64,000 nt of DNA from Sanderia malayensis (Eukaryota; Cnidaria; Scyphozoa; Semaeostomeae; Pelagiidae), in the NCBI GenBank assembly GCA_013076295.1, contig RQOL01000535.1:62001-126000 (forward strand), read 5' to 3'. The position numbers were made by a program, and so were the translations under genes. Positions 1 to 64,000 of the stretch are shown here, in pieces (within the stretch, counting starts at the first letter, position 1; every line of letters begins with the position of its first letter). The notes under the pieces were generated by a model. The model made no database searches, was not told the origin of the DNA, and was given only the letters and a program-made list of their open reading frames with translations.

Positions 1-309
1 AAAATTAACATACTCTTGCATGATAGCAAATGGACTCCAACACACTGCCTTAAATTCAGCTATGTTGTCATGCCCCTTTAGGCTATTAAGCAATTTCACT
101 TCCTTTATGAATTCCTTTGTATTTTCTTCGCCGCACAAAGGCTGTTTGAGCACAACATGATTTTCTTTGTATTTCGCCAACATAACGAAACCAAAGCTTC
201 CAGTGCCGATAGTACTGATAAGGTTGACTTCATTCCAATTAAATTTCTGTACGCCGTCAAGACCATCAAGCACTTTGTGCTTTGGCTTCGGAAGACTTCT
301 CTCTGCCAT
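1..309 (-). CDS. Protein kinase, N-terminal part (runs off the window start)
   Basis: The minus strand is open from an ATG at 309 to the window edge (103 residues). After a short lysine-rich leader, residues 35-40 read GTGSFG followed by FV, the glycine-rich ATP loop of protein kinases. Residues 52-55 read VVLK, the usual site of the ATP-anchoring lysine (K55), and E70 in EFIKEVKLLNSL is placed like the helix-C glutamate. The HRD and DFG motifs would lie beyond the window, so Ser/Thr or Tyr specificity cannot be called; the loop looks tyrosine-kinase-like or TKL-like. The frame is open upstream of the ATG too, so 309 could lie inside a larger first exon. No intron is seen within the part present. 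Confidence 0.75.
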   Translation of the reverse strand, partial: MAERSLPKPKHKVLDGLDGVQKFNWNEVNLISTIGTGSFGFVMLAKYKENHVVLKQPLCGEENTKEFIKEVKLLNSLKGHDNIAEFKAVCWSPFAIMQEYVNF

Positions 310-810
310 TGCAAGAAAGACGTTGAATGAACTCAGAGCGGTTGTGTGTCGACTAATATCCTGCCTCAAAATTTTAGTCTTTGTCACATCTTATGCCCTT
401 GCGGTATTTGGCATGGTACCTCTATTTTGAAAATAATACTTCACCTGCCAAACCCATCGCCAGGGTTGTCAGATTGAAATCTTCAAAACTCCCAAGTCGA
501 GGCTCAAAAAATCCAGATATCCATTGTTTTAAAAATAAAATTCCCAAGGTTCTATTTTTCTATGGAACTGACGTCATTCATGCGAAATAGCAAAGATCAC
601 CGATTAAGTGTGAGAACCGAACAAGACTTACACAATTAAAATTACGACACATTAAAATTAGCACTTCATAACATCCTGATATTTCAATTTTTTGCCTTTC
701 GGAATTCGGTATCGATGTTCACAATTTACCAGCTGGTTAGTCAAAAAATTGGCTAATCATTGTTGTTCCACAATCACGAAACAATACATAATTTTCTGAA
801 ATCGCAGACT
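310..810. other. Non-coding stretch upstream of the kinase
   Basis: AT-rich sequence with short chance reading frames only. It should hold the kinase 5' untranslated region or first intron. I see no clear repeat in it. The neighbouring M1-like copy begins at about 811. Confidence 0.3.
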
Positions 811-2041
811 GTTGGGGCTCAGAACTGTTCAGAGAGTGCACGCAGGCTAACAAAACCCTGGGCTGTCAGACATAAAAGCTGACAGAAAGATAATAACACA
901 GCTGTGAGCTGAACGAGCACGTTTTGTGAACATAACATGTAACCACCATACAAGATGAACAACTAACAACTGACCAAAAATATTTCTAGAAGTCTATCTG
1001 GATGTATTGAAAATAAATGTATCTCACTTTGTAATGGTTTCTATAATTAGAAATTCTAAAAGTAAACATGAAACCAAAGAACGCACTGGGTCAAATAGCT
1101 GGTTTCCAGTCACATCACTACTCATTTGATGTATTGTTCATCAACCGTATAGGATCCTTTGTATTTTTAAACTTGCGTTTATATATGAGACAAATATGAA
1201 ATAATTCCACACTACTGGTATAGTGCTATTTCACTTCAGGAGAGGTGAAACTTCACCTGGGTAAAACTTCATTGGAAAGTTGGCAAGCGGCAGATTAATG
1301 ATTGAGGATAAAATGTAGCATGTGTATAATAAACAGGGCGCTAATTGCAAAAGTATGCGCTTCGGTAAGAAAAGGAAATAGCAAGTAACGTGAGGAAAAA
1401 GTCTCTCAGATGCTAAGATACCAACGTCAATATATTCGCGTTGAAAAAATCAGCACTCTGGTTGTCCGTGTATATGCTTTCCTTTGGAAGGTTTGCCTTG
1501 TTTGCTTCACATACCATGACGAAAGAGACATTTCAATATTGTTTTTATATAGATTTGTTTGCTGCTGTTGCTATTATTGTGTTATTGTGCTGTCGTTTAG
1601 AAATGCACCTCATATGAGTTTGTGCTTAAGCTTAAATGATGACAGTGATGAAAATTCGAGATTAACATGTTTTGTTATTGTTTCAGTGTATTTCCAGTTT
1701 AAGGGATAAGAACGCATGACTTAATATACGACAAAAGCACTGTACAAATAAATTATAAAGCCACATTAATAGTGCGTCATTTTTGAGTTAATTGCAAACT
1801 ATTCCCCCTTTTACAGATTCCCCTTTTTACAGATTGCCCCTTTTACAGATTCCCCCTTTTACAGATTCCCCCTTTTACAGATTCCCCCTTTTACAGATTC
1901 CCCCTTTTACAGATTCCCCCTTTTACAGATTCCCCCTTTTACAGATTTGAAAAAGGGGGAATATGACGTCACACGACATCGTGTGACGTCATTCCCCGTT
2001 CCCCGTTCCCTGATTCCCCGTTCCCCCTTTTACAGATAGCC
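811..2041 (-). mobile_element. M1' : second copy of foldback element M1 (one end missing)
   Basis: This stretch is the reverse complement of the M1 sequence at 24053-24472 joined to 29776-30430. It ends at 2041 with the element terminus (reverse complement GGCTATCTGTAAAAGG). The other terminus is not found in 1-810, so this copy is truncated or recombined. It lacks the IS3EU-like insertion and therefore preserves the empty target, GTTGTC at 1461-1466. It encodes no protein. Confidence 0.8.
1801..1950. repeat. 16-bp tandem repeat (CCCCCTTTTACAGATT) inside M1'
   Basis: About nine head-to-tail copies of a 16-bp unit, the first few degenerate. The unit is the terminal sequence of M1 repeated inward, a subterminal array. 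A shorter version (about four copies) lies at the M1 end at 30700-30760. Such arrays often bind the transposase; that role here is inference. Confidence 0.85.
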
Positions 2042-2209
2042 TTTTAGAAATTCTACCAGCCAAACATTTTAGTAAGGACAAAAAGGGCCGCTTAATTAGT
2101 ATTCGGATGCTCGCGAGCATCCCAATGCTAATTCGCCTGTTGTTTTCTCTGTGATACATGTCAATGCGGATTAAATGTTGTCTTCTTTCTCTGTTACTTT
2201 TTTTTACAA

Positions 2210-2330
2210 GCACGATGTCTGACGAAGAATTTTTTATGCCGCTTCTTCTCATAACTGTATATTTATTGGAACAAAATCGACAACGTTCATTGCAAAGGAA
2301 CGGTGAACGGTGTTGAAAATCCATGCATAA
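2210..2330 (+). pseudogene. Fragment similar to the frame inside the Harbinger-like MITE at 23.1-23.9 kb
   Basis: The plus strand encodes a short stretch beginning MSDEEFF and containing VYLLEQN, after which stops follow. A related frame (MSEEEFF, VYLLEQN) lies on the minus strand at about 23480-23592. The shared peptide suggests a common transposon-derived source, but no catalytic domain is present in either. Confidence 0.35.
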
Positions 2331-2864
2331 GAATACGTGATGGTACAAACGATGTTGATGGCGGAGTACTCGTTCTGCTAAAATTGGGTGTTACATAAGA
2401 TCATAGTCAATAGAAGTATTTCTATTGACTATGTTAAGATAGAGGCTGACTCATGTAAAGGCTTGGATCCTGAGAATCCAAATCAACATGTACAATACAA
2501 TGACATTCACACATTTGTCTATTTCCTGGTAACATTTTACACAATTGTTTATAAGGAAGTTTCTTTCAGCCCAGCTTTCAGACTTGCTATATTTCTCCAA
2601 AAACCCTCAATACAATAACATCTGTATGAAGAACATAACAGAAAGACAATTATCTCAATATATATATATATATAGCCATGATATTAATATGACAGTAACT
2701 ACAAATATTGAACTAGAGATCTGTAAAGTTTCTTAGGATTTAAAGATCCACCCCTGATCTTTCTAAACTTTTTGAAGAACCAAGCTTAACTTTCTTACAA
2801 AATAAAAAAAAGTATTTATACTATGAAAATAATACATTGGGTAGTTTTAGTTGAGTTTTTAATG

Positions 2865-2907
2865 CTTTTTTCTTGGCGAAAGGTGGACTGCTTTCGCCAA
2901 GAAAAAA
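2865..2907 (+). repeat. Perfect 17-bp hairpin
   Basis: Two 17-base arms, reading TTTTTTCTTGGCGAAAG and its exact reverse complement, are separated by about 8 bases. Weaker complementarity (TTGAGTTTTTAA and TTAAATTTTAACTCA) extends the fold outward. It could be a tiny MITE, a microRNA-like precursor or a chance palindrome. Confidence 0.55.
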
Positions 2908-3161
2908 GATTAAATTTTAACTCAGCCACTTATGTGGATCCTACACCCTGCTCTAAACACTTTGAAGCTTCTTATCACAGGTCACTTGGGGGGACAGCAA
3001 AACAGGAGAGAGGTCCCTTTACTTTTGACTCTCTGCACACACATGCGCTTGCCACATACACACCTGGGCAAAAAGTAACAAATAATTATATAGTTAAAAG
3101 TTTTCGTTTGTATATAGGGCAGTATTGAATTAAATATATGTTTTTCACATGTAAACTCACC

Positions 3162-3460
3162 ATGACGTAACTTCTACTGTGTGTTTGTAATCTCGCACTC
3201 GCAGCGCAGCAATACCAAAGGAGTTTAGGCCATCGTGATCTTCCACAACATCTTCTTCACTACTCGAACTTCCGCAATCTCAAAACTGGCTGAAAAAATT
3301 GCCCAATTTTGGCACTTTGACGCCGATTTATTCACACTTGCCCTTGCGGGTTTCAAAAAATTGTCAAAAAATATGATTTCACCTTTTTTCAATAAGTTCC
3401 AACGATAAATCAAAAAAATTTTCAATTCAGTTATTATACATTAAAACAGCCGGGTTGCGT
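3162..3460 (-). other. Possible 5' exon on the minus strand (weak)
   Basis: On the minus strand the sequence ending near 3162 reads GTCATG|GTGAGT, a near-ideal splice donor directly after an ATG. The stretch upstream is more balanced in composition than its surroundings. It could be a first exon belonging to the kinase at 1-309, which would place M1' in an intron. No protein similarity supports it. Confidence 0.2.
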
Positions 3461-4239
3461 TGCGCGATCCAGTTTTATTGAGATCAGCAGTGGGATGAAT
3501 ACGAAGCTGAGCTGAATAGCATCCAATATGGTAAAGATGGCATGGCAATAATTCTTTTAATTTACTATGGCAGTTCGGGGAAGCAGTTCTTGAATTGTTA
3601 GATAATTGATGAAAAATAGGTGTTGCCAGCTTTATATATCTGGCTGCAGAGCATCAGTATAAAAAGGTAATTTTGGTTTTTGATAGGATATGTTTGTTTA
3701 TTGCTCAATTTTTTGTTTGACTCTAAACTTTCTAAACTTCAACCAACATCTATTGAACATTTTCGAATTTTTGTGCTTTTATGACTTTTGAAGTAGATAG
3801 AATCTTAGATCACATGTCTGTAGCACTATAGTTTATCGGGATTATTTGACGAATTAAGAAGAGGAAAGATGCAATATACAAAAACAATGCTATGTTTAGG
3901 CCACCGCTGATAAGATACAGTATCTTGACCTTGAATTTGTAAAAAAATCATTCTCACGTAGGCCAACTCTCATGTTGATAATTGCTTATAATCTTTTCAA
4001 ATTTATTTTCCCTTCACCTTCATAATTTCCCATTACGCAATGGCTATATTGCTTCCTGTGTTTTATTAGCCTTTTTATTGGGGCTATCAATCAATCGCAA
4101 GATAATTTTATGGCCGTTTGCATCTAAAATCAAACGACCTATCTGGTTATAAATATTCATTATTATTGTCCTGAAGTTATCGCTCTGGAGAACAAAGATA
4201 TTTTCTTGCCCCCCTCCCCCAATAAAATTTCCTGTCTAC

Positions 4240-4750
4240 GCCATTGCCAATTATTATAATTTTATTCACTCAAAGCCACGCAAATACCCTCTCATTTAAA
4301 AGAGAATGTTTTAACATTTTGGAAAATCTAACAAATTTTATATATCATGTAACTGTCTTGACCTTTTAGAATCCAAGGTTTAAGTCATTGTTTACTACTT
4401 GAGAAGCAACATTTTCTTTTAAGTAAGAGATAATTGACCTGGTTTTGAGTGAAAAAGTTATAATTGTTGGCGTTTTAATTATTGCACTTCGGTAATTTTT
4501 TGTAAAAAATTTTTGAGGGACCTCCTCACAGTTTTCTTTTAATATCATTATAAAACAATATGATATAGTTTAAATTATGTTTTTACTTGAAAATTAGGAA
4601 ATTTTGAGTATATTTCTGCTGAAAAAATTTGTTATTGAAACCTGTTTGATATTTATACATTGTTATGCAAATTTTCTTGCTCAGGCCTTTTTCCACTTTT
4701 AGATGCCATTTTGCACCTGGTGGTGTTTAACTGTTGCTCAGTAAGTGTAT
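4240..4750. mobile_element. Half copy of the palindromic TA-target MITE
   Basis: This segment matches one arm of the elements at 44827-45904 and 54489-55547, with shared stretches such as AAAGCCACGCAAAT, CTGTCTTGACCTTTT and the terminal CAGTAAGTG followed by TA. The other arm is missing, so it is a truncated non-autonomous Tc1/mariner-type element. Confidence 0.7.
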
Positions 4751-5394
4751 TTCAAACACAGAAAATTGAAAAAGGTTTCTTTCTATTCAGCCGAAAATGT
4801 GCTGCTGTTCTTTGGAAAAACTTATAGATCCTAACAATTTTAAGCCCACTTTGACTTTGATTTAAAACATTTTGACTTGTCATTGCAATGCAGTTTTGTG
4901 TATCATTTTCATAAACAAATAAAGCAGAATTATTTTTTGTATTTTCAATGAAAAATTTAAGAAACATGCAGTGTTTTTACTTCAAAACATAACTGGGTTA
5001 ATAGTCTACTTTCCACATTTTATAAAATGAAATAATTTAAAAAGTTATTTTATTTTGTTTCCATGCCAGTCTATGTGGTTGTAATTGTTAAACACCTGTT
5101 CTTTGATCTTTTGTAACTCACCAGTATTTATTTTCGTTTTTTGCAGTAAGGTATGACGAACTGGTTTTGAAATGGTTTTTTGAGTGGTTGATCAATCTGG
5201 TCAAATGGAGATGTAGCGTATGTCCAATTTTGTTTGGGGTTATTTCACAGTGATAGATAGAGGAAGACTTTTTCTTATAAATTCTACATTTAAACTCAAG
5301 ATAAAGTACCTTTCTTACCAGCCTGTTATTGTGCAAATCCTCCTAATCTATGAATATTAAATATCAGATTTAGGCCTTATTTTAGGGACATAGA

Positions 5395-6540
5395 ATGCTA
5401 CCTGAAGCATATGTTCTCAGGTGTGCAACAATTGACACCCAGCATTTGATATCTAATAATTTTGTGTGTGATTCGTTATACCACAGTTTGCTTTCAATAA
5501 TGCAATCACAAGAAAGAGCAATGAAAACTATGTCTTGGCCAAAGTACTCTGTTACATCTTTGATATCTGGCAACGAATGCCAAACCAAGTCCTTGTCACC
5601 AGCTTGCAACGATTCTGATGACATGAAAATTGCAAAATCATTTGTAAAACAGCCAATTACAGCTTCAGATTTTGAATATTTCCCAAAGCCATCCTCCAAA
5701 GAAGGTACAACAACAAATGCTTTATTTAAGAAAAAAAATGATGAATCTTTCACTCTCAAACAATCTGCTGCTCATTTCGAAAACAGATCAATTAGTATTG
5801 AAGTTGGTGGAACAATAAATGATGCTGATTTAGAAAGATTTCAACCACTTCTTCAAGTAGAAGGGAAATATGAAGTTGATATTTCTGACAACACAAAGCA
5901 ATGGGACCAACACGAGAATAATGAATCAAAGGGTTGTGTATATAGACGGGCCACTGGAAGCCTTCGGAATCTTATTCGTTTGCATGAAGATGAAATAGCA
6001 CGTGCTTCAGGGGAGTATGTAAGGGGTGCGAAACAGATCAAAGTGTCACCGAAAGTCCCAAAGCAAATTTCCATTGATCGACCTGACGCGGAAGTTATTT
6101 CAAAGCGTAGTTCTGTCGAGAAAAGGAAAAGTAAAGTAGATGTCTTAAATATTAACGAAGATGGATCAACGGATTTTTCGTCTTCGAAAAGAAAGCCATC
6201 TGTTAACATAATACCAAAACAACCGTTGTGGCCTCACGATAAAGCAGACAAATGTACTGTGACTGAACCTGATCTAAATGAAATGTATACGTGTGGAAAG
6301 ACAAGCGAATTAATCGTTGAGCGAGAAGAAGAAATACGTAGGTTAATAACTGAGAATAAAGAACTTTCAAGGAAGCTTGATGAACAAAAGAAAGTTGCAA
6401 ATGCTTATCAGAAACTAGAGGATCGTTATCGTAAAAAGGTATACAAACTAGAGAAGATTATAAGCAAATGTACATGCCTCTCCAATGACAATTCTTTGTT
6501 TGATGAGAGCGTTTCAAAAACTATTCCGAGATTTGTTTAA
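5395..6540 (+). CDS. Unidentified protein with a C-terminal coiled coil (381 aa)
   Basis: A 381-codon frame ends in TAA at 6538-6540. I do not recognise the family. Roughly residues 1-295 are polar, Ser/Lys/Asp-rich and probably disordered, with a basic segment (SSVEKRKSK). Residues about 305-358 form a clear charged coiled coil (SELIVEREEEIRRL, ENKELSRKLDEQ, LEDRYRKKVYKLEK), then two cysteines (CTC) and a short tail. The opposite strand is open only by chance. The sequence before the ATG reads CCTTATTTTAG|GG, a good splice acceptor, and an in-frame stop lies just upstream of it, so this may be the last exon of a longer gene rather than a single-exon one. A coiled-coil scaffold or adaptor is as far as I would go. 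Confidence 0.6.
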   Translation: MLPEAYVLRCATIDTQHLISNNFVCDSLYHSLLSIMQSQERAMKTMSWPKYSVTSLISGNECQTKSLSPACNDSDDMKIAKSFVKQPITASDFEYFPKPSSKEGTTTNALFKKKNDESFTLKQSAAHFENRSISIEVGGTINDADLERFQPLLQVEGKYEVDISDNTKQWDQHENNESKGCVYRRATGSLRNLIRLHEDEIARASGEYVRGAKQIKVSPKVPKQISIDRPDAEVISKRSSVEKRKSKVDVLNINEDGSTDFSSSKRKPSVNIIPKQPLWPHDKADKCTVTEPDLNEMYTCGKTSELIVEREEEIRRLITENKELSRKLDEQKKVANAYQKLEDRYRKKVYKLEKIISKCTCLSNDNSLFDESVSKTIPRFV

Positions 6541-7787
6541 CTTTTGTTTGCTCTCTGATCTATTTATTTATTTACAAAAAGTAACCAGTATGGAATCCGT
6601 CTTCTGGCATCTATTCATGCATTAAACAATTTTCTAAATGTATAGATATCATATTGTGATAGCAGTTCGCCCTTGGTTGATTTAAATGCATTTCCCAGTC
6701 TGATTAATTTATTTGTACGGTTTTATTTTAGGAAATTAAAGTTCATTTTTATTCATTTGTGCTTGTTCCTTTAACCTGCATTTCGTGGAAAACAAAATAT
6801 TGTACAGCATTTAGACTTTTCCAAACCAGTGATAGTATTCCTAACTGCATTACCGAAGATCCATTTTCGAAACCGGGCTTTAAGGTCCCCGTACACTATT
6901 TTCAATTTTGTATAATAGAATATCGTGAATATAAATGCGGGTGGTGTTATTGAAGACAACGCTTGCCATTCATTTGAACTCATTATGTTGGTAACACGTA
7001 TTATTTTCTTGGAGTCGGGAGCCTTCATTAAGATATGTTCATTGGAAAAAAGGATTCAAGTTATTTGTGGAAGAAGTAAACATTATTTTTACATCCCGAA
7101 AGGTAATTGCTTAAGATAATTACTAGTGTTAATCCTTGTCCTTTATCTTTCCTCGAGCATTAAAATGAAGAAGTTGAATTTATATTTTGATACTCTACAA
7201 TTCGAATGACGAAACTCGATACACAAGATTATACTCGTCTAAATTTACAAGTTCATTAAAGTCTCTCTTATACGTTCTTTTATTAAATTTTCAACTTATA
7301 TTTGGCATATATGAGCTCGTACAACTCGTTTCAATGAGAACTGCTGCAACAATTCTACAATGGTACTTGGAGAAAATAAGGGTGCGCTCTTCATCATTTG
7401 TATAGAATTGTGTCTAGCTATATCCATCCAGCATGCCTCTCGACTTGAAGATGTTCGCTCAGAAGTAAACTTAATAATTTGGTTTAAAAAATGGTACGAG
7501 CAAAGCTAGTAAAATTAATCAGATGTAATCTTATACCCGGTGAAAATATCTCGCAAGGCTTACACTCACAAAGTCTAATTTATCACAATTTATTACTCAG
7601 ATTTCAGTATTAAAATAAATATTTATCCTATTTGAAATATAAACATTTTTAGACCACGATATTGTTGAATTCTAATCGGCAATTTGTTCCAACTTTTGTC
7701 ATTTCGTCTATATCGCAGATTCAATTAATGGGGACCCTCATTGACAAGTAAGCTCTGATTGCTCTTGTTTAAAAGCAGCATAAACAT
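6541..7787. other. Intergenic spacer
   Basis: AT-rich sequence between two genes on the same strand. It holds the 3' untranslated region of the coiled-coil gene, with possible polyadenylation signals of the ATTAAA kind near 6620 and 6735, and the promoter of the channel gene. No repeat or additional gene is recognised. Confidence 0.4.
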
Positions 7788-8957
7788 ATGGACGACATGG
7801 ATTTGATTGAAGACAGGGTTGTGATAAATGTTAGTGGGTTGCGATTTGAAACCTACCTCAGTACTTTGGAGCGTTATCCTGATACCTTGCTCGGAAGCCC
7901 CAGAAGAAGGGAAGCTTACTTTGATTCCATGAGATGTGAATATTTCTTTGACCGCAACAGACGAGCTTTTGATGCAATATTGTTTTATTATCAAAGTTAT
8001 GGAAGAATTTCAAAGCCATCAAATGTGTCGGAAAGACATTTTATGAATGAGCTGACTTTTTTCAAGATTGATAAAGAATATTCTACATTTGCAGACAGAG
8101 TTGACCGTGCAATATTGGGTGAGCCATTGCAAGCCCCTGGAAACCGATTACAGAGATTCATTTGGCAGCTATTTGATGGCGAGACTTCGCTCAGAGCTCG
8201 GGTTATAACTTTCATTGGAATATTAATGTTGGTTATTTCCATCATTCTGTCCTGTGCGGAATCCTTACCTCCAATAGAGCACCCTAAAACAGATGAAGAA
8301 CTACACATACGAAAGCTTGTGAATATTGTAAACAATGCTTGTTACATATGGTTCACGATAGAACTGATATTGAGATTTGCTGGGGCCGTTGAAAAGGTCA
8401 GATTTTTCAAATCGATCTTAAATTTAATTGACCTAATTGCAATTATACCTTTTTACTTGCAATTAGTTATTGCATGGAACTCAAAAATGACATCGCTTTC
8501 AATACTCAGGATGTTCAGACTGTTTCGCATTGTCCGTTTACTAAAGTTTTCACGCTATTCACGTGGGATCCGAGCGTTATTGTTCACCCTTTACGCAAGT
8601 AGCCATGAATTGACCTTATTGTGTTTCATCATAATCATATCTACGGTCGTGAGCGGCGCAATTACATATTACGTTGAAATGAACAACAAGTCCTCCTTTA
8701 TGACAAGTATTCCTGAATCTTTATGGTGGTCTATCAATACGATAACAACGGTTGGCTATGGAGATACATATCCGGTAACAACCATTGGAAAAGCATTGGG
8801 GGGACTCTTCTCCATGTTTGGAACAATACTTCTTGGCCTTCCTATATTTTGCCTTGTCTCTAATTTTCTGGAATTATGGGACTCTATAAGAGAAAAAACG
8901 ACAAGCGACCTCATTCTTGAAAAAACCCAAAACACCAACGAGGAGAGCAGCCGATGA
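7788..8957 (+). CDS. Voltage-gated potassium channel, Shaker/Kv1-like, intronless
   Basis: A single 389-residue frame with every Kv landmark: T1 tetramerization domain at about 11-94 (VVINVSGLRFETY, FFDRNRRAFDAILFYYQS); S1 at about 138-157; S2 at about 182-200 with acidic ELILRF; S3 at about 211-232; S4 voltage sensor at about 238-258 with repeated arginines (ILRMFRLFRIVRLLKFSR); S5 at about 275-298; pore helix and selectivity filter TTVGYGD at about 320-327; S6 at about 333-364. It should form tetrameric plasma-membrane K+ channels opened by depolarization. The T1 motifs place it in the Kv1 group. The S6 hinge, PVP in nearly all Kv1-Kv4 channels, reads PIF here, which should alter gating. 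A single coding exon is common for Kv1-type genes. The ATG at 7788 precedes T1 at the normal distance, and the short tail lacks an obvious PDZ ligand. Confidence 0.95.
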   Translation: MDDMDLIEDRVVINVSGLRFETYLSTLERYPDTLLGSPRRREAYFDSMRCEYFFDRNRRAFDAILFYYQSYGRISKPSNVSERHFMNELTFFKIDKEYSTFADRVDRAILGEPLQAPGNRLQRFIWQLFDGETSLRARVITFIGILMLVISIILSCAESLPPIEHPKTDEELHIRKLVNIVNNACYIWFTIELILRFAGAVEKVRFFKSILNLIDLIAIIPFYLQLVIAWNSKMTSLSILRMFRLFRIVRLLKFSRYSRGIRALLFTLYASSHELTLLCFIIIISTVVSGAITYYVEMNNKSSFMTSIPESLWWSINTITTVGYGDTYPVTTIGKALGGLFSMFGTILLGLPIFCLVSNFLELWDSIREKTTSDLILEKTQNTNEESSR

Positions 8958-9667
8958 CAATACGAAATGCTTTAATACCTGTAGTATAAATAAACATCGT
9001 TTTGTTTAAACGAAAATGATATTTAACGCAATATATGTATTCTACTTTTATGAAAGATATTTTCGGAAACAGATGTTTGCATCCTGTAATAAGAAATTTC
9101 GCGAACGTTTATACGCGCAAAATATCTGATTTTATTGATTTTCATTGCAATGAAAATTTAAGAAAGCTTCAATCCAATAGAAGCTCTTCTTGCGCCAAAT
9201 TCTTGATGCTTACAATGGCGTCCTTGTAACCGTCCTTGTAACCGTTATAAAAGAAAAACGTATCAAGCTGCCATCTTGGTTCTAATTTTTATGCTGCCTC
9301 GTGTCACTACCTCTTCCCTTTCAAGCACAGTTCTTTTTAGCAAACAGAAAATTGAAGCTGAACTTAAATTCAAAGAAACGAAGTGCTCGCAATGCGCTTC
9401 ACAGGGAAAACAAAATTCAAGTCACTCTATGAGCAAACTTCGTATACTGTGATTAATGTCAAAGGAACCCAATACACACTCCTTCCATGCAACACGCGAC
9501 ATCCAAGACAACCAATAATTCGGCATGCACCTCATTCCAGGCCTGCTCAAGCCAAACCACAGTACAGCAATACAGCATATGATCTATGGGGCAGCATAGC
9601 ACATAGAAGAAATTGCGCAAGCATCAACCAAAGTGACCCCACAACACATTCAGCCAACAAAGACCTA
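8958..9667. other. Spacer after the channel gene
   Basis: Presumed 3' untranslated region, with AATAAA-like sequence near 8988, then unannotated sequence. A short direct repeat (CGTCCTTGTAACCG) occurs at about 9220-9245. The long plus-strand frame from 9383 covers a MITE and is not supported as a gene. Confidence 0.3.
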
Positions 9668-10010
9668 AAGCTAAGGCGCCACGAGGAACATTCAGGAACA
9701 TGCGCATGCAATGCAACATGTCTCATAGTTGCGCCTGAAAATGTTCCCCGTGGAGCCAGGTACAAATTGTTGCAAAGACTGTTTAATTTTTGTTGCTTGT
9801 TGCTCCACAGCAAAAATTTTGTTGCGGGAGCACGGGGACAAAATAGATCTGATTCTATTTTGTCCCAAATTTTTTGCTCCACGCAGTGTTATTTGTTGCA
9901 TTGCATAGGAGAAATTACCATGGGCCACGAGCGAGTTTTTTCGTGCGCTTGCAATGGAGCAATGTTGTATTGCATACGCATGAAAAATGTTCCTCGTGGC
10001 GCCTTAGCTT
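9668..10010. mobile_element. MITE with inverted ends AAGCTAAGGCGCCACGAGGA
   Basis: The two ends are inverted copies of AAGCTAAGGCGCCACGAGGA followed by ACATNNNNCATGCG-type sequence, with further internal inverted segments (ATGTTCC, TTTGTCCC). No coding capacity. The superfamily is not determinable because the target duplication is unclear. Confidence 0.65.
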
Positions 10011-10063
10011 AAAACCTGATGAAACCGATGAGCCGGCAATTCCGACACCACCACTACTCCTTG

Positions 10064-10096
10064 CCGAAAGCCACGACAGGGAACAACCTGTCGTGG
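10064..10096. repeat. Short hairpin CCACGACAGG / CCTGTCGTGG
   Basis: A perfect 10-bp inverted repeat around a loop of about six bases, just after the MITE and sharing its GTGGCGCC flank. Its function is unknown. Confidence 0.5.
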
Positions 10097-10099
10097 CGC

Positions 10100-13000
10100 C
10101 CCTCTAAAAGTGCCGAGATTAATAAACGGTAATCGTTATCCCTCCTTATATAATATGTGAGCGGTGACGGAAATTCGCCTCAAAGCCCACCCGCTCCGGG
10201 TGTTGTAGCCACCCTGGCCCTTTCCTGCTTTTCGTGTTCTTTTTCGAAAACGCTTCGATTTATTCCCCTTAGCCTCCTTTAGTGTACCTGCTCTTTTTCT
10301 GCTTAAATTTCGCAGTGTTTTTCGAGATTTTCTCACTTTTCTCCTTCGAAAATTCTTCCGCCCTTTGTTTTCGTCTGATCTCTGCTTTGTGTGCTCTGTC
10401 AGATGCTGCAGTGCCCGCTGCTCTCCTCGGCTTTTGTTTTGCGTGCGAGGGGGCGATGTCCCGAGCTTCCTCGCGTACTGAACTCTTCCAATCGAACATT
10501 GTTATTAGTAAAACGGTAATCGTTATTGTTATTAGTTGTAGCCTCGTATCTACATTTTGTTGCACCATGTTTGATTAGCCTCGTTTTGATTAGGCGCGTT
10601 CATAAGAGCTCATGGCAGATTACGAGAAGTCAATGTTTATGCTTTTACACTGTTTTAGGATGTACCATTGGGTTCTGGTCAATTGCGGGTTGGCTGGAAT
10701 TGATGGAGGGGTTGTTGCTTGCTGATGACAAAGGAAAAGCGTATTTTCTTTGTTCTGGTGGGTTGACTTTTGATAACTTGATTTTTGTCTTCTTCGAGTG
10801 GAGTCGAGACAAGTTCTTGCTAAGTTTCGCAATGTCAAATAAACATAAAGCAGGATACTTTACAACAAATGACAAGTTACTGTTTGTAGGCTAGGCAACT
10901 CATTGAAAGTAGAATTTTCGCTGCATTAAGGCATGTTATTAGAATCAGAATTTGTCTTACAATGTGAGCAACAATAGTTCCAGTAAAATTTTTGCAACAA
11001 CGTCCATTTGATCCTCGAATGTCACGCGCAGTTTGAAACTTCTGCTATAGTTAGACCCAACTCGTCTTGTATCTTATACTGTCACACTGAGTTCAGCAGA
11101 ATTTGGAATATCCCTTGCTCGTATTGAATCTCTCTTTCTCCCACAGAGTCCACAATCTCTGTCTGCTGCTCATCTGTTGGAATAATATTGTTCTTCTTTC
11201 TCATTTGTTGCAACAAATACATATTCTTCCTTCACTTCTGATTTACGAAAGTTTGGTGAAATTGTATTTGCGAATATCTTCAACCACTGTTCAACCAATG
11301 TGTCATACTCAAGGGAGGTCAGTGCTGCCCTCCTTAATTTTATTTCTTGCTCACTAAAATTTAGCTGAATTTAACACCTTATGGGTAGGTACTTCATTCG
11401 TAATCCCTTCTCATGTGCCTTAACTTGTGCGTAAATTTTGTCAAAGTTATTGAAAGATTTTTCAAAGGTATCATCAAAGTGCGTTTGAAATTCTTTATAA
11501 GCAAGATTCTTGTTAATAACATCAACATCAAGCTCTAATTCAGTTTCCCTTGCCTTTTCTGTAATCACGGGTTAGAGCACGTGTGGTTTAACCAAGTTTA
11601 ATGGACAGGCACCTCACTGCTCGCTGTTGCGCCATGTAGCATTCCTCCCCAGTGGGTGGTCAGTTGGCTTTGGATTACATGCGTGCTGCATGCTTGCCGA
11701 ATTTCTGCTCGGTTTTAATGTTTTATTGCTTGTTTATCTCACAATTGGCTGCCAGTTTCAAGAGGTTATTTTAGCATTCATTGATTGCTGTTGTGGCTTC
11801 ACCGCTGGGCTTGTTTCGACATATTATAGCTGCCTGGCCACACCGGAATTTCAAGTTGGAAAGTTGCTCGTTGTATCGTCCCTTCAGGCCCGCATTCTCG
11901 GTGAGATCGTTCCATTTATTTTGCTGTTTCTTATGCTCTCACATGTACATCCATGCTTATCTAAATTAATGTACATAATTTTAACGAACCTACAGATTGC
12001 GAAACTCCTTTTTGCTGTTGCTCGCCTTTTATTGGCATTCTTACCTTGCCCGATATACGCGTGTCTTTGTTACTTTTCTTCGTTCATTACCTCGGCTCTA
12101 TATTTTGCCCTTGCGTCAACTGTACGTCTTGACTTTGGCAATACCCGTGTTCAGTATACACAATTGCAGCGTTTATCCATGCCAAAGGCGTTTTTAACAA
12201 CTGATTCGTCTGCTGCGCTGTCGAAAACTTTCGGCTCTTGTCGTCGAGGTTCCCCTCGTTAACATTTTCGTTTCTCGGTCGGAAGCAACCAGCGTTCACA
12301 TCGGGCGCGTCTGCCAGCCAGGGCGGCCAGAGTTGCAAATTCCCGCTGCAATATGCCCAAAATTTAAAATCCACCGCAGAGGCACTGTATGGCTGCAAAG
12401 ATAACCATGTAGTGCTACTGTTTTTTGAGAGAAGGCACCAACAACTTCTATGTTCTGAAGGCTGCGTAGGACAGATCTTTGTGTTGCTGGATATCACTCT
12501 TATAGCCATTGTGTGCTTTGCAGTTTCTTTGTGTTGCTCAAGATTTGAATCTTGCCTGAGTATTAACTTTGCAAAAAGTACAGTATGCCATGTCGGATTC
12601 ACCAGGAGCTTGCTTCGCTCACATGTATCTCCTTTGCTGTTCAGGCTTAAAATTGCTTGCGTCGTCAAAGTGACTTGTCTCTCCATTCTGTCAATATGCC
12701 AAGATAGGGCAATAGGCCAAACACAAATATTATGCCAGCAACCTTAGAATATGACAATATGTCAACCCTGCCAGCAAATCTCTCGCAAATTGCAACCTTT
12801 CGACACCCTAGACTTAAACGCTCGTTCACGTTGCACACCCCCTGCGGCTCTAGCAAACATCTCAAAACACCTCAACACAGCCTAGCCTATGCTGCACTCG
12901 CACTAACATTCCCACTGTTAGTTGATGCATCACACCCAGCCAAGTGCTGCAGCAAATTTCGTTAAGTTAATCATTTGCTTATTCTCTTGCTCGTTTGCTT

Positions 13001-13129
13001 TGCTTCTTTTCCGGATACTCATTATAATCCTGTCACATGTTTTCACGCTTCTGCTGTCTATGGCTTGGCGCCTAGTTCCATTAAGGCTCTTACGGCACAC
13101 AGAGCTTCAGTCAACACTGTTCGGGACTC
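10100..13129. other. Unresolved repeat-derived region
   Basis: Three kilobases with overlapping medium frames on both strands and none convincing. On the minus strand, 10269-10568 encodes a Lys/Arg-rich stretch (SDRAHKAEIRRKQRAEE), and 11371-11568 encodes a charged helical stretch (FQTHFDDTFEKSFNNFDKIY). Either could be a remnant of a retroelement gag-like frame. The plus strand of 11600-13100 is pyrimidine-rich with long open frames caused by composition bias. I cannot assign a family. Confidence 0.3.
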
Positions 13130-14280
13130 ACATGCGTGAGTCAGTATTGCCTTTCATTCGGCCTGCGGCTGTCCGTGCGTGACCAGCCACGCTAAAAAAA
13201 TTGTGCCTATCAGAACCTCCCCTGCGCGAGTCAGTATTGCCTTGCATTCGCACTGTCTCTGTCTTTGCATGATGAACGGATCCAAAATCTTTGCTATCAG
13301 TGGCTCACCTGCTTGAGTCAGTATTGCCTTGCATTCGGACTGTCACTGTCTTTTCATTGCGAACTAATCCACAATCTTTGCTATTAGCGGCTCACTTGCT
13401 TGAGTCGGTATTGCCTTTGCATTCGGACTGTTGCTGTCTTTGCATGATGAACTAATCCAAAATCTTTGCTATTAGCGGCTCACCTGCTTGAGTCAGTATT
13501 GCCTTGCATTCGCACTGTCGCTGTCTTTGCATGATGAGCCAATCCAAAATTTTTGCTATTAGCGGCTCACCTGCTTGAGTCAGTATTGCCTTGCATTCGC
13601 ACTGTCGTTGTCTTTGCATGATGAACTAATCCAAAATCTTTGCTATTAGCGGCTCACCTGCTTGAGTCAGTATTGCCTTGCATTCGCACTGTCGCTGTCT
13701 TTGCATGATGAGCCAATCCAAAATCTTTGCTATTAGCAGCTCACCTGCTTGAGTCAGTATTGCCTTGCATTCGCACTGTCGTTGTCGTTGCATGATGAGC
13801 CAATCCAAAATTGTTGCTATCGGCGGCTCACCTGCTTGAGTCAGTATTGCCTTGCATTCTCACTGTTGTTGTTTTTGCACGATGAACTAATCCAAACTCT
13901 CTGCTATTTGCGGCTCACCTGCTTGAGTCAGCATTGCCTTGCATTCGGACTGTCACCTTTTTGTTGCTGAGCCAATCCAAAATTGCTGCTGTCGGCGGCT
14001 CACGTGTGTGAGCCAGTATTGCCTTGCATTTGGCCTGGAGCTGTCCTTGTAGGATGAACCAATCCAACATTGTTGCTATCAGAGGCTCACATGCGTGAGC
14101 CAAGTATTGCCTTGCATTCGGCCTGCAGCTGTTCCTGTAGGATGAGCCAATCCATAATCTTTGCTATCAGCGGCTCACATGCGTGAGCCAGTATTGCCTT
14201 GCATTCGGCCTGCACCTGTCTTTATAGGATGAGCCAATCCAAAATTGTTGCTATCGGCAGCTCACATGCGTGAGCAGGGT
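13130..14280. repeat. Minisatellite array, 87-bp unit, about 13 copies
   Basis: Direct repeats of an 87-bp unit whose core is GGCTCACCTGCTTGAGTCAG followed by TATTGCCTTGCATTCG. Copies diverge gradually toward the right end, where the core becomes CTCACATGCGTGAG. Each left-side unit contains TGAGTCA within an imperfect palindrome. Because 87 is divisible by three, the minus strand shows periodic open frames (29-residue repeats, e.g. 13626-13808); these follow from the unit length and are not evidence of a gene. Confidence 0.95.
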
Positions 14281-14339
14281 AGATTCGCGTTGCATAGCTT
14301 CGGCGTTGGCGCTGCGACTACTGTCACGGTACCACGAGC

Positions 14340-14990
14340 CCTCCATTCCACACTTTTGACGACTCAGCTGCCTGAGTCAGTATCAGTCTCGGTATGACAA
14401 ACCACTCCGCATATCAGCAACTCATCTGGATGAGTCAGTATCACCTTGCATTATATGACACACCGACTCCGCATATCAGCGTCTCACCTCCGTAAGTCAG
14501 TATCGCAATTGGTGGGTGGCTGTATCTGTATGGCACACCAACTCTGCATATCAGCGGCTCACAGGGATGAGTCAGTATCACATGTGGCCGGTGGCTGTAT
14601 CTGTATGACACACCAACTCTGCATATCAGCGGCTCACGAGGATGAGTCAGTATCGCAATTGGTCTGTGGCTGTATCGGTATGACACACCGACCCCGCATA
14701 TCAGCGACTCACCTCTGTGAGTCAATATCACATTTGGCCGGTCCCTGTGTCTGTATGACAAACCGACCCCGCATATGAGCGACTCACCTCCGTGAGTCAA
14801 TACCGCATTTGGCCGGTCCCTGTCTCTGTATGACAAACCGACCCCGCATATGAGCGACTCACCTCCGTGAGTCAATACCGCATTTGGTCGGCCCCTTTCT
14901 CTGTATGACAAACCGACCCCGCATATCAGCGGCTCACCTCCGTGAGTCAATATCGCCTTGCAATTGGCTGGTGGCTGCCTCTGTATGGTG
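14340..14990. repeat. Minisatellite array, 75-bp unit, about 8-9 copies
   Basis: Direct repeats of a 75-bp unit with core CGACTCACCTCCGTGAGTCA and a CGCATAT spacer; successive GAGCGACTC units start at about 14701, 14776 and 14851, exactly 75 apart. The core resembles that of the neighbouring 87-bp array, so the two are probably related. The minus-strand frame 14441-14950 is a 25-residue periodic artefact of the unit length. Confidence 0.95.
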
Positions 14991-14999
14991 AGCAGACAC

Positions 15000-16050
15000 T
15001 ATCTTCTGCCTCTTGTCGTCGTTCGCTATATCTTTCTCTCTTCCTTTTCCGTCCTCACTCTCCGCTTTCCCTAGGATACTCTCAGCCAGACATTCACATT
15101 CCGATTCCTGGTAGAAGGGTGAAGTAAAGATTAGGGCGATTGGCCGTCACCCTTCGGGTTCGTTCGGCCGGAAATCTGTGCTTTCCCTAGCCAATCACCT
15201 GACAATAAAGTGCAGTATTCTGCGGCCAAATCAGGGCAGTGCACAGATGCCCAATTTACCCGCAAGTCGATCACCACTCTGGTTGTGGCTCGGTTGGGGT
15301 TGGACATTAACGGACAGATATAAACTTTTGCCTTGTTTATCTTCAGTCAGGTCTGTCGAAGCTTGCTATATTTTCAACTCAATACTTTCTTGTAGTCCAG
15401 CCATGAAATACCCCCTGAGAAGATTGGTGATTGTTTTTGTAGCCATATTCACTTCTGCTTTGTCAACCTTTTGCTACCAATTGCTAAGTCACCTATTGTT
15501 TACCCGAATCTAAAGGCAGGCTTAACTATCCATTCAACCCAAACTACACCTTTTTGTATGTCATATACAACCAGAAAGAATAACAACGACAACATTTTAC
15601 GCACAGGACGGAGCCCCAGCTTAATGAACATATTAATCTCAGTGCCCATCGAGGTAGTGGCTTCCGGTTTGGGTATTGCATTTGATTTGCTTCCTTTTCT
15701 GACTCTTTTTTTTTCTTCTTGTGCATTTTGCAGTGGAGACAGAAAAACAACACAAGTTTTATGTGGGAGTAGGCGGAAATGGTTCATGGAAGCAAACGTC
15801 TCATCGGTCCTACGCGGGGGGTCTTATATTCAATATCTGATACCCCTTTGTAAAGTGTAATTTGGTGAGTCTATGAAAAGTGAGAGCTAAGGCTTGAGCG
15901 AGCACTTGCTGCCAGAAATTACGCTCCGCATAATCCCCATAGACGAAACAAAACATTACAACAGGGAAAGTATATGGTAGTGTATAGTGTAGTAAGTGTA
16001 ATAACATCTCAATGTCTTTGTATTGTAGAACTCCTGATTAAGTCGAATGT
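15000..16050. other. Unannotated stretch
   Basis: No convincing gene. It contains a hairpin-prone GC-rich patch near 15140-15175 (GGCCGTCACC...GGTTCGTTCGGCC) and pyrimidine-rich tracts. It may be the flank of the DIRS-like element or of the minisatellite-bearing repeat. Confidence 0.3.
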
Positions 16051-16760
16051 GAGGATGGTTTTTCGAAACACCAACCGTAAGGTTGATAATGCGTTTTAGA
16101 AACACCTGACCGGGGGGATGACCTTGCACGCAAAATTGAGCAGACCGATCAAAGATTGTAATTCTTTGAGAGTAGCGGTGCGCTTAGATGTCCACAGGTT
16201 AAGTTCGTGACGAAGGCGAGATATCTTGTCATCGGGGAGGCGGGCTTGCATGATATTAGAGTCCAATATAATCCCTAGAAATTCGAGAACCGTGGACAGC
16301 CCTTGGTGTTTTGTGGAGGGCTAGGGGGACGCCGAGATTTCGAAAAGCCGTTAGCATGCTTGTCAGACTGATTTGACAGTTGGATTTGGCGTCCCCCCAG
16401 TGAAAATGCTGGTACAATGATCAAAAACATCTAAGAGAGGAATAACAAATGAAATGCCGCATTTATTTGTTACACTCCATTCCAGGGCGTCTGGAAGGGG
16501 GTTGAAAATGAACGGGGTACTTCGAAGGCCGAAGGGTATAGCTTTGTCGAAATAGTATTTTCCTTTCCATTTCATACCAAGGAGTTCCGGTAATGACTTC
16601 TGACGAAGTTGGTTCTGTGCGCACGTTACACTTGCTTTCGGCATGATAGCAATGGTAAATAATAATCTTGTTGTTCAAAAGTTGGTAAATTTTGAATAAG
16701 AATTCGAGTTCGTGTGTCTCTAGCACGGCACACGCAATTCAAGTGAGGGCAGAATTAGAA
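16050..16760 (-). pseudogene. DIRS/Ngaro-like reverse transcriptase fragment (broken)
   Basis: On the minus strand pieces read LLGMKWKGKYYFDKAIPFGL then RSTPFIFNPLPDALEW (16640-16470), the reverse transcriptase palm region of tyrosine-recombinase retrotransposons. Further on come LEFLGIILDSNIMQARLP and TLKELQSLIGLLNFACKVIP (about 16290-16070), the typical downstream connection and RNase H entry. The catalytic region corresponding to YxDD is disrupted (the IPLLDVFDH segment) and several stops and frameshifts break the frame. It is an inactive fragment with no recognisable ends. Confidence 0.75.
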
Positions 16761-16989
16761 AAACAGATGATTTGTTCGGAATGCTAGGTGCTAGTCACGA
16801 GTGCGTTTGCCGTATTCTTATTGGTTAAAGAGAATAGACGTATGCCGTATTCGCGTTCCTATGCTATAACATGTTAAGTCCTTTTCGCATAGATAGTGGC
16901 GCCCCGCCATTGATTTGGCTTCTTGTCACCTAAACGTTAATTAATTTATCTGGGGGCTACAAAATTATTAACAACAATTCATGACAGGC

Positions 16990-17512
16990 GGGAATTGAGA
17001 ATTAATGGTTATCCTCTACAACTTATTGACTATACTATTCGTATGTTTCTTAATAAATTATATCAGCCACCTATTTATAAAGATACTGTTCCACACAAGA
17101 AAATTTGGTTTGTCTCCCGTTCTTAGGATTTCATTCTCTTCAAATACGTAAAAAACTTAATAAGATCTTTTCTGAAGTCTATCCATATACTAAACTTCAT
17201 TTCAATTTTCCTCCTCTAAACGTATCTCGTCTTTCTTTCATTTTAAAGACAGTTTTCCTTTTTCCATTTGTTCCCAGGTTGTTTATCAATTTAAGTGCAC
17301 AGGTTGTAATGCCTGTTACTATGGGAAGACCTCCCGCCATTAAACAACTCGCAGCCGGAAACATTTAGGAATTGGAAAAGTGACCTGCTTTTCCAATTGA
17401 CCACCTGTTAAGTCTTCCTTTTCGGTCATACTCGATCACCTTATTGCCTCTTGGCATGAGACCACTCTTGCCAACTATTCTATTTTAAAGAAACCATCCA
17501 ATGAGTTTGATC
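16990..17512 (+). pseudogene. Penelope-like element, 3' part: RT end and GIY-YIG endonuclease (left piece)
   Basis: In shifting plus-strand frames the sequence reads LRINGYPLQLIDYTIRMFLN, then VPHKKIWFV, LPFLGFHSLQIRKKL, then VVYQFKCTGCNACYYGKTSR. This is the conserved connector of Penelope-like elements leading into their GIY-YIG endonuclease, including the cysteine pair. Several frameshifts are present. The 5' part of the element is absent, as is usual after incomplete reverse transcription. The frame is then interrupted at 17513 by foldback M3 and resumes at 39442. Confidence 0.85.
17504..17512. repeat. Target-site duplication of M3, left copy (AGTTTGATC)
   Basis: Nine bases that recur exactly at 39442-39450, directly after the other end of M3. 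The duplicated bases belong to the Penelope-like endonuclease frame, so they mark a single insertion event. Confidence 0.9.
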
Positions 17513-18729
17513 GGCTATCTTTAAAACACCGAATACGGAATCCGGAATCCGGAATAATAATAATAATTATTGTTATTATCATTCAACTAGTGAACATAAC
17601 TATAAATATATTTACAAAAAAGCAAAACTTGCAATTGTATTCCTCGCCAGCCCATGTTTAAAGGAAGGTATTGTGACGCTGCTCTTTATCACACCTGGTA
17701 TCCTATTCTAGAGTATGCTACCCCGAATACATACAGAATTCATGCCGACGGCCACAATGGATGTGCTAGGAAGTAGAACGGTGACCTTTGTCCGGACATT
17801 GTATATGATTTCTCTTCTCTGGAAAAGTTCAGGCAAAAATACAGAGTTCTGATGATGTAATGTTTTGCAATGTCCCATTAAAATCAAATAAGTTGTTGGA
17901 GTGAAAAGAACATCAGAGAAACGAACGCCACTGTTTACTGTTTACTGTTTATCAAAACTAGCAGAAAACGTCTTAGAATAACTTGTTCGAGTATATAGAT
18001 ATGATAGGTTATAACCAATTACCAATTAAACCTTCTTAACTTATTCTGAAGACTACATTATGGTTTTCCGCTTTGGTTTTGGAACGGATCACTCCGCCAT
18101 CACACAACTAAACAAGGACAACTGGCTATTACTAAAAGCGGGAACGGGGAATGGTCGGGGAACTGAATAACCTGGGAACGACCGGGGAACGGTCGGAGAA
18201 CGGAAGTATGAAACCGTTTGAAATTTACCAGTTAAATAAATGCGGAAACGTTTATTAGACAGGGCATATACTAAAAACACCTCACATCCTGCCTAACGTT
18301 TGTTTTTATTCTTGATACGTGTTAAGGAGGCCTTGGAATATCAGAAACTGCCAGGTGACTTTTTGGGAAACGCCCAGTTTTCACGTGGTTGATGACGTCA
18401 TAACTGGTACAAAATTGATCTTGAATCAGCTATAACTTCTCTCATACTCCATCAATTTAAGAAATATTAACGGTTTCGTGCTCCTTGCATAAAGACTGAT
18501 AATTTGATATATAGTATAATTAATTTGCGCATGTCAGCATTTTTGGTGATGACGTCATCGAAACATTTTTTCCACATAAGTAATCCCAAACTGGTTAAAG
18601 TTATATAAAACATAAAACGGAACAAGGATTTATTGATTTTAAGGAAAATAACACTGTTTTTTTTGTGAAAAAATAGCTTAAGGCAAAAAATCGCTATCTG
18701 AGGAATCACTTTTTCTTCCTCTGAAGTCG

Positions 18730-19615
18730 TGAAATCTTCTTCCCACTCAGAATTTTATTCAACTGGCCCCAAAAATATGCTCACTTCTGAGTCAGCAGAA
18801 TAATTTTGGAATGATGTGGCATCAGGTCGTCAAGGCGTCTTTTCTGGTCGCTTTGTTGGTGAGGGAACTTCCACTTCACTTTCTGACTCTCTGTCAGCGT
18901 CATTTCCGTCATTTGTGACTTTCTTTTTCTGCCGACGTGATCAGATGAGGGACGGAGGCAACTGGTTCCCTTTAAACCAGATATGAGTGAATCTGCTTAG
19001 CTGCTCATTAAAGGTCCAGCCACACATTTGTGGATCAATACGCCTCACATTTGCATTTAGACTGCGCAACCACACATAACTCTGCAAGTTTGCGCGTTTC
19101 ATGTCTTCGCTCAGCGATTTCGGATTTGCTGGAATCGCAGCGGAGGATTTCGCTTTCAAGCGTTATACAATCGAATTCTTGTTTGTACATAGGATTCCTT
19201 TGCCATGCCAGAGTACATTATGGTCTGCATGAACGTTTCGACATCATTAAATGTAGCATCATTTACATTTTCTTCGGACCCCAAGCTTTGAATCCGTTGA
19301 CATGAAGTTTTATCTTTCAATAACTTTTTATGACGCTTATTTTCCAATGTTAAACATGTAGGATGTTGTATCCGAACCTGTTATTGCATGCATTTGTGGA
19401 AGAATGTTGCAAATATCAACTTCTAAGCCAAAGCCTGTCTCCGAAATTATTTGATAAAAGAAGCTGGTGCAGTTGCTGAGAGGCCTCTCTTTTGCACAAG
19501 ATGGATAATTGACGGGATGGCAATGTTTCAGTGAAGCTCCGAGATACGTATCTATATTTGTTTCACGCAAATACTGCAATATGCAAATCCACAACCTGCA
19601 GCGAATGCATTGCAA
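18730..19615 (-). pseudogene. Inverted duplicate of the P-element gene 3' end
   Basis: The minus strand encodes HAITGSDTTSYMFNIGK, then KRHKKLLKDKTSCQRIQSLG, ETFMQTIMYSGMAKESYVQT and LQSYVWLRSLNANVRRIDPQ in neighbouring frames, ending with an acidic tail (SEWEEDFTTSEEEK). It mirrors 20889-21600 with few differences. The similarity to the other copy stops at LEVDICN; upstream of that the two copies diverge, so this is a partial inverted duplication, not an independent gene. Confidence 0.7.
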
Positions 19616-19689
19616 CTTGAAATCCTTAACGACCAGTACCTCGATAGAAGTTTTTAAAGCCAGTACAAGCTAGAGGAGAGGTGAAAAGT

Positions 19690-21600
19690 TGAGGAAGGTG
19701 CACTTTGAAAGCTTCAATCAAAAGATAACTCAAGGAAATGATTGGCAAGCATTTTTTGATAGTGATGAAAATAGAGAAGATCTGTTTAAGCTAGCCACGC
19801 GTTCTTCAAGAGTGATCATGGCCGGCAACTTTTACAGATGCCAATGATAATAACGTGCAGAAATCAAGCGTTCAGGATTACCAAAAATTACCAAGCGTAG
19901 AAAAAATGGAAACAAGTAACCATGAAGAGGCAGATGCAAAAATGATTTTGCACGCAGCCTCGAGGGATACTCCAATAGTTGCTGTGTCGAAAGATACAGA
20001 TGTTTTGTGCTTCTAACACATTCCATGAATACATGCGACCAAGAAAAGTCTTGGTTCCAGGGCCGCACTAACGACTTTGGGGGCCCTGGGCTCACGGGTG
20101 TTACGGGCCCCTCCCATGTATACATAGATAAGGTGCTGAGAGAAAAGATATTTGCAGACAGAAGTAAGGAGGCATATGATCAATGGATTAGGTTTGATGC
20201 TTCGCGATCCTTTTTCAATTTCCTCTTTTTTGCTCCACGCGAATATCTGTCACTCATATCGAAAACTTAAAGTGTGCATGAAGGCCAAAATTGGTTTTCT
20301 CAGGGCCAGTTTATATGGAGGAGGGCTAGCTCTCCTCAGAGGGCTGGATTTGATGCTTGTTTATAGAATTTTCCATCTTTCTTGCGAGGGCTGGAAGCAC
20401 GAGAGGAAACATTTTCACAGCTATTTGTTCACCATGATAACTTGTTGCCATGCTCTTAACCAAGCATATTGTTTTGGCCTATCACCATCGAAATCTATAT
20501 TTTTGAATTCCATTATACTTTCATATTTATGGAGAGCAGTGATTAGAATGTCCGCGACAAAGTTTCGTTTTTCTTAAATTCTACGAACGAAATACCGCCG
20601 GGAACGTTAATTAATCGGTTCTAATCATAGTTCCCATAGGGTCACTCTTCTACGGACAAACAAAGTAATCGCAGTTAACTTGAAATGATTTAAATTCTGA
20701 TCCATCTCCATCCATCTCTGTTTCCACAACTGTTTTAAAAATCCATCAAAAAGTTTGGGGCCCCCAACTGCTCGTGGGCCCCTGGGCCCGGGCCCGTTGG
20801 GCCCGGTGGTTAGTGCGGCCCTGCTTGGTTCATGTGTATAGATAGGCAGAGGTTTGTCGATATTGGAAAAGTAGCTAAGTATCTAGAAGTTGATATTTGC
20901 AACATTCTTCCACAAACGCATGCAATAACAGGTTCGGATACAACATCCTACATGTTGAACATTGGAAAATAAGCGTCATAAAAAGTTATTGAAAGATAAA
21001 ACTTCATGTCAACGGATTCAAAGCTTGGGGTCCGAAGAAAATGTAAATGATGCTACATTTAATGATGTCGAAACGTTCATGCAGACCATAATGTACTCTG
21101 GCATGGCAAAGGAATCCTATGTACAAACAAGAATTCGATTGTATAACGCTTGAAAGCGAAATCCTCCGCTGCGATTCCAGCAAATCCGAAATCGCTGAGC
21201 GAAGACATCAAACGCCCAAACTTGCAGAGTTATGTGTGGTTGCGCAGTCTAAATGCAAATGTGAGGCGTATTGATCCACAAATGTGTGGCTGGACCTTTA
21301 ATGAGCAGCTAAGCAGATTCACTCATATCTGGTTTAAAGGGAACCAGTTGCCTCCGTCCCTCATCTGATCACGTCGGCAGAAAAAGAAAGTCACAAATGA
21401 CGGAAATAACGCTGACAGAGAGTCAGAAAGTGAAGTGGAAGTTCCCCCACCAACAAAGCGACCAGAAAAGACGCCTCGACAACCTGATGCCACATCATTC
21501 CAAAATTATTCTGCTGACTCAGAAGTGAGCATAGTTTTGGGGCCAGTTGAATAAAATTCTGAGTGGGAAGAAGATTTCACGACTTCAGAGGAAGAAAAAG
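19690..21600 (+). pseudogene. P-element gene: PIN/FEN-like nuclease family protein, interrupted and frameshifted
   Basis: The plus strand reads HEEADAKMILHA and VAVSKDTDVLCF (about 19921-20014), then, after the hAT insertion, VDIGKVAKYLEVDICNILP and HAITGSDTTSYMLNIGK (about 20840-20970), then the same C-terminal frames as the minus-strand copy. HEEAD..., DTDVL and HAxTGxDTTS...GK form the conserved core of a widespread animal transposon-derived family; the acidic residues and GxGK-like turn resemble XPG/FEN1 nucleases (PIN fold). That structural comparison is mine. Stops and frameshifts (TAA at 20015 and after LNIGK) make it inactive. A possible C-terminal CXC part of the same family survives at 48.65-48.9 kb. 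Confidence 0.65.
20058..20823. mobile_element. hAT MITE (766 bp) inside element P
   Basis: The ends are inverted copies of CAGGGCCGCACTAA(C/G)(G/C)A. It is flanked by an exact 8-bp duplication CTTGGTTC (20050-20057 and 20824-20831). CAGGG termini and an 8-bp TSD are diagnostic of hAT transposons. GC-rich subterminal blocks (GGGCCC) surround AT-rich non-coding sequence. It splits the P-element gene. Confidence 0.92.
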
Positions 21601-22139
21601 TGATTCCTCAGATAGCGATTTTTTGTCTTAAACTATTTTTTCACAGAAAAACAGTGTTTTTTTCCTTAAAATCAATAAATCCTTGTTCCGTTTTATGTTT
21701 TACATAACTTTAACCATAACATAACTTTAACGTTTTACATAACTTTAACTTTAACGTTAGGCAGGATGTGAGGTGTTTTTAGTACATGCCCTGTCTATAT
21801 AGAACGTTACGAAACGTTTATCTATTATAAATGTAAATAAAATTTACAGTCTTAATAGGTAAATAAGGTAAACTTTATAGTTTTAATGTATGTAAACAAG
21901 GAAAGACCAGATGCATTTTGTGAATGTGAATATCGCCCGCTTTGATGACTTCCGATTCGCTGTTTGTATCATCACTCAGTCCAATGCGAGCTGTCAACGA
22001 TGTCTGTTCAACACCAATATTTTAGTGGTCAGGGGGTAGACTGTAGGTCAGAATTAATGACTCGTCTAACCAATAACATATAATGAAAAAATATACATAC
22101 TTTGCCCCATGAAACAAACTCGAAGAATTAAATAACGAG

Positions 22140-23095
22140 AAATACACTTTAAAACCGAGAATATACAGAATTCAATATATGAGATATGTAGAATTAGAAA
22201 AATGTGATTGAGTATCATGTAAGACATAGAATTAGAATATAGCATTTTTGAAAATTTATTGAGATTTATTTGATAAGAAAATGTCAACAGAACAGAACAG
22301 TATAATAAACGAAAATATGAGTAACCAGAAAATAAGATTAAGCTTACACCAGAAAATTGACATCAAACCCAAGGTCAGAAGATAACCGTTTAAAGTGTAT
22401 TGCCGAAAGAAATGTAATGCAATCTCTGTTTATGGCAGTCATTTGACCACAGAAAATTGGGTATCTTAACAAAATGCAATTAATCTTAAAATGAAAATGA
22501 ACATTTTGCGGATACGGGCTGCGGACCAATTGTCCTGATGTTCGGTCGCGATAGAACCTGTGGTCTCGGCAGAATACAACAACATCGTCAGGCCTCAGGC
22601 GGACCAGACGGTGGGTTTTAATCTCATATTTCCACTTTTCTCCTTCGACGACTCTTCTCTTCCCCCCTTTGTTTGCCTCTTACTGGCCTTTGTCATCCGT
22701 GTCAGAAGCTTTTGTTTTTTCGTCTTTTGTTCTGCCTCTCAGGAGTGTTGCTCGACATGTTTCACGCTTACTTCACTCTTTGAATCTAACTAAACGTGCT
22801 GCGGTGAGAAACCCCCTGGCCAGCACATTTCGAAATGACATAGTCATTCTATGAAAGATCTAATAAATGTTTTGCTGGCTATTACCAAACTTTAAAATTT
22901 TATCTTGTTTAAATAAAACTCACTGTTATCTTCAGCAAGAGGTGGAGTTTGTGTTACTGGCAAAACTCGAATGAGAGGAACTTAAGGAAGCATGGTACTT
23001 GTTGTAACTGCTAGCGGTTAGTGTGTGCTGTGTTCCTATTTGCTAGGAAGAGATGACGTGCGTAGACTTCGCGTACCTATGTTATAAGATGGCGC
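22140..23095. other. Unique loop of foldback M2
   Basis: Sequence not shared by the two M2 arms. It has short frames only and a pyrimidine-rich block at about 22620-22740 that loosely resembles 10290-10440. No gene, promoter or RNA is recognised. Confidence 0.4.
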
Positions 23096-23134
23096 ATCCT
23101 TTCTACATTCTTCGAGTTTGTTTTATGGGGCATA

Positions 23135-23914
23135 GGGCCCATATACACGAGCACCTCAAATCTGCCTAAAACAGTAGGGTGCAGCGTAAGAAGGTGTGAA
23201 TTCCAGACTGTCTGTCCTTATTTTGCTCATCAAAATAAGCAACACATGTCAGTTTTCCTAATCAGTGATGACTGGTGATATCATAACTCTTTGATAAACT
23301 ATCTGGGCAGTTTAGTTGAATTGAACGATAGTTTGAATAGTGTCTGATAGTGAATACCTGAATACTTGCAAAAGCTCTACTAATGCTTTCTATAAATTGT
23401 CTTATATTAAAATGGCAAGCTACAGACGTATGGTTCATCAAGCATTGCCTGCCTATGAACAAACAGCAATGCCTGAAGATTCGTAATATAGGCTGCAGCA
23501 AAATGCAGTACTCTTTGCAGTGAACGCTGGAGAGATTTTGCTCCAAAAGATATACAGACATTAATAGCAGCAAAAAATTCTTCCTCCGACATTATTATAT
23601 TTTCGTAAACAGATAAACAGAAACTTCCAGATGACCTTTGTTATTAGTCAAGAAAAGGTTTGAATAAGCCGCGCGTTGTTGTGAAATTGAGATGATGCTA
23701 ATCTCCGATGACAGGGATCAACGAGAAAACAATGCTGCCTTAAAATAAGGGAACCTCGAGAGCACCCCTTATTTTATTGGCCGGTCTTTTTCATCCTTAC
23801 GTGTGAAACGAATAAGGCAGGCCTTGCAAGGGAGACCATATACACGGGCAACCGGAGTGCTAATTACCTTAATCCCTAAAAGAATGTCCTTATTTTGCTC
23901 GTGTATATGGGCCC
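23135..23914. mobile_element. Harbinger-like MITE in M2 (780 bp)
   Basis: Perfect inverted ends GGGCCCATATACACGAGCA, flanked by ATA on both sides (23132-23134 and 23915-23917), a 3-bp duplication as in PIF/Harbinger. The minus strand at 23592-23260 keeps decayed coding sequence beginning MSEEEFF, similar to 2210-2330. Removing it restores a match to the opposite M2 arm at 22085-22135. Confidence 0.75.
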
Positions 23915-24556
23915 ATAGTATATTTTTTCATTATACGTTATTGGTTAGACGAGTCATTAATTCTGAATTACAGTCTACCCCCTGACCACTGAATTATTGG
24001 TGTTGAACAGACATCGTTGACAGCTCGCATTTGACGGAGCGATGATACAAACGGCTATCTGTAAAAGGGGGAACGGGGAATCAGGGAGCAGGGAACGGGG
24101 AATGGAGAAAAGGGGGAATCTGTAAAAGGGGGAATAGTTTGCAATTAACTCAAAAATGACGCACTATTCATGTGGCTTTATAGTTTATTTGTACAGTGCT
24201 TTTGTCGTATAAGCCATACGTTCTTATCCCTTAAACTTGACATTCACTGAAACAATAACAAAACATGTTAATCCCGAATTTTCATCATTGTCATCATTAA
24301 AACTTAAGCACAAACTCATATGAGGTGCATTTCTAAACGACAACACAATAACACAATAATAGCAATAACAGCAAACAAATCTATATAACAACAATATTGA
24401 AATGTCTCTTTCGTCATGGTATGTGAAGCAAACAAGGCAAACCTTCCAAAGGAAACCATATACACGGACAACTATGGGGTGCCAACACCGCCAAAATTCA
24501 GCTGTGTTTTTCTTCTGAAAATGCTGCTAGTTTCTAGTAAATATTGTGTTCTTTTT

Positions 24557-24692
24557 TAAAAATATTCAGCCTAGCTGCATGAAAAATATTCAGCCTAGCT
24601 GCATGAAAAATATTCAGCATGGCTGCATAAAAAACATTCAGCATAGCTGCATAAAAAATATTCAGCATAGCTGCATAAAAAATATTCAGCAG
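24557..24692. repeat. Left subterminal repeats of the IS3EU-like element
   Basis: Five to six direct copies of a unit of about 24 bp, AAAAATATTCAGC(A/C)TAGCTG followed by CATG. The same unit appears inverted about nine times near the other end. Such arrays are plausible transposase-binding sites (inference). Confidence 0.9.
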
Positions 24693-24774
24693 TCTGGTAA
24701 CGAGTTTTAGGCAAAGAGACCCCGAGACCCCACGTGGTCATCGCACTCCGTCCACACGCCACTTTCAAATCAAG

Positions 24775-27303
24775 ATGGCGGATGAGCTTGCCGAAGCTGC
24801 ACGTCGTCTGGCAAGAGCAGCGCAGCGTTTGGGCAGTGAAAGTCAGCCTAACGCAGCTATTCATCATCAATTATCTGCCTCAACGACTACCACTCCACGT
24901 CTACCTGTTCAGGCTGCTGATGGGCACCAACGTCCTTCTGCATCTGGTACTCCTCGAACTCCGACAGTTCTTTCCGAAATGCGATCACTGTTTCCACATC
25001 ATTCAAGCTCAGCAAGAGTTCCATCGTCTTCAAATCCAAGAAAACGTAAATCTTCTTCTAAGAAAGGCAGAGTTGTCGTTCGCCGTTTTGTTTGCCTGGC
25101 TGATAAAGAGCAGAGCACTACCCCAGATGCCGAAGAACACAGGGAGTTACTCGCTGCTGGCTTAGGGGAAGCAAAGGTTGCCGTCCCGGAATCTTGCGAA
25201 GAAGAAGAGTTAAGAGATTTGTTGTTGTCATCATTTTCAAAACTTGCAGATGCAGGTGGTTTTGAATTGATGTTTGCTGAGTCAAGAACAAGAGAGCTAA
25301 AGATTATACCACCAGGTCCATCTGGCTTACTATGAAATATCTGGTCGCATTTATTGGTCAAGGAAAAATTTATGTCAGACCAATTCAGCAGGATCTGATG
25401 ATGTCTGTGCAAACCAATAGGCCTACTCTAAACTTTAAACCATCTCGAGAACTGTGCATTGACTGTGATGAGATTATTGAAATACAACAACTGAGGGAGC
25501 ACAAAGCGATTTGCGGGAAAAATCACAGACGACCAGACACAGGTTTGACATTTTTTTTTTACAAACAATTATAAAAAATACATATAAAAATATAATAAAC
25601 ATATAAAAATACAGGATTTTTCAATATCAAACTTGGATCAACATTTTATTGCTTATATAAATTATCTTTAATTTCACATGCGACATTTAAACACAGGGCC
25701 CACACCACTAAATTCTATTTTCCTAAATAATTTGTACATAAATAATATATTTACAACTAACAATAATAATAATAATAATTTTGAAAAACACCGTTCGACA
25801 GTGCTCAATACACATATGTGTAGAACGGTATCTGCCTGATGAGTGCATAAGCACGAAACTCAGAGTTGCAGCGAATTATGTGTTTTTATTGAACATCACT
25901 CAATTCTATATATTTACAACTATCAATAATTTCTTGCAGCAAGCAAACCTTCTGATGTGGATAATTTGGATTTTCCACCAGCATTTACATGGGAACCTAA
26001 ATTTAACGCCAACGAAGGAGAAGCTGCTGCTGCCTCAACATCTTGCATAAAACCTCCATCTCCTCAACAAGGAAAGAACTACAAAACATACATTTCAATA
26101 ATTGATGATGACGAAGATGACGATCCAAGTTTTTTGGCGGCCCTTGAAGCTAGCATTGCTGAGTCAAAAGCTACCCAAAATATAGCACTTGATACAATGC
26201 ACGCGTCAATCGAGTCTTTTATCTCTGCTAATTTAAAATTTGAAGATGATGAAGACAAACAGCACATAATTATAAGCAGGAAATTCATACACAACTCCAC
26301 CATAAGAGCAATTAGCAGAGAAAACTTTACTTTCTTCAAACCGCTTGCTGTTACTTTTTCTGGGGGAGGGGCTGTTGACACTGGAGGGCCTAAACGAGAA
26401 TATCTCAGGCTCTTAATGTCAGGCATTGGAAAGTCATCAGTTTTTGATGGTGTATGGCTTTCTCACAACTTGGAATTACTTCACACCAAACAATATGAAA
26501 TAGCTGGCAAGCTTATTGCGTGGAGCATTCTACAGGGAGGACCTGGCCCAAGATGCATTAAACCTGAAATTTTTAATCTGCTGGTTGGTAACAAGGTGAA
26601 CAATGTGACCCTCGTTGACTCTTGTACAGACAAGAAACTCCAGAGTATTCTGAGGCAGATGATCTATTGCAACAAAGAAGAATTTGATAATGTCACTGCT
26701 GAACATCAAGAAACCATAGCCAACTATGGCTATGCCAAGATTTACAGATCAAAGTTCCAAGATAAAGAGGAGATCATTGGTGTCCTCCTCAAGTTCCACT
26801 TTCTATACTCTGTACATGCAGAGATGCAGCAGATGAAAGATGGACTGAATGCCATAGGAGGGTTTGGAGATATTGTTTTTGGATGTGCAGAAATATTTAA
26901 CAATGTCCTTGGAAATGAAGTGAAAACCCTTACATATGTATCTTTCAAAAAAGAGTATTGCATAATGCTTTCAGAAGCTGGTTCGAACAGGAGAGCCATG
27001 GAAGAGATGACAATATACAGTTTTGAAGTGTTTTTACAAGATCTGGAGGAGAAGCAAGTAGGTGATTTGCGTCTGGAAGATTTATTGATCTTTATAACAG
27101 GAGCAGACAAGATTCCCCCACTTGGATTTGATTCATCAATAAAGATTGATTTTTATGATTTTCAAGATAACAACAGGCGCCTCCCACATGCATCAACATG
27201 CTCACCTGCAATATTTCTTCCCAGAGGAATGGAAAATCCAGATACATTTAAGGAGCTCATGAAGGAGGTTCTTACTGAGTGCCATGGCTTTGGATTAGTG
27301 TGA
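24775..27303 (+). pseudogene. Transposon-borne E3 ubiquitin ligase: UBZ-like finger, UIM, HECT (one frameshift in exon 1)
   Basis: Exon 1 is 24775-25542, starting at ATGGCGG in good context; the intron is 25543-25939 (GT...TTCTTGCAG); exon 2 is 25940-27303. Phases agree (G|CA, alanine). Exon 1 encodes a Ser/Thr-rich N-terminus, a basic KRKSSSKKGR patch, then a UBZ-like zinc finger CIDCDEIIEIQQLREHKAIC (C-x2-C-x11-H-x3-C). Exon 2 starts with an acidic run and FLAALEASIAE, an exact phi-xx-A-xxx-S-xx-E ubiquitin-interacting motif, then a HECT domain ending LPHASTCSPAIFLP with catalytic cysteine codon TGC at 27199-27201. A single-base loss near 25329-25334 shifts the frame after PPGPSG; exon 2 alone is intact from 25957. 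The family resembles the G2E3-like HECT proteins abundant in fish and cnidarian genomes. Expected role: ubiquitin transfer onto an unknown target; whether it serves the transposon is open. Confidence 0.85.
25543..25939 (+). other. Intron of the transposon E3 ligase gene
   Basis: Starts GTTTGACA after CACAG and ends TTCTTGCAG before CAAGC. AT-rich, phase 1. Its presence means the element transposes as DNA rather than through a spliced RNA. Confidence 0.85.
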
Positions 27304-28095
27304 GAATTTATGTATGCTTTCAAGTTTCAGTTGTTACTGTTCGTAGTTATGTTGAAACATTTTCCAATTGCTTAATGCTGTAAATCCAATGTACTCTTTT
27401 GTGCTTAATTGTAGGGGGGTCATATTGCATTTTTGAAATTTTCACCCCCCATAGCATTTTATAATGCTGCCCCCCATTTTAAGGAAATGTGAAAGTACGA
27501 CCTACCCCCCTCTCAATTTTATTATCAACCCCCATATTAGACTTTTTAAAATTTCTCAGAAAAGAATCTTTGCTGCCAGACAGAACTCTTTCTAAGAACA
27601 AAAGTTAACTTTAAAATTTGAACTTTATTTAAAACTTCATAAAGTTCTTAAAAACAACGAAATCTGGACCCTGAAAAAAATGCTGGATATATTATGCCGG
27701 TGTAAATACTTTTTTGTAATGACACTTGTTTTGTTTTGTTTTGTTTTGTTTCGTGTTCTTCGATATTGTATCAAACAAAACGAAGTAAAAGATTCATTTC
27801 TTTGCTGATATGATGTACCTTTTTGTTCTATTTTCATACTTTATGATTGTTAGCTAGTTGTATAATTTAGTTCTAAGTTTAATCTTGAATACATATAAAT
27901 TTGTTTTTTCTGACATGTTTATTACTCAATCTTCATTGTGTCTATTGACATACTCTTTTACAAATTGGTACCACTGGACACTTTCCCCTGCCGTGGCCTG
28001 CGGAGAACATTTTAGTCTACTGCCAGAACATTGAGTTCATGAAGTTGCTGCACGTTTAAAAACGCATCTCCGTGTCAGGTATTTGCACTTGATTA
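27304..28095. other. Convergent 3' ends inside the IS3EU-like element
   Basis: Lies between the tail-to-tail ligase and integrase genes. It holds pyrimidine/purine-rich blocks with runs of six Cs, and a (TTTTG)n microsatellite at about 27727-27750. No further gene recognised. Confidence 0.5.
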
Positions 28096-29360
28096 TCAAC
28101 TTCTACACCTGCAGGTCCTTCCCAGTCTACACCATAATCCTTCTGCCGTCACTGCCTCGTTCATATCCACTACTGGATTGTTTAACTGTCCAGTTATCCA
28201 AAGCTGTAAAGGAGTCATGTTTCTTTCTGTTCTTAAAGGATACAAATCCATGCTTCGACCACGTTTGTAGACGATGATTTATTATTTCGGCAAAGACATA
28301 ATGTAAACACCAGAGGTCAGTATCGAGAACGGGGTTTAAAATCCCCACATCTTCCATTGGGTAGAAGAGCTCATGGAAATAACTGAGCACGTCCTTAAAA
28401 ACATCCCTCCACAATCGCCCTATCCTTTGATTGTGGACACTGCGACCAACAAGAGCTGATTTACGATTTAAGCCTTTTCTTTCAATCATATATTTCACTA
28501 CATCACATTTCACCTCCCATGTCACACCTAACCCTCGATGGCATTCCCCATTTGCTTACTGCACAGGTGAAAGAATGGACCACTGTCTCTGCTCGATTAT
28601 TTGTAGCACATGAAAGGTAGACTGGCAAGCGGCTATACCCATCAACGCACCCGTGAACCACAAACGCCAGCGAATCAATTTGTGGTTTCCATCAAAGTGC
28701 CACAAAGCGAGAGGACCAGAAACTGAATAGGCTCTTCGTTTGATAGCAGTACAGCGCCGAATGGCAACACCCAAAGGATCTACCCTCTGCAATGACTCCC
28801 GTATGCGGTGGCGTTGAACTTTTATCCTCCGAGCTGATAAATAGCCAAAAATGTTTTTAGATCCACAGTTAGGATTAAAATGCTTGATCTCCATGACTAT
28901 TCCATCAAGCTCGTCATCAGTAATATTACTATATGGCAATGCTGTTATTTCATATTCAGCAAGACGGCGCTCGATGGTCCTTTTGGAGACATGCAGCAAA
29001 TCCTTGATTTGGGTAGCATTAAACCCCAGATCTACGAGGCATTCCAACTGTTCTTTTGCTATCATAAGAAGGTCTTCCCCGGTTACCATCTCGCCTTTGT
29101 TCCACCCTCAAAGATGAGCTGCATGCATTTTCAGCAATCTGCCTTGCTCCGAGGAGTTCTTGGAATACTACGTCAGACACATTACTAACCGAGTCTAAGT
29201 CGGTCGCTGCTTGAATTACGCAATCTATTTCGATGATAAGGTCTCGTATATTTTCTTGAGAAGGACTGGATGCCAATTCCAGGTTTATTCTCTCCATGCT
29301 GCTCGTCAACTCTTGCCTGAAGCTGTCAAGTTGATTTGCTCTTGATGCATTGTCAGCCAT
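28096..29360 (-). pseudogene. IS3EU-like integrase/transposase (rve DDE), four frameshifts and a lost catalytic Glu
   Basis: Starts at ATG 29360 (MADNASRANQLDSF), with an N-terminal helical region. A helix-turn-helix segment follows (LECLVDLGFNATQIKDLLHV, SKRTIERRLAEY). The catalytic core has GPLALWHFDGNHKLIRWR (first Asp), VRCDMGGE (second Asp) and SVHNQRIGRLWRDVF, where relatives as I know them have an E in place of that G, so the third catalytic acid appears lost. The frame breaks near 29055, 28665, 28515 and 28250, mostly single missing bases, before the terminal LRTERNMTPLQLWI stretch ending at TGA (28096-28098). It should be inactive. The role in active relatives is excision and integration of the element at its inverted ends. 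Confidence 0.85.
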
Positions 29361-29465
29361 TTTTGGTATCAAAATTTATCAGATGAATTTATCAAATGTA
29401 TCACTATGAATTGAATTGAAAATTGGTTCCCAAACTGCTGAAGAACTTTGAGCCAGGCTGAAGGC

Positions 29466-29695
29466 TGAATATTTTTTTGTAACCTTACTTAATATTTTTA
29501 TTCAGCCACGCTGAATATCTTTTATGCAGCTAGGCTGACTATTTTTCATGCAGCTAGGCTGAATATTTTTCATGCAGCTAGGCTGAATATCTTTTATTCA
29601 GCCATGCTGAATATTTTTTATGCAGCTAGGCTGAATGTTTTTTATGCAGCCATGCTGAATATTTTTTATGCAGCTACGCTGAATATTTTTAAAAA
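29466..29695. repeat. Right subterminal repeats of the IS3EU-like element
   Basis: Eight to nine copies of the same 24-bp unit as at the left end, here in the opposite orientation (GCAGCTAGGCTGAATATTTT). Variants differ at the TAGG/CATG/TACG position. More copies than at the left end. Confidence 0.9.
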
Positions 29696-31582
29696 AGAAC
29701 ACAATATTTACTAGAAACTAGCAGCATTTTCAGAAGAAAAACACAGCTGAATTTTGGCGGTGTTGGCACCCCGTAGACAACCAGAGTGCTGATTTTTTCA
29801 ACCCGAATGTATTGACGTTGGTATCTTAGCATCTAATGACTTTTTCTTCACGTTACTTGCTATTTCCCATTCTTACTGAAGCGCATACTTTTGCAATTAG
29901 CGCCCTGTTGATTATACACATGCTACATTTTATCCTCAATCATCAATCTGCCGCTTGCCAAATTTCCAATGAAGTTTTACCCAGGTGAAGTTTCACCTCT
30001 CCTGAAGTGAAATAGCACTATACCAGTAGTGTGGCATGATTTCATATTTGTCTCATATATAAACGCAAGTTTAAAAATACAAAGGGTCCTACGGTTGATG
30101 AACAATACATCAAATGAGTAGTGATGTGACTGGAAACCAGCTATTTGACCCAGTGCGTTCTTTGGTTTTATGTTTACTTTTAGAATTGGTAATTATAGAA
30201 ACCATTACAAAGTGAGATACATTTATTTTCAATACAACAGATAGACTTCTAGAAATGTTTTTGGTTAGTTGTTAGTTGTTCATCTTGTATGGTGGTTACA
30301 TGTCATGCTCACAAAGCGTGCTCGTTCAGTTTGACAGCTGTGTTATTATCTTCCTGTCAGCTTTTATGTCTGACAGCCCAGGGTTTTGTTAGCCTGCGTG
30401 CAGTCTCTGAACAGTTCTAAGCCCCTTTGAGCTGTTTGGGTTGATTTTCTATTTATAGCTTTGCAATATTTACATAATTGTTTTTCATCATTCTCTTCAG
30501 TTAAAGTTCGGTTGCCAATGTGCGCATTTCCACTTTTTTAAATTAATCAAATTTTACATGTTTTGTTATTGTTTCAGTGAATGTCCAGTTTAAGGGATAA
30601 GAACGTATGGCTTAATATACGACAAAAGCACTGTACAAATAAACTATAATGCCACATGAATAGTGCGTCATTTTTTAGTTAATTGCAAACTATTCCTCCT
30701 TTTACAGCTTCCCCCTTTTACAGATTCCCCCTTTTACAGATTCCCCCTTTTACAGGTTTGAAAAAGGGGGAATGTGACGTCATACGACATCGTGTGACGT
30801 CATATTCCCCCTTTTCTCCATCTCCCTTTCCCCGTTCCCTGATTCCCCGTTCCCCTTTTTACAGATAGCCTGATACAAACAGCGAATCGGAAGTCATCAA
30901 AGCGGGCGATATTCACATCCACAAAATGCATCTGGTCTTTCCTTGTTTACATACATTAAAACTATAAAGTTTACCTTGTTTACCTATTGAGACTGTAAAT
31001 TTTATTTACAGTTATAATAGATAAACGTTTCGTAACGTTCTATAAGCGTTTCCGCATTTATTTAACTGGTAAATTTCAAACGGTTTCGTACTTCCGTTCC
31101 CCGACCGTTCCCCGGTCGTTCCCAGGTTATTCCCCAACATTTCCCGACCGTTTTCCAGTCGTTCCCAGGTTATTCTGTTCCCCGACCGTTCCCCGACCGT
31201 TCCCCGTTCCCGCTTTTAGTAATAGCCAGGACAACTGGCAACAACAAATGCTAGTTAATGTTTTCTTAACTTAACTTAAGTTAATTATTGACGTATATCA
31301 TAACTTGGCGTTATCAACAAAATATCACTTAACACATCCCTCATACGATGATATTTGAAATGTGCTAACTTATTGGGGATCCCACTGAGCCTCCGACTAG
31401 GGGATTACGAAGATGACAAACAACCTATGCTTAATATCAAGTGCTGACACCCAAATTGTATAAGCCAATCAATGCCAAGTTTTTTAAAAAGCTGACTCTG
31501 GCTAACCAACCAAACAATCGCAGAAAAACAATCGTTATGTTTTTCCACTCATCCCCACGGATGTGTTTTATTGATACTTGAA

Positions 31583-31812
31583 CTTGTTGGGGAGATGAAC
31601 ATGGCCATCCTTTGTTTCAGTCCTTTGTTTTAACGGTTTTGTTTTACCAATCAAAACATTCCAATATCTGCGCAATTGCGCATCTTTCAGTAATGACGTA
31701 ATGTAGGTTTTGAAATTAGCCAATCAAAACTGCCAACCAAGATTAATCTCAGTTCACAAATGATCACGGAAGTTCCATTTCACTTCCGTGATCGTGCTCA
31801 AATTTCTCTGTA
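31583..31812. promoter_or_regulatory. Promoter-like module, copy 1 (inside M3)
   Basis: A 230-bp segment shared with 52417-52648 at high identity. It contains TGACGTAA (CRE/ATF-type), two CCAATCAAAA boxes and a palindrome at 31762-31793 whose arms hold CACGGAAGT and ACTTCCGTG, the core of ETS sites. No gene starts directly after it here. It may be a promoter carried by a repeat, or simply part of one; the function is inferred from motifs only. Confidence 0.5.
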
Positions 31813-32059
31813 GATGAAGAAACACAGCAAAAACCATTCCGTGTTATCTGTTTCGTACAATCAAATAGCGATACTCTCTGCTCTGAAGAGTTGTTGATTC
31901 TCAAAACAAAACAAAATTTGATACTTCTCACTGAATTACTTTCATTAGCCTTTTTATACACTACATATAATGTACATAGATCTTGTTCTGTTCAGGAAAT
32001 GATATGTTTGGAATTGTTTTGTTCAAAATTGTTGTGTTTCATTTGGTTCAGCTGAATTC

Positions 32060-32251
32060 TGTTGACATGTGTGCTCTGATACATGACTCACTTGCTTATA
32101 TATTTAGTAACACGATGATTGATTGACCACATGATTATGTAGAATAAATTGTTAGCCTTGTATCAGAATATCTCTCTTTCGAATGAACATGCTATTGATT
32201 AAAGGTGTGTCTATCTTAGCTTCGCTCTAGCTGCGCGCAATGAGCCTAACA
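32060..32251 (+). repeat. 5' LTR of the Copia element (192 bp)
   Basis: Begins TGTTGACATG and ends CCTAACA. It differs from the 3' LTR by a single base that I noticed (TTAGCC versus TCAGCC), so the element inserted recently. Flanks AATTC and GATTC are an imperfect 5-bp duplication. Confidence 0.92.
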
Positions 32252-32275
32252 GGTTAAGGGCCCAGTAGAACGCTC

Positions 32276-34500
32276 ATGTTCGATGGAGACGAGACAAAGT
32301 ACGAGTTGTGGGAAGTAAAATTTCTTGGGTACTTACGTCTACGAAAACTACATAAGGTAGTCATCCCGAGTGAAGATGCACCAGATGCAGGATTGAATGC
32401 AAACGCATTTGCAGAGCTGGTTCAGTGCTTGGACGACAGAAGTTTGGCCTTAATAATCCGCGAAGCAAAGGACGATGGACGAAAGGCATTGGCCTTGCTG
32501 AGAGAACACTACCAAGGAAAGGGGAAACCAAGAGTGATTGCAATGTATACAGAGTTAACTTCATTGCAGATGAAGGAAAATGAGTCCACGACGGACTACA
32601 TTCTCCGAGCTGAAAAGACAGCAACCGCCCTAAAAACAGCAGGAGAAATCATAAGCAATGGTTTGCTAATAGCAATGGTGTTGAAAGGCTTACCAGATAG
32701 CTACAAAACCTTTGCAACAGTTGTAACACAGAGGGAAAAGCAAATGGAGTTTTCAGAGTTCAAGACAGCCCTCCGCAACTTCGAAGAAACGGAAAGAAGT
32801 TGCAATAGAACCTCAGAAAGCGGTGATAACATCATGCTACTAAGGCAAAAGTTTCAAGGAAACTGTTTTAAATGCGGTGAAAAGGGACACACGAGCAGAA
32901 ATTGCCAGAGCAGGACTGCAGTCAACAAAGTCACTAAATGGTGTTCAAAGTGCAGAAGCCCTACACACAACACGAAGGATTGTAGGAAGACACAAGGAGA
33001 TGCGGCGAAGAAGACCGAAGAGAAACAGAAAGAAGAAGAAGAAGAAGAGATACACGATTTTGCATTCAGCTTTAAAGATGAAGAAGTGAGAAGTAAGAGA
33101 ACTTCAGAGTTATTGCTAGATAGTGGGGCAACTAGCCATATTATAGTAGATCGAGAAAAGTTTGTAAGCTTTGATGATAACTATAACAGTAGCAATCATT
33201 TTATCGAATTAGCTGACGGGAGTAAGGCAAACGTGGTACAAGGTAAAGGAAGGGCTAAGGTTAAGCTTTACGACGCTAAGGGGAACCCCCAAGATGTAGT
33301 TCTCCACAATGCTCTGTATATTCCCTCGTATAGTCAGAATATATTTTCAATCTCTGCCGCAATCGATAGAGGGGCGTGCATTAATCTTGACAAAGATTCA
33401 AAGTACCTCAGGCAGCCGGACGGTAAAACTTTCGAAGTAGAACAAAAGGGTCGTTTGTATTACTTGAACAGTATTTCATCATCAAAAAACAATGCTAGTT
33501 CTTTGATGGATTGGCACAAAATAATGGGTCACTGCAATTTTCAAGATTTGCAAAAACTACCTAACGTGGTGAACGGTATGAAAATTCACGATCATAAACA
33601 AAACGAATGTATTGTTTGTAATATGGGCAAAATGTGTCAGACTAGGAATCGGAAGCCAGATGAAAGAGCCAAAGGGCCTCTTGAGTTTGTACACTGTGAT
33701 TTGGCCGGTCCGATAGACCCGAAAGCAAAGGACGGTTTCATGTGTGCATTGTGCTTTGTCGATGATTTCACTGGTATTCACATGGTTTATTTTCTTCAGC
33801 AGAAAAGTGATACCGTGGAAGCAACAAAAATGTTTTTGGCGGACATAGCCCCATTTGGTGAAGTGAAACGAATAAGAAGTGACAATGGAGGTGAATTCAT
33901 AAGTAAAGACTTTCGTAATTTATTAATTAGAAATAAGATTAAGCATGAAACATCTGCACCATACTCTCCACACCAGAATGGTACCGTGGAACGTGCATGG
34001 CGTAGTTTGTTTGACATGGCTAGATGTCTTTTGATTGAATCAAATTTACCTAAGACTTTATGGACTTACGCTGTAATGACAGCCGCATTTATTCGAAATC
34101 GTTGCTTTAATCCTAGACTAGATAAAACCCCGTACGAAGCTTTGACTGGAAAGAAACCAGATCTTAGCAATATGCATATTTTTGGCTCAATCGGTTACGC
34201 ATACGTACAAAATGCAAAGAAATTAGATGCACGTAGTAAGGAAGGTATATTTGTCGGATACGACAAAGGAAGTCCAGCCTATCTTGTTTATTATCCCGAA
34301 TCTAACGAAGTTAGAAGAGTACGATGCGTAAAGTTCAGTAAACAAATGTTTCACGAAAATAGAACGCCAACACACGAAGACGATATTGAATTCCCAGTCA
34401 CATAGACGCCAACAAACGTAGGTGACGAGATTGCGCAAGACGGAGAGATGATTGGCGATGACAAGGAAAACAGGGGACGTCGGTACCCCAAACGAACTCA
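32276..34500 (+). pseudogene. Copia gag-protease-integrase part
   Basis: Opens at ATG 32276, 25 bases after the LTR. The gag domain leads to a CCHC zinc knuckle CFKCGEKGHTSRNC and a second CxxC-H-C cluster (CSKCRSPTHNTKDC). Then come the aspartic protease motif LLLDSGATSHI, the integrase zinc-binding HxxxxH and CIVCNM, and a DDE core with CDLAGP, RSDNGGEF and HQNGTVERAWR (D, D and E all present). The frame is stopped by TAG at 34403-34405, a nonsense change, since the same frame continues to RRYPKRTHS just before the LINE. An overlapping antisense frame is chance. Confidence 0.9.
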
Positions 34501-36412
34501 CAGTAAACTATAGAGGCATTACTCTGGTAAGTTGTCTTGGAAAAGTGTTTACTGGGATTCTAAATAAAAGGTTATCAAGCTTTTTAGAAACTAATAGTTT
34601 ACTACTTGAAAATCAAGCTGGTTTTCGACATGGCTATTCTACAACTGATCATATATTGAACCTTCACCTTATTGCTGAATATTTCCTCAGCAAGGGAAAG
34701 AAACTATACTGCGCCTTCATTGATTATGAGAAAGCTTTTGACACTGTTTGGAGGAGTGGTCTTTGGATGAAATTGATTAATAATGGTATCAAGGGAAAAT
34801 GTCTTTCCGTAATTGTGAACATGTATAAAGGCATTAAGTCGATGGTAGCTAAGAATAATGATTATAGTGAGAGCTTTTTCTGTAATTCTGGTGTTAGACA
34901 AGGGGAGAACCTTTCACCTCTGCTTTTCTCGATTTTCTTAAATGATTTGGAGGCTTCTTTAGAACAATCAGCGTCAGATGGCGTTTTACTAGAATTCGAC
35001 AGTATTACATTACAACTTTTCAGTCTGTTATATGCTGATGATACTGTTCTTTTCGCTACATCACCTGAATCACTGCAAAACTCTTTGAACAATCTAGAAA
35101 ATTACAGTAACAGTTGGAAACTAAAAGTTAACATTGGGAAAACTAAGGTTATGATTTTTTCCAGAAGTGGCAGGTGGAGCAAAAAATTAAAATTTTGTGT
35201 CAATGGAAAAGATTTAGATATAGTAAGCGAGTTCAAGTATCTTGGGGTTACTTTTAAAAGTAATGGGAGGTTTTTAAGTGCAATGAAGTTATTGAAAACA
35301 CAGGCTGATAAGGCGATGAGATATATTGTTTCAAAAGCGAGAATGACTACCATGCCTGTTGATCTTCAATTAAAACTATTCGATTCGCTGGTTCTACCTA
35401 TAATAACGTATGGGGCAGAAGTATGGGGTTTAGAAAATACAAATATGATAGACGAGTTAGAAATTCAGTATTATAAATTAATCTTAAACTTACGAAAATC
35501 GACTCCTAAATATATGGCGTATGGGGAGCTAGGACGTTACCCTGTTTCAATTACAATAAAAATTAGGATTATTAGCTTTTGGGTTAAAATGCTAAGAGGA
35601 AAGGAAACTAAAATTTCCCTCAGTCTTTACAATAATTTGTTATCTAATTATGAAAACATAAGGTGGATGAAATCCGTGAAAAACATTCTTGATAGCTGTG
35701 GCATGTCCAATGTTTGGGATTCACCAACAGATACCCAATTACGTAGCATTGTAAATAGAGTTAAATTTATTTTAAAAGACCAATTTCTGCAACAATGGAA
35801 CAATGATATGCAAACGTCTCATAAGGGTAAAATGTACATGAAATTTAAAAAATCTTTCAAGATGGAAGAATATTTATGCAAACTACCAAGCAATCTTGCA
35901 CAACAACTGTGTTGGTTTAGAACAGCCAATCATAAGCTACCAGTTGAAACTGGTAGGTGGGCAAACATTGACTATGAATTGCGAAAATGTGATATGTGCA
36001 CATCAAATGAAATTGGGGATGAATACCACGCAATCGTCAAATGTGCAGCATTTTCTGACATAAGAAACAAATACATACCTAATTATTTCTATCGTTACCA
36101 ATCTATTTATAAGTTTGAAAGTCTGATGAAAACTACAAATAACCCACAATTGATAGCTAATGTAGCGAAATTTATAAGAGAAATCTCAAACTTTAGAAAA
36201 AGAAACCAAAACGTTCTGTAAAACAAATTCCATTTGTTGCTGAATTTGCCGTGTTGCTATGTATGTTTTATGTTCCTGAAGTTGATTTAAAACTCTAATC
36301 TTATCACTAGTTGATGTAAAGAGTTTTATTTGATTTAAATCTTTTAAAACATGCCTCATCTGGGGGTATGTAGTAATTGATTATTATTGATGATGATGAT
36401 GATGATGATGAC
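34501..36412 (+). mobile_element. LINE (non-LTR retrotransposon), 5'-truncated, inserted in Copia
   Basis: An open frame to 36221 encodes a reverse transcriptase from its first motif on: NYRGITLVSCLGKVF, NQAGFRHGYSTTDHIL, KKLYCAFIDYEKAFDTVWR, GVRQGENLSPLLFSIFLNDL and LLYADDTVLFA with the catalytic ADD. It is followed by a thumb/connector (GAEVWG) and a C-terminal CDMC...H...C cysteine motif. The upstream endonuclease is missing, as in 5'-truncated copies. A 180-bp tail ends in (TGATGA)n at about 36388-36412, a simple-repeat 3' end as in RTE/CR1/L2-like clades; the exact clade is uncertain. The frame is unbroken, so the insertion is recent. Confidence 0.88.
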
Positions 36413-37769
36413 ACGTTACGGCTCTGTCGAATATTCCACAGTCAGTGAGATTGATGATTTTGTTAACTATACAGTAGATTACTGTTACCGTGTTGCTAAT
36501 GTCCCAACGAGCCATAGTGAAGCTTTAAAATCAACGGAGACAAAACAATGGCAAACAGCCATGAGTGATGAAATGAAAGCTTTGAATGACAACGAAACAT
36601 TTGACTTAGTTACCCCACCAGAAGGCAGACAGATAGTGGGGGGGGGGGATGGGTATTTGCAGTAAAAATGGGGCCGAACGGAGAAGAGACGTATAAGGCT
36701 CGATACGTAGCAAAAGGATATTCGCAAGTCGCAGAAATTGATTACCAGGACACTTTTGCACCAACAGCCCGAATGAGTTCAGTGAGAATGCTAATGCAAC
36801 AAGCTGTCCAAAACAACATGGTCATTCATCAAATGGACGTTAAGACTGCTTATCTTAATGCGCCGATAGATTGCGAAATTTATGTTGAACAACCCGAAGG
36901 ATTTGAAAAGCGAGGCGAAAACAACGAGAAGTTAGTCTACAAATTAAATAAATCTTTGTATGGCCTAAAACAAAGTGGACGAAATTGGAATAATACACTC
37001 CACAATTTTTTGGTTGATGAAAAATTCTGCCAATCACTCGCAAATCCGTGTGTATACACCAAAAATTCCAAGCTTGGTGAAACAATTATTTTAATAATTT
37101 GGGTCGACGACATCATAATTACGGCGTCTAATCTGTCCTTGTTAGAAAGCGTTAAAACAGCTCTTTCTAAGAGATTCAAAATGAAAGACTTGGGCAAGCT
37201 TTCTTGGTTCCTAGGAACCAACTTTGAATGTAATGAAGATTGCATTAAAATGAACAGCACACAGTATATAGATAGGATCCTCTCAAAGTTCGATATGGCA
37301 GACTCTAAACCAAAACCCACCCCGTGTACCCCTGGAATAGAGAAGGAGAGTGACGAAGTCGAGTCGATTGTGTTGGATGATCCTCGATTATATGGAGCAA
37401 TTGTTGGGAGCTTGATCTATGTTATGACGGGTACCAGACCCGACATTTGTTATGCTGTGACAAAACTTTCACAGAACATGGCAAAGCCTTCTCAGTCAGA
37501 TCTCAGCGCAGCAAAAGATGTGCTCAGATATTTAAAAGGTTCACGTGAAAGAGGCCTAAATTTCGAAAAGTCAGAGATGCCCTTACAACTGACAGGGTTT
37601 TGTGATTCAGATTGGGGTGCATCTGTGAAGGACAGGCGTAGCATAACGGGCTATAATTTCCAATTGACGGATAGTGGTCCTTTAATCTCTTGGAAAAGTC
37701 GTAAACAGCAAACAGTAGCCCTATCTACTTGTGAAGCCGAATATATCTCGTTAGCTAATGCTGTTCAAG
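36413..37769 (+). pseudogene. Copia reverse transcriptase and RNase H (N-terminal part)
   Basis: After the LINE the Copia frame resumes at RYGSVEYSTVSE. It breaks in a run of eleven Gs at about 36638-36650, a length slippage, and continues from ATG 36668 with YKARYVAKGYSQ, FAPTARMSS, QMDVKTAYLNA, KSLYGLKQS and IIWVDDIIIT (YVDD-type catalytic box, here WVDD). RNase H follows with GFCDSDWGAS and STCEAEYISLANAVQ, where the hAT MITE cuts in. All palm motifs are present. Confidence 0.9.
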
Positions 37770-38462
37770 CAGGGGCGGATCTAGACCAAAATCTGACTGG
37801 TGCAATTTAGGGGTTTTTGGGGCGTGTCCCTAGGCTTTCGTATACTGCCACACCCCTTGACAGACAACACGTAATCATTGACTCAATAAATGCTTTCAAA
37901 TATTTCTTTGGTTGTTTAGAAGAAGCTTTAAAGTAAAACACAACATTTTAGAAGAAAACAAACGAAAATAATAAACGTATTACTTTTACGAGTTTCAGTT
38001 CAGGACATATTCAGGACAGGACTTCAGTATCAGTTACATCAAAATATCAACATTCCGATAAATACGTAATAATGACGTTTTGCCCCAGTCAGCCCTGCAT
38101 TTTCATTGGTAGATTGGTCTTTGCACCAGTGGAAATGACGTTTTGCACCAGTGAAAACTCATTTCATTGGCTAATGTTGAAATTTTGACACAATAAAACC
38201 CGGGTCACTGGGGCAGTAGAAAGCTGTGACGTGTCTCAATACAACGGGCAACACGTTTTTACAACCATTCTGCGTAAAGTTGGCCTAGCTTTTACAGCAT
38301 TGCCTACTGCGTGTGTGCTCTGGTTGACCTAAACAGTCAATCCAGCTGTGAATGTGGAACTATATTTTGTGTGAACGTTATCTTTAATCGATTACGTCAC
38401 TGCTTTTGGGAGAATCTGACTGGGGCAATTGCACCAGTTGCACCAGTCTATATCCGCCTCTG
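37770..38462. mobile_element. hAT-like MITE (693 bp) inside Copia RNase H
   Basis: Inverted ends CAGGGGCGGATCTAGAC and CAGAGGCGGATATAGAC, flanked by GTTCAAG at 37763-37769 and 38463-38469 (7 bp visible; hAT normally gives 8). Internal direct repeats of CCAGTG/CACCAGT. Removing it joins the RNase H frame precisely. Confidence 0.85.
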
Positions 38463-38753
38463 GTTCAAGAAGCAAAGTTCTTAAAACAATTATGCAATGA
38501 TATGAGTATTATGATTAAAAACATTTTAATTAACGTTGACAATCGAGGAGCAATTAATTTAGCTAAAAATCCTGTTAATCATCAAAGATCTAAACATATT
38601 GATATTAAGTACCATTTTATTAGATCAGAAATACAAAATGACAATGTAATTTTGCAGTATGTACCAACAGATGATAATGTGGCTGATGTTTTTACAAAGC
38701 CAGCCACTAGGGTAAAGTTAGATAAATTTAGACCTTTTATCATGGGAAAGTAA
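38463..38753 (+). pseudogene. Copia RNase H, C-terminal end
   Basis: Reads EAKFLKQLCNDM, VDNRGAINLAKNPVNHQRSK, HIDIKYHFIR and TDDNVADVFTKPA, the standard end of Copia polyproteins, with stop TAA at 38751-38753 some 33 bases before the 3' LTR. Confidence 0.9.
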
Positions 38754-38786
38754 ATTGTATTTCCATAGTATCAGAGCAAGTGGGGG

Positions 38787-38978
38787 TGTTGACATGTGTG
38801 CTCTGATACATGACTCACTTGCTTATATATTTAGTAACACGATGATTGATTGACCACATGATTATGTAGAATAAATTGTCAGCCTTGTATCAGAATATCT
38901 CTCTTTCGAATGAACATGCTATTGATTAAAGGTGTGTCTATCTTAGCTTCGCTCTAGCTGCGCGCAATGAGCCTAACA
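38787..38978 (+). repeat. 3' LTR of the Copia element (192 bp)
   Basis: TGTTGACATG to CCTAACA, nearly identical to 32060-32251. It is preceded by a polypurine tract AAGTGGGGG and followed by GATTC. Confidence 0.92.
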
Positions 38979-39441
38979 GATTCCAGTTTTGTTTTTACCG
39001 TGAAGTGTGGTTTGTGCACAGAATCTGTTTTAAGATAATGTGTAATATATTTGTTCTGCACTAATAATTCCAGCTATATTTAAACTTCTGTTAGAGTGCT
39101 CCTTGATGTTGTTCAGATTTGTTCGTAACTTAGGCCAAAGGTCACCGTTCTACTTCCTAGCACATACATTGTGGCCGTCTGCATGAATTCTGTATGTATT
39201 AGGGGTAGCATACTCTAGAATAGCATACCAAGTGTGATAAAGGGTAGCGTAACAATACCTTCCTTTAAACATGGGCTGGCGAGGTATGCAATTGCAAGTT
39301 TTGCTTTTTCGGTAAATATATTTATAGTTATGTTCACTAGTTGAATGGTAATAATAATAATAATTATTATTATTCCGTATTCCGTATTCCGGATTCCGGA
39401 TTCCGGATTCCGGATTCCGAATTCGGGTTTTAAAGATAGCC

Positions 39442-39740
39442 AGTTTGATCCCATTTTGTTTGAAAGTCTTCTCATCCAACGCGACCACCCCTCCCTTAAC
39501 AATCAAATGTCTAGCATTCCCCTACAGCTATTTTAATTTATTGTTGTTTTCTTTGTTTTTCATTGCATTTTAGCTTGTATGTTGCCTCTCAACCATTTCG
39601 CAATTGTATTCTTTTCTTTTAGTTATGCCTTTGTTTTCTTATATTTTAATATTGCATTTACTTTACTTCTTGTCATCTGAGGATGCTGCCAATAACTCAG
39701 CGAAACGTTATGTGATTTTTTACTGGTTATGTCGTAGTTA
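39442..39740 (+). pseudogene. Penelope-like element, right piece: end of the endonuclease frame and 3' region
   Basis: Directly after M3 the plus strand reads FDPILFESLLIQRDHPSLN and SSIPLQLF then stop (about 39536). This is the conserved C-terminal end of Penelope-like GIY-YIG proteins and continues the frame broken at 17512. A pyrimidine-rich 3' region follows with a hammerhead-like motif at 39677-39712. Confidence 0.85.
39677..39712 (+). ncRNA. Candidate hammerhead ribozyme core of the Penelope-like element
   Basis: CTGAGGA at 39677-39683 fits the CUGANGA box. GCTG (39685-39688) pairs with CAGC (39698-39701) as stem II, directly followed by GAAAC at 39702-39706. A short ACGTTATGT could form stem III. 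Penelope-like elements are known to carry hammerheads in this place. The base after the short stem III is G where cleavable ribozymes need A, C or U, and one extra base lies before stem II, so this copy may be inactive. Confidence 0.4.
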
Positions 39741-40690
39741 ATTTTATTTTATGGATTTGTCAATTGGATTTGTCAACTAAGTTTGTCTCTGGTTTATTCA
39801 TCATGTCTACTCTTATCGTCGTGTACATTTTAAAATGTTTGCATACAATTCGTTTTCCACCTGATATTTCCATTACTAAGTAGCTACTAAACAAGTCGTA
39901 GAAATCAATGAGATGAAGTTTATATACCGCTAGTTCTAACACTTATCTAAAATTACCGAAAAAGGAATAATGTTCCTTGAAGATTATGTTTGACCAATCA
40001 AAATAAGTCAAGTAACTGATCTGGTAGAAAATTACGAAATATAAAATCAATGTTCAACTGAAAGCGACTGCGAAATTAGAACGATATAAAATCAAAGTTC
40101 AAATGTTGCTAAAGCCCAACTGTTGCTATAGTTTCAAGCATCGTTGTTTTGTTCTTTCCTGTATGCTTTCCTGGCCATAGCTGTAATGACCGATGCCGAC
40201 CATAACGTCATCGCTCTTTTTAAGTGCTTCAGCGCTTCTTGCACCCTTTGTCAGGGAATGCCATATGCAAAATCATGACGCTTGAGTTGCAAATGAAGAT
40301 GGTTTACGATAACCTCTTATAACCTCTGGAGTTATGTTTGGGATATTCTTAGCTGCGTAGGCTGCAATGAAATAACAAAATTGCTTAACTAATAGATGGC
40401 AACAGAAATAAGTAGTTGCAAATGTAGTAATGTTAAGCGTAAGTTCCACGAGCAATTTTTCCATGATAATTTTTCTTTGACAACTTTTTTTGGTCGTGTG
40501 GATGTGGTCAATTTGAGCTCATATGACAATTTTTCATATGACAAATGCACTTGTTCAAAAGCTAGCATGCCAGCTTTTATTTGCCATATGAAAAATTGTC
40601 ATATGCGAAACTTGCCCGTGTAAACGACTCAGCAAGTGAACTTGACAGTACGAAGTCGGAGAGGTACAAGAATCGCAGTATCAAAAAAAC
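39740..40690. other. Unannotated stretch with a degraded inverted-repeat MITE
   Basis: Mostly AT-rich without genes. At 40430-40460, GCGTAAGTTCCACGAGCAAT recurs inverted at about 47880-47900, and internal AATTTTTCATATGAC repeats form hairpins; probably a Harbinger-type MITE end. The complete boundaries are not clear. Confidence 0.35.
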
Positions 40691-40699
40691 CGAATATTA

Positions 40700-41163
40700 A
40701 GCGCCCCCTTCTTAATAGAAGAGATACGGTATAGATACGGTAATAATAGCGTAGAAACATGTGAATAGACATTAATTCCTTTTTTTATCAATGGCAACAT
40801 AAGCAAGTAGTTTAGGACCAAAGTTAGTCATTATATCTTAAGGAAAATATCCATTTTTAATGTTTGTCAATTCAATGTCCATGTGTGCGGCTTTACCATG
40901 CTGTCGCTTCTTCATTTCTTCTAAAAAAATGCTAACATAGCACTTTTTTAACGTATGTCAATCAATAACAATTGGAACTTTGTTATTATTGATTATTGTT
41001 ATATACTATTATTGTTAATATAAGATTATTGTTTTGTTTTTGAAGATGCTCGATTTTAAAATTTTAGAATTATGAAATGACCGCCCCCCTCCAATAAGCG
41101 CCCCCTCTAATAAGCCCCCCCCCCAATTTTGCGAAATATTTAATAAGCGCCCGGGCGCTTAAG
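40700..41163. mobile_element. Decayed AAGCGCCC-type MITE
   Basis: Matches the element at 55853-56276 throughout (TAGCGTAGAAACATGTGAATAG, AATAAGCGCCCGGGCGCTTA pieces), but its left end is rearranged (GATACGGTATAGATACGGTA). Non-coding. Confidence 0.7.
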
Positions 41164-42178
41164 GAGATTTCTCTGTTCATTTAGGAGATTTCTCTCCTTG
41201 ATTTGCCTGCTCTTAAAGGGCTACTCCCACCATATTTTTTTTGTTCCATTTCTGGGTAGTTTTGGCGTAAAAACAGGTATTCCGGTTTTTAAATTTTTAA
41301 ATTCGCTCATTAACACCCTTTTTTACGTCTCCAAACATGCGCATTCCAGAAAAAAATCGGGCAAAAAGAAAACTGGGGCGAGGCCGGTGTGACGTACATG
41401 GCGGAACGCAGGAAGTTTACTTTATTGTGTTCAGTACAAAAGTCCCCACGAAAATGTTTTGCATATCTATAGTCAAAACGAAGTCGTATTTCGAAAATTA
41501 AACCGTGCCACGCACTAGTTCAGAATCTAAGGAATCTGTTGATGCCTCGTTGATCATGAAAAACGTAAGTTTTTTCACACAAATGAGGATGATTTGCTCA
41601 CGCTTATGCTGCAAGCCGGCGGGTTTTTCGACCTCAACGTTGCAGTCTCGAGCGAGCTTCACACACAGTCTCAGTGGTGCGGGATGGTTTTAAACAACAA
41701 TATGAATTAGAAATCTATTCAATTAAAGAGGAGCAAGCTCTCTTTCAACAATTTTTCGATAGAATTGATAGTATGGAAAATTGGTGAGCTCTTATCTATG
41801 CATTTATAAGATTTAAACCAGATCGGGTCAGTCAAAAATTTGCAAAATTGCTAGGCCGAGCAGGTCCTGGCACGGGTAAAGCAGAAGTCTGTTATTTTGG
41901 ACAAATAATGCATAAAACTAGCCCTATTTGTCTTATCTGATGTGTATTTGAAGCAGCAGCTCATATTTTGGTAATAGTAATATTTTGGTAAGTGTAGTTA
42001 TGGTCATAGCTGCGTAGAAAAACTAGAAAATCCCTTCCAGGAGTGTAAACATTAATGTCCAGAGATCGAAGATTTCACAAGTTCAATGTGAACTCGAAGA
42101 GAAACTTTCCAGCACAATGTTGGGCTTCATACTGGTGTTCTGGTTTTGATCATATTGTCTGACTTTGCCAACAATATA

Positions 42179-42691
42179 CTTCAATCGGAGAAGCTTTCGC
42201 GAGACGAAAAAACGCGAAATTTCTGGAATTAACTTTCGCGTTTTAGGCAAAATCGGATATTTTGCGAGAATAAACTTTCACGAATTCCAAGTATGAACAG
42301 AAATTTTAAACAGAAACCTTGAAGTAGTTTTTATTCAAAGTAAAACTTTTTCATAAATCATTTTTACAACGTTAACAGAAGAAGAACAATATTGTAATAA
42401 GTCAGCTTCGCTTCCATATTCACTCTGCCTTCCCTTTTTTTCCATGAAACTAAGTAATGAATAAATATTTTTCTTTGTTAATCGCCTTTCACTTTGGGAT
42501 TACCAGTTTTTCACAATAGCGTTTTTGCGAGAATAAATTTTCGCGAATTTCTAATTTTGAAACTTTTATCAAGAATAGACTTTCGCGAATTTCATATTTT
42601 AGAAAATTTCGCGCAATAAACTTTCGCGAATTTTGGCCAAAAATGCGAAAATCGCGAAAGTTTCTTCCCGCGAAAGTTTCTCCGATTAAAG
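42179..42691. mobile_element. TA-target MITE with CGCGAAAGTTT repeats
   Basis: Ends CTTCAATCGGAGAAGCTTTC and CTTTAATCGGAGAAACTTTC are inverted and flanked by TA. Internal copies of TTTCGCGAATTT recur several times on both strands. Non-coding, mariner-type. Confidence 0.8.
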
Positions 42692-42715
42692 TACACCTTT
42701 ACTTTGCCTTAGGTA

Positions 42716-43638
42716 CAGGTTGGTCCAGAAAAAGTAACCCCCCTAACAAAATAATTTATAGATATTTTTTCTCAAAAATGAATTGAATCAAATTTATACC
42801 AGATGGTATTCAATCCAGGTGTATTAACGTGTAGAAATATCTTGAATTATTATTTTGGAAAATCAAATGCAAAGAAGTTTCGCGGAAGACCAGTAATAAC
42901 ATTGCCAGTTTCATTACACAACGACATAATTATGCTAAAGAAACATAACACGTTGAAAAATAGATATAACAGCATAACCCAGCTCAAATCGAAAAATGAT
43001 CTCGAAAGCTTACGAACACAAGCGCAAGAGAGACAAACTTGGACAGCGCTAGTTAGCGACGTTTTTGTTGCTGCTAAAGCAGAAAAGAACTGATTAGAGC
43101 TTCTTTAATGCGGATATAGCTATTATATATAAATATCTTGACGTTTAGAGGTTCCATCTAGACACAATGAGGCGTTAAATTCGTGACATACAATAACCCG
43201 CTGTTTTGGCGGGAAATTGAAATTTCTTCACGTCAGCGAGCAAGTAAAACAAAAATTAACGTAAAAGGAAATGCCTGTAATATCAGTAGAAGATAAGCAT
43301 CGTATAAAGAATTTAAGAATAGAAAAAGGATGGGGAAGAAAAAGAATCTTATCAGACTGACATTTTGAGCATCTTATGTGACTGATAGAATGAGTTGTTA
43401 AGTTTTTCGTGTTTTGTTGCCTCAATATAAAGTTACATGTTTCCAAACAGTGTGTTTTGGATGCTTAAGTTTGAGAGTACATTTACTCAGAGATAATAAA
43501 CTCTACCAGCACAATATTTACACAAAATATCGCACTTAAGTGGAATAACTTGAAGTATGAATTTCATGAAATTGCTACTTCAGAAATATTTTTTACGAAT
43601 TATTTTGTTAGGGGATTACTTTTTTCTGGGCCACCCTG
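42716..43638. mobile_element. mariner-type element carrying a LINE-like C-terminal fragment
   Basis: Ends CAGGTTGGTCCAGAAAAAGT and CAGGGTGGCCCAGAAAAAAG are inverted, flanked by TA, typical of mariner. The plus-strand frame 42803-43093 does not encode a mariner transposase: it reads RGRPVITLPVSLHNDI, LKNRYNSITQLKSKNDLESL and RTQAQERQTW, which resembles the very C-terminus of LINE polyproteins. Whether it was captured or the resemblance is accidental is not resolved. Confidence 0.6.
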
Positions 43639-44826
43639 TATATATAATTTATAACAAGAACTCCATGGTTATGCCAACCAAACAATTTCAATTCGAGCAG
43701 CTTTTTAACAACACACCACTTTAGCATTTCAATATCTTTGACAAAAACCCAAGTAGTAAGTGCAAGAATAATCCATAATTATCTTGCTAAAACCAAGCAC
43801 ACGGCAAAACTTGATAAAATAGATTATAGAACTGATGGAAACGATAAACGAGCTTATTATATCACGATTCAAGAACGTTAGCTGGTTGTTTTATCACGCA
43901 AATGAAAGGAAGGAAGAGGTTGAGTGATGAACAGATAACCACGTGAGGCGTGTGAATACTGGAAAAATCCATTGTCACTGCATCAGCTTTGGGGTCCATT
44001 TTCAGCCCTTAACAATGCCGAAAGTTAAAAAGAAACACACGGGGAGATGTCAATAAGCTTTGCAATGATGGTGTTGAAATAGTTTGAAAAACATTTGTAT
44101 ATATCATTGAAGACAAGGGAGAAAACCGGACGCGGCGTTGATTTTTCCATACTGAAGCCAAAGAGAGAAGTTGATTCCGTTCCGGCATGTACGTCACACA
44201 TCCTCGGCCCAGATCGTTTCATGTTGCGCGACATTTTCAGAAAGGGCCTGAAAATTGCACTTTTAGAGCCGTGAAGAGAGGTGTTAATAAGTGAATTTCG
44301 AAATTTAAAAAGTGCAGTACCTGTTTTTACGTCAAAAACTACCCAGAAATGAAGTAACAAAATATGGTGGGAGTAGCCCTTTGAAGGTATGTCAAAGTGG
44401 GAATAAATATTTGTAAATTTATTTGCATGCAACCAGCTGATGTTTGACCAAAATGTTTATTGTTATGAGACCCTTAATAAAAATATGCAAAGACATATTA
44501 TTGCATTTTAAAATAAGTGTTGTGAAGGGCTCTAAAGAGATTAAGTAAACTAAAGAGATAAATATTGGCTGGGTGATGAGAAATGCCACCATAGCGGGGC
44601 TGTGTAAACAAAATTTGTAAAAATTGAAGTAATGAGTTTCCTCACTGAATATTATACCGTCATGGGCAAAAGGTGTTAAAACCAATGAAGAGATGGTCAT
44701 ACCCAGGATCCATGGAGAGAAACAGAATGGTATCCTAAAAGCAACCTGGGACACGGCCATCGGTTATGCCACGACGACAGAAGATGAAGATGAACACCTT
44801 AAATTATTCATAAGACAGGAGAAATA

Positions 44827-45904
44827 CACTTAGTGAGCATAAGTTACGCACCACCCGATGAAAAATGGCGTCTAAAAGTGGCCCGAGGCCTAAGCAAGAA
44901 AATTTACATAACAATATATAAATAACAAATGGGTTTCAATAGCGAATTTCTTCAGCTGAAATATACTCAGAATTTCATAAATTTTCAAGTGAAAACATAA
45001 TTTAAACTATATCATATTGTTTTGTAATAATATTAAAAGAAAACTGCGAAGATGTCTCTTAAAAAATTTTCTCAAAAATTTATCGAAGTGGAGTAAATAA
45101 AACGCCAATAACTATAATTTCTTTCACTGAAAGCCACGCAAATTCTCTCTCATTTGAAAGAGAATGTTTTGAAATTTTGAAAAATGTAAATATTTTTCAT
45201 GTAACTGTCTTGACCTTTTATAATTTTCAGTTTCAGTCTTTGTTTATCATTTTAGGAGTGTGATTTTACAAAACCTAATTTTCCGTAATTTTTTTTTCAG
45301 AGTAAAAAACAAGAAGGTTAAGCGTCATAACAAAAAATCCGACATGGATATTCCTATAATTTGTTTCAAATACTATAATTTGATATAATTTTCAAGGGCT
45401 TCATACTTTCTGAAGTTAACAAAAATTTTATTTTTTAAAACCCACTCTGAAATTTGAAAAACAAAACATGTGCTTCCCTAGTGGTAAACAAAGACTGAAA
45501 CTGAAAATTATAAAAGGTCAAGACAGTTACATGAAAAATATTTACATTTTTCAAAATTTCAAAACATTCTCTTTTAAATGAGAGAGAATTTGGGTGGTTT
45601 TCAGTGAAAGAAATTATAGTTATTGGCGTTTTATTTACTCCACTTCGATAAATTTTTGTGAAAATTTTTTAAGAGACACCTTCACAGTTTTCTTTAAATA
45701 TAATTGCAAAACAATATGATATAGTTTAAATTATGTCTTCAATTGAAAATTTATGAAATTCTGAGTATATTTCTGCTGAAGAAGTTCGCTATTGAAACCC
45801 ATTTGTTATCTATATATTGTTATGTAAATTTTCTTGCTTAGGCCTCGGGCCACTTTTAGACGCCATTTTTCATCTGGTGGTGCGTAACTTATGCTCACTA
45901 AGTG
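44827..45904. mobile_element. Palindromic TA-target MITE, copy A (1078 bp)
   Basis: Ends CACTTAGTGAGCATAAG on both sides, flanked by TA. The two arms of over 400 bp are inverted copies of each other around a short loop. Related to the half copy at 4240-4750 (same end) and to copy B at 54489-55547 (different outer 25 bp). Non-coding. Confidence 0.9.
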
Positions 45905-46150
45905 TATATGTAGCTTGAGTTTTAATTAAATTGTTGGTAGAGTGGGTACGGCAACACACCATCAAGGGATAAAAGGCAAACCTGTGTCTATCTCTGTGTC
46001 ACCGCCCTTAGCAGCACCAAGTCTCTACCGACAAACTGAGTGCCGTACCCCACGTCTGGCGGTGGAAGTTTTAAAGACAAAATACCACCCCAGTACATTA
46101 TACATGATTTGTCACAAACGTATTTAAATACAATTTACTACAGGGAAAAT
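45905..46150. other. Short spacer
   Basis: Sequence between the MITE and the MADF frame. A stretch GGGATAAAAGGCAAACC and GC-richer sequence may be an upstream exon or UTR of the Harbinger-associated gene. Not resolved. Confidence 0.25.
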
Positions 46151-46151
46151 A

Positions 46152-46683
46152 CAAAGCCTTTGCACTACATTCCGTGAGGAAATGAGGAACGTAAAAAAAA
46201 GCCAGGGGGCGGGAATGGGTGCAGCTGAAGTTTATGACCCCAAATGGAGGCTTTTTGAGGAGTGCTTATCTTTAGAGGAGGTCATTATCTCAAACCGCCC
46301 ATCAGTGTCCAACATGCCTTCCACTTTTAAGGATACATTAACTGAGACTGTAGAGTCAATGGAGCCAACTGAAGAGGAGCTGAGCCCCTCTTCATTGAGC
46401 ACCAGCACCCCGCAAGAACAAATACATCCAAAGAAGAAAAAAGGTCCCATGGATGGAAAAGTCTGCATTGGCATTGTCAGACCTTGCAAAAGAGGCAAAC
46501 GATACGCCTACCAATGAGACGAAAGAAGATGAGTGGGATGTATTTGGTAGAGATGTGGCAAATACACTGAGAGGCCTTGAAAATGCAGATTGGCAGAGAA
46601 GAGTAAAATTTGCCATACAAAATGCCATTTTCCAAACCATAGAAGAACAGAGAGCTATATCACAACGGCAACCTGTTAATTAG
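46152..46683 (+). pseudogene. MADF-domain protein of a Harbinger transposon (frameshifted)
   Basis: After a possible acceptor (ATTTACTACAG) the frame reads TTFREEMRNVKKSQGAG then AAEVYDPKWRLFEECLSLEE, the second half of a MADF (Myb/SANT-like) domain. A Ser/Thr/Glu linker and KKKK follow. A frameshift near 46450 moves to MEKSALALSDLAKEAND and FGRDVANTLRGLENADWQRR with RVKFAIQNAIFQT, a BESS-like C-terminal motif. Harbinger elements encode such a DNA-binding partner beside their nuclease, and the nuclease tail lies next door on the minus strand. Confidence 0.7.
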
Positions 46684-46989
46684 AACTGTTATAATAATAG
46701 GAAGAATACAATGGAAATTTAGTTTATCATGATTTAATGGCGTCAAATAATATTTAGTGGAAACAAGAATAACAACAATCAGAAGTGCTTTTGCATGGAT
46801 GAGTTAAAAATCAATGAAATATCTGGAACTCATAAAAGTTTTTTTACTCACAAAGTATGGTGTTTTATAGATTTCATAGATTTGTTATAGATTTAAGATC
46901 AAGCTAGCTGTTCTAAAAATGCCCACTCAAGCATTTGCCACGAAAATCGACAGCACCTTCATCATAAAAATATTCTTTTAAGCTGTCTC

Positions 46990-47280
46990 TCACTTCACGT
47001 GCACTCAAGGAATATGATCGCCCACTTGGGTTTGATACTACTAATTAAATTTCTCCAAGCTCCACTTGCTATGTTGCCATTACTGTCCTCAGTACCCATA
47101 AATCCTGGGGTAAACGTATCTTTCTTTGTTATCAGGAAGTTGTGCAATGCAATATAAGCCTGAACTATCTCTATGACATTATCTACATCAAGCTCAATTG
47201 TCCGTGATAAAATCCTGAATCTAGAAGACATCATTCCAAAACTATTTTCCACTATTCTCCTTGACCGTGATAAGCGATAA
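46990..47280 (-). pseudogene. Harbinger nuclease (HARBI1-like), C-terminal fragment
   Basis: The minus strand reads LSRSRRIVENSFGMMSSRFR then ILSRTIELDVDNVIEIVQAY and IALHNFLI, the conserved end of DDE_Tnp_4/HARBI1 proteins (R-x-x-VENxFG...ALHNFL, with the last catalytic E in VEN). The upstream two thirds with the first two catalytic acids are not found intact; 47390-47635 (minus) may hold a scrambled N-terminal remnant. Tail-to-tail with the MADF gene. Confidence 0.75.
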
Positions 47281-47639
47281 TTAAAAACCTTTTCATCGCC
47301 ATTGAAACCTTTAAATAAACAAAAGCCTATTATTGTCCTACTCCATACTGTGAAAAAAGAGTACCCCCAGTTACGTGCATTCTATTGTAAAAGTAACCTT
47401 TGAAAAGTGGCATCATCTTCTTGGACCCTTGCCGGAAAAAATTTTGAAAACTGACAGGGTCTGTGAGTCGTAGTTCTCCAACCAAGTTTGCAGCCAGCCC
47501 TTGGGCTTGGCGACGAACATGGGTTGATCAGGGACCCACCCACCATTTTATTTTCAACTTCATGGTGGTGCATAAGTAATGTTATGCCAATTCCACAAGC
47601 CAACAGACGTTTCTTCTTCGAGATAGGTGCCATTTTAAG

Positions 47640-48360
47640 ATGTCACTGTTTGTATTTGGCGCAAAATAAATTCTGGTGCGAGGCTAAGGTACAAATGTTA
47701 TGTAAATGTCGTTGACCTAATTGATAGTTTGCACAGCGAACAATTGTCAAAGAAACTTGTCGTCAATTTACACGAGCAAATCCGCTTGCCGTAGAAACAT
47801 TGTCAAATAAGACTTGTTATCCATCTCCATCAACATGAGCAACGAAAATTGTCAAAGAAAATTGTCATAGAAAATTGCTCGTGGAACTTACGCTTTAGTG
47901 TAACCGCCTATAGTTTTTATTTATAATACAACAATAGTCTGTAACGACCATCGGGTTATAGTTGTTCAATAGAAACCCTAAGCATACGCCTACTCTTTGA
48001 TTGTTGTATCTCGTAAATATTCTATGATACATGTCATAGTCATGATAATAAAAAACAATGCTTGATAATTTACCCTTTTAACACCACCACTTGATGACTG
48101 TGCGCTCTTCTGCTCAAGATTTGCCGAATGGGGTCGAATGGGGCCAAATGGCGCCAAAAAAGCTCCCCATTCTTCAGGTCTAAGTTGAAAATCGTCATCA
48201 AGTACTTCCCATACGAAGATCTGCAGGTGTACACGAAGACCATGATAATAAACGGATCGCTCCGTTGGTGTCGGAGAACTTAAGTCCGATTTGCTAGTTG
48301 TTAGCTTGAACAGAAATTTCGCAAGAAGAAACACACTGATCAATAGAATTCAGCTTTTTC
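47640..48360. other. Repeat remnants including a fragment similar to CXC-family proteins
   Basis: 47700-47905 shows inverted similarity to the MITE end at 40430. On the minus strand 48343-48170 reads YYHGLRVHLQIFVWEVLDDD and FQLRPEEWGAFL, which resembles the region preceding the CXC tail in transposon-derived proteins of the HAxTGCDTTS family. It then runs into non-coding sequence. GGCGCCATTTGGCC lies at about 48145. Confidence 0.4.
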
Positions 48361-48639
48361 AAAAGTGTACACTCATGTCCACTTCAATTCTATCTCCAAA
48401 ACGCAACTGAACAATACATAAATTTCATAATTATTTCAACGTGCTTAATAGGAAATGAGTAATATTCTCTAAGCTACAAACCAATCAGATCGTTACAAAT
48501 GTCTCTATTTTATCCAATCAAAACAAAATTAGTAATATAAGGGTTAGTCATTAGATCATGTGGAAGGTCATCACAGTAAGAAGTTCGATGAATCAGTTAG
48601 CCGCGCGTGCGCACAAGGAATTTCCCACAGTTGGCGACA

Positions 48640-48891
48640 TTTTTGCAGAATCAAAGCTTCCTGATGGGGATGGCCTAAAGAATGGGGATGGTATTGCAAA
48701 GGTGACCAACACTGCACATGACGACTGATATGGATGTTGCCCCTGAAAATCTTTTGAAAGTCGTAAGATGCAATTGCAAAAGAGCCTCTAAAAAAATGCG
48801 GGACAAGCCTATGTAGCTGTCGAACAAAATGGAATAAAATGTGTACCAACATGTGAAGAATGCTTTGGTGAAAGTTGCGGAAATATCGAGG
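48640..48891 (+). pseudogene. CXC (tesmin/TSO1-like) tail fragment
   Basis: In shifting plus frames the sequence reads APENLLKVVRCNCKRASKK, then CGTSLCSCRT, then GIKCVPTCEECFGESCGNIE before a donor-like GAG|GTAAGA at 48891. The spacing of cysteines (CxC, CG..LCSC, C...C..C....C) is that of the metal-binding CXC repeat closing many HAxTGCDTTS-type transposon proteins. Two single-base shifts break it. It may belong to the same gene family as element P. Confidence 0.55.
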
Positions 48892-48899
48892 TAAGATCA

Positions 48900-49935
48900 T
48901 TCTTTAGTTCGCTTATTTTTCAATTTTTGGAGCATGTTCAATATGTTATGCGCTCATTGTTCCCTTCCCCTATAGTACTGTAGGCCACCCAATAAGGAGG
49001 CTACCTTGCTTAATAATAACAAGCTTACTAATTGATGCAGAAAACTCTTGGTCATGATATACGTATCAAGTCATGTCATAGTTATTATAACATGAAAGGA
49101 TATTATGTTATGCTTCATCATCATCATCATTTTTTGACCGCAATCGAAACAACAGATTGCACAAAACGTTTCCAGACTTCACGGTTTTCTATTGCTGCCT
49201 TTGGGTCATGAGATCATATGCCAGTGTTACGGCTTATTGAAGTTGTGATTGATATAACACAAGGATTTGCTTGTTGTTTTCTTTCACTAAAAAATGGGTA
49301 GTATGTACTATACTGACATCATTTTAGTTGATACAGTTCAATAAGCGAACAGTCCGCGCCTATATTCTTTATTTTCCAGCCCAGATCATGAAACCATTTG
49401 TTTTTTTCAGGATAAAAAACAAATTGATGACAGTGACGAGGAAAGGAAAATTTTTGAAGATTTCTTTGGGTATTGACTTTTCTGGATAAATTGTGTTCCA
49501 TCTGAAATTTGTATTTTTTTCAAACTACTATAACAAATTTGAGCATTCGTCAGAATGCTCAAAAACTATACATTTCAGGGGTACTGTTCTAATGCAATTT
49601 GGAATCAGCGTTAAATGCTCTTTCAAATGAGCCATAATACATGCAGTTTTGACGAGAGTACAATTTTAGCCGATTGGGGCGTATCAGTCAGCTACTACAT
49701 GGAAACTTTCGATTTTACTCGTTGTAAAATCCTAGTCTGGGTGACCGACGGCCAGTTTCGAACTATTGAAATAAAAAACGAATAAAATTGCTCATTTTGG
49801 GAGAAAATCAGTGTCAAACTTGTGTCACGAAAGTGTGAGGGACCCTTCGCGCAACTCAAAAACTACTGATTATGTCAAAAATTAAAATAAATTCGGAATT
49901 AGCATAATCGAATTTATAGTTAGAATAGAAATTTA
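48900..49935. other. Unannotated stretch
   Basis: AT-rich sequence with a small (CAT)n run near 49110. I see no gene or clear repeat boundary. Confidence 0.3.
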
Positions 49936-50518
49936 GGCCCCGTTTACACGGTACCGGTCAAGTTTTTAGCCGTTCAAGTTTTTGTACGGCCAGGCGTACC
50001 GGTCAAATATTTGTACGGATAGGCCTCCCGTTTACACGATGGCTTTTGCTAGCCGGCTTTCTTTGATCGTCATGCGCAGTATGCTTTTTCATGAATCGTT
50101 GGCGCCAAGTCGAATTATTTTTTGTGTGTGGTGAGTGAAATGATTTGTTGTCTGGATTTTTATGAAATTTACGATCTTTGTTTTTATTACTGAAAGTTAA
50201 GCTTCGTCGTAAATAACAAAAAATTGCTTTTAAATTTTGAGCGCCAAATCCAACATTTTGAAATTGCCTCGTTTGCTTGACTTTTTCACCTCTTTATGAA
50301 TCCGTACAAATATTTGCACGGTTAGAAGCGTTTACACGGTACCGTTCAAATATTTGACCGCTCAAGTTGTCAACTCGTCCTCTTCCTAACAGGACAAGAT
50401 TTTGCACGGCTATCCGTACAAATATTTGTACGGATAGCCGATCTCGTGTAAACGCAACCCCTATCCGTACAAAAACTTGAACGGCTAAAAACTTGACCGG
50501 TACCGTGTAAACGGGGCC
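49936..50518. mobile_element. Harbinger MITE (583 bp)
   Basis: Ends GGCCCCGTTTACACGGTACC are exact inverted copies, flanked by TTA at 49933-49935 and 50519-50521. Subterminal TTTGTACGGATAG-type repeats occur in both orientations. TTA target and GGCCCC termini fit PIF/Harbinger. Confidence 0.92.
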
Positions 50519-50849
50519 TTAAATAGCTTTTGCACGACATTGAAGTCATCACCTTATTCTCGAGGACTTGAAGATTTGCCCCTTTCGTCAAAGTTAATTC
50601 CTAAAGTTTTTTTTTTGAATTCGAGACTTTTGCAATTTCCGAATCGACCTTAACTATGCAGATGTACGCCAATAAATGCTTAGCATTCATTCCATACTTA
50701 AAATTATACATAATTCACATGATATCAAGATGAGCATAAGAAATAGACTGTAAAGAAATACCCTCAGGCTTTAGAATGTCACAACACTCATCATTAAAAT
50801 ACAATTTATCATGACAAAAATCACTCAAAATATATGCATAAGACATGCT

Positions 50850-53800
50850 TTAAAAAACAGGCCCGATAGACTCAAACCAGGTCATTACCGACGGATCAAC
50901 CAATACATAATTCTTAAAATCATTGTAAGAGATTTTATCATCTCTGTCAGTGTCAGCTCTCTTGAAGATATAATCTGCCACTTCATACAGGGCATCATGA
51001 GCCATAGCTTCAACCGCCGAAAAGGCTCTTTTATTTGCAGTGTGCGTGTTGCTGCTATTTATTTCTGTGGCCCTTAATCCATCATCTCGTAAAGGTCGTT
51101 GAGGAATTGGGGCATTAAATATCGCCGAAATAGGTCTGTTCCCACTATCATCGTAATTTTCCATCATCTCCTCTTCGCAAGATCTAACAACATCGCGAAC
51201 AAGTTCGACATTTACTTGATGGTGCGCTTGTAATACTTTGAGCAGGTCTTCCCTCGAGATAAAATTGTCAGAATCAACATCGTACGCCTTGAATACAAAT
51301 TTCATTTTCTCTGCTTGTGTCCCTTTGGTAATGATAGATAGACCTCTGACAAACTCTGGAAAACTAATATACCCATTTCCGTTTAGGTCATAAAATTTGA
51401 ACATTTGATCGACAAGGACATTTTTCCGTAGTGCTAAAGGTCCAAGGCATTGGTAAAATATTTCTTTTGTAATACCCAGACTACTTGTACACAGTGATTT
51501 ATACTGCTCATACAAATACTCTATTTCTGATGGGTCAAAGTGACTAATCACCCTGAGTTCTAAGACTTCGTTCCAAGATATCTTTGGTTTCACAGCTTTT
51601 TTACCTGCAAAATAAAGTGTAATTAGTATCAGTTGTAACGGAATTTAGCGTCAAGCGGTCTAAATATTAAAAACGATGTACCGTAAATCCTCGAATAAGC
51701 CCCCGGGGGCTTATTTACAAAAGCAAAATTTTTGGCTCATTATTAATCAATATTAAGCAAAATAAAAGCTATAGCTACGATGCAGCTAATCAATGAAGTT
51801 AGTGGTTTAATCTTGCTGTTATTTGCAATACATTCACTAAACAAGTTCAATGTCTCGATACTTCGACTCAATATCCTTGCAAATGATTATCAGGATGGGG
51901 GTTTATTCCAGGGGAGGGCTTATTGGAGGATTTACGGTATATCTGATAGCAGTGTTTTTGAGAAGAGTTTTGCTCTGATGCCCAAATTTATTAACAAATT
52001 CCAATCAGATAATTTACAAATCTTTGTCGCACATGACTTAATTAATGTATAATTTTTCAGTTATAGGCATAGTGCAACGAAAAATCACTTTCCCGTTCTC
52101 TCATTCAGACAGGGGGTGTCAGCAATAAAGAAGCGAGAGGGGGAAAAGAGGGTGGTATAAATTTGGAAAATTTCAAGTCTGATACGAAATACATTAATTT
52201 GATAATTACATTACACTTTTAGATATAGCCTCGTTTTAAACTTGTATGACATAGGGGTACGTTACGTCTAACAGTGTATTCAGGTGATACACTCCCTCTC
52301 AAAAGTATTGCAAAGGTCGATAAAAAACTGGCGTCAAAAACGGCGCCAAAAACGGCGACCACTCAAGCAAACATTTTGAATTTCGATATTGACTTTTGAA
52401 TTTTCGATTTAGTTTCATCTTGTTGGGGAGATGAACATGGCCATCATTTGTTTCAGTCCTTTGTTTCAACGGTTTTGTTTTACCAATGAAAACATTCCCA
52501 TTTCTGCGCAATTGCGCATCTTTCAGTAATGACGTAATGCAAGTTTTGAAATTAACCAGTCAAAACTGCCGACCAAGATTAATCTCAGTTTACAAGTGAT
52601 CAGGAAAGTTCCATTTCACTTCCGTGATCGTGCTCAAATTTGTCTGTGAAAGAAACTTGTTGTTTATTTAAAATATGGCAAAATTTCATGAAGATATGGC
52701 ATGTTTTTGTTCTCATATCTTTGTTATTAGGACGAATTTTAAAATTCAGGCCGATGGAAATTTAGAAAAACTACTGCTCTTTTGAAAAATGTTTGTTTGA
52801 AGCTGTTTTTTGAAACTATATGCAGCAGCAACTCTAAATAAAAACATCACTTTCTCACAGCTCGGCGGGATTTTAGCCGCCATAACAGGCAATTTTGTTG
52901 AGTTTTGTTGCATTTCTATTGTTCTCAAAGTGCACTGATTGGTCAGTTCAATTAAAGTAAAACAATAGCTGGACGTTCGAAGCAGTTCCCCCCTTGCTGG
53001 CCTAAGTACAATTAGGCCAGCTGCAGAGAGGGGGTAGGGTTCACTTGGTCCCAGAAACTTCCCCGTCAGGCAATCATACCCCCTCTCTCAGCCTGGTCTA
53101 AGTCACTAATGTCTAAATTGTTCTTGTCTGCTTTCTTAAAATTTAATATAATTCTAAAATATATAAACAGTACATCCTCGATTATCTGAACCTTGATTAT
53201 CCGAATGCCAAAAGTTTTTACTACATCAATTTTTTGCAAACCAATTCTCGATCACTAAATAAAATATCTGTTGTCTTTTTTAATTTTCGCCCTTTATCAC
53301 AGTCAAATCCAATGGAAACATCAAATTAACACATCAGTTTTCATGTTCGTGTTTACAATTACCAAAACCGCTAAATGGAAATCGAACAGGAATTTCAAAA
53401 TCCACAAGTTTTGACTAATTGTGACCATCTTCCGTTTGAGCACCCAGTGACTATTCTGGGTGATAAAAATAAACTTCATGACAAGATTAGTAGGTAAAAT
53501 TTTTGTCCTTGATTATCCGAATTTTTGGCGTATCCGAACGGCCCAGCAAAAAATTGAGTTCAACTTGTTCGGATAATCGAGGATGTACTGTAATTCCAAA
53601 TCATATCTCTACCTCATAGGCTTTAGGCCCTCTACTCTAGGTTGTTGTCAACAGATAGCCGAGATTTGGCAAAGTAATTGATGTGGGTATTGGAAACTAC
53701 AGGATATGTCAACAAGACACAAAGCTAACCTTTGAGGTAAAGAGCTGCTCCTATCTTTACAGACCATTATGAACCAATAACATCACTGAGATGTGAAATT

Positions 53801-55674
53801 TGACAAGAAGCATGTCAAATACTTTTTATATCCTTCCACTACAAGGAATTAAGCTCTTAAAAGTTGTATGAAAATATAATAATGAAAAATGGGAATATTC
53901 CATTCAAATGACTTTTTACTGTGATTAACCTTCTCATTTCTTGTATGGAAAAGATTATGGGAAAAAGATTTCCCATTTGATTGCATCAAATGATTAATGC
54001 CTAAAATCGCCAACACTAACACTTCACTGCTGAAAAGTTAAGACAGTTACAGTGACACAAAATGAAGTTGCTTAATGTTTAATGGATACTCACCTGGATA
54101 AAGCAGAGGAAGCAAAACAGACCTAGGATTTGCAAGTGGTGGGATAGGCACTGTTATCTTGAGAAAAATGTGATTTTTGTCATGTTCGCTCATTGGTTCA
54201 CATCTTGAACAAATATCAAAGTCTATACAGTTGGAACATTTGTACCGAATACCGGTTAATGGATTAGCATTGCATATGTTACAGCTGATGCCACGATGAA
54301 TAACACAATCGTTCTTTGACTGATTCTCTCCAATATTATACAGTAAATTTAAGATATTCTCTGACTCTCTGCACCTTATATCTTTGGCATCTTTAGAAAC
54401 TAGGGAAAAAGTTCAACAACAAATTTAATAAAATGCAAGGCTAATAAACAGGTGTAAGTGCAGCTAATGGTAAAATTTGCATAAAATACACTCCCCTCGC
54501 AAAAGTTTGGAAGCGCCTGATGAAAAATGGCGTCTAGAAGTGGCCCTAGGCCTGAGCAAGAAAATTTACATAACAATGTAAGACTACCAAACGGGTTTCA
54601 ATAGCGAATATATTTAGCATAAATATACTCGAAATTTCATACATTTTCAAATGAAAACATAATTTAAACTACATCATATTGCTTTACAATAATATTAAAA
54701 GAAAACTGCGAAGATGTCCGTTAAAAATGTTTACGAAAATTTATCGAAGTGGAGAAATTAAAACGCCAATAATTATAATTTCTTTCACTCAAAGCCACGC
54801 AAATTCTCTCTCATTTAAAAGAGAATGTTTTAACATTTTGAAAAATATAAGAATTGTTTAGGTAACTGTCTTGACCTTTTACAATTCACGGTTGAAGTCT
54901 TTGTTTGCAACTTGAGAAGCACATGTTTTGTTTTCCAAATTTCAAATTGGGTTTTAAAAAATAAAATTTTTGTTCACTTCAGAAAATGTTAAGCCCTTAA
55001 AAATTATATCAAATTATAATATTTGAAACAAATTATAGGAATATCCATGCTGGATTTTTTGTTATGGCGCACTCTGGAAAAAAAATTACAGAAAAATAGG
55101 TTTTGTCAAATCAAATTCCTAAAATGATAAACAAAGACTTAAACCGTGAATTTTAAAAGGTCAAGACAGTTACCTAAATAATTCTTATATTTTTCAAAGT
55201 TTTAAAACATTCTCTTTTAAATGAGAGAGAATTTGCGTGGCTTTGAGTGAAAGAAATTATAATTATTGGCGTTTTAATTTCTCCACTTGGATAAATTTTC
55301 GTAAACATTTTTTAACGGACCTCTTCGCAGTTTTCTTTTAATATTATTGTAAAACACTATGATATAATTTAAATTATGTTTTTATTTGAAAATGTATGAA
55401 ATTTTGAGTATATTTATGCTAAATATATTCGCTATTGAAACCCGTTTGGTAGTCTTACATTGCTATGTAAATTCTTCTGCTCAGGCCTAGGGCCACTTCT
55501 AGACGCCATTTTTCATCAGGCGTTTCCAAACTTTTGCGAGGGGAGTGTATGTACCTAGGCTAGGGTTATGGTATTGAGAGAGAGAAAGAGATTACTTTAG
55601 GTTTTTTTAGATTTTTTTGTTCCAAATCTGTAAAAATTATACTCACTAGTTGGACAATCAATAGATTGATTCAT
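50850..55674 (-). CDS. ZZ zinc finger plus EF-hand protein, three exons (359 aa)
   Basis: Coding exons: 55674-55647 (ATG at 55674, MNQSIDCPT), 54399-54094 and 51595-50850 (stop at 50850-50852). Donors GTGAGTAT and GTGAGTAT and the acceptors TTTTCCCTAG and GTAAAAAAG join with matching phase (A|TT and G|CT), totalling 1080 nt. Exon 2 encodes a ZZ zinc finger (CVIHRGISCNICNANPLTG, RYKCSNCIDFDICSRC, then EHDKNHIF). Exon 3 encodes a helical lead-in and three EF-hand-like loops: DLNGNGYISFPE, DVDSDNFISRED (Asp at position 12, weaker) and DTDRDDKISYND. It is predicted to be a soluble calcium-responsive adaptor whose ZZ finger binds a protein partner. I do not know an exact orthologue. Both introns carry MITEs. 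The start lies 1.8 kb from the divergent SMC4 start. Confidence 0.85.
51681..51937. mobile_element. TA-target MITE, CCGTAAATCCTCGAATAAGC ends (257 bp)
   Basis: Inverted ends CCGTAAATCC(T)CGAATAAGCC flanked by TA, with GGGGGCTTATT blocks just inside. It lies in the second intron of the ZZ/EF-hand gene. Same family as 57852-58231 and, more distantly, 55853-56276. Confidence 0.88.
52417..52648. promoter_or_regulatory. Promoter-like module, copy 2 (intron of the ZZ/EF-hand gene)
   Basis: Second copy of the segment at 31583-31812, with the CRE-like TGACGTAA and the right ETS-type arm ACTTCCGTG; the left arm of the palindrome is mutated (CAGGAAAGT) and the CCAAT boxes are altered. No transcript start is evident. 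Confidence 0.45.
53168..53590. mobile_element. pogo/Tigger-type MITE (423 bp)
   Basis: Inverted ends CAGTACATCCTCGATTATCY followed by GAA; TA on the right, AA on the left. Internal TTGATTATCCGAA repeats. Ends of this TCGATTATCCG type are characteristic of pogo-like elements. Intronic. Confidence 0.85.
54489..55547. mobile_element. Palindromic TA-target MITE, copy B (1059 bp)
   Basis: Ends CACTCCCCTCGCAAAAGTTT are exact inverted copies flanked by TA. Arms of about 415 bp (54489-54905 and 55133-55547) surround a loop of about 227 bp. It fills most of the first intron of the ZZ/EF-hand gene. The arms would form a long RNA hairpin when the intron is transcribed. Confidence 0.93.
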
Positions 55675-55852
55675 TGTAAGATATGCGAAGCCTTGGAAAC
55701 TCCAGGCAAGGAAACAAAAACTGAATTTACTTTCCTTTTGACTTTCAGTTCAGTTAGGCCCGTGCCCGTGTCTGGTCTGTCTCCAGCCAACAGAGCAGAA
55801 CCGAGGGCCGAGTGAAGTTTGTTGCTGTTGTTGTTCAGGCAGAATAATATTA

Positions 55853-56276
55853 CCGTATTTCCTCTATTAAGCGCCCATCCTCTATTAACCGCCCCCCTCC
55901 AATAAGCGCCCACCCTAAAATCAAAAAGTGTGAAATAAGCGCCCCCCTCTATTAACCGCCCAGGGCGGCTAATAGAATTCTTACATTTTCACTGTTTGGT
56001 TCAAATAATAGCGTAGAAACATGTGAATAGACAGCAATTCCTTTCTTTTATCAATGGCAACATAAGCAAGTAGTTTAAGACCAAAGTTAGTTATTATATC
56101 TTAAAGAAAATATCCATTTTAATGTTTATTGTTTTGTTTTTGAAGATGCTCGATGTTAAAATTTTAGGACTATGAAATAACCGCCCCCCTCTAATAAGCG
56201 CCCCCCTCTAGTAAGCGCCCACCCAATTTTGCGAAATATTTAATAAGCGCCCGGGCGCTTAATAGAGGAAATACGG
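55853..56276. mobile_element. TA-target MITE, CCGTATTTCCTCTATTAAGC ends (424 bp)
   Basis: Exact inverted ends CCGTATTTCCTCTATTAAGC flanked by TA; several AATAAGCGCCC blocks near each end. Located between the divergent ZZ/EF-hand and SMC4 genes. Confidence 0.9.
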
Positions 56277-56278
56277 TA

Positions 56279-57364
56279 TGCTTTTTAAGGATGCATCGAA
56301 ATACACCAAATTCTCGTTGCAACCAATGAAATCTACATTTTGCAATTTTGTTTTTTCAAGACTATCTATATAAGATAAGCAATTTTTCGACAAAACGCCA
56401 GTTTAGCTCTACAGCAGTGGCGGCGCCAGGGGGGGGATGGGGGGACTAGTCCCCTCACTTTTTTAGAAAGATGGTCTCTGAGATTCATGCAAATCCGATG
56501 AGAAAATTGGAGGGGGGGGGGGGGGGTTAGGCCTACGTTCTGTGAATTGGACATGTAAAACTTCCATATTTGAAATCATATATCAGCGTCTCCCATGAAT
56601 TCCCATCTTGGAAGGGAATTCTCCGACGTTTTCCGACGTTCAACACTGCTATCAACAGGTGTTGTTTGAAAACATTTTCGCTGCATTTGACTTTCGTAAC
56701 TATACCCATTTCTTATGTTTCTGTCAAGGTTTTTTGTGTTGTTATAATAATGTATGCAGAAAGAGAAATCAAAGGATCCTAAGCCATTTTGAGACCTCTC
56801 AAATGACTAAATCCCGGGAGCTTCCGGGGGCTTCGCGTTCGCCCCCTGGACCCCTACCAGGGCGCTGCCCTGGACCCGCTGGGGGGCTTATAGCGCCCCC
56901 AGACCCCCAGCTCTTTTAGGCAACGGCCCCCGGCCATTTTTAAATAGCAAGACACAATTTTTAAAAACTTTTTGCCCGCCCCGGAAAACCCCCCCCCACT
57001 TTTTTGAAGCTGGCGCCGCCACTGCTACAGGGGGTTTTCGCCCCCTGACCCCCTTATCTAGTCCATTGGCAATATGGCATAGAATAACGACGGAATCGTC
57101 GACTATATTTAACCGTATCTGCAGGTATAAATAATTCTTATCCGTTATGTGTATTGTCCCTATCGCAGTTTGGGGTTGTCTCAGGTTTCGTATGAAAAAG
57201 ATCAAAATTTCCCACTGTGAAAGCTAATAACGAAATTTTTTTTCATAATTCGTAGTGTTAGCTCGACTCTCGGCGTACGCTGTTCCTCTCGCCCGGTTTG
57301 CTTCGTCACAAGACGAAAAATGATGTATGAGGCAGATCTGTTTCGATGCATCCTAAAAAGCATC
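56279..57364. mobile_element. TA-target MITE split by an hAT MITE
   Basis: Inverted ends TGCTTTTTAAGGATGCATCG and GATGCTTTTTAGGATGCATC flanked by TA. The middle is occupied by the hAT element at 56415-57024. It ends about 130 bp before the SMC4 start codon. Confidence 0.65.
56415..57024. mobile_element. hAT MITE (610 bp)
   Basis: Inverted ends CAGTGGCGGCGCCAG, flanked by CTACAG on both sides (6 bp visible). Followed inward by G/C runs (GGGGGG). Non-coding. Confidence 0.75.
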
Positions 57365-57378
57365 TACCATATTTTTGG

Positions 57379-57390
57379 TTTTGGCGCCAA
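57379..57390. promoter_or_regulatory. E2F-type site upstream of SMC4
   Basis: TTTTGGCGCCAA is a symmetric match to the E2F consensus TTTSGCGCS, 103 bases before the SMC4 ATG. Cell-cycle genes of the condensin group are commonly E2F-controlled; use of this site is inferred. Confidence 0.55.
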
Positions 57391-57492
57391 GACAAAATAA
57401 GACAGAACGAACATTGGAGAACAGGAGGAGAAGGAACACACACATCGACCTTTTTGCGTGTTTGAGTGCATCTATTTTCTTCATTGCTTAAA

Positions 57493-60400
57493 ATGAACAC
57501 AATGAACAACGACACACTATCTGACTCAAATGATGCAATGTTTTCTCAAGAGAAGAACCAAAGGCTGGTTATTACACATATAATCAACGACTTCTTTAAA
57601 TCTTATGCCGGAAAGCAATGTCTTGGCCCCTTCCACAAGGTAAATTGTTTACCATAGGTTATCGCCTGGTTGTTATTTTTCCCAACACTGAGTCGAGCAA
57701 TTAATAATATTACTAAACTTTACTAGTTCGGCAAAGTAATCACTCTCGTCGAATTAGCTGTAAAAAATACAAAATATTGTAATTAGGCTCTTGATGGATG
57801 ATGATGATTATTGTTATTACATCATCATAGCAGAATATTTAAAGGAGAATACCGTAAATCCTCGAATTAGCCCCCTGGGGGCTTATTTATTTTTGACATT
57901 TTCAGAGGGGGGCTTATTCGAGGGGGGGCTTATAAAGCTATCTGAAATATGGCACAAAATTTGATGTTGTTACTGGGAAAAGAAACGGGAAATTGGTTTA
58001 GTTGTTCCAGCAAAGTGTTTTGCATACACATATAATCAGAAGAATGCTAAGATATTGGTGAAAAAACTGCTAGAAAAACAAAATTTTCTCGAACTCGCTG
58101 TACGCAAGCATCAGCATGTTTGGGGTGGGGGCTTATTTGAGGGGGGGGGCTTATTAACAATTTGTAGTCCTAGGGTGGGGGCTTATTCGAGGGGGGGCTT
58201 ATTCGAGGGGGGCCAATTCGAGTATTTACGGTATTAGCTTTTGTCATGTCAAAACATTAGGCATAAATGTGCTTTTATCGCAAGATTATATGGAAAACGT
58301 GCAAATTTTTTGTTCAGAGTTGAACTTTGTAAAATATCAATATTTAAAATAACCAAGCCCTTTTAAAAATAAGGCCCTCCTCTCCTTGGGCTTTTTGGAT
58401 GTTTTCCACAATTGCAGCTTGGCCTCAAATATGGGTTATTATTAGGCATGCCCTTTCTCTTTAGTTTTTAATTTAGTTTATTTAGCTGAATAAGAACATA
58501 TTATCATTTGGAGTGTTTTCATTTTTAAGAGCTTCACCTCAATTGTTGGACCCAATGGAAGTGGGAAGTCAAATGTAATTGATGCTATGCTTTTTGTCTT
58601 TGGATATCGGTCAAAGCAAATTAGATCAAAGAAACTTTCTTTACTGATACACCATTCTGAGAAATATCCAGATGTTCAAAGCTGCACAGTTAGTGTCTAT
58701 TTTCAGAAGATAATTGATTTGGTAAGGATTCAGATTGTTTCCCTTGCATTTAGCTTGCTTCTTCCCTTTTTTAACAAATACTCTTTGATTGGACCTGAAG
58801 AGATGAACCAGAATTCAAAAATGATAGAAATCATTAAATTTAGACACAACAGCTTAATCACATGATAATTTTTGATAATTATTTTTTTCCATGTTTAACA
58901 AATTTATGATCTAACATTTGAACCTTGATGAATTGAACACCCAGGGGAGTTGGGATGTTTTTTTACTAGAGTAGTTGAGAGAGGTATAACAAGATTTGAC
59001 ACATTGAAGAGTTTAGCTTTAGTTGACTTATCAAACTTTATTGGTATGCTTTCCATACTGGGGTCTTGAAGAAGGCTACAATTATATTCTCTTTATATTG
59101 AGCTTAGATATAAGTGATATGTACATAGTAAACTACTAGTTGCTTTGATACGTTATTATCAGCAACATTTTATCATCATCAGTTGTACATGGTTGCATAA
59201 TGAGCAAAAATTACTCTTTAAATAACAACAGTAATTATTATTATGACTATTATTCTACCAATAAAAGTTCAGGTAATAATAGTTATTATTATCATAAGAT
59301 CAACAGTCATAAGAATTCTTATGTTTATGCTACTTTCAAGGGGTTTTAGATCTATTACAAGTTTTAGGTTCTAAATTATTTCACAAAGAACCATTTTACC
59401 ATTTATTACCATTTTTTACAAGCCTGGCGAGGAATCAAAAATTGTACCAAATAGTGACTTTGTCGTATCAAGAACTGCTAAGAAGGATGGGAGCTCAGAC
59501 TACTTTATAAATGGCAAGAAAAGATCATTCAAGGAAGTGGGAGTCCTATTAAGACAGAGTGGCATAGACCTTGATCATAATCGTTTTCTTATTCTGCAGG
59601 TATTTAATTCCCTTCAATTTTTTGTGAGCTTTTTCAAAATAAAGAACATATGTACCAGTGCTAAACTGGTTAATTTCTCTTTTTTGTTTTCTTTCAAAAT
59701 TCCAGGGAGAGGTTGAGCAGATCTCCATGATGAGACCAAAAGCAGAAAATGAAAATGATGAAGGAATGTTGGAATATCTGGAGGATATTATTGGTTCTAG
59801 TAGATTTAAAGAACCAATTGAGAACCTTACTGTTCTTGTAGAATCCCTAAATGAGCAAAGGCGTGAGAAGGTAACACATTACTTAAGGTTGATTTTTAAT
59901 CACTTATTAAATGTCCTCATCGTGTCCTTTGGATATTTTAAACCTTGGATTCTGGGAAGTAAATCCTACTGTAAATACTCTCTGTATAACGAACCCTGGA
60001 TATAACGAACTTTCGTTATTACGAACAAAGCTTCTGATCCCCTGACCAAAAATACCCTCGATATAACGAATTTTTGAGAAAACCTATCGCGATGGCGTGC
60101 GGGGCTAGAGACGTAAATGTGGTTTCAATCATAATCTACCCGGCCTATTCCTTTCGCCCGAATTTTGATACGATATCAAAGTATAAAGTATGGATGGCGA
60201 AAGTGAAGAAGAATGTGAGGTAATAGAGGAAGAAGTTGTGTAGCCACCAACGAAGGGTGAAGCTTTTCAAGCTCTGGATGTGCTTCAAACATCGAGCCGT
60301 GCGGAAATAGGGAACGAAATGGGAAGATCAATTCCCTTTCGAAATTATATGACGTAGCAATGAGAAACAAAAAGGAACAAAAACATATCACTGGTTTTTT

Positions 60401-63400
60401 TGTTTAACAGAACAGAAAGAAATAAAAGTAGATAAAATAAAATAGTAATGACAAAATTGACAACAAGTTGTAATATCGACTTTGCTTTGTGATATGAAAC
60501 ATGTTTGAGCGTTTTTCCTGTTGCAATCTATGAGAGCAACAACTGTTGTCATCCTGTAAACTGTTTTTTGGAACAATATAGTGTGCGGCTTATGCAGCCA
60601 AAAGTGACATATCATTTTTTTTGCTGAAATGGAGAGAATTTAACGTGCTTAGAAGCATGCCGCAAATAGAATTTGAAAATGTTCTGTAGTTTCTGAGTTA
60701 TTCATTGCCAAAGTAAGCATTTTGGCCAAATTTTTGTAGAAACTGTGACATCACAGTGATGCGCGATTTCAGCAGCAGACGCCCTGCGAACCGCGGTCAA
60801 CAAAACGCTGATCGGAGTGAAAATTTCCGAAAACATTCACAGCGGTGCTCTCTTGGGCCTCCAGATGAATAAAATTGGAATGACTGCACTGTAATAAAAT
60901 GAAATTTAATAACTGCCGTGGACTTCTCGATGACAATATAGACTAACTATTCATCAACAGAACTTCTATTTTCAAAGCGGACATCAATCTCTTGAAGGGA
61001 TAGGCCGTCACATGCAGAATCTTCATCGCCGTAGTCGACTCCAGGTCGATTTCGAGACGATTCGCCCCCAGACCATTTCGCTATCTCAAGTTATTAAAAA
61101 AATTGTGACGCGAGGTCGAAATTTCCCATACAAACCCCATGGGAACTCAGTTTCTACAGACATGGGTGGGTTTGAGCCTAAATAAAGCATACCTATACTC
61201 GTCAGAAAACACTCAAAATAGGTTCATAGTGATACTCAGATCTTTTTCTCTCCATTTCAGCAAAAAAAAACGATAGGTCATTTTTGGCTACATAAGCCCT
61301 TTAAGCGCGAATACTTCAGGGAGGGTCCAACAAACATTCTGGCCCATTTGTGTTTGGAATTCTTCCTTAAAAATGTTCCTTCTGTACAACGAACTCCCGC
61401 TATTGCGAACTATTTTCTCGGTCCCTACAGAGTTCGTTATAGCGGGATTCTACTGTATGACTCCGTCCTGCTCTTTGAATTGCCCATTACTTTACCATAC
61501 CAGTATGTCTTCAGTCTAAATCAATACAATTTTTAGCTGAGCCGAGTAAAAGCAGTGGAAAAGGAGAAAGATGAGCTCGAAGGAGCAAAAGACGAGGCCG
61601 TTAAGTATTTATCTATGGAGAATGAAATAACTAAGCAGAAGAGTTTACTTTATCAAAAATACAGGTAAGCAACGCTTTATGTTCTTCTATTATTACCGTT
61701 ACTACAATTATTACCGTTATTCAAAAATATGAATCTGCATTCACATTCTTGATTTGCTTGTTCTTGCTACATCATTTACGCTTTAAGGCATTCATATTTC
61801 TATTTTGTCATCAAATGCTGAGTATTAATTATGATCACTAGTGAAGACAACGAACCATGCTGCAGCTCTTTTGTCGATACCAATTTCTGGCATTGTAGTT
61901 CAGAGTTCTAGCTTTCTAATATCATCCTCAGCTCTGCTTGCTTGAAGAATGTCGAAAAGGGAATGGCTGGACGTGCTGATGTTCAGACAAAACTTGATGA
62001 AATACAATCATTATTGAAGGAAATGAAAGGTTAGAATTTACATTTGACATTCACCATACCACCCCTGACAAGGAATTCGGCGAATTGATTAGAATGGATT
62101 CAGATGATCATGTGCTTATCCAGCGAACTTTACATTCTTTTCTTTATCAATGGATTTTAATGCACTTAGCACTACCTATAATTGTGAAATAAATTTGCGT
62201 CATTCTTTGCCTGTCCTCATTCTTCGCACAAAAGTTGTTTTATTACCATTATTATTACTCTAGTACTAGGCTTCTTACAAACCTTTTTTTTTTAAATTTG
62301 AATTAGGATATTGACATCTGGCCTATATTTATAATTATGATTGCAGTGGATTTTTTGTTAATGCTTATTAACCTAACATTCCGGGTCGAATTTCATTTTT
62401 TCGTCATTTCTTCTGCAGAAGTGATGAAAGTAAAGGCAAAAGAAGAGAAAGCCATCAAAAAGTATGCTTTAAACTACATGTAACTTTAAACTTTGCTGCG
62501 TTATTTTCCCTTCATTGTATCTTACCGGTTTCTTGTCTAAAGATGCTTTGCCTGGTGTGTTTTGTCACAGACTTTATTCTCAATATACTGTTCAATTTAC
62601 AGGAACGAACATTTATTTTGGAACGGAAATTTAAAGAGAGCCGCGGCGCTCATTCGAGTAAATACGGTAATTAAGATTTAATTATTCACCATCCAATTTC
62701 AGAGAGTTTGAAAAGCTGGCGGAGGCAGCAGAAATAAGCAAAAAGACATTTGCGGAATTCGAAAATACCGATTGTGCACTTCAAAAGGTGACTTAACAAC
62801 AACCCTTTTTTTACCCTCTTGTTTAGGCATGGCAACTAGTCTGATCTTTGAACTAGTTAATTGTCGAAAGATGGCATTTTGTCACTTCTCTTGTTTGCCT
62901 GATACACAATGAAGGCAGTTGTTTGCGAACAAGCCTTGAGCAGTCAGCATGCACAACATGTGCAGCTCAGAATTGCCAAACTCTGGTTCTATAGTGCTGT
63001 GGGTGGTTCAGAAAAAATCGGCACCTTTTTTTAGCTTAGTAGTCCGGATGCCCTCTTGAGGTTTTGGTATGGGGAGGGGAAAATTTTGCTGCTGTAGTTA
63101 AACTTCCGTTGTAAAAAATGGTGTGCATGCTCATTGTTCTGCCCGCCACAGCTTTGTACCACCGTTCTGCAGTATTTGAAACCATCTTGACAGAAGCAGA
63201 TAGCTCTTGGCTAATGCCCATGATGCTGTGCTGCTAAGCTTCTATTTAGGGTGTGGATTATTGAAGCGGGAGTGGTGTGGAGTCTTGTTATTATTTTACT
63301 TGTCTTGCTATTATTTTGCTTCAATTTTCTAAAAAAATTTCTTTCACATCAAGGAATTACAGCATAAGCAATCTGATTGTAAGAAGTTGGAAAAGTCACT

Positions 63401-63419
63401 GCAGAAGGAAAAAGAAAAG
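57493..63419 (+). CDS. SMC4: SMC4, condensin ATPase subunit: first nine exons (gene continues past the window)
   Basis: Coding exons 57493-57639, 58530-58721, 59423-59599, 59706-59870, 61537-61664, 61932-62029, 62419-62461, 62703-62787 and 63354-63419 have GT-AG borders and continuous phase (367 residues so far). The N-terminus reads RLVITHIINDFFKSYAG and LGPFHK, then the Walker A loop GPNGSGKSNVIDAMLFVFGY. SMC4-specific stretches follow: RSKKLSLLIHHSEKYPDVQS, SGIDLDHNRFLILQGEVEQI (Q-loop) and HDEG-like NDEGMLEYLEDIIGSSR. The later exons form the start of the long coiled coil. SMC4 pairs with SMC2 in condensin I and II to compact mitotic chromosomes. Introns hold MITEs. The hinge, second coiled coil and C-terminal Walker B would lie beyond 64000. 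Confidence 0.95.
57852..58231. mobile_element. TA-target MITE in SMC4 intron 1 (380 bp)
   Basis: Ends CCGTAAATCCTCGAATTAGC and CCGTAAATACTCGAATTGGC are inverted, flanked by TA, with repeated GGGGGGCTTATTCGAG inside. Same family as 51681-51937. Confidence 0.88.
59969..61455. mobile_element. pogo-type MITE in SMC4 intron 4, with a nested inverted-repeat element
   Basis: Ends CTGTAAATACTCTCTGTATA and CAGTAGAATCCCGCTATAAC, both continuing ACGAAC, are diverged inverted copies flanked by TA. Inside, about 60590-61304 is bounded by inverted GGCTTATG(C/T)AGCCAAAA and TTGCTGAAATGGAGAGAA sequences, a second MITE. No transposase frame. Confidence 0.75.
62590..62680. repeat. Fragment of a GTAAATAC-type MITE end
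   Basis: CATTCGAGTAAATACGGTA matches the right end of the MITE family at 57852-58231; the rest of the element is not recognisable. It lies in SMC4 intron 7. Confidence 0.45.
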
Positions 63420-64000
63420 GTTTGTCGAATTTTCAGAACCTCAGACGATAAAATATTTAAAAACCGTACTACTAATGACCCTGCGACTTAAAGTGTCTCA
63501 CAGCTTATTTTTATTAGCTAAATCCATAGATTCGAATGCACTGATTTGGAATCCGTTGTATTTTTTTGATATCACAGATAGTTTTTTTAAATCGAGGCAA
63601 AGAGTGCCATTTTCCGTGGTTAACTTTTGGGACCGGGGGAGCCTACTATGACATCACAGTGGGACTTTCAGAAATTGCAAACATAGAGTATTCAATACAT
63701 TGTACAATGAAGGGCATGTGGGACAGTCTTATAACAAAGCCCTTAAGCAGTTTCGGCTACTTTTTGACGATGGTCATAGGAGCTTTATTGAGATTGGAGG
63801 GTTAATATAATTCTCTAATGGGCTTCAGAAAATATTCACTAAAAATGACTGCAAATTACGCTTTATGAACTTTTATTGTTTGATTAATCATTCATCATCG
63901 TTCACAGTTTCAAAACAAGAGAGAATTCTCGTTTTCAAAGGAGGTTTATTAGAGGGGGCCTAATAACGAGGGGGCTTATTGGGCCTTTTACTGTGCATTA
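63420..64000 (+). other. SMC4 intron 9 (incomplete)
   Basis: Starts with donor GTTTGTCG. No further SMC4 exon is recognised before the window end. At 63935-63985 GAGGGGGCCTAATAACGAGG-type sequence resembles the GGGGGCTTATT MITE family. Chance frames at 63277-63805 have no support. Confidence 0.5.

Follow-up and report, generated by a model that had tools for sequence, protein, structure and literature searches.

The window analysed here, a stretch of 64,000 nucleotides from the jellyfish Sanderia malayensis, holds at 24473-29775 a DNA transposon of the IS3EU/GingerRoot type in which both ends are present. As a copy of a two-gene jellyfish transposon of that superfamily it is defective, and its features, together with a related empty site, are listed below by window position.

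1260-1658, minus strand: empty site, a paralogous copy of the joined flanks with a single GACAAC (379/399 bases)
24467-24472, no strand: left target-site duplication (TSD), GACAAC, identical over 6 bp to 29776-29781
24473-24690, plus strand: left terminal inverted repeat (TIR), starting TATGGGGTGCC (219-nt arms, 93% complementary)
24558-24691, plus strand: array of 24-bp subterminal repeats, 5.6 copies (Tandem Repeats Finder)
24775-25542, plus strand: HECT exon 1, with the N-terminal part and a CCHC finger (ATG at 24775, donor after 25542)
25455-25514, plus strand: UBZ4-like finger C-x2-C-x11-H-x3-C, CIDCDEIIEIQQLREHKAIC (by pattern)
25543-25939, plus strand: intron of 397 nt, GT...AG (by splice sites)
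25940-27303, plus strand: HECT exon 2, intact (open frame 25930-27303)
26116-26163, plus strand: UIM-like motif, DDDPSFLAALEASIAE (by pattern)
26266-27300, plus strand: HECT ubiquitin-ligase domain (PF00632, 53.4 bits)
27199-27201, plus strand: catalytic cysteine codon TGC
27926-29360, minus strand: DDE integrase/transposase, convergent to HECT, broken (PF24764; compared with copy L010; ends set by eye)
29462-29690, minus strand: array of 24-bp subterminal repeats, 9.6 copies (Tandem Repeats Finder)
29558-29775, minus strand: right TIR, terminus CCCCGTA (219-nt arms, 93% complementary)
29776-29781, no strand: right TSD, GACAAC, identical over 6 bp to the left one

The inverted arms extend over 24472-24690 and 29558-29776, and the element termini read TATGG...CCGTA. 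The joined flanks, with one GACAAC, align uninterrupted across the insertion point to the empty site within the same window, as part of a longer flank match to that region (858-1882, 93%). A preliminary description of this DNA had proposed inverted ends, an exact 6-bp duplication and an empty site, all of which are borne out, the empty site being a paralogous one. The 24-bp repeats inside the left end are possible integrase-binding sites.

Exon 1 of the HECT gene carries a frameshift near 25330 in the window copy, where copies L010 and L011 read open; the EukProt gene product P0001 is the spliced reading of this very transposon copy, starting at 25401. The PF00632 score compares with a Pfam cut-off of 23.9 bits, and the HECT profile aligns with the HECT chains of AREL1, RSP5, NEDD4 and E6AP in the PDB (for instance, positions 123-474 to RSP5), the two together identifying a HECT domain with both lobes. 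The catalytic cysteine previously described as intact is indeed encoded, by a TGC codon within the open exon 2, and it is kept in all 20 transposon HECTs that span this column among the 23 integrase–HECT pairs discussed below.

Ahead of the HECT domain lie two motifs that recall ubiquitin readers. UBZ4 domains have the consensus spacing C-x2-C-x11-H-x3-C, and UIMs combine an acidic run with an A-L-x2-S core. The earlier domain assignments fared unevenly in profile searches: HECT was recovered, whereas no UBZ or UIM profile matched in Pfam at E 0.1, and the finger and UIM are accordingly named here by spacing and pattern. The sole Pfam match of the finger is to the TRAFD1/XAF1 zinc finger (E 0.031; 14.6 bits, under the cut-off of 27), and apart from the window family its spacing turned up only in the C824 family (by eye) and in one fish protein, P0057. 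Of the 22 close relatives in which 40 residues or more precede the HECT domain, 19 retain the UIM-like motif; across 53 linkers, whose rows are interrelated, the UIM pattern occurs in 26, versus 1.7 after shuffling (maximum 6 in 300 shuffles). A VIDLTE-type SIM-like motif, present in 12 of the 53 linkers versus 1.8 shuffled (maximum 8), is absent from the window family and occurs in a sister clade.

The convergent integrase gene is scattered over several frames in the window copy, which cannot encode a normal integrase; the rva_4 profile PF24764 matches one fragment at E 4.6e-27 and another at 2.8e-8, and the catalytic Glu reads Gly. In copy L010 the gene is open over 484 aa and scores 270.9 bits with PF24764. 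The D,D,E core (D229, D286 and E321) is invariant among 18 sequences, its Glu being lost in the window copy, and the integrase profile found no match among solved structures at 0.001.

All four copies of the window terminus – the window element and its three copies, each with TAYGG..CCRTA ends – enclose HECT and integrase sequence, and each has its own exact 6-bp TSD. HECT exon 2 is full-length in three of them (one frameshifted) and shortened by an internal deletion in the fourth. Selection among these recent copies looks weak: dN/dS is 0.26-0.99 over six pairs for HECT exon 2 and, with very few synonymous changes, 1.07-3.96 over three pairs for the integrase.

The same convergent integrase–HECT pair, again with exact TSDs, recurs in the distant families C824, C815 and C479, in all of which both genes are open (the HECT of C824 as two open exons). 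Exact TSDs were thus found in 7 of the 11 elements whose ends were sought, namely the four window-family copies and these three; the ends of C571 match at 24/25 but its TSD does not match, those of C675 could not be placed, and the sequence examined for C876 and C787 showed none. The ends in C824, C815, C571 and C479 were sought with a TAYGG..CCRTA-type pattern, so that only the TIR and TSD matches are independent there. C571, C815, C479 and C675 have open HECT frames of 717-782 aa, with synonymous sites saturated between the families compared. Whether other copies of the terminus also pair a HECT gene with an IS3EU-like integrase, a check suggested at the outset, can therefore be answered in the affirmative for all four copies, with distant families repeating the arrangement; and the HECT gene does lie inside an IS3EU-like transposon beside the integrase, as first proposed, since the mapped ends enclose both genes.

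Genome-wide, a HECT match lies within 4 kb of 55 of the 150 rva_4 integrase loci (53 convergent, 2 divergent, none on the same strand), where about 1.0 would be expected, and adding a C815 HECT query raises this to 60 (58 convergent, 2 divergent; 1.1 expected). With all HECT queries, three of the added ones having come from beside integrases, 103 of the 150 loci are paired at this distance (101 convergent, 2 divergent, none on the same strand; 1.6 expected). The integrase loci for which no HECT was found within 4 kb accordingly number 47 with all queries and 90 without the three integrase-adjacent ones; two integrases counted as lacking HECT proved on re-examination to have a convergent HECT-domain match (E 2.2e-37 and 1.1e-32). 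Conversely, an integrase is found no more than 5 kb away from 118 of the 246 HECT-like loci in the genome. It might still be argued that these loci are ordinary host genes of the G2E3 type near which integrases merely inserted, as relatives bear the annotation 'G2/M phase-specific E3 ubiquitin-protein ligase-like' and the other 128 loci lack an integrase at that distance. Yet HECT lies between inverted ends in the seven elements with exact TSDs, and the orientation of the pairs at 4 kb is almost uniformly convergent; this explanation is extremely improbable overall and is refuted for the elements with mapped ends.

The 23 integrase–HECT pairs form 20 families at 70% identity, and 22 of the 23 are convergent, C675c (divergent) being the sole exception. 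The median HECT identity between pairs is 25%. HECT and integrase distances are correlated (Mantel r 0.76 over 22 of the 23 pairs, with 0 of 5000 permutations as high), and their trees, built for 18 of the 23 pairs, have 8 of 15 splits in common, versus a permuted mean of 0.3 and maximum of 3; C613 is placed differently in the two trees, with low support in that of HECT. In about 20 diverged families, then, the integrase has a HECT E3 next to it, which has largely been inherited with the integrase and keeps its active-site cysteine. As the pairing is found in all terminus copies and in distant families, and as trees and distances agree, HECT is best described as a recurrent, co-inherited second gene; the preliminary label 'cargo' is too weak a word for its standing in this genome. 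Linkage alone may be the cause of the co-inheritance.

Could HECT nonetheless be a chance capture, a passenger of one family with no function in transposition? The decay of the window-family copies and their dN/dS, which is not low, would fit such a passenger. The spread of the pair over 20 families in near-constant orientation, the conserved cysteine and the long open frames do not, and the low identity between pairs argues against copies of one recent element, making this a highly improbable account. A one-off capture is contradicted by the four terminus copies, the genome-wide pairing and the agreeing trees. With the same two-gene pairing in many distant relatives within the genome, the ligase seems to belong to the standard make-up of the transposon rather than being a stray passenger, and we are highly confident both in this architecture – a two-gene IS3EU/GingerRoot transposon with a DDE integrase and a convergent HECT gene – and in the identity of the latter as an E3.

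To judge from its sequence, the HECT protein is very probably active as an E3, its cysteine accepting ubiquitin from a host E2, with the finger, the UIM-like motif and, in the sister clade, the SIM-like motifs steering it to ubiquitin- or SUMO-marked proteins. Tuning of the transposase, the disarming of host silencing and action at broken DNA, suggested in the preliminary description, are candidate roles. The other gene encodes a DDE integrase of the type that cleaves and joins ends like these, with 6-bp duplications and TAYGG..CCRTA termini. Our preferred mechanism, put forward tentatively, is that the main substrate of the ligase may be the element's own integrase–DNA complex: ubiquitinated integrase would be removed from the joined ends by host machinery, its removal would make gap filling possible, and ubiquitination would also limit the dose of integrase. 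A substrate tied to the transposase is favoured because each ligase has mostly remained with its integrase, whereas the fungal TET/JBP genes move between transposon superfamilies (PMC12730594).

Somewhat unlikely, in our estimate, is that the ligase acts mainly on the host, marking silencing or DNA-repair factors for removal and thereby favouring transposon expression or the repair of insertions. The reader-like motifs ahead of the HECT domain, UIM and finger for ubiquitin and VIDLTE-type for SUMO, would suit such a role, and, by analogy, the TET/JBP of fungal IS3EU elements has been suggested to aid escape from methylation silencing (PMC12730594); but a general helper could be swapped between transposons, whereas the ligase here largely co-diverges with the integrase, and no host target was seen. 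That co-divergence, like the convergent gene order, would also fit an addiction or copy-control module, in which the ligase destroys integrase from other copies, limits a burst and protects both host and element. RAG1 self-ubiquitination, as named in the title of a work cited by PMC4411706, may be a precedent, but these data do not separate copy control from integrase removal after joining, and we consider it unlikely.

The proposal of integrase removal can be taken further, to a version that we regard as fairly unlikely in its entirety: HECT would be an essential second transposition protein of the whole animal superfamily. At the insertion complex it would recognise ubiquitin in the UIM/finger clade and SUMO in the SIM clade, and would ubiquitinate the integrase so that host unfoldases strip this protein from the joined ends, a eukaryotic counterpart to the way in which ClpX dismantles the Mu transpososome; and the 'G2E3-like' HECTs of fish, molluscs and cnidarians would largely be genes or remains of such transposons. 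The link to G2E3-like genes, already drawn in the preliminary description, holds in so far as relatives in fish, scallop and acorn worm are so annotated and nearly half of the HECT-like loci here lie near an integrase, with the evidence from genomic context coming from this genome only. A viral or prokaryotic origin was considered and rejected: no match was confirmed for the integrase, and HECT had no phage match; in viral contigs its pattern was either absent or unconfirmed, and prokaryote contigs gave no confirmed match, the pattern scans being of limited reach. In PHROGs, two HECT proteins had no match, and the integrase weakly matches phage transposase families (best E 2.2e-6).

IS3EU elements and HECT ligases are each already known; no report of their pairing was found in a word search of the open literature (titles and abstract starts among the matches listed), Repbase and subscription journals aside. 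If the members of a DNA-transposon superfamily do repeatedly carry a ubiquitin ligase as a gene of its own, this would be a new use by mobile elements of the host protein-marking system. It offers a concrete source for the sets of 'G2E3-like' HECTs that annotation pipelines count as host genes, P0001 being an example, and the integrase–ligase pairs are possible test material for integrase removal after joining.

Cellular G2E3 is defined by a PHD/RING region ahead of its HECT domain, and no PHD or RING Pfam domain was found at E 0.1 in P0001, P0004 or the HECT proteins of C815 and C479. The animal 'G2/M phase-specific E3 ubiquitin-protein ligase-like' proteins have the HECT domain in common with these, at 27-37% identity in fish, scallop and acorn worm, and some keep a UIM- or SIM-like motif; two Actinostola proteins reach 43-47% identity. 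AREL1, RSP5/NEDD4 and E6AP, with which the profile aligns along the HECT chains (including, for AREL1, the catalytic cysteine), are cellular genes with other N-terminal parts, whereas the HECT described here is transposon-borne.

Known IS3EU/GingerRoot elements, as described in two papers, resemble ours in their rva_4/rve-type DDE integrase, 6-bp TSDs, TIRs and TA..TA ends matching TAYGG..CCRTA; the words HECT and ubiquitin are absent from the main text of these papers, whereas HECT is here a recurrent second gene. The TET-positive IS3EU elements of fungi likewise have a second gene opposite the transposase and an extra enzyme thought to affect host regulation, but that second gene is an alpha-kinase, with the TET/JBP gene in between, rather than HECT (PMC12730594). 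Precedents for ubiquitin ligases in DNA-transposon lineages are RAG1, a transposon-derived recombinase with a RING that has ubiquitin-ligase activity, and some Chapaev elements, which have a RING; in both, the RING is fused to the transposase (PMC4411706), whereas the jellyfish element encodes its ligase as a separate HECT protein.

The HECT gene in the window belongs to a mobile two-gene unit, in which it is conserved and largely co-inherited with a DDE integrase. The element that carries both, an IS3EU/GingerRoot-type DNA transposon, comprises the following features.

Features of the window element
24467–24472 and 29776–29781: target duplication GACAAC, exact
24473–29775: element, starting with TATGG and ending with CCGTA
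Both element ends: inverted arms of 219 nt, 93% complementary
Both element ends: subterminal repeat arrays with a 24-bp unit
24775–25542, plus strand: HECT gene, exon 1
Between the exons: HECT gene intron, 397 nt
25940–27303, plus strand: HECT gene, exon 2
Minus strand, convergent to the HECT gene: integrase gene

The flanking DNA is also present without the element: the uninterrupted junction lies at 1260–1658 (minus strand), where 379 of 399 bases match and GACAAC occurs once. Paralogous pieces of this flank lie at 858–1882, 21959–22096 and 30553–30733, in inverted orientation, and, as they recur within the window, the element was inserted in a local repeat. Also in the window, a frame that we take from its appearance to be a Copia-type retrotransposon (32258–34405 and 36605–37810) is apparently split by a reverse-transcriptase frame, presumably non-LTR-like (34452–36221), while open frames at 7773–8957 and 50850–51644 resemble, by eye, a voltage-gated potassium channel and an EF-hand protein.

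The copy in the window is defective: the frame of HECT exon 1 is lost near 25330 (where two other copies, L010 and L011, are open), and the integrase is split across frames, with Gly in place of the catalytic Glu. The EukProt predicted gene product P0001 is the spliced HECT reading of the window from 25401 onward. In the genome searched – 184,004,477 bases in 918 contigs, the window being contig C481 from 62001 to 126000 – the terminus occurs at at least eight places, which are the two ends of four elements, 97.8–98.9% identical in pairwise comparison and each with its own exact 6-bp duplication; no further short derivatives of the terminus family appear among the matches listed. The preliminary description had placed the HECT gene inside a mobile element, as its cargo, and the copies bear out that location, HECT and integrase sequence being enclosed in all four. 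In L010 the integrase is open over 484 aa and HECT exon 2 is frameshifted; L009 has an intact exon 2, a frameshifted exon 1 and a broken integrase; and L011 lacks about 2.1 kb mid-element, including the HECT end and part of the integrase.

The pairing extends far beyond this family. With the window proteins as queries, an integrase lies within 5 kb of 35 of 88 HECT loci (33 convergent, one divergent and one on the same strand; counts of HECT loci are minima throughout). When the Pfam profiles for HECT and for the integrase (rva_4, PF24764) were added, at least 55 of 150 rva_4 loci – those scored among 572 first-look candidates – had a HECT within 4 kb, compared with about 1.0 expected under uniform placement; 53 of these pairs are convergent, two divergent and none on the same strand. 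Part of the 95 remaining loci were missed because the HECTs there are strongly diverged. Near three of these integrases (L057, L066 and L067), visual inspection picked out HECT C-lobes, whose cysteine column is invariant in alignment with the others, and two large open integrases drawn from the HECT-less list both had convergent HECT-domain matches. Adding HECT queries from four families raised the count to at least 103 of 150 (101 convergent, two divergent, 47 without; about 1.6 expected), three of these queries themselves having been taken from beside integrases; leaving those three out gives at least 60 of 150, with 58 convergent. Conversely, of the 246 HECT-like loci among the matches listed, 118 have an integrase within 5 kb; the other 128, which have none at that distance, likely include cellular HECT genes and fragments.

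Ends were sought in seven elements beyond the window family, named here after their contigs (C815, C824, C479, C571, C675, C876 and C787), and three were delimited with exact duplications.

Elements of other families with exact target duplications
C815, 348455–353477: duplication GAAAAT; HECT ORF of 754 aa; integrase of 492 aa
C824, 261180–266389: duplication CCAACA; HECT split into two exons, both open; integrase of 499 aa
C479, 469295–474127: duplication TAAAAT; HECT ORF of 717 aa; integrase of 449 aa with a zinc ribbon

Exact duplications are thus found in seven of the 11 elements examined, the four window-family copies included. In C571, the end bases match at 24 of 25 positions and both genes are open, and a target duplication sought at the mapped ends gave no match; in C675 the two genes are likewise open, at 782 and 509 aa, with its exact ends masked by nested repeats, and no qualifying ends were found within the 5.4–5.5 kb stretches examined for C876 and C787. 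As the scan preselected TATGG/TACGG-type ends (TGYGG being added in the round for C815, C824 and C571, and TG..CA in that for C479 and C675), the end motif carries no independent weight in these families, unlike the matches between inverted repeats and between duplications. C571 is one of four near-identical copies of a single HECT–integrase family (with C618, C737 and C781), possibly segmental duplications, given that the mapped copy has no matching target duplication. A second integrase lineage, also with convergent HECTs (L029 from C479, L033, L035 and L039), has DGYDK where the first has DGNHK, is 27% identical to the window family's integrase and, in C479, carries a zinc-ribbon N-terminus. 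Many rva_4 matches, in C848, C854, C688, C738 and others, start at profile positions 11–21 in short open frames, which suggests that in some integrases an intron may lie close to the first catalytic Asp.

Co-inheritance was assessed over 23 pairs, with genes whole or partial, that fall into 20 families when grouped at 70% amino-acid identity and have median pairwise identities of 25% (HECT) and 36% (integrase); 22 are convergent and one, C675c, is divergent. Distances for the two genes are correlated (Mantel r 0.76 over 22 pairs, with none of 5000 permutations equally high), and the trees of the 18 best-covered pairs have eight of 15 splits in common, where 2000 permutations average 0.3 and reach at most 3; the other seven are not common to both, and C613 is placed differently in the two. 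The preliminary description had placed the catalytic cysteine at 27199–27201, where it was found, and it is kept in all 20 pairs that cover its column. Between four families, pS is saturated (0.75–0.85) and pN is 0.36–0.55, HECT and integrase alike; the close pair C815/C859b gives dN/dS values of 0.53 (HECT) and 0.44 (integrase). Among the four window-family copies, where changes are few, dN/dS is 0.26–0.99 for HECT exon 2 (six pairs), 0.31–0.52 for exon 1 and 1.07–3.96 for the integrase (three pairs each), which would fit copies already decaying and is not evidence of integrase constraint.

By its sequence, the ligase protein belongs firmly to the HECT family. Ahead of the domain, the previously described CCHC finger and UIM-like motif are both at their sites by pattern; in an HMM search, HECT was recovered, and UBZ and UIM had no Pfam profile match. 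The UIM-like motif occurs in 19 of 22 close relatives (those of P0001–P0030 with at least 40 residues before HECT), starting 29–55 residues ahead of the domain, and in 26 of 53 linkers overall, from related rows and with one loose match (C675), against 1.7 in shuffles (maximum 6). The finger is also present in C824 and in one fish protein (P0057). Some fish proteins, and the C815 clade as well, carry a SIM-like motif, VIDLTE or IIDLDE, 39–60 residues ahead of the domain (12 of 53 linkers against 1.8 expected, maximum 8), three of these rows (P0179, P0180 and C815) likely being the same host's own copies. The HECT proteins of C815 and C675 (L021 and L023) have VIDLTEEY and VINLVEEY, resembling SUMO-interacting motifs, near the UIM-like position of the window clade.

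The HECT protein has relatives in a sea anemone (Actinostola), a scallop, an acorn worm and many fish (8000 candidates scored), and these often carry the annotation 'G2/M phase-specific E3 ubiquitin-protein ligase-like'; relatives of the integrase are present in cnidarians, sponges, molluscs, a priapulid, an acorn worm and fish (best 120 of 1666 rows). Actinostola, Siphateles boraxobius and Melanotaenia boesemani are common to both sets among the matches listed. Among these matches, three of 65 HECT rows and three of 120 integrase rows have identical longest-contig sizes (232,778, 422,679 and 128,226) and similar member numbers (32/33, 3/3 and 2/2), which suggests that the two genes may be linked on one contig in other genomes.

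IS3EU is, as passages of PMC10045372 describe, an already known superfamily. The words HECT and ubiquitin are absent from the main text of two IS3EU papers (PMC10045372 and PMC12730594), and a search of papers other than Repbase reports, by full-text words and, among the matches listed, by titles and abstract starts, found no report of an IS3EU–HECT pairing. Ubiquitin ligase activity is predicted for the HECT protein from its family; according to parts of PMC4411706, the RING fingers of RAG1 and Chapaev are an earlier case of a transposon lineage that has a ubiquitin-ligase domain. The role of the HECT protein might, tentatively, be tied to the element's own integrase, through removal after joining or through dose control; that it is directed at the host instead seems to us only slightly less likely. 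We prefer the integrase-linked role because of a difference from fungal TET/JBP genes: whereas these move between transposon superfamilies, as passages of PMC12730594 describe, the jellyfish HECT ligase mostly remains with its own integrase.
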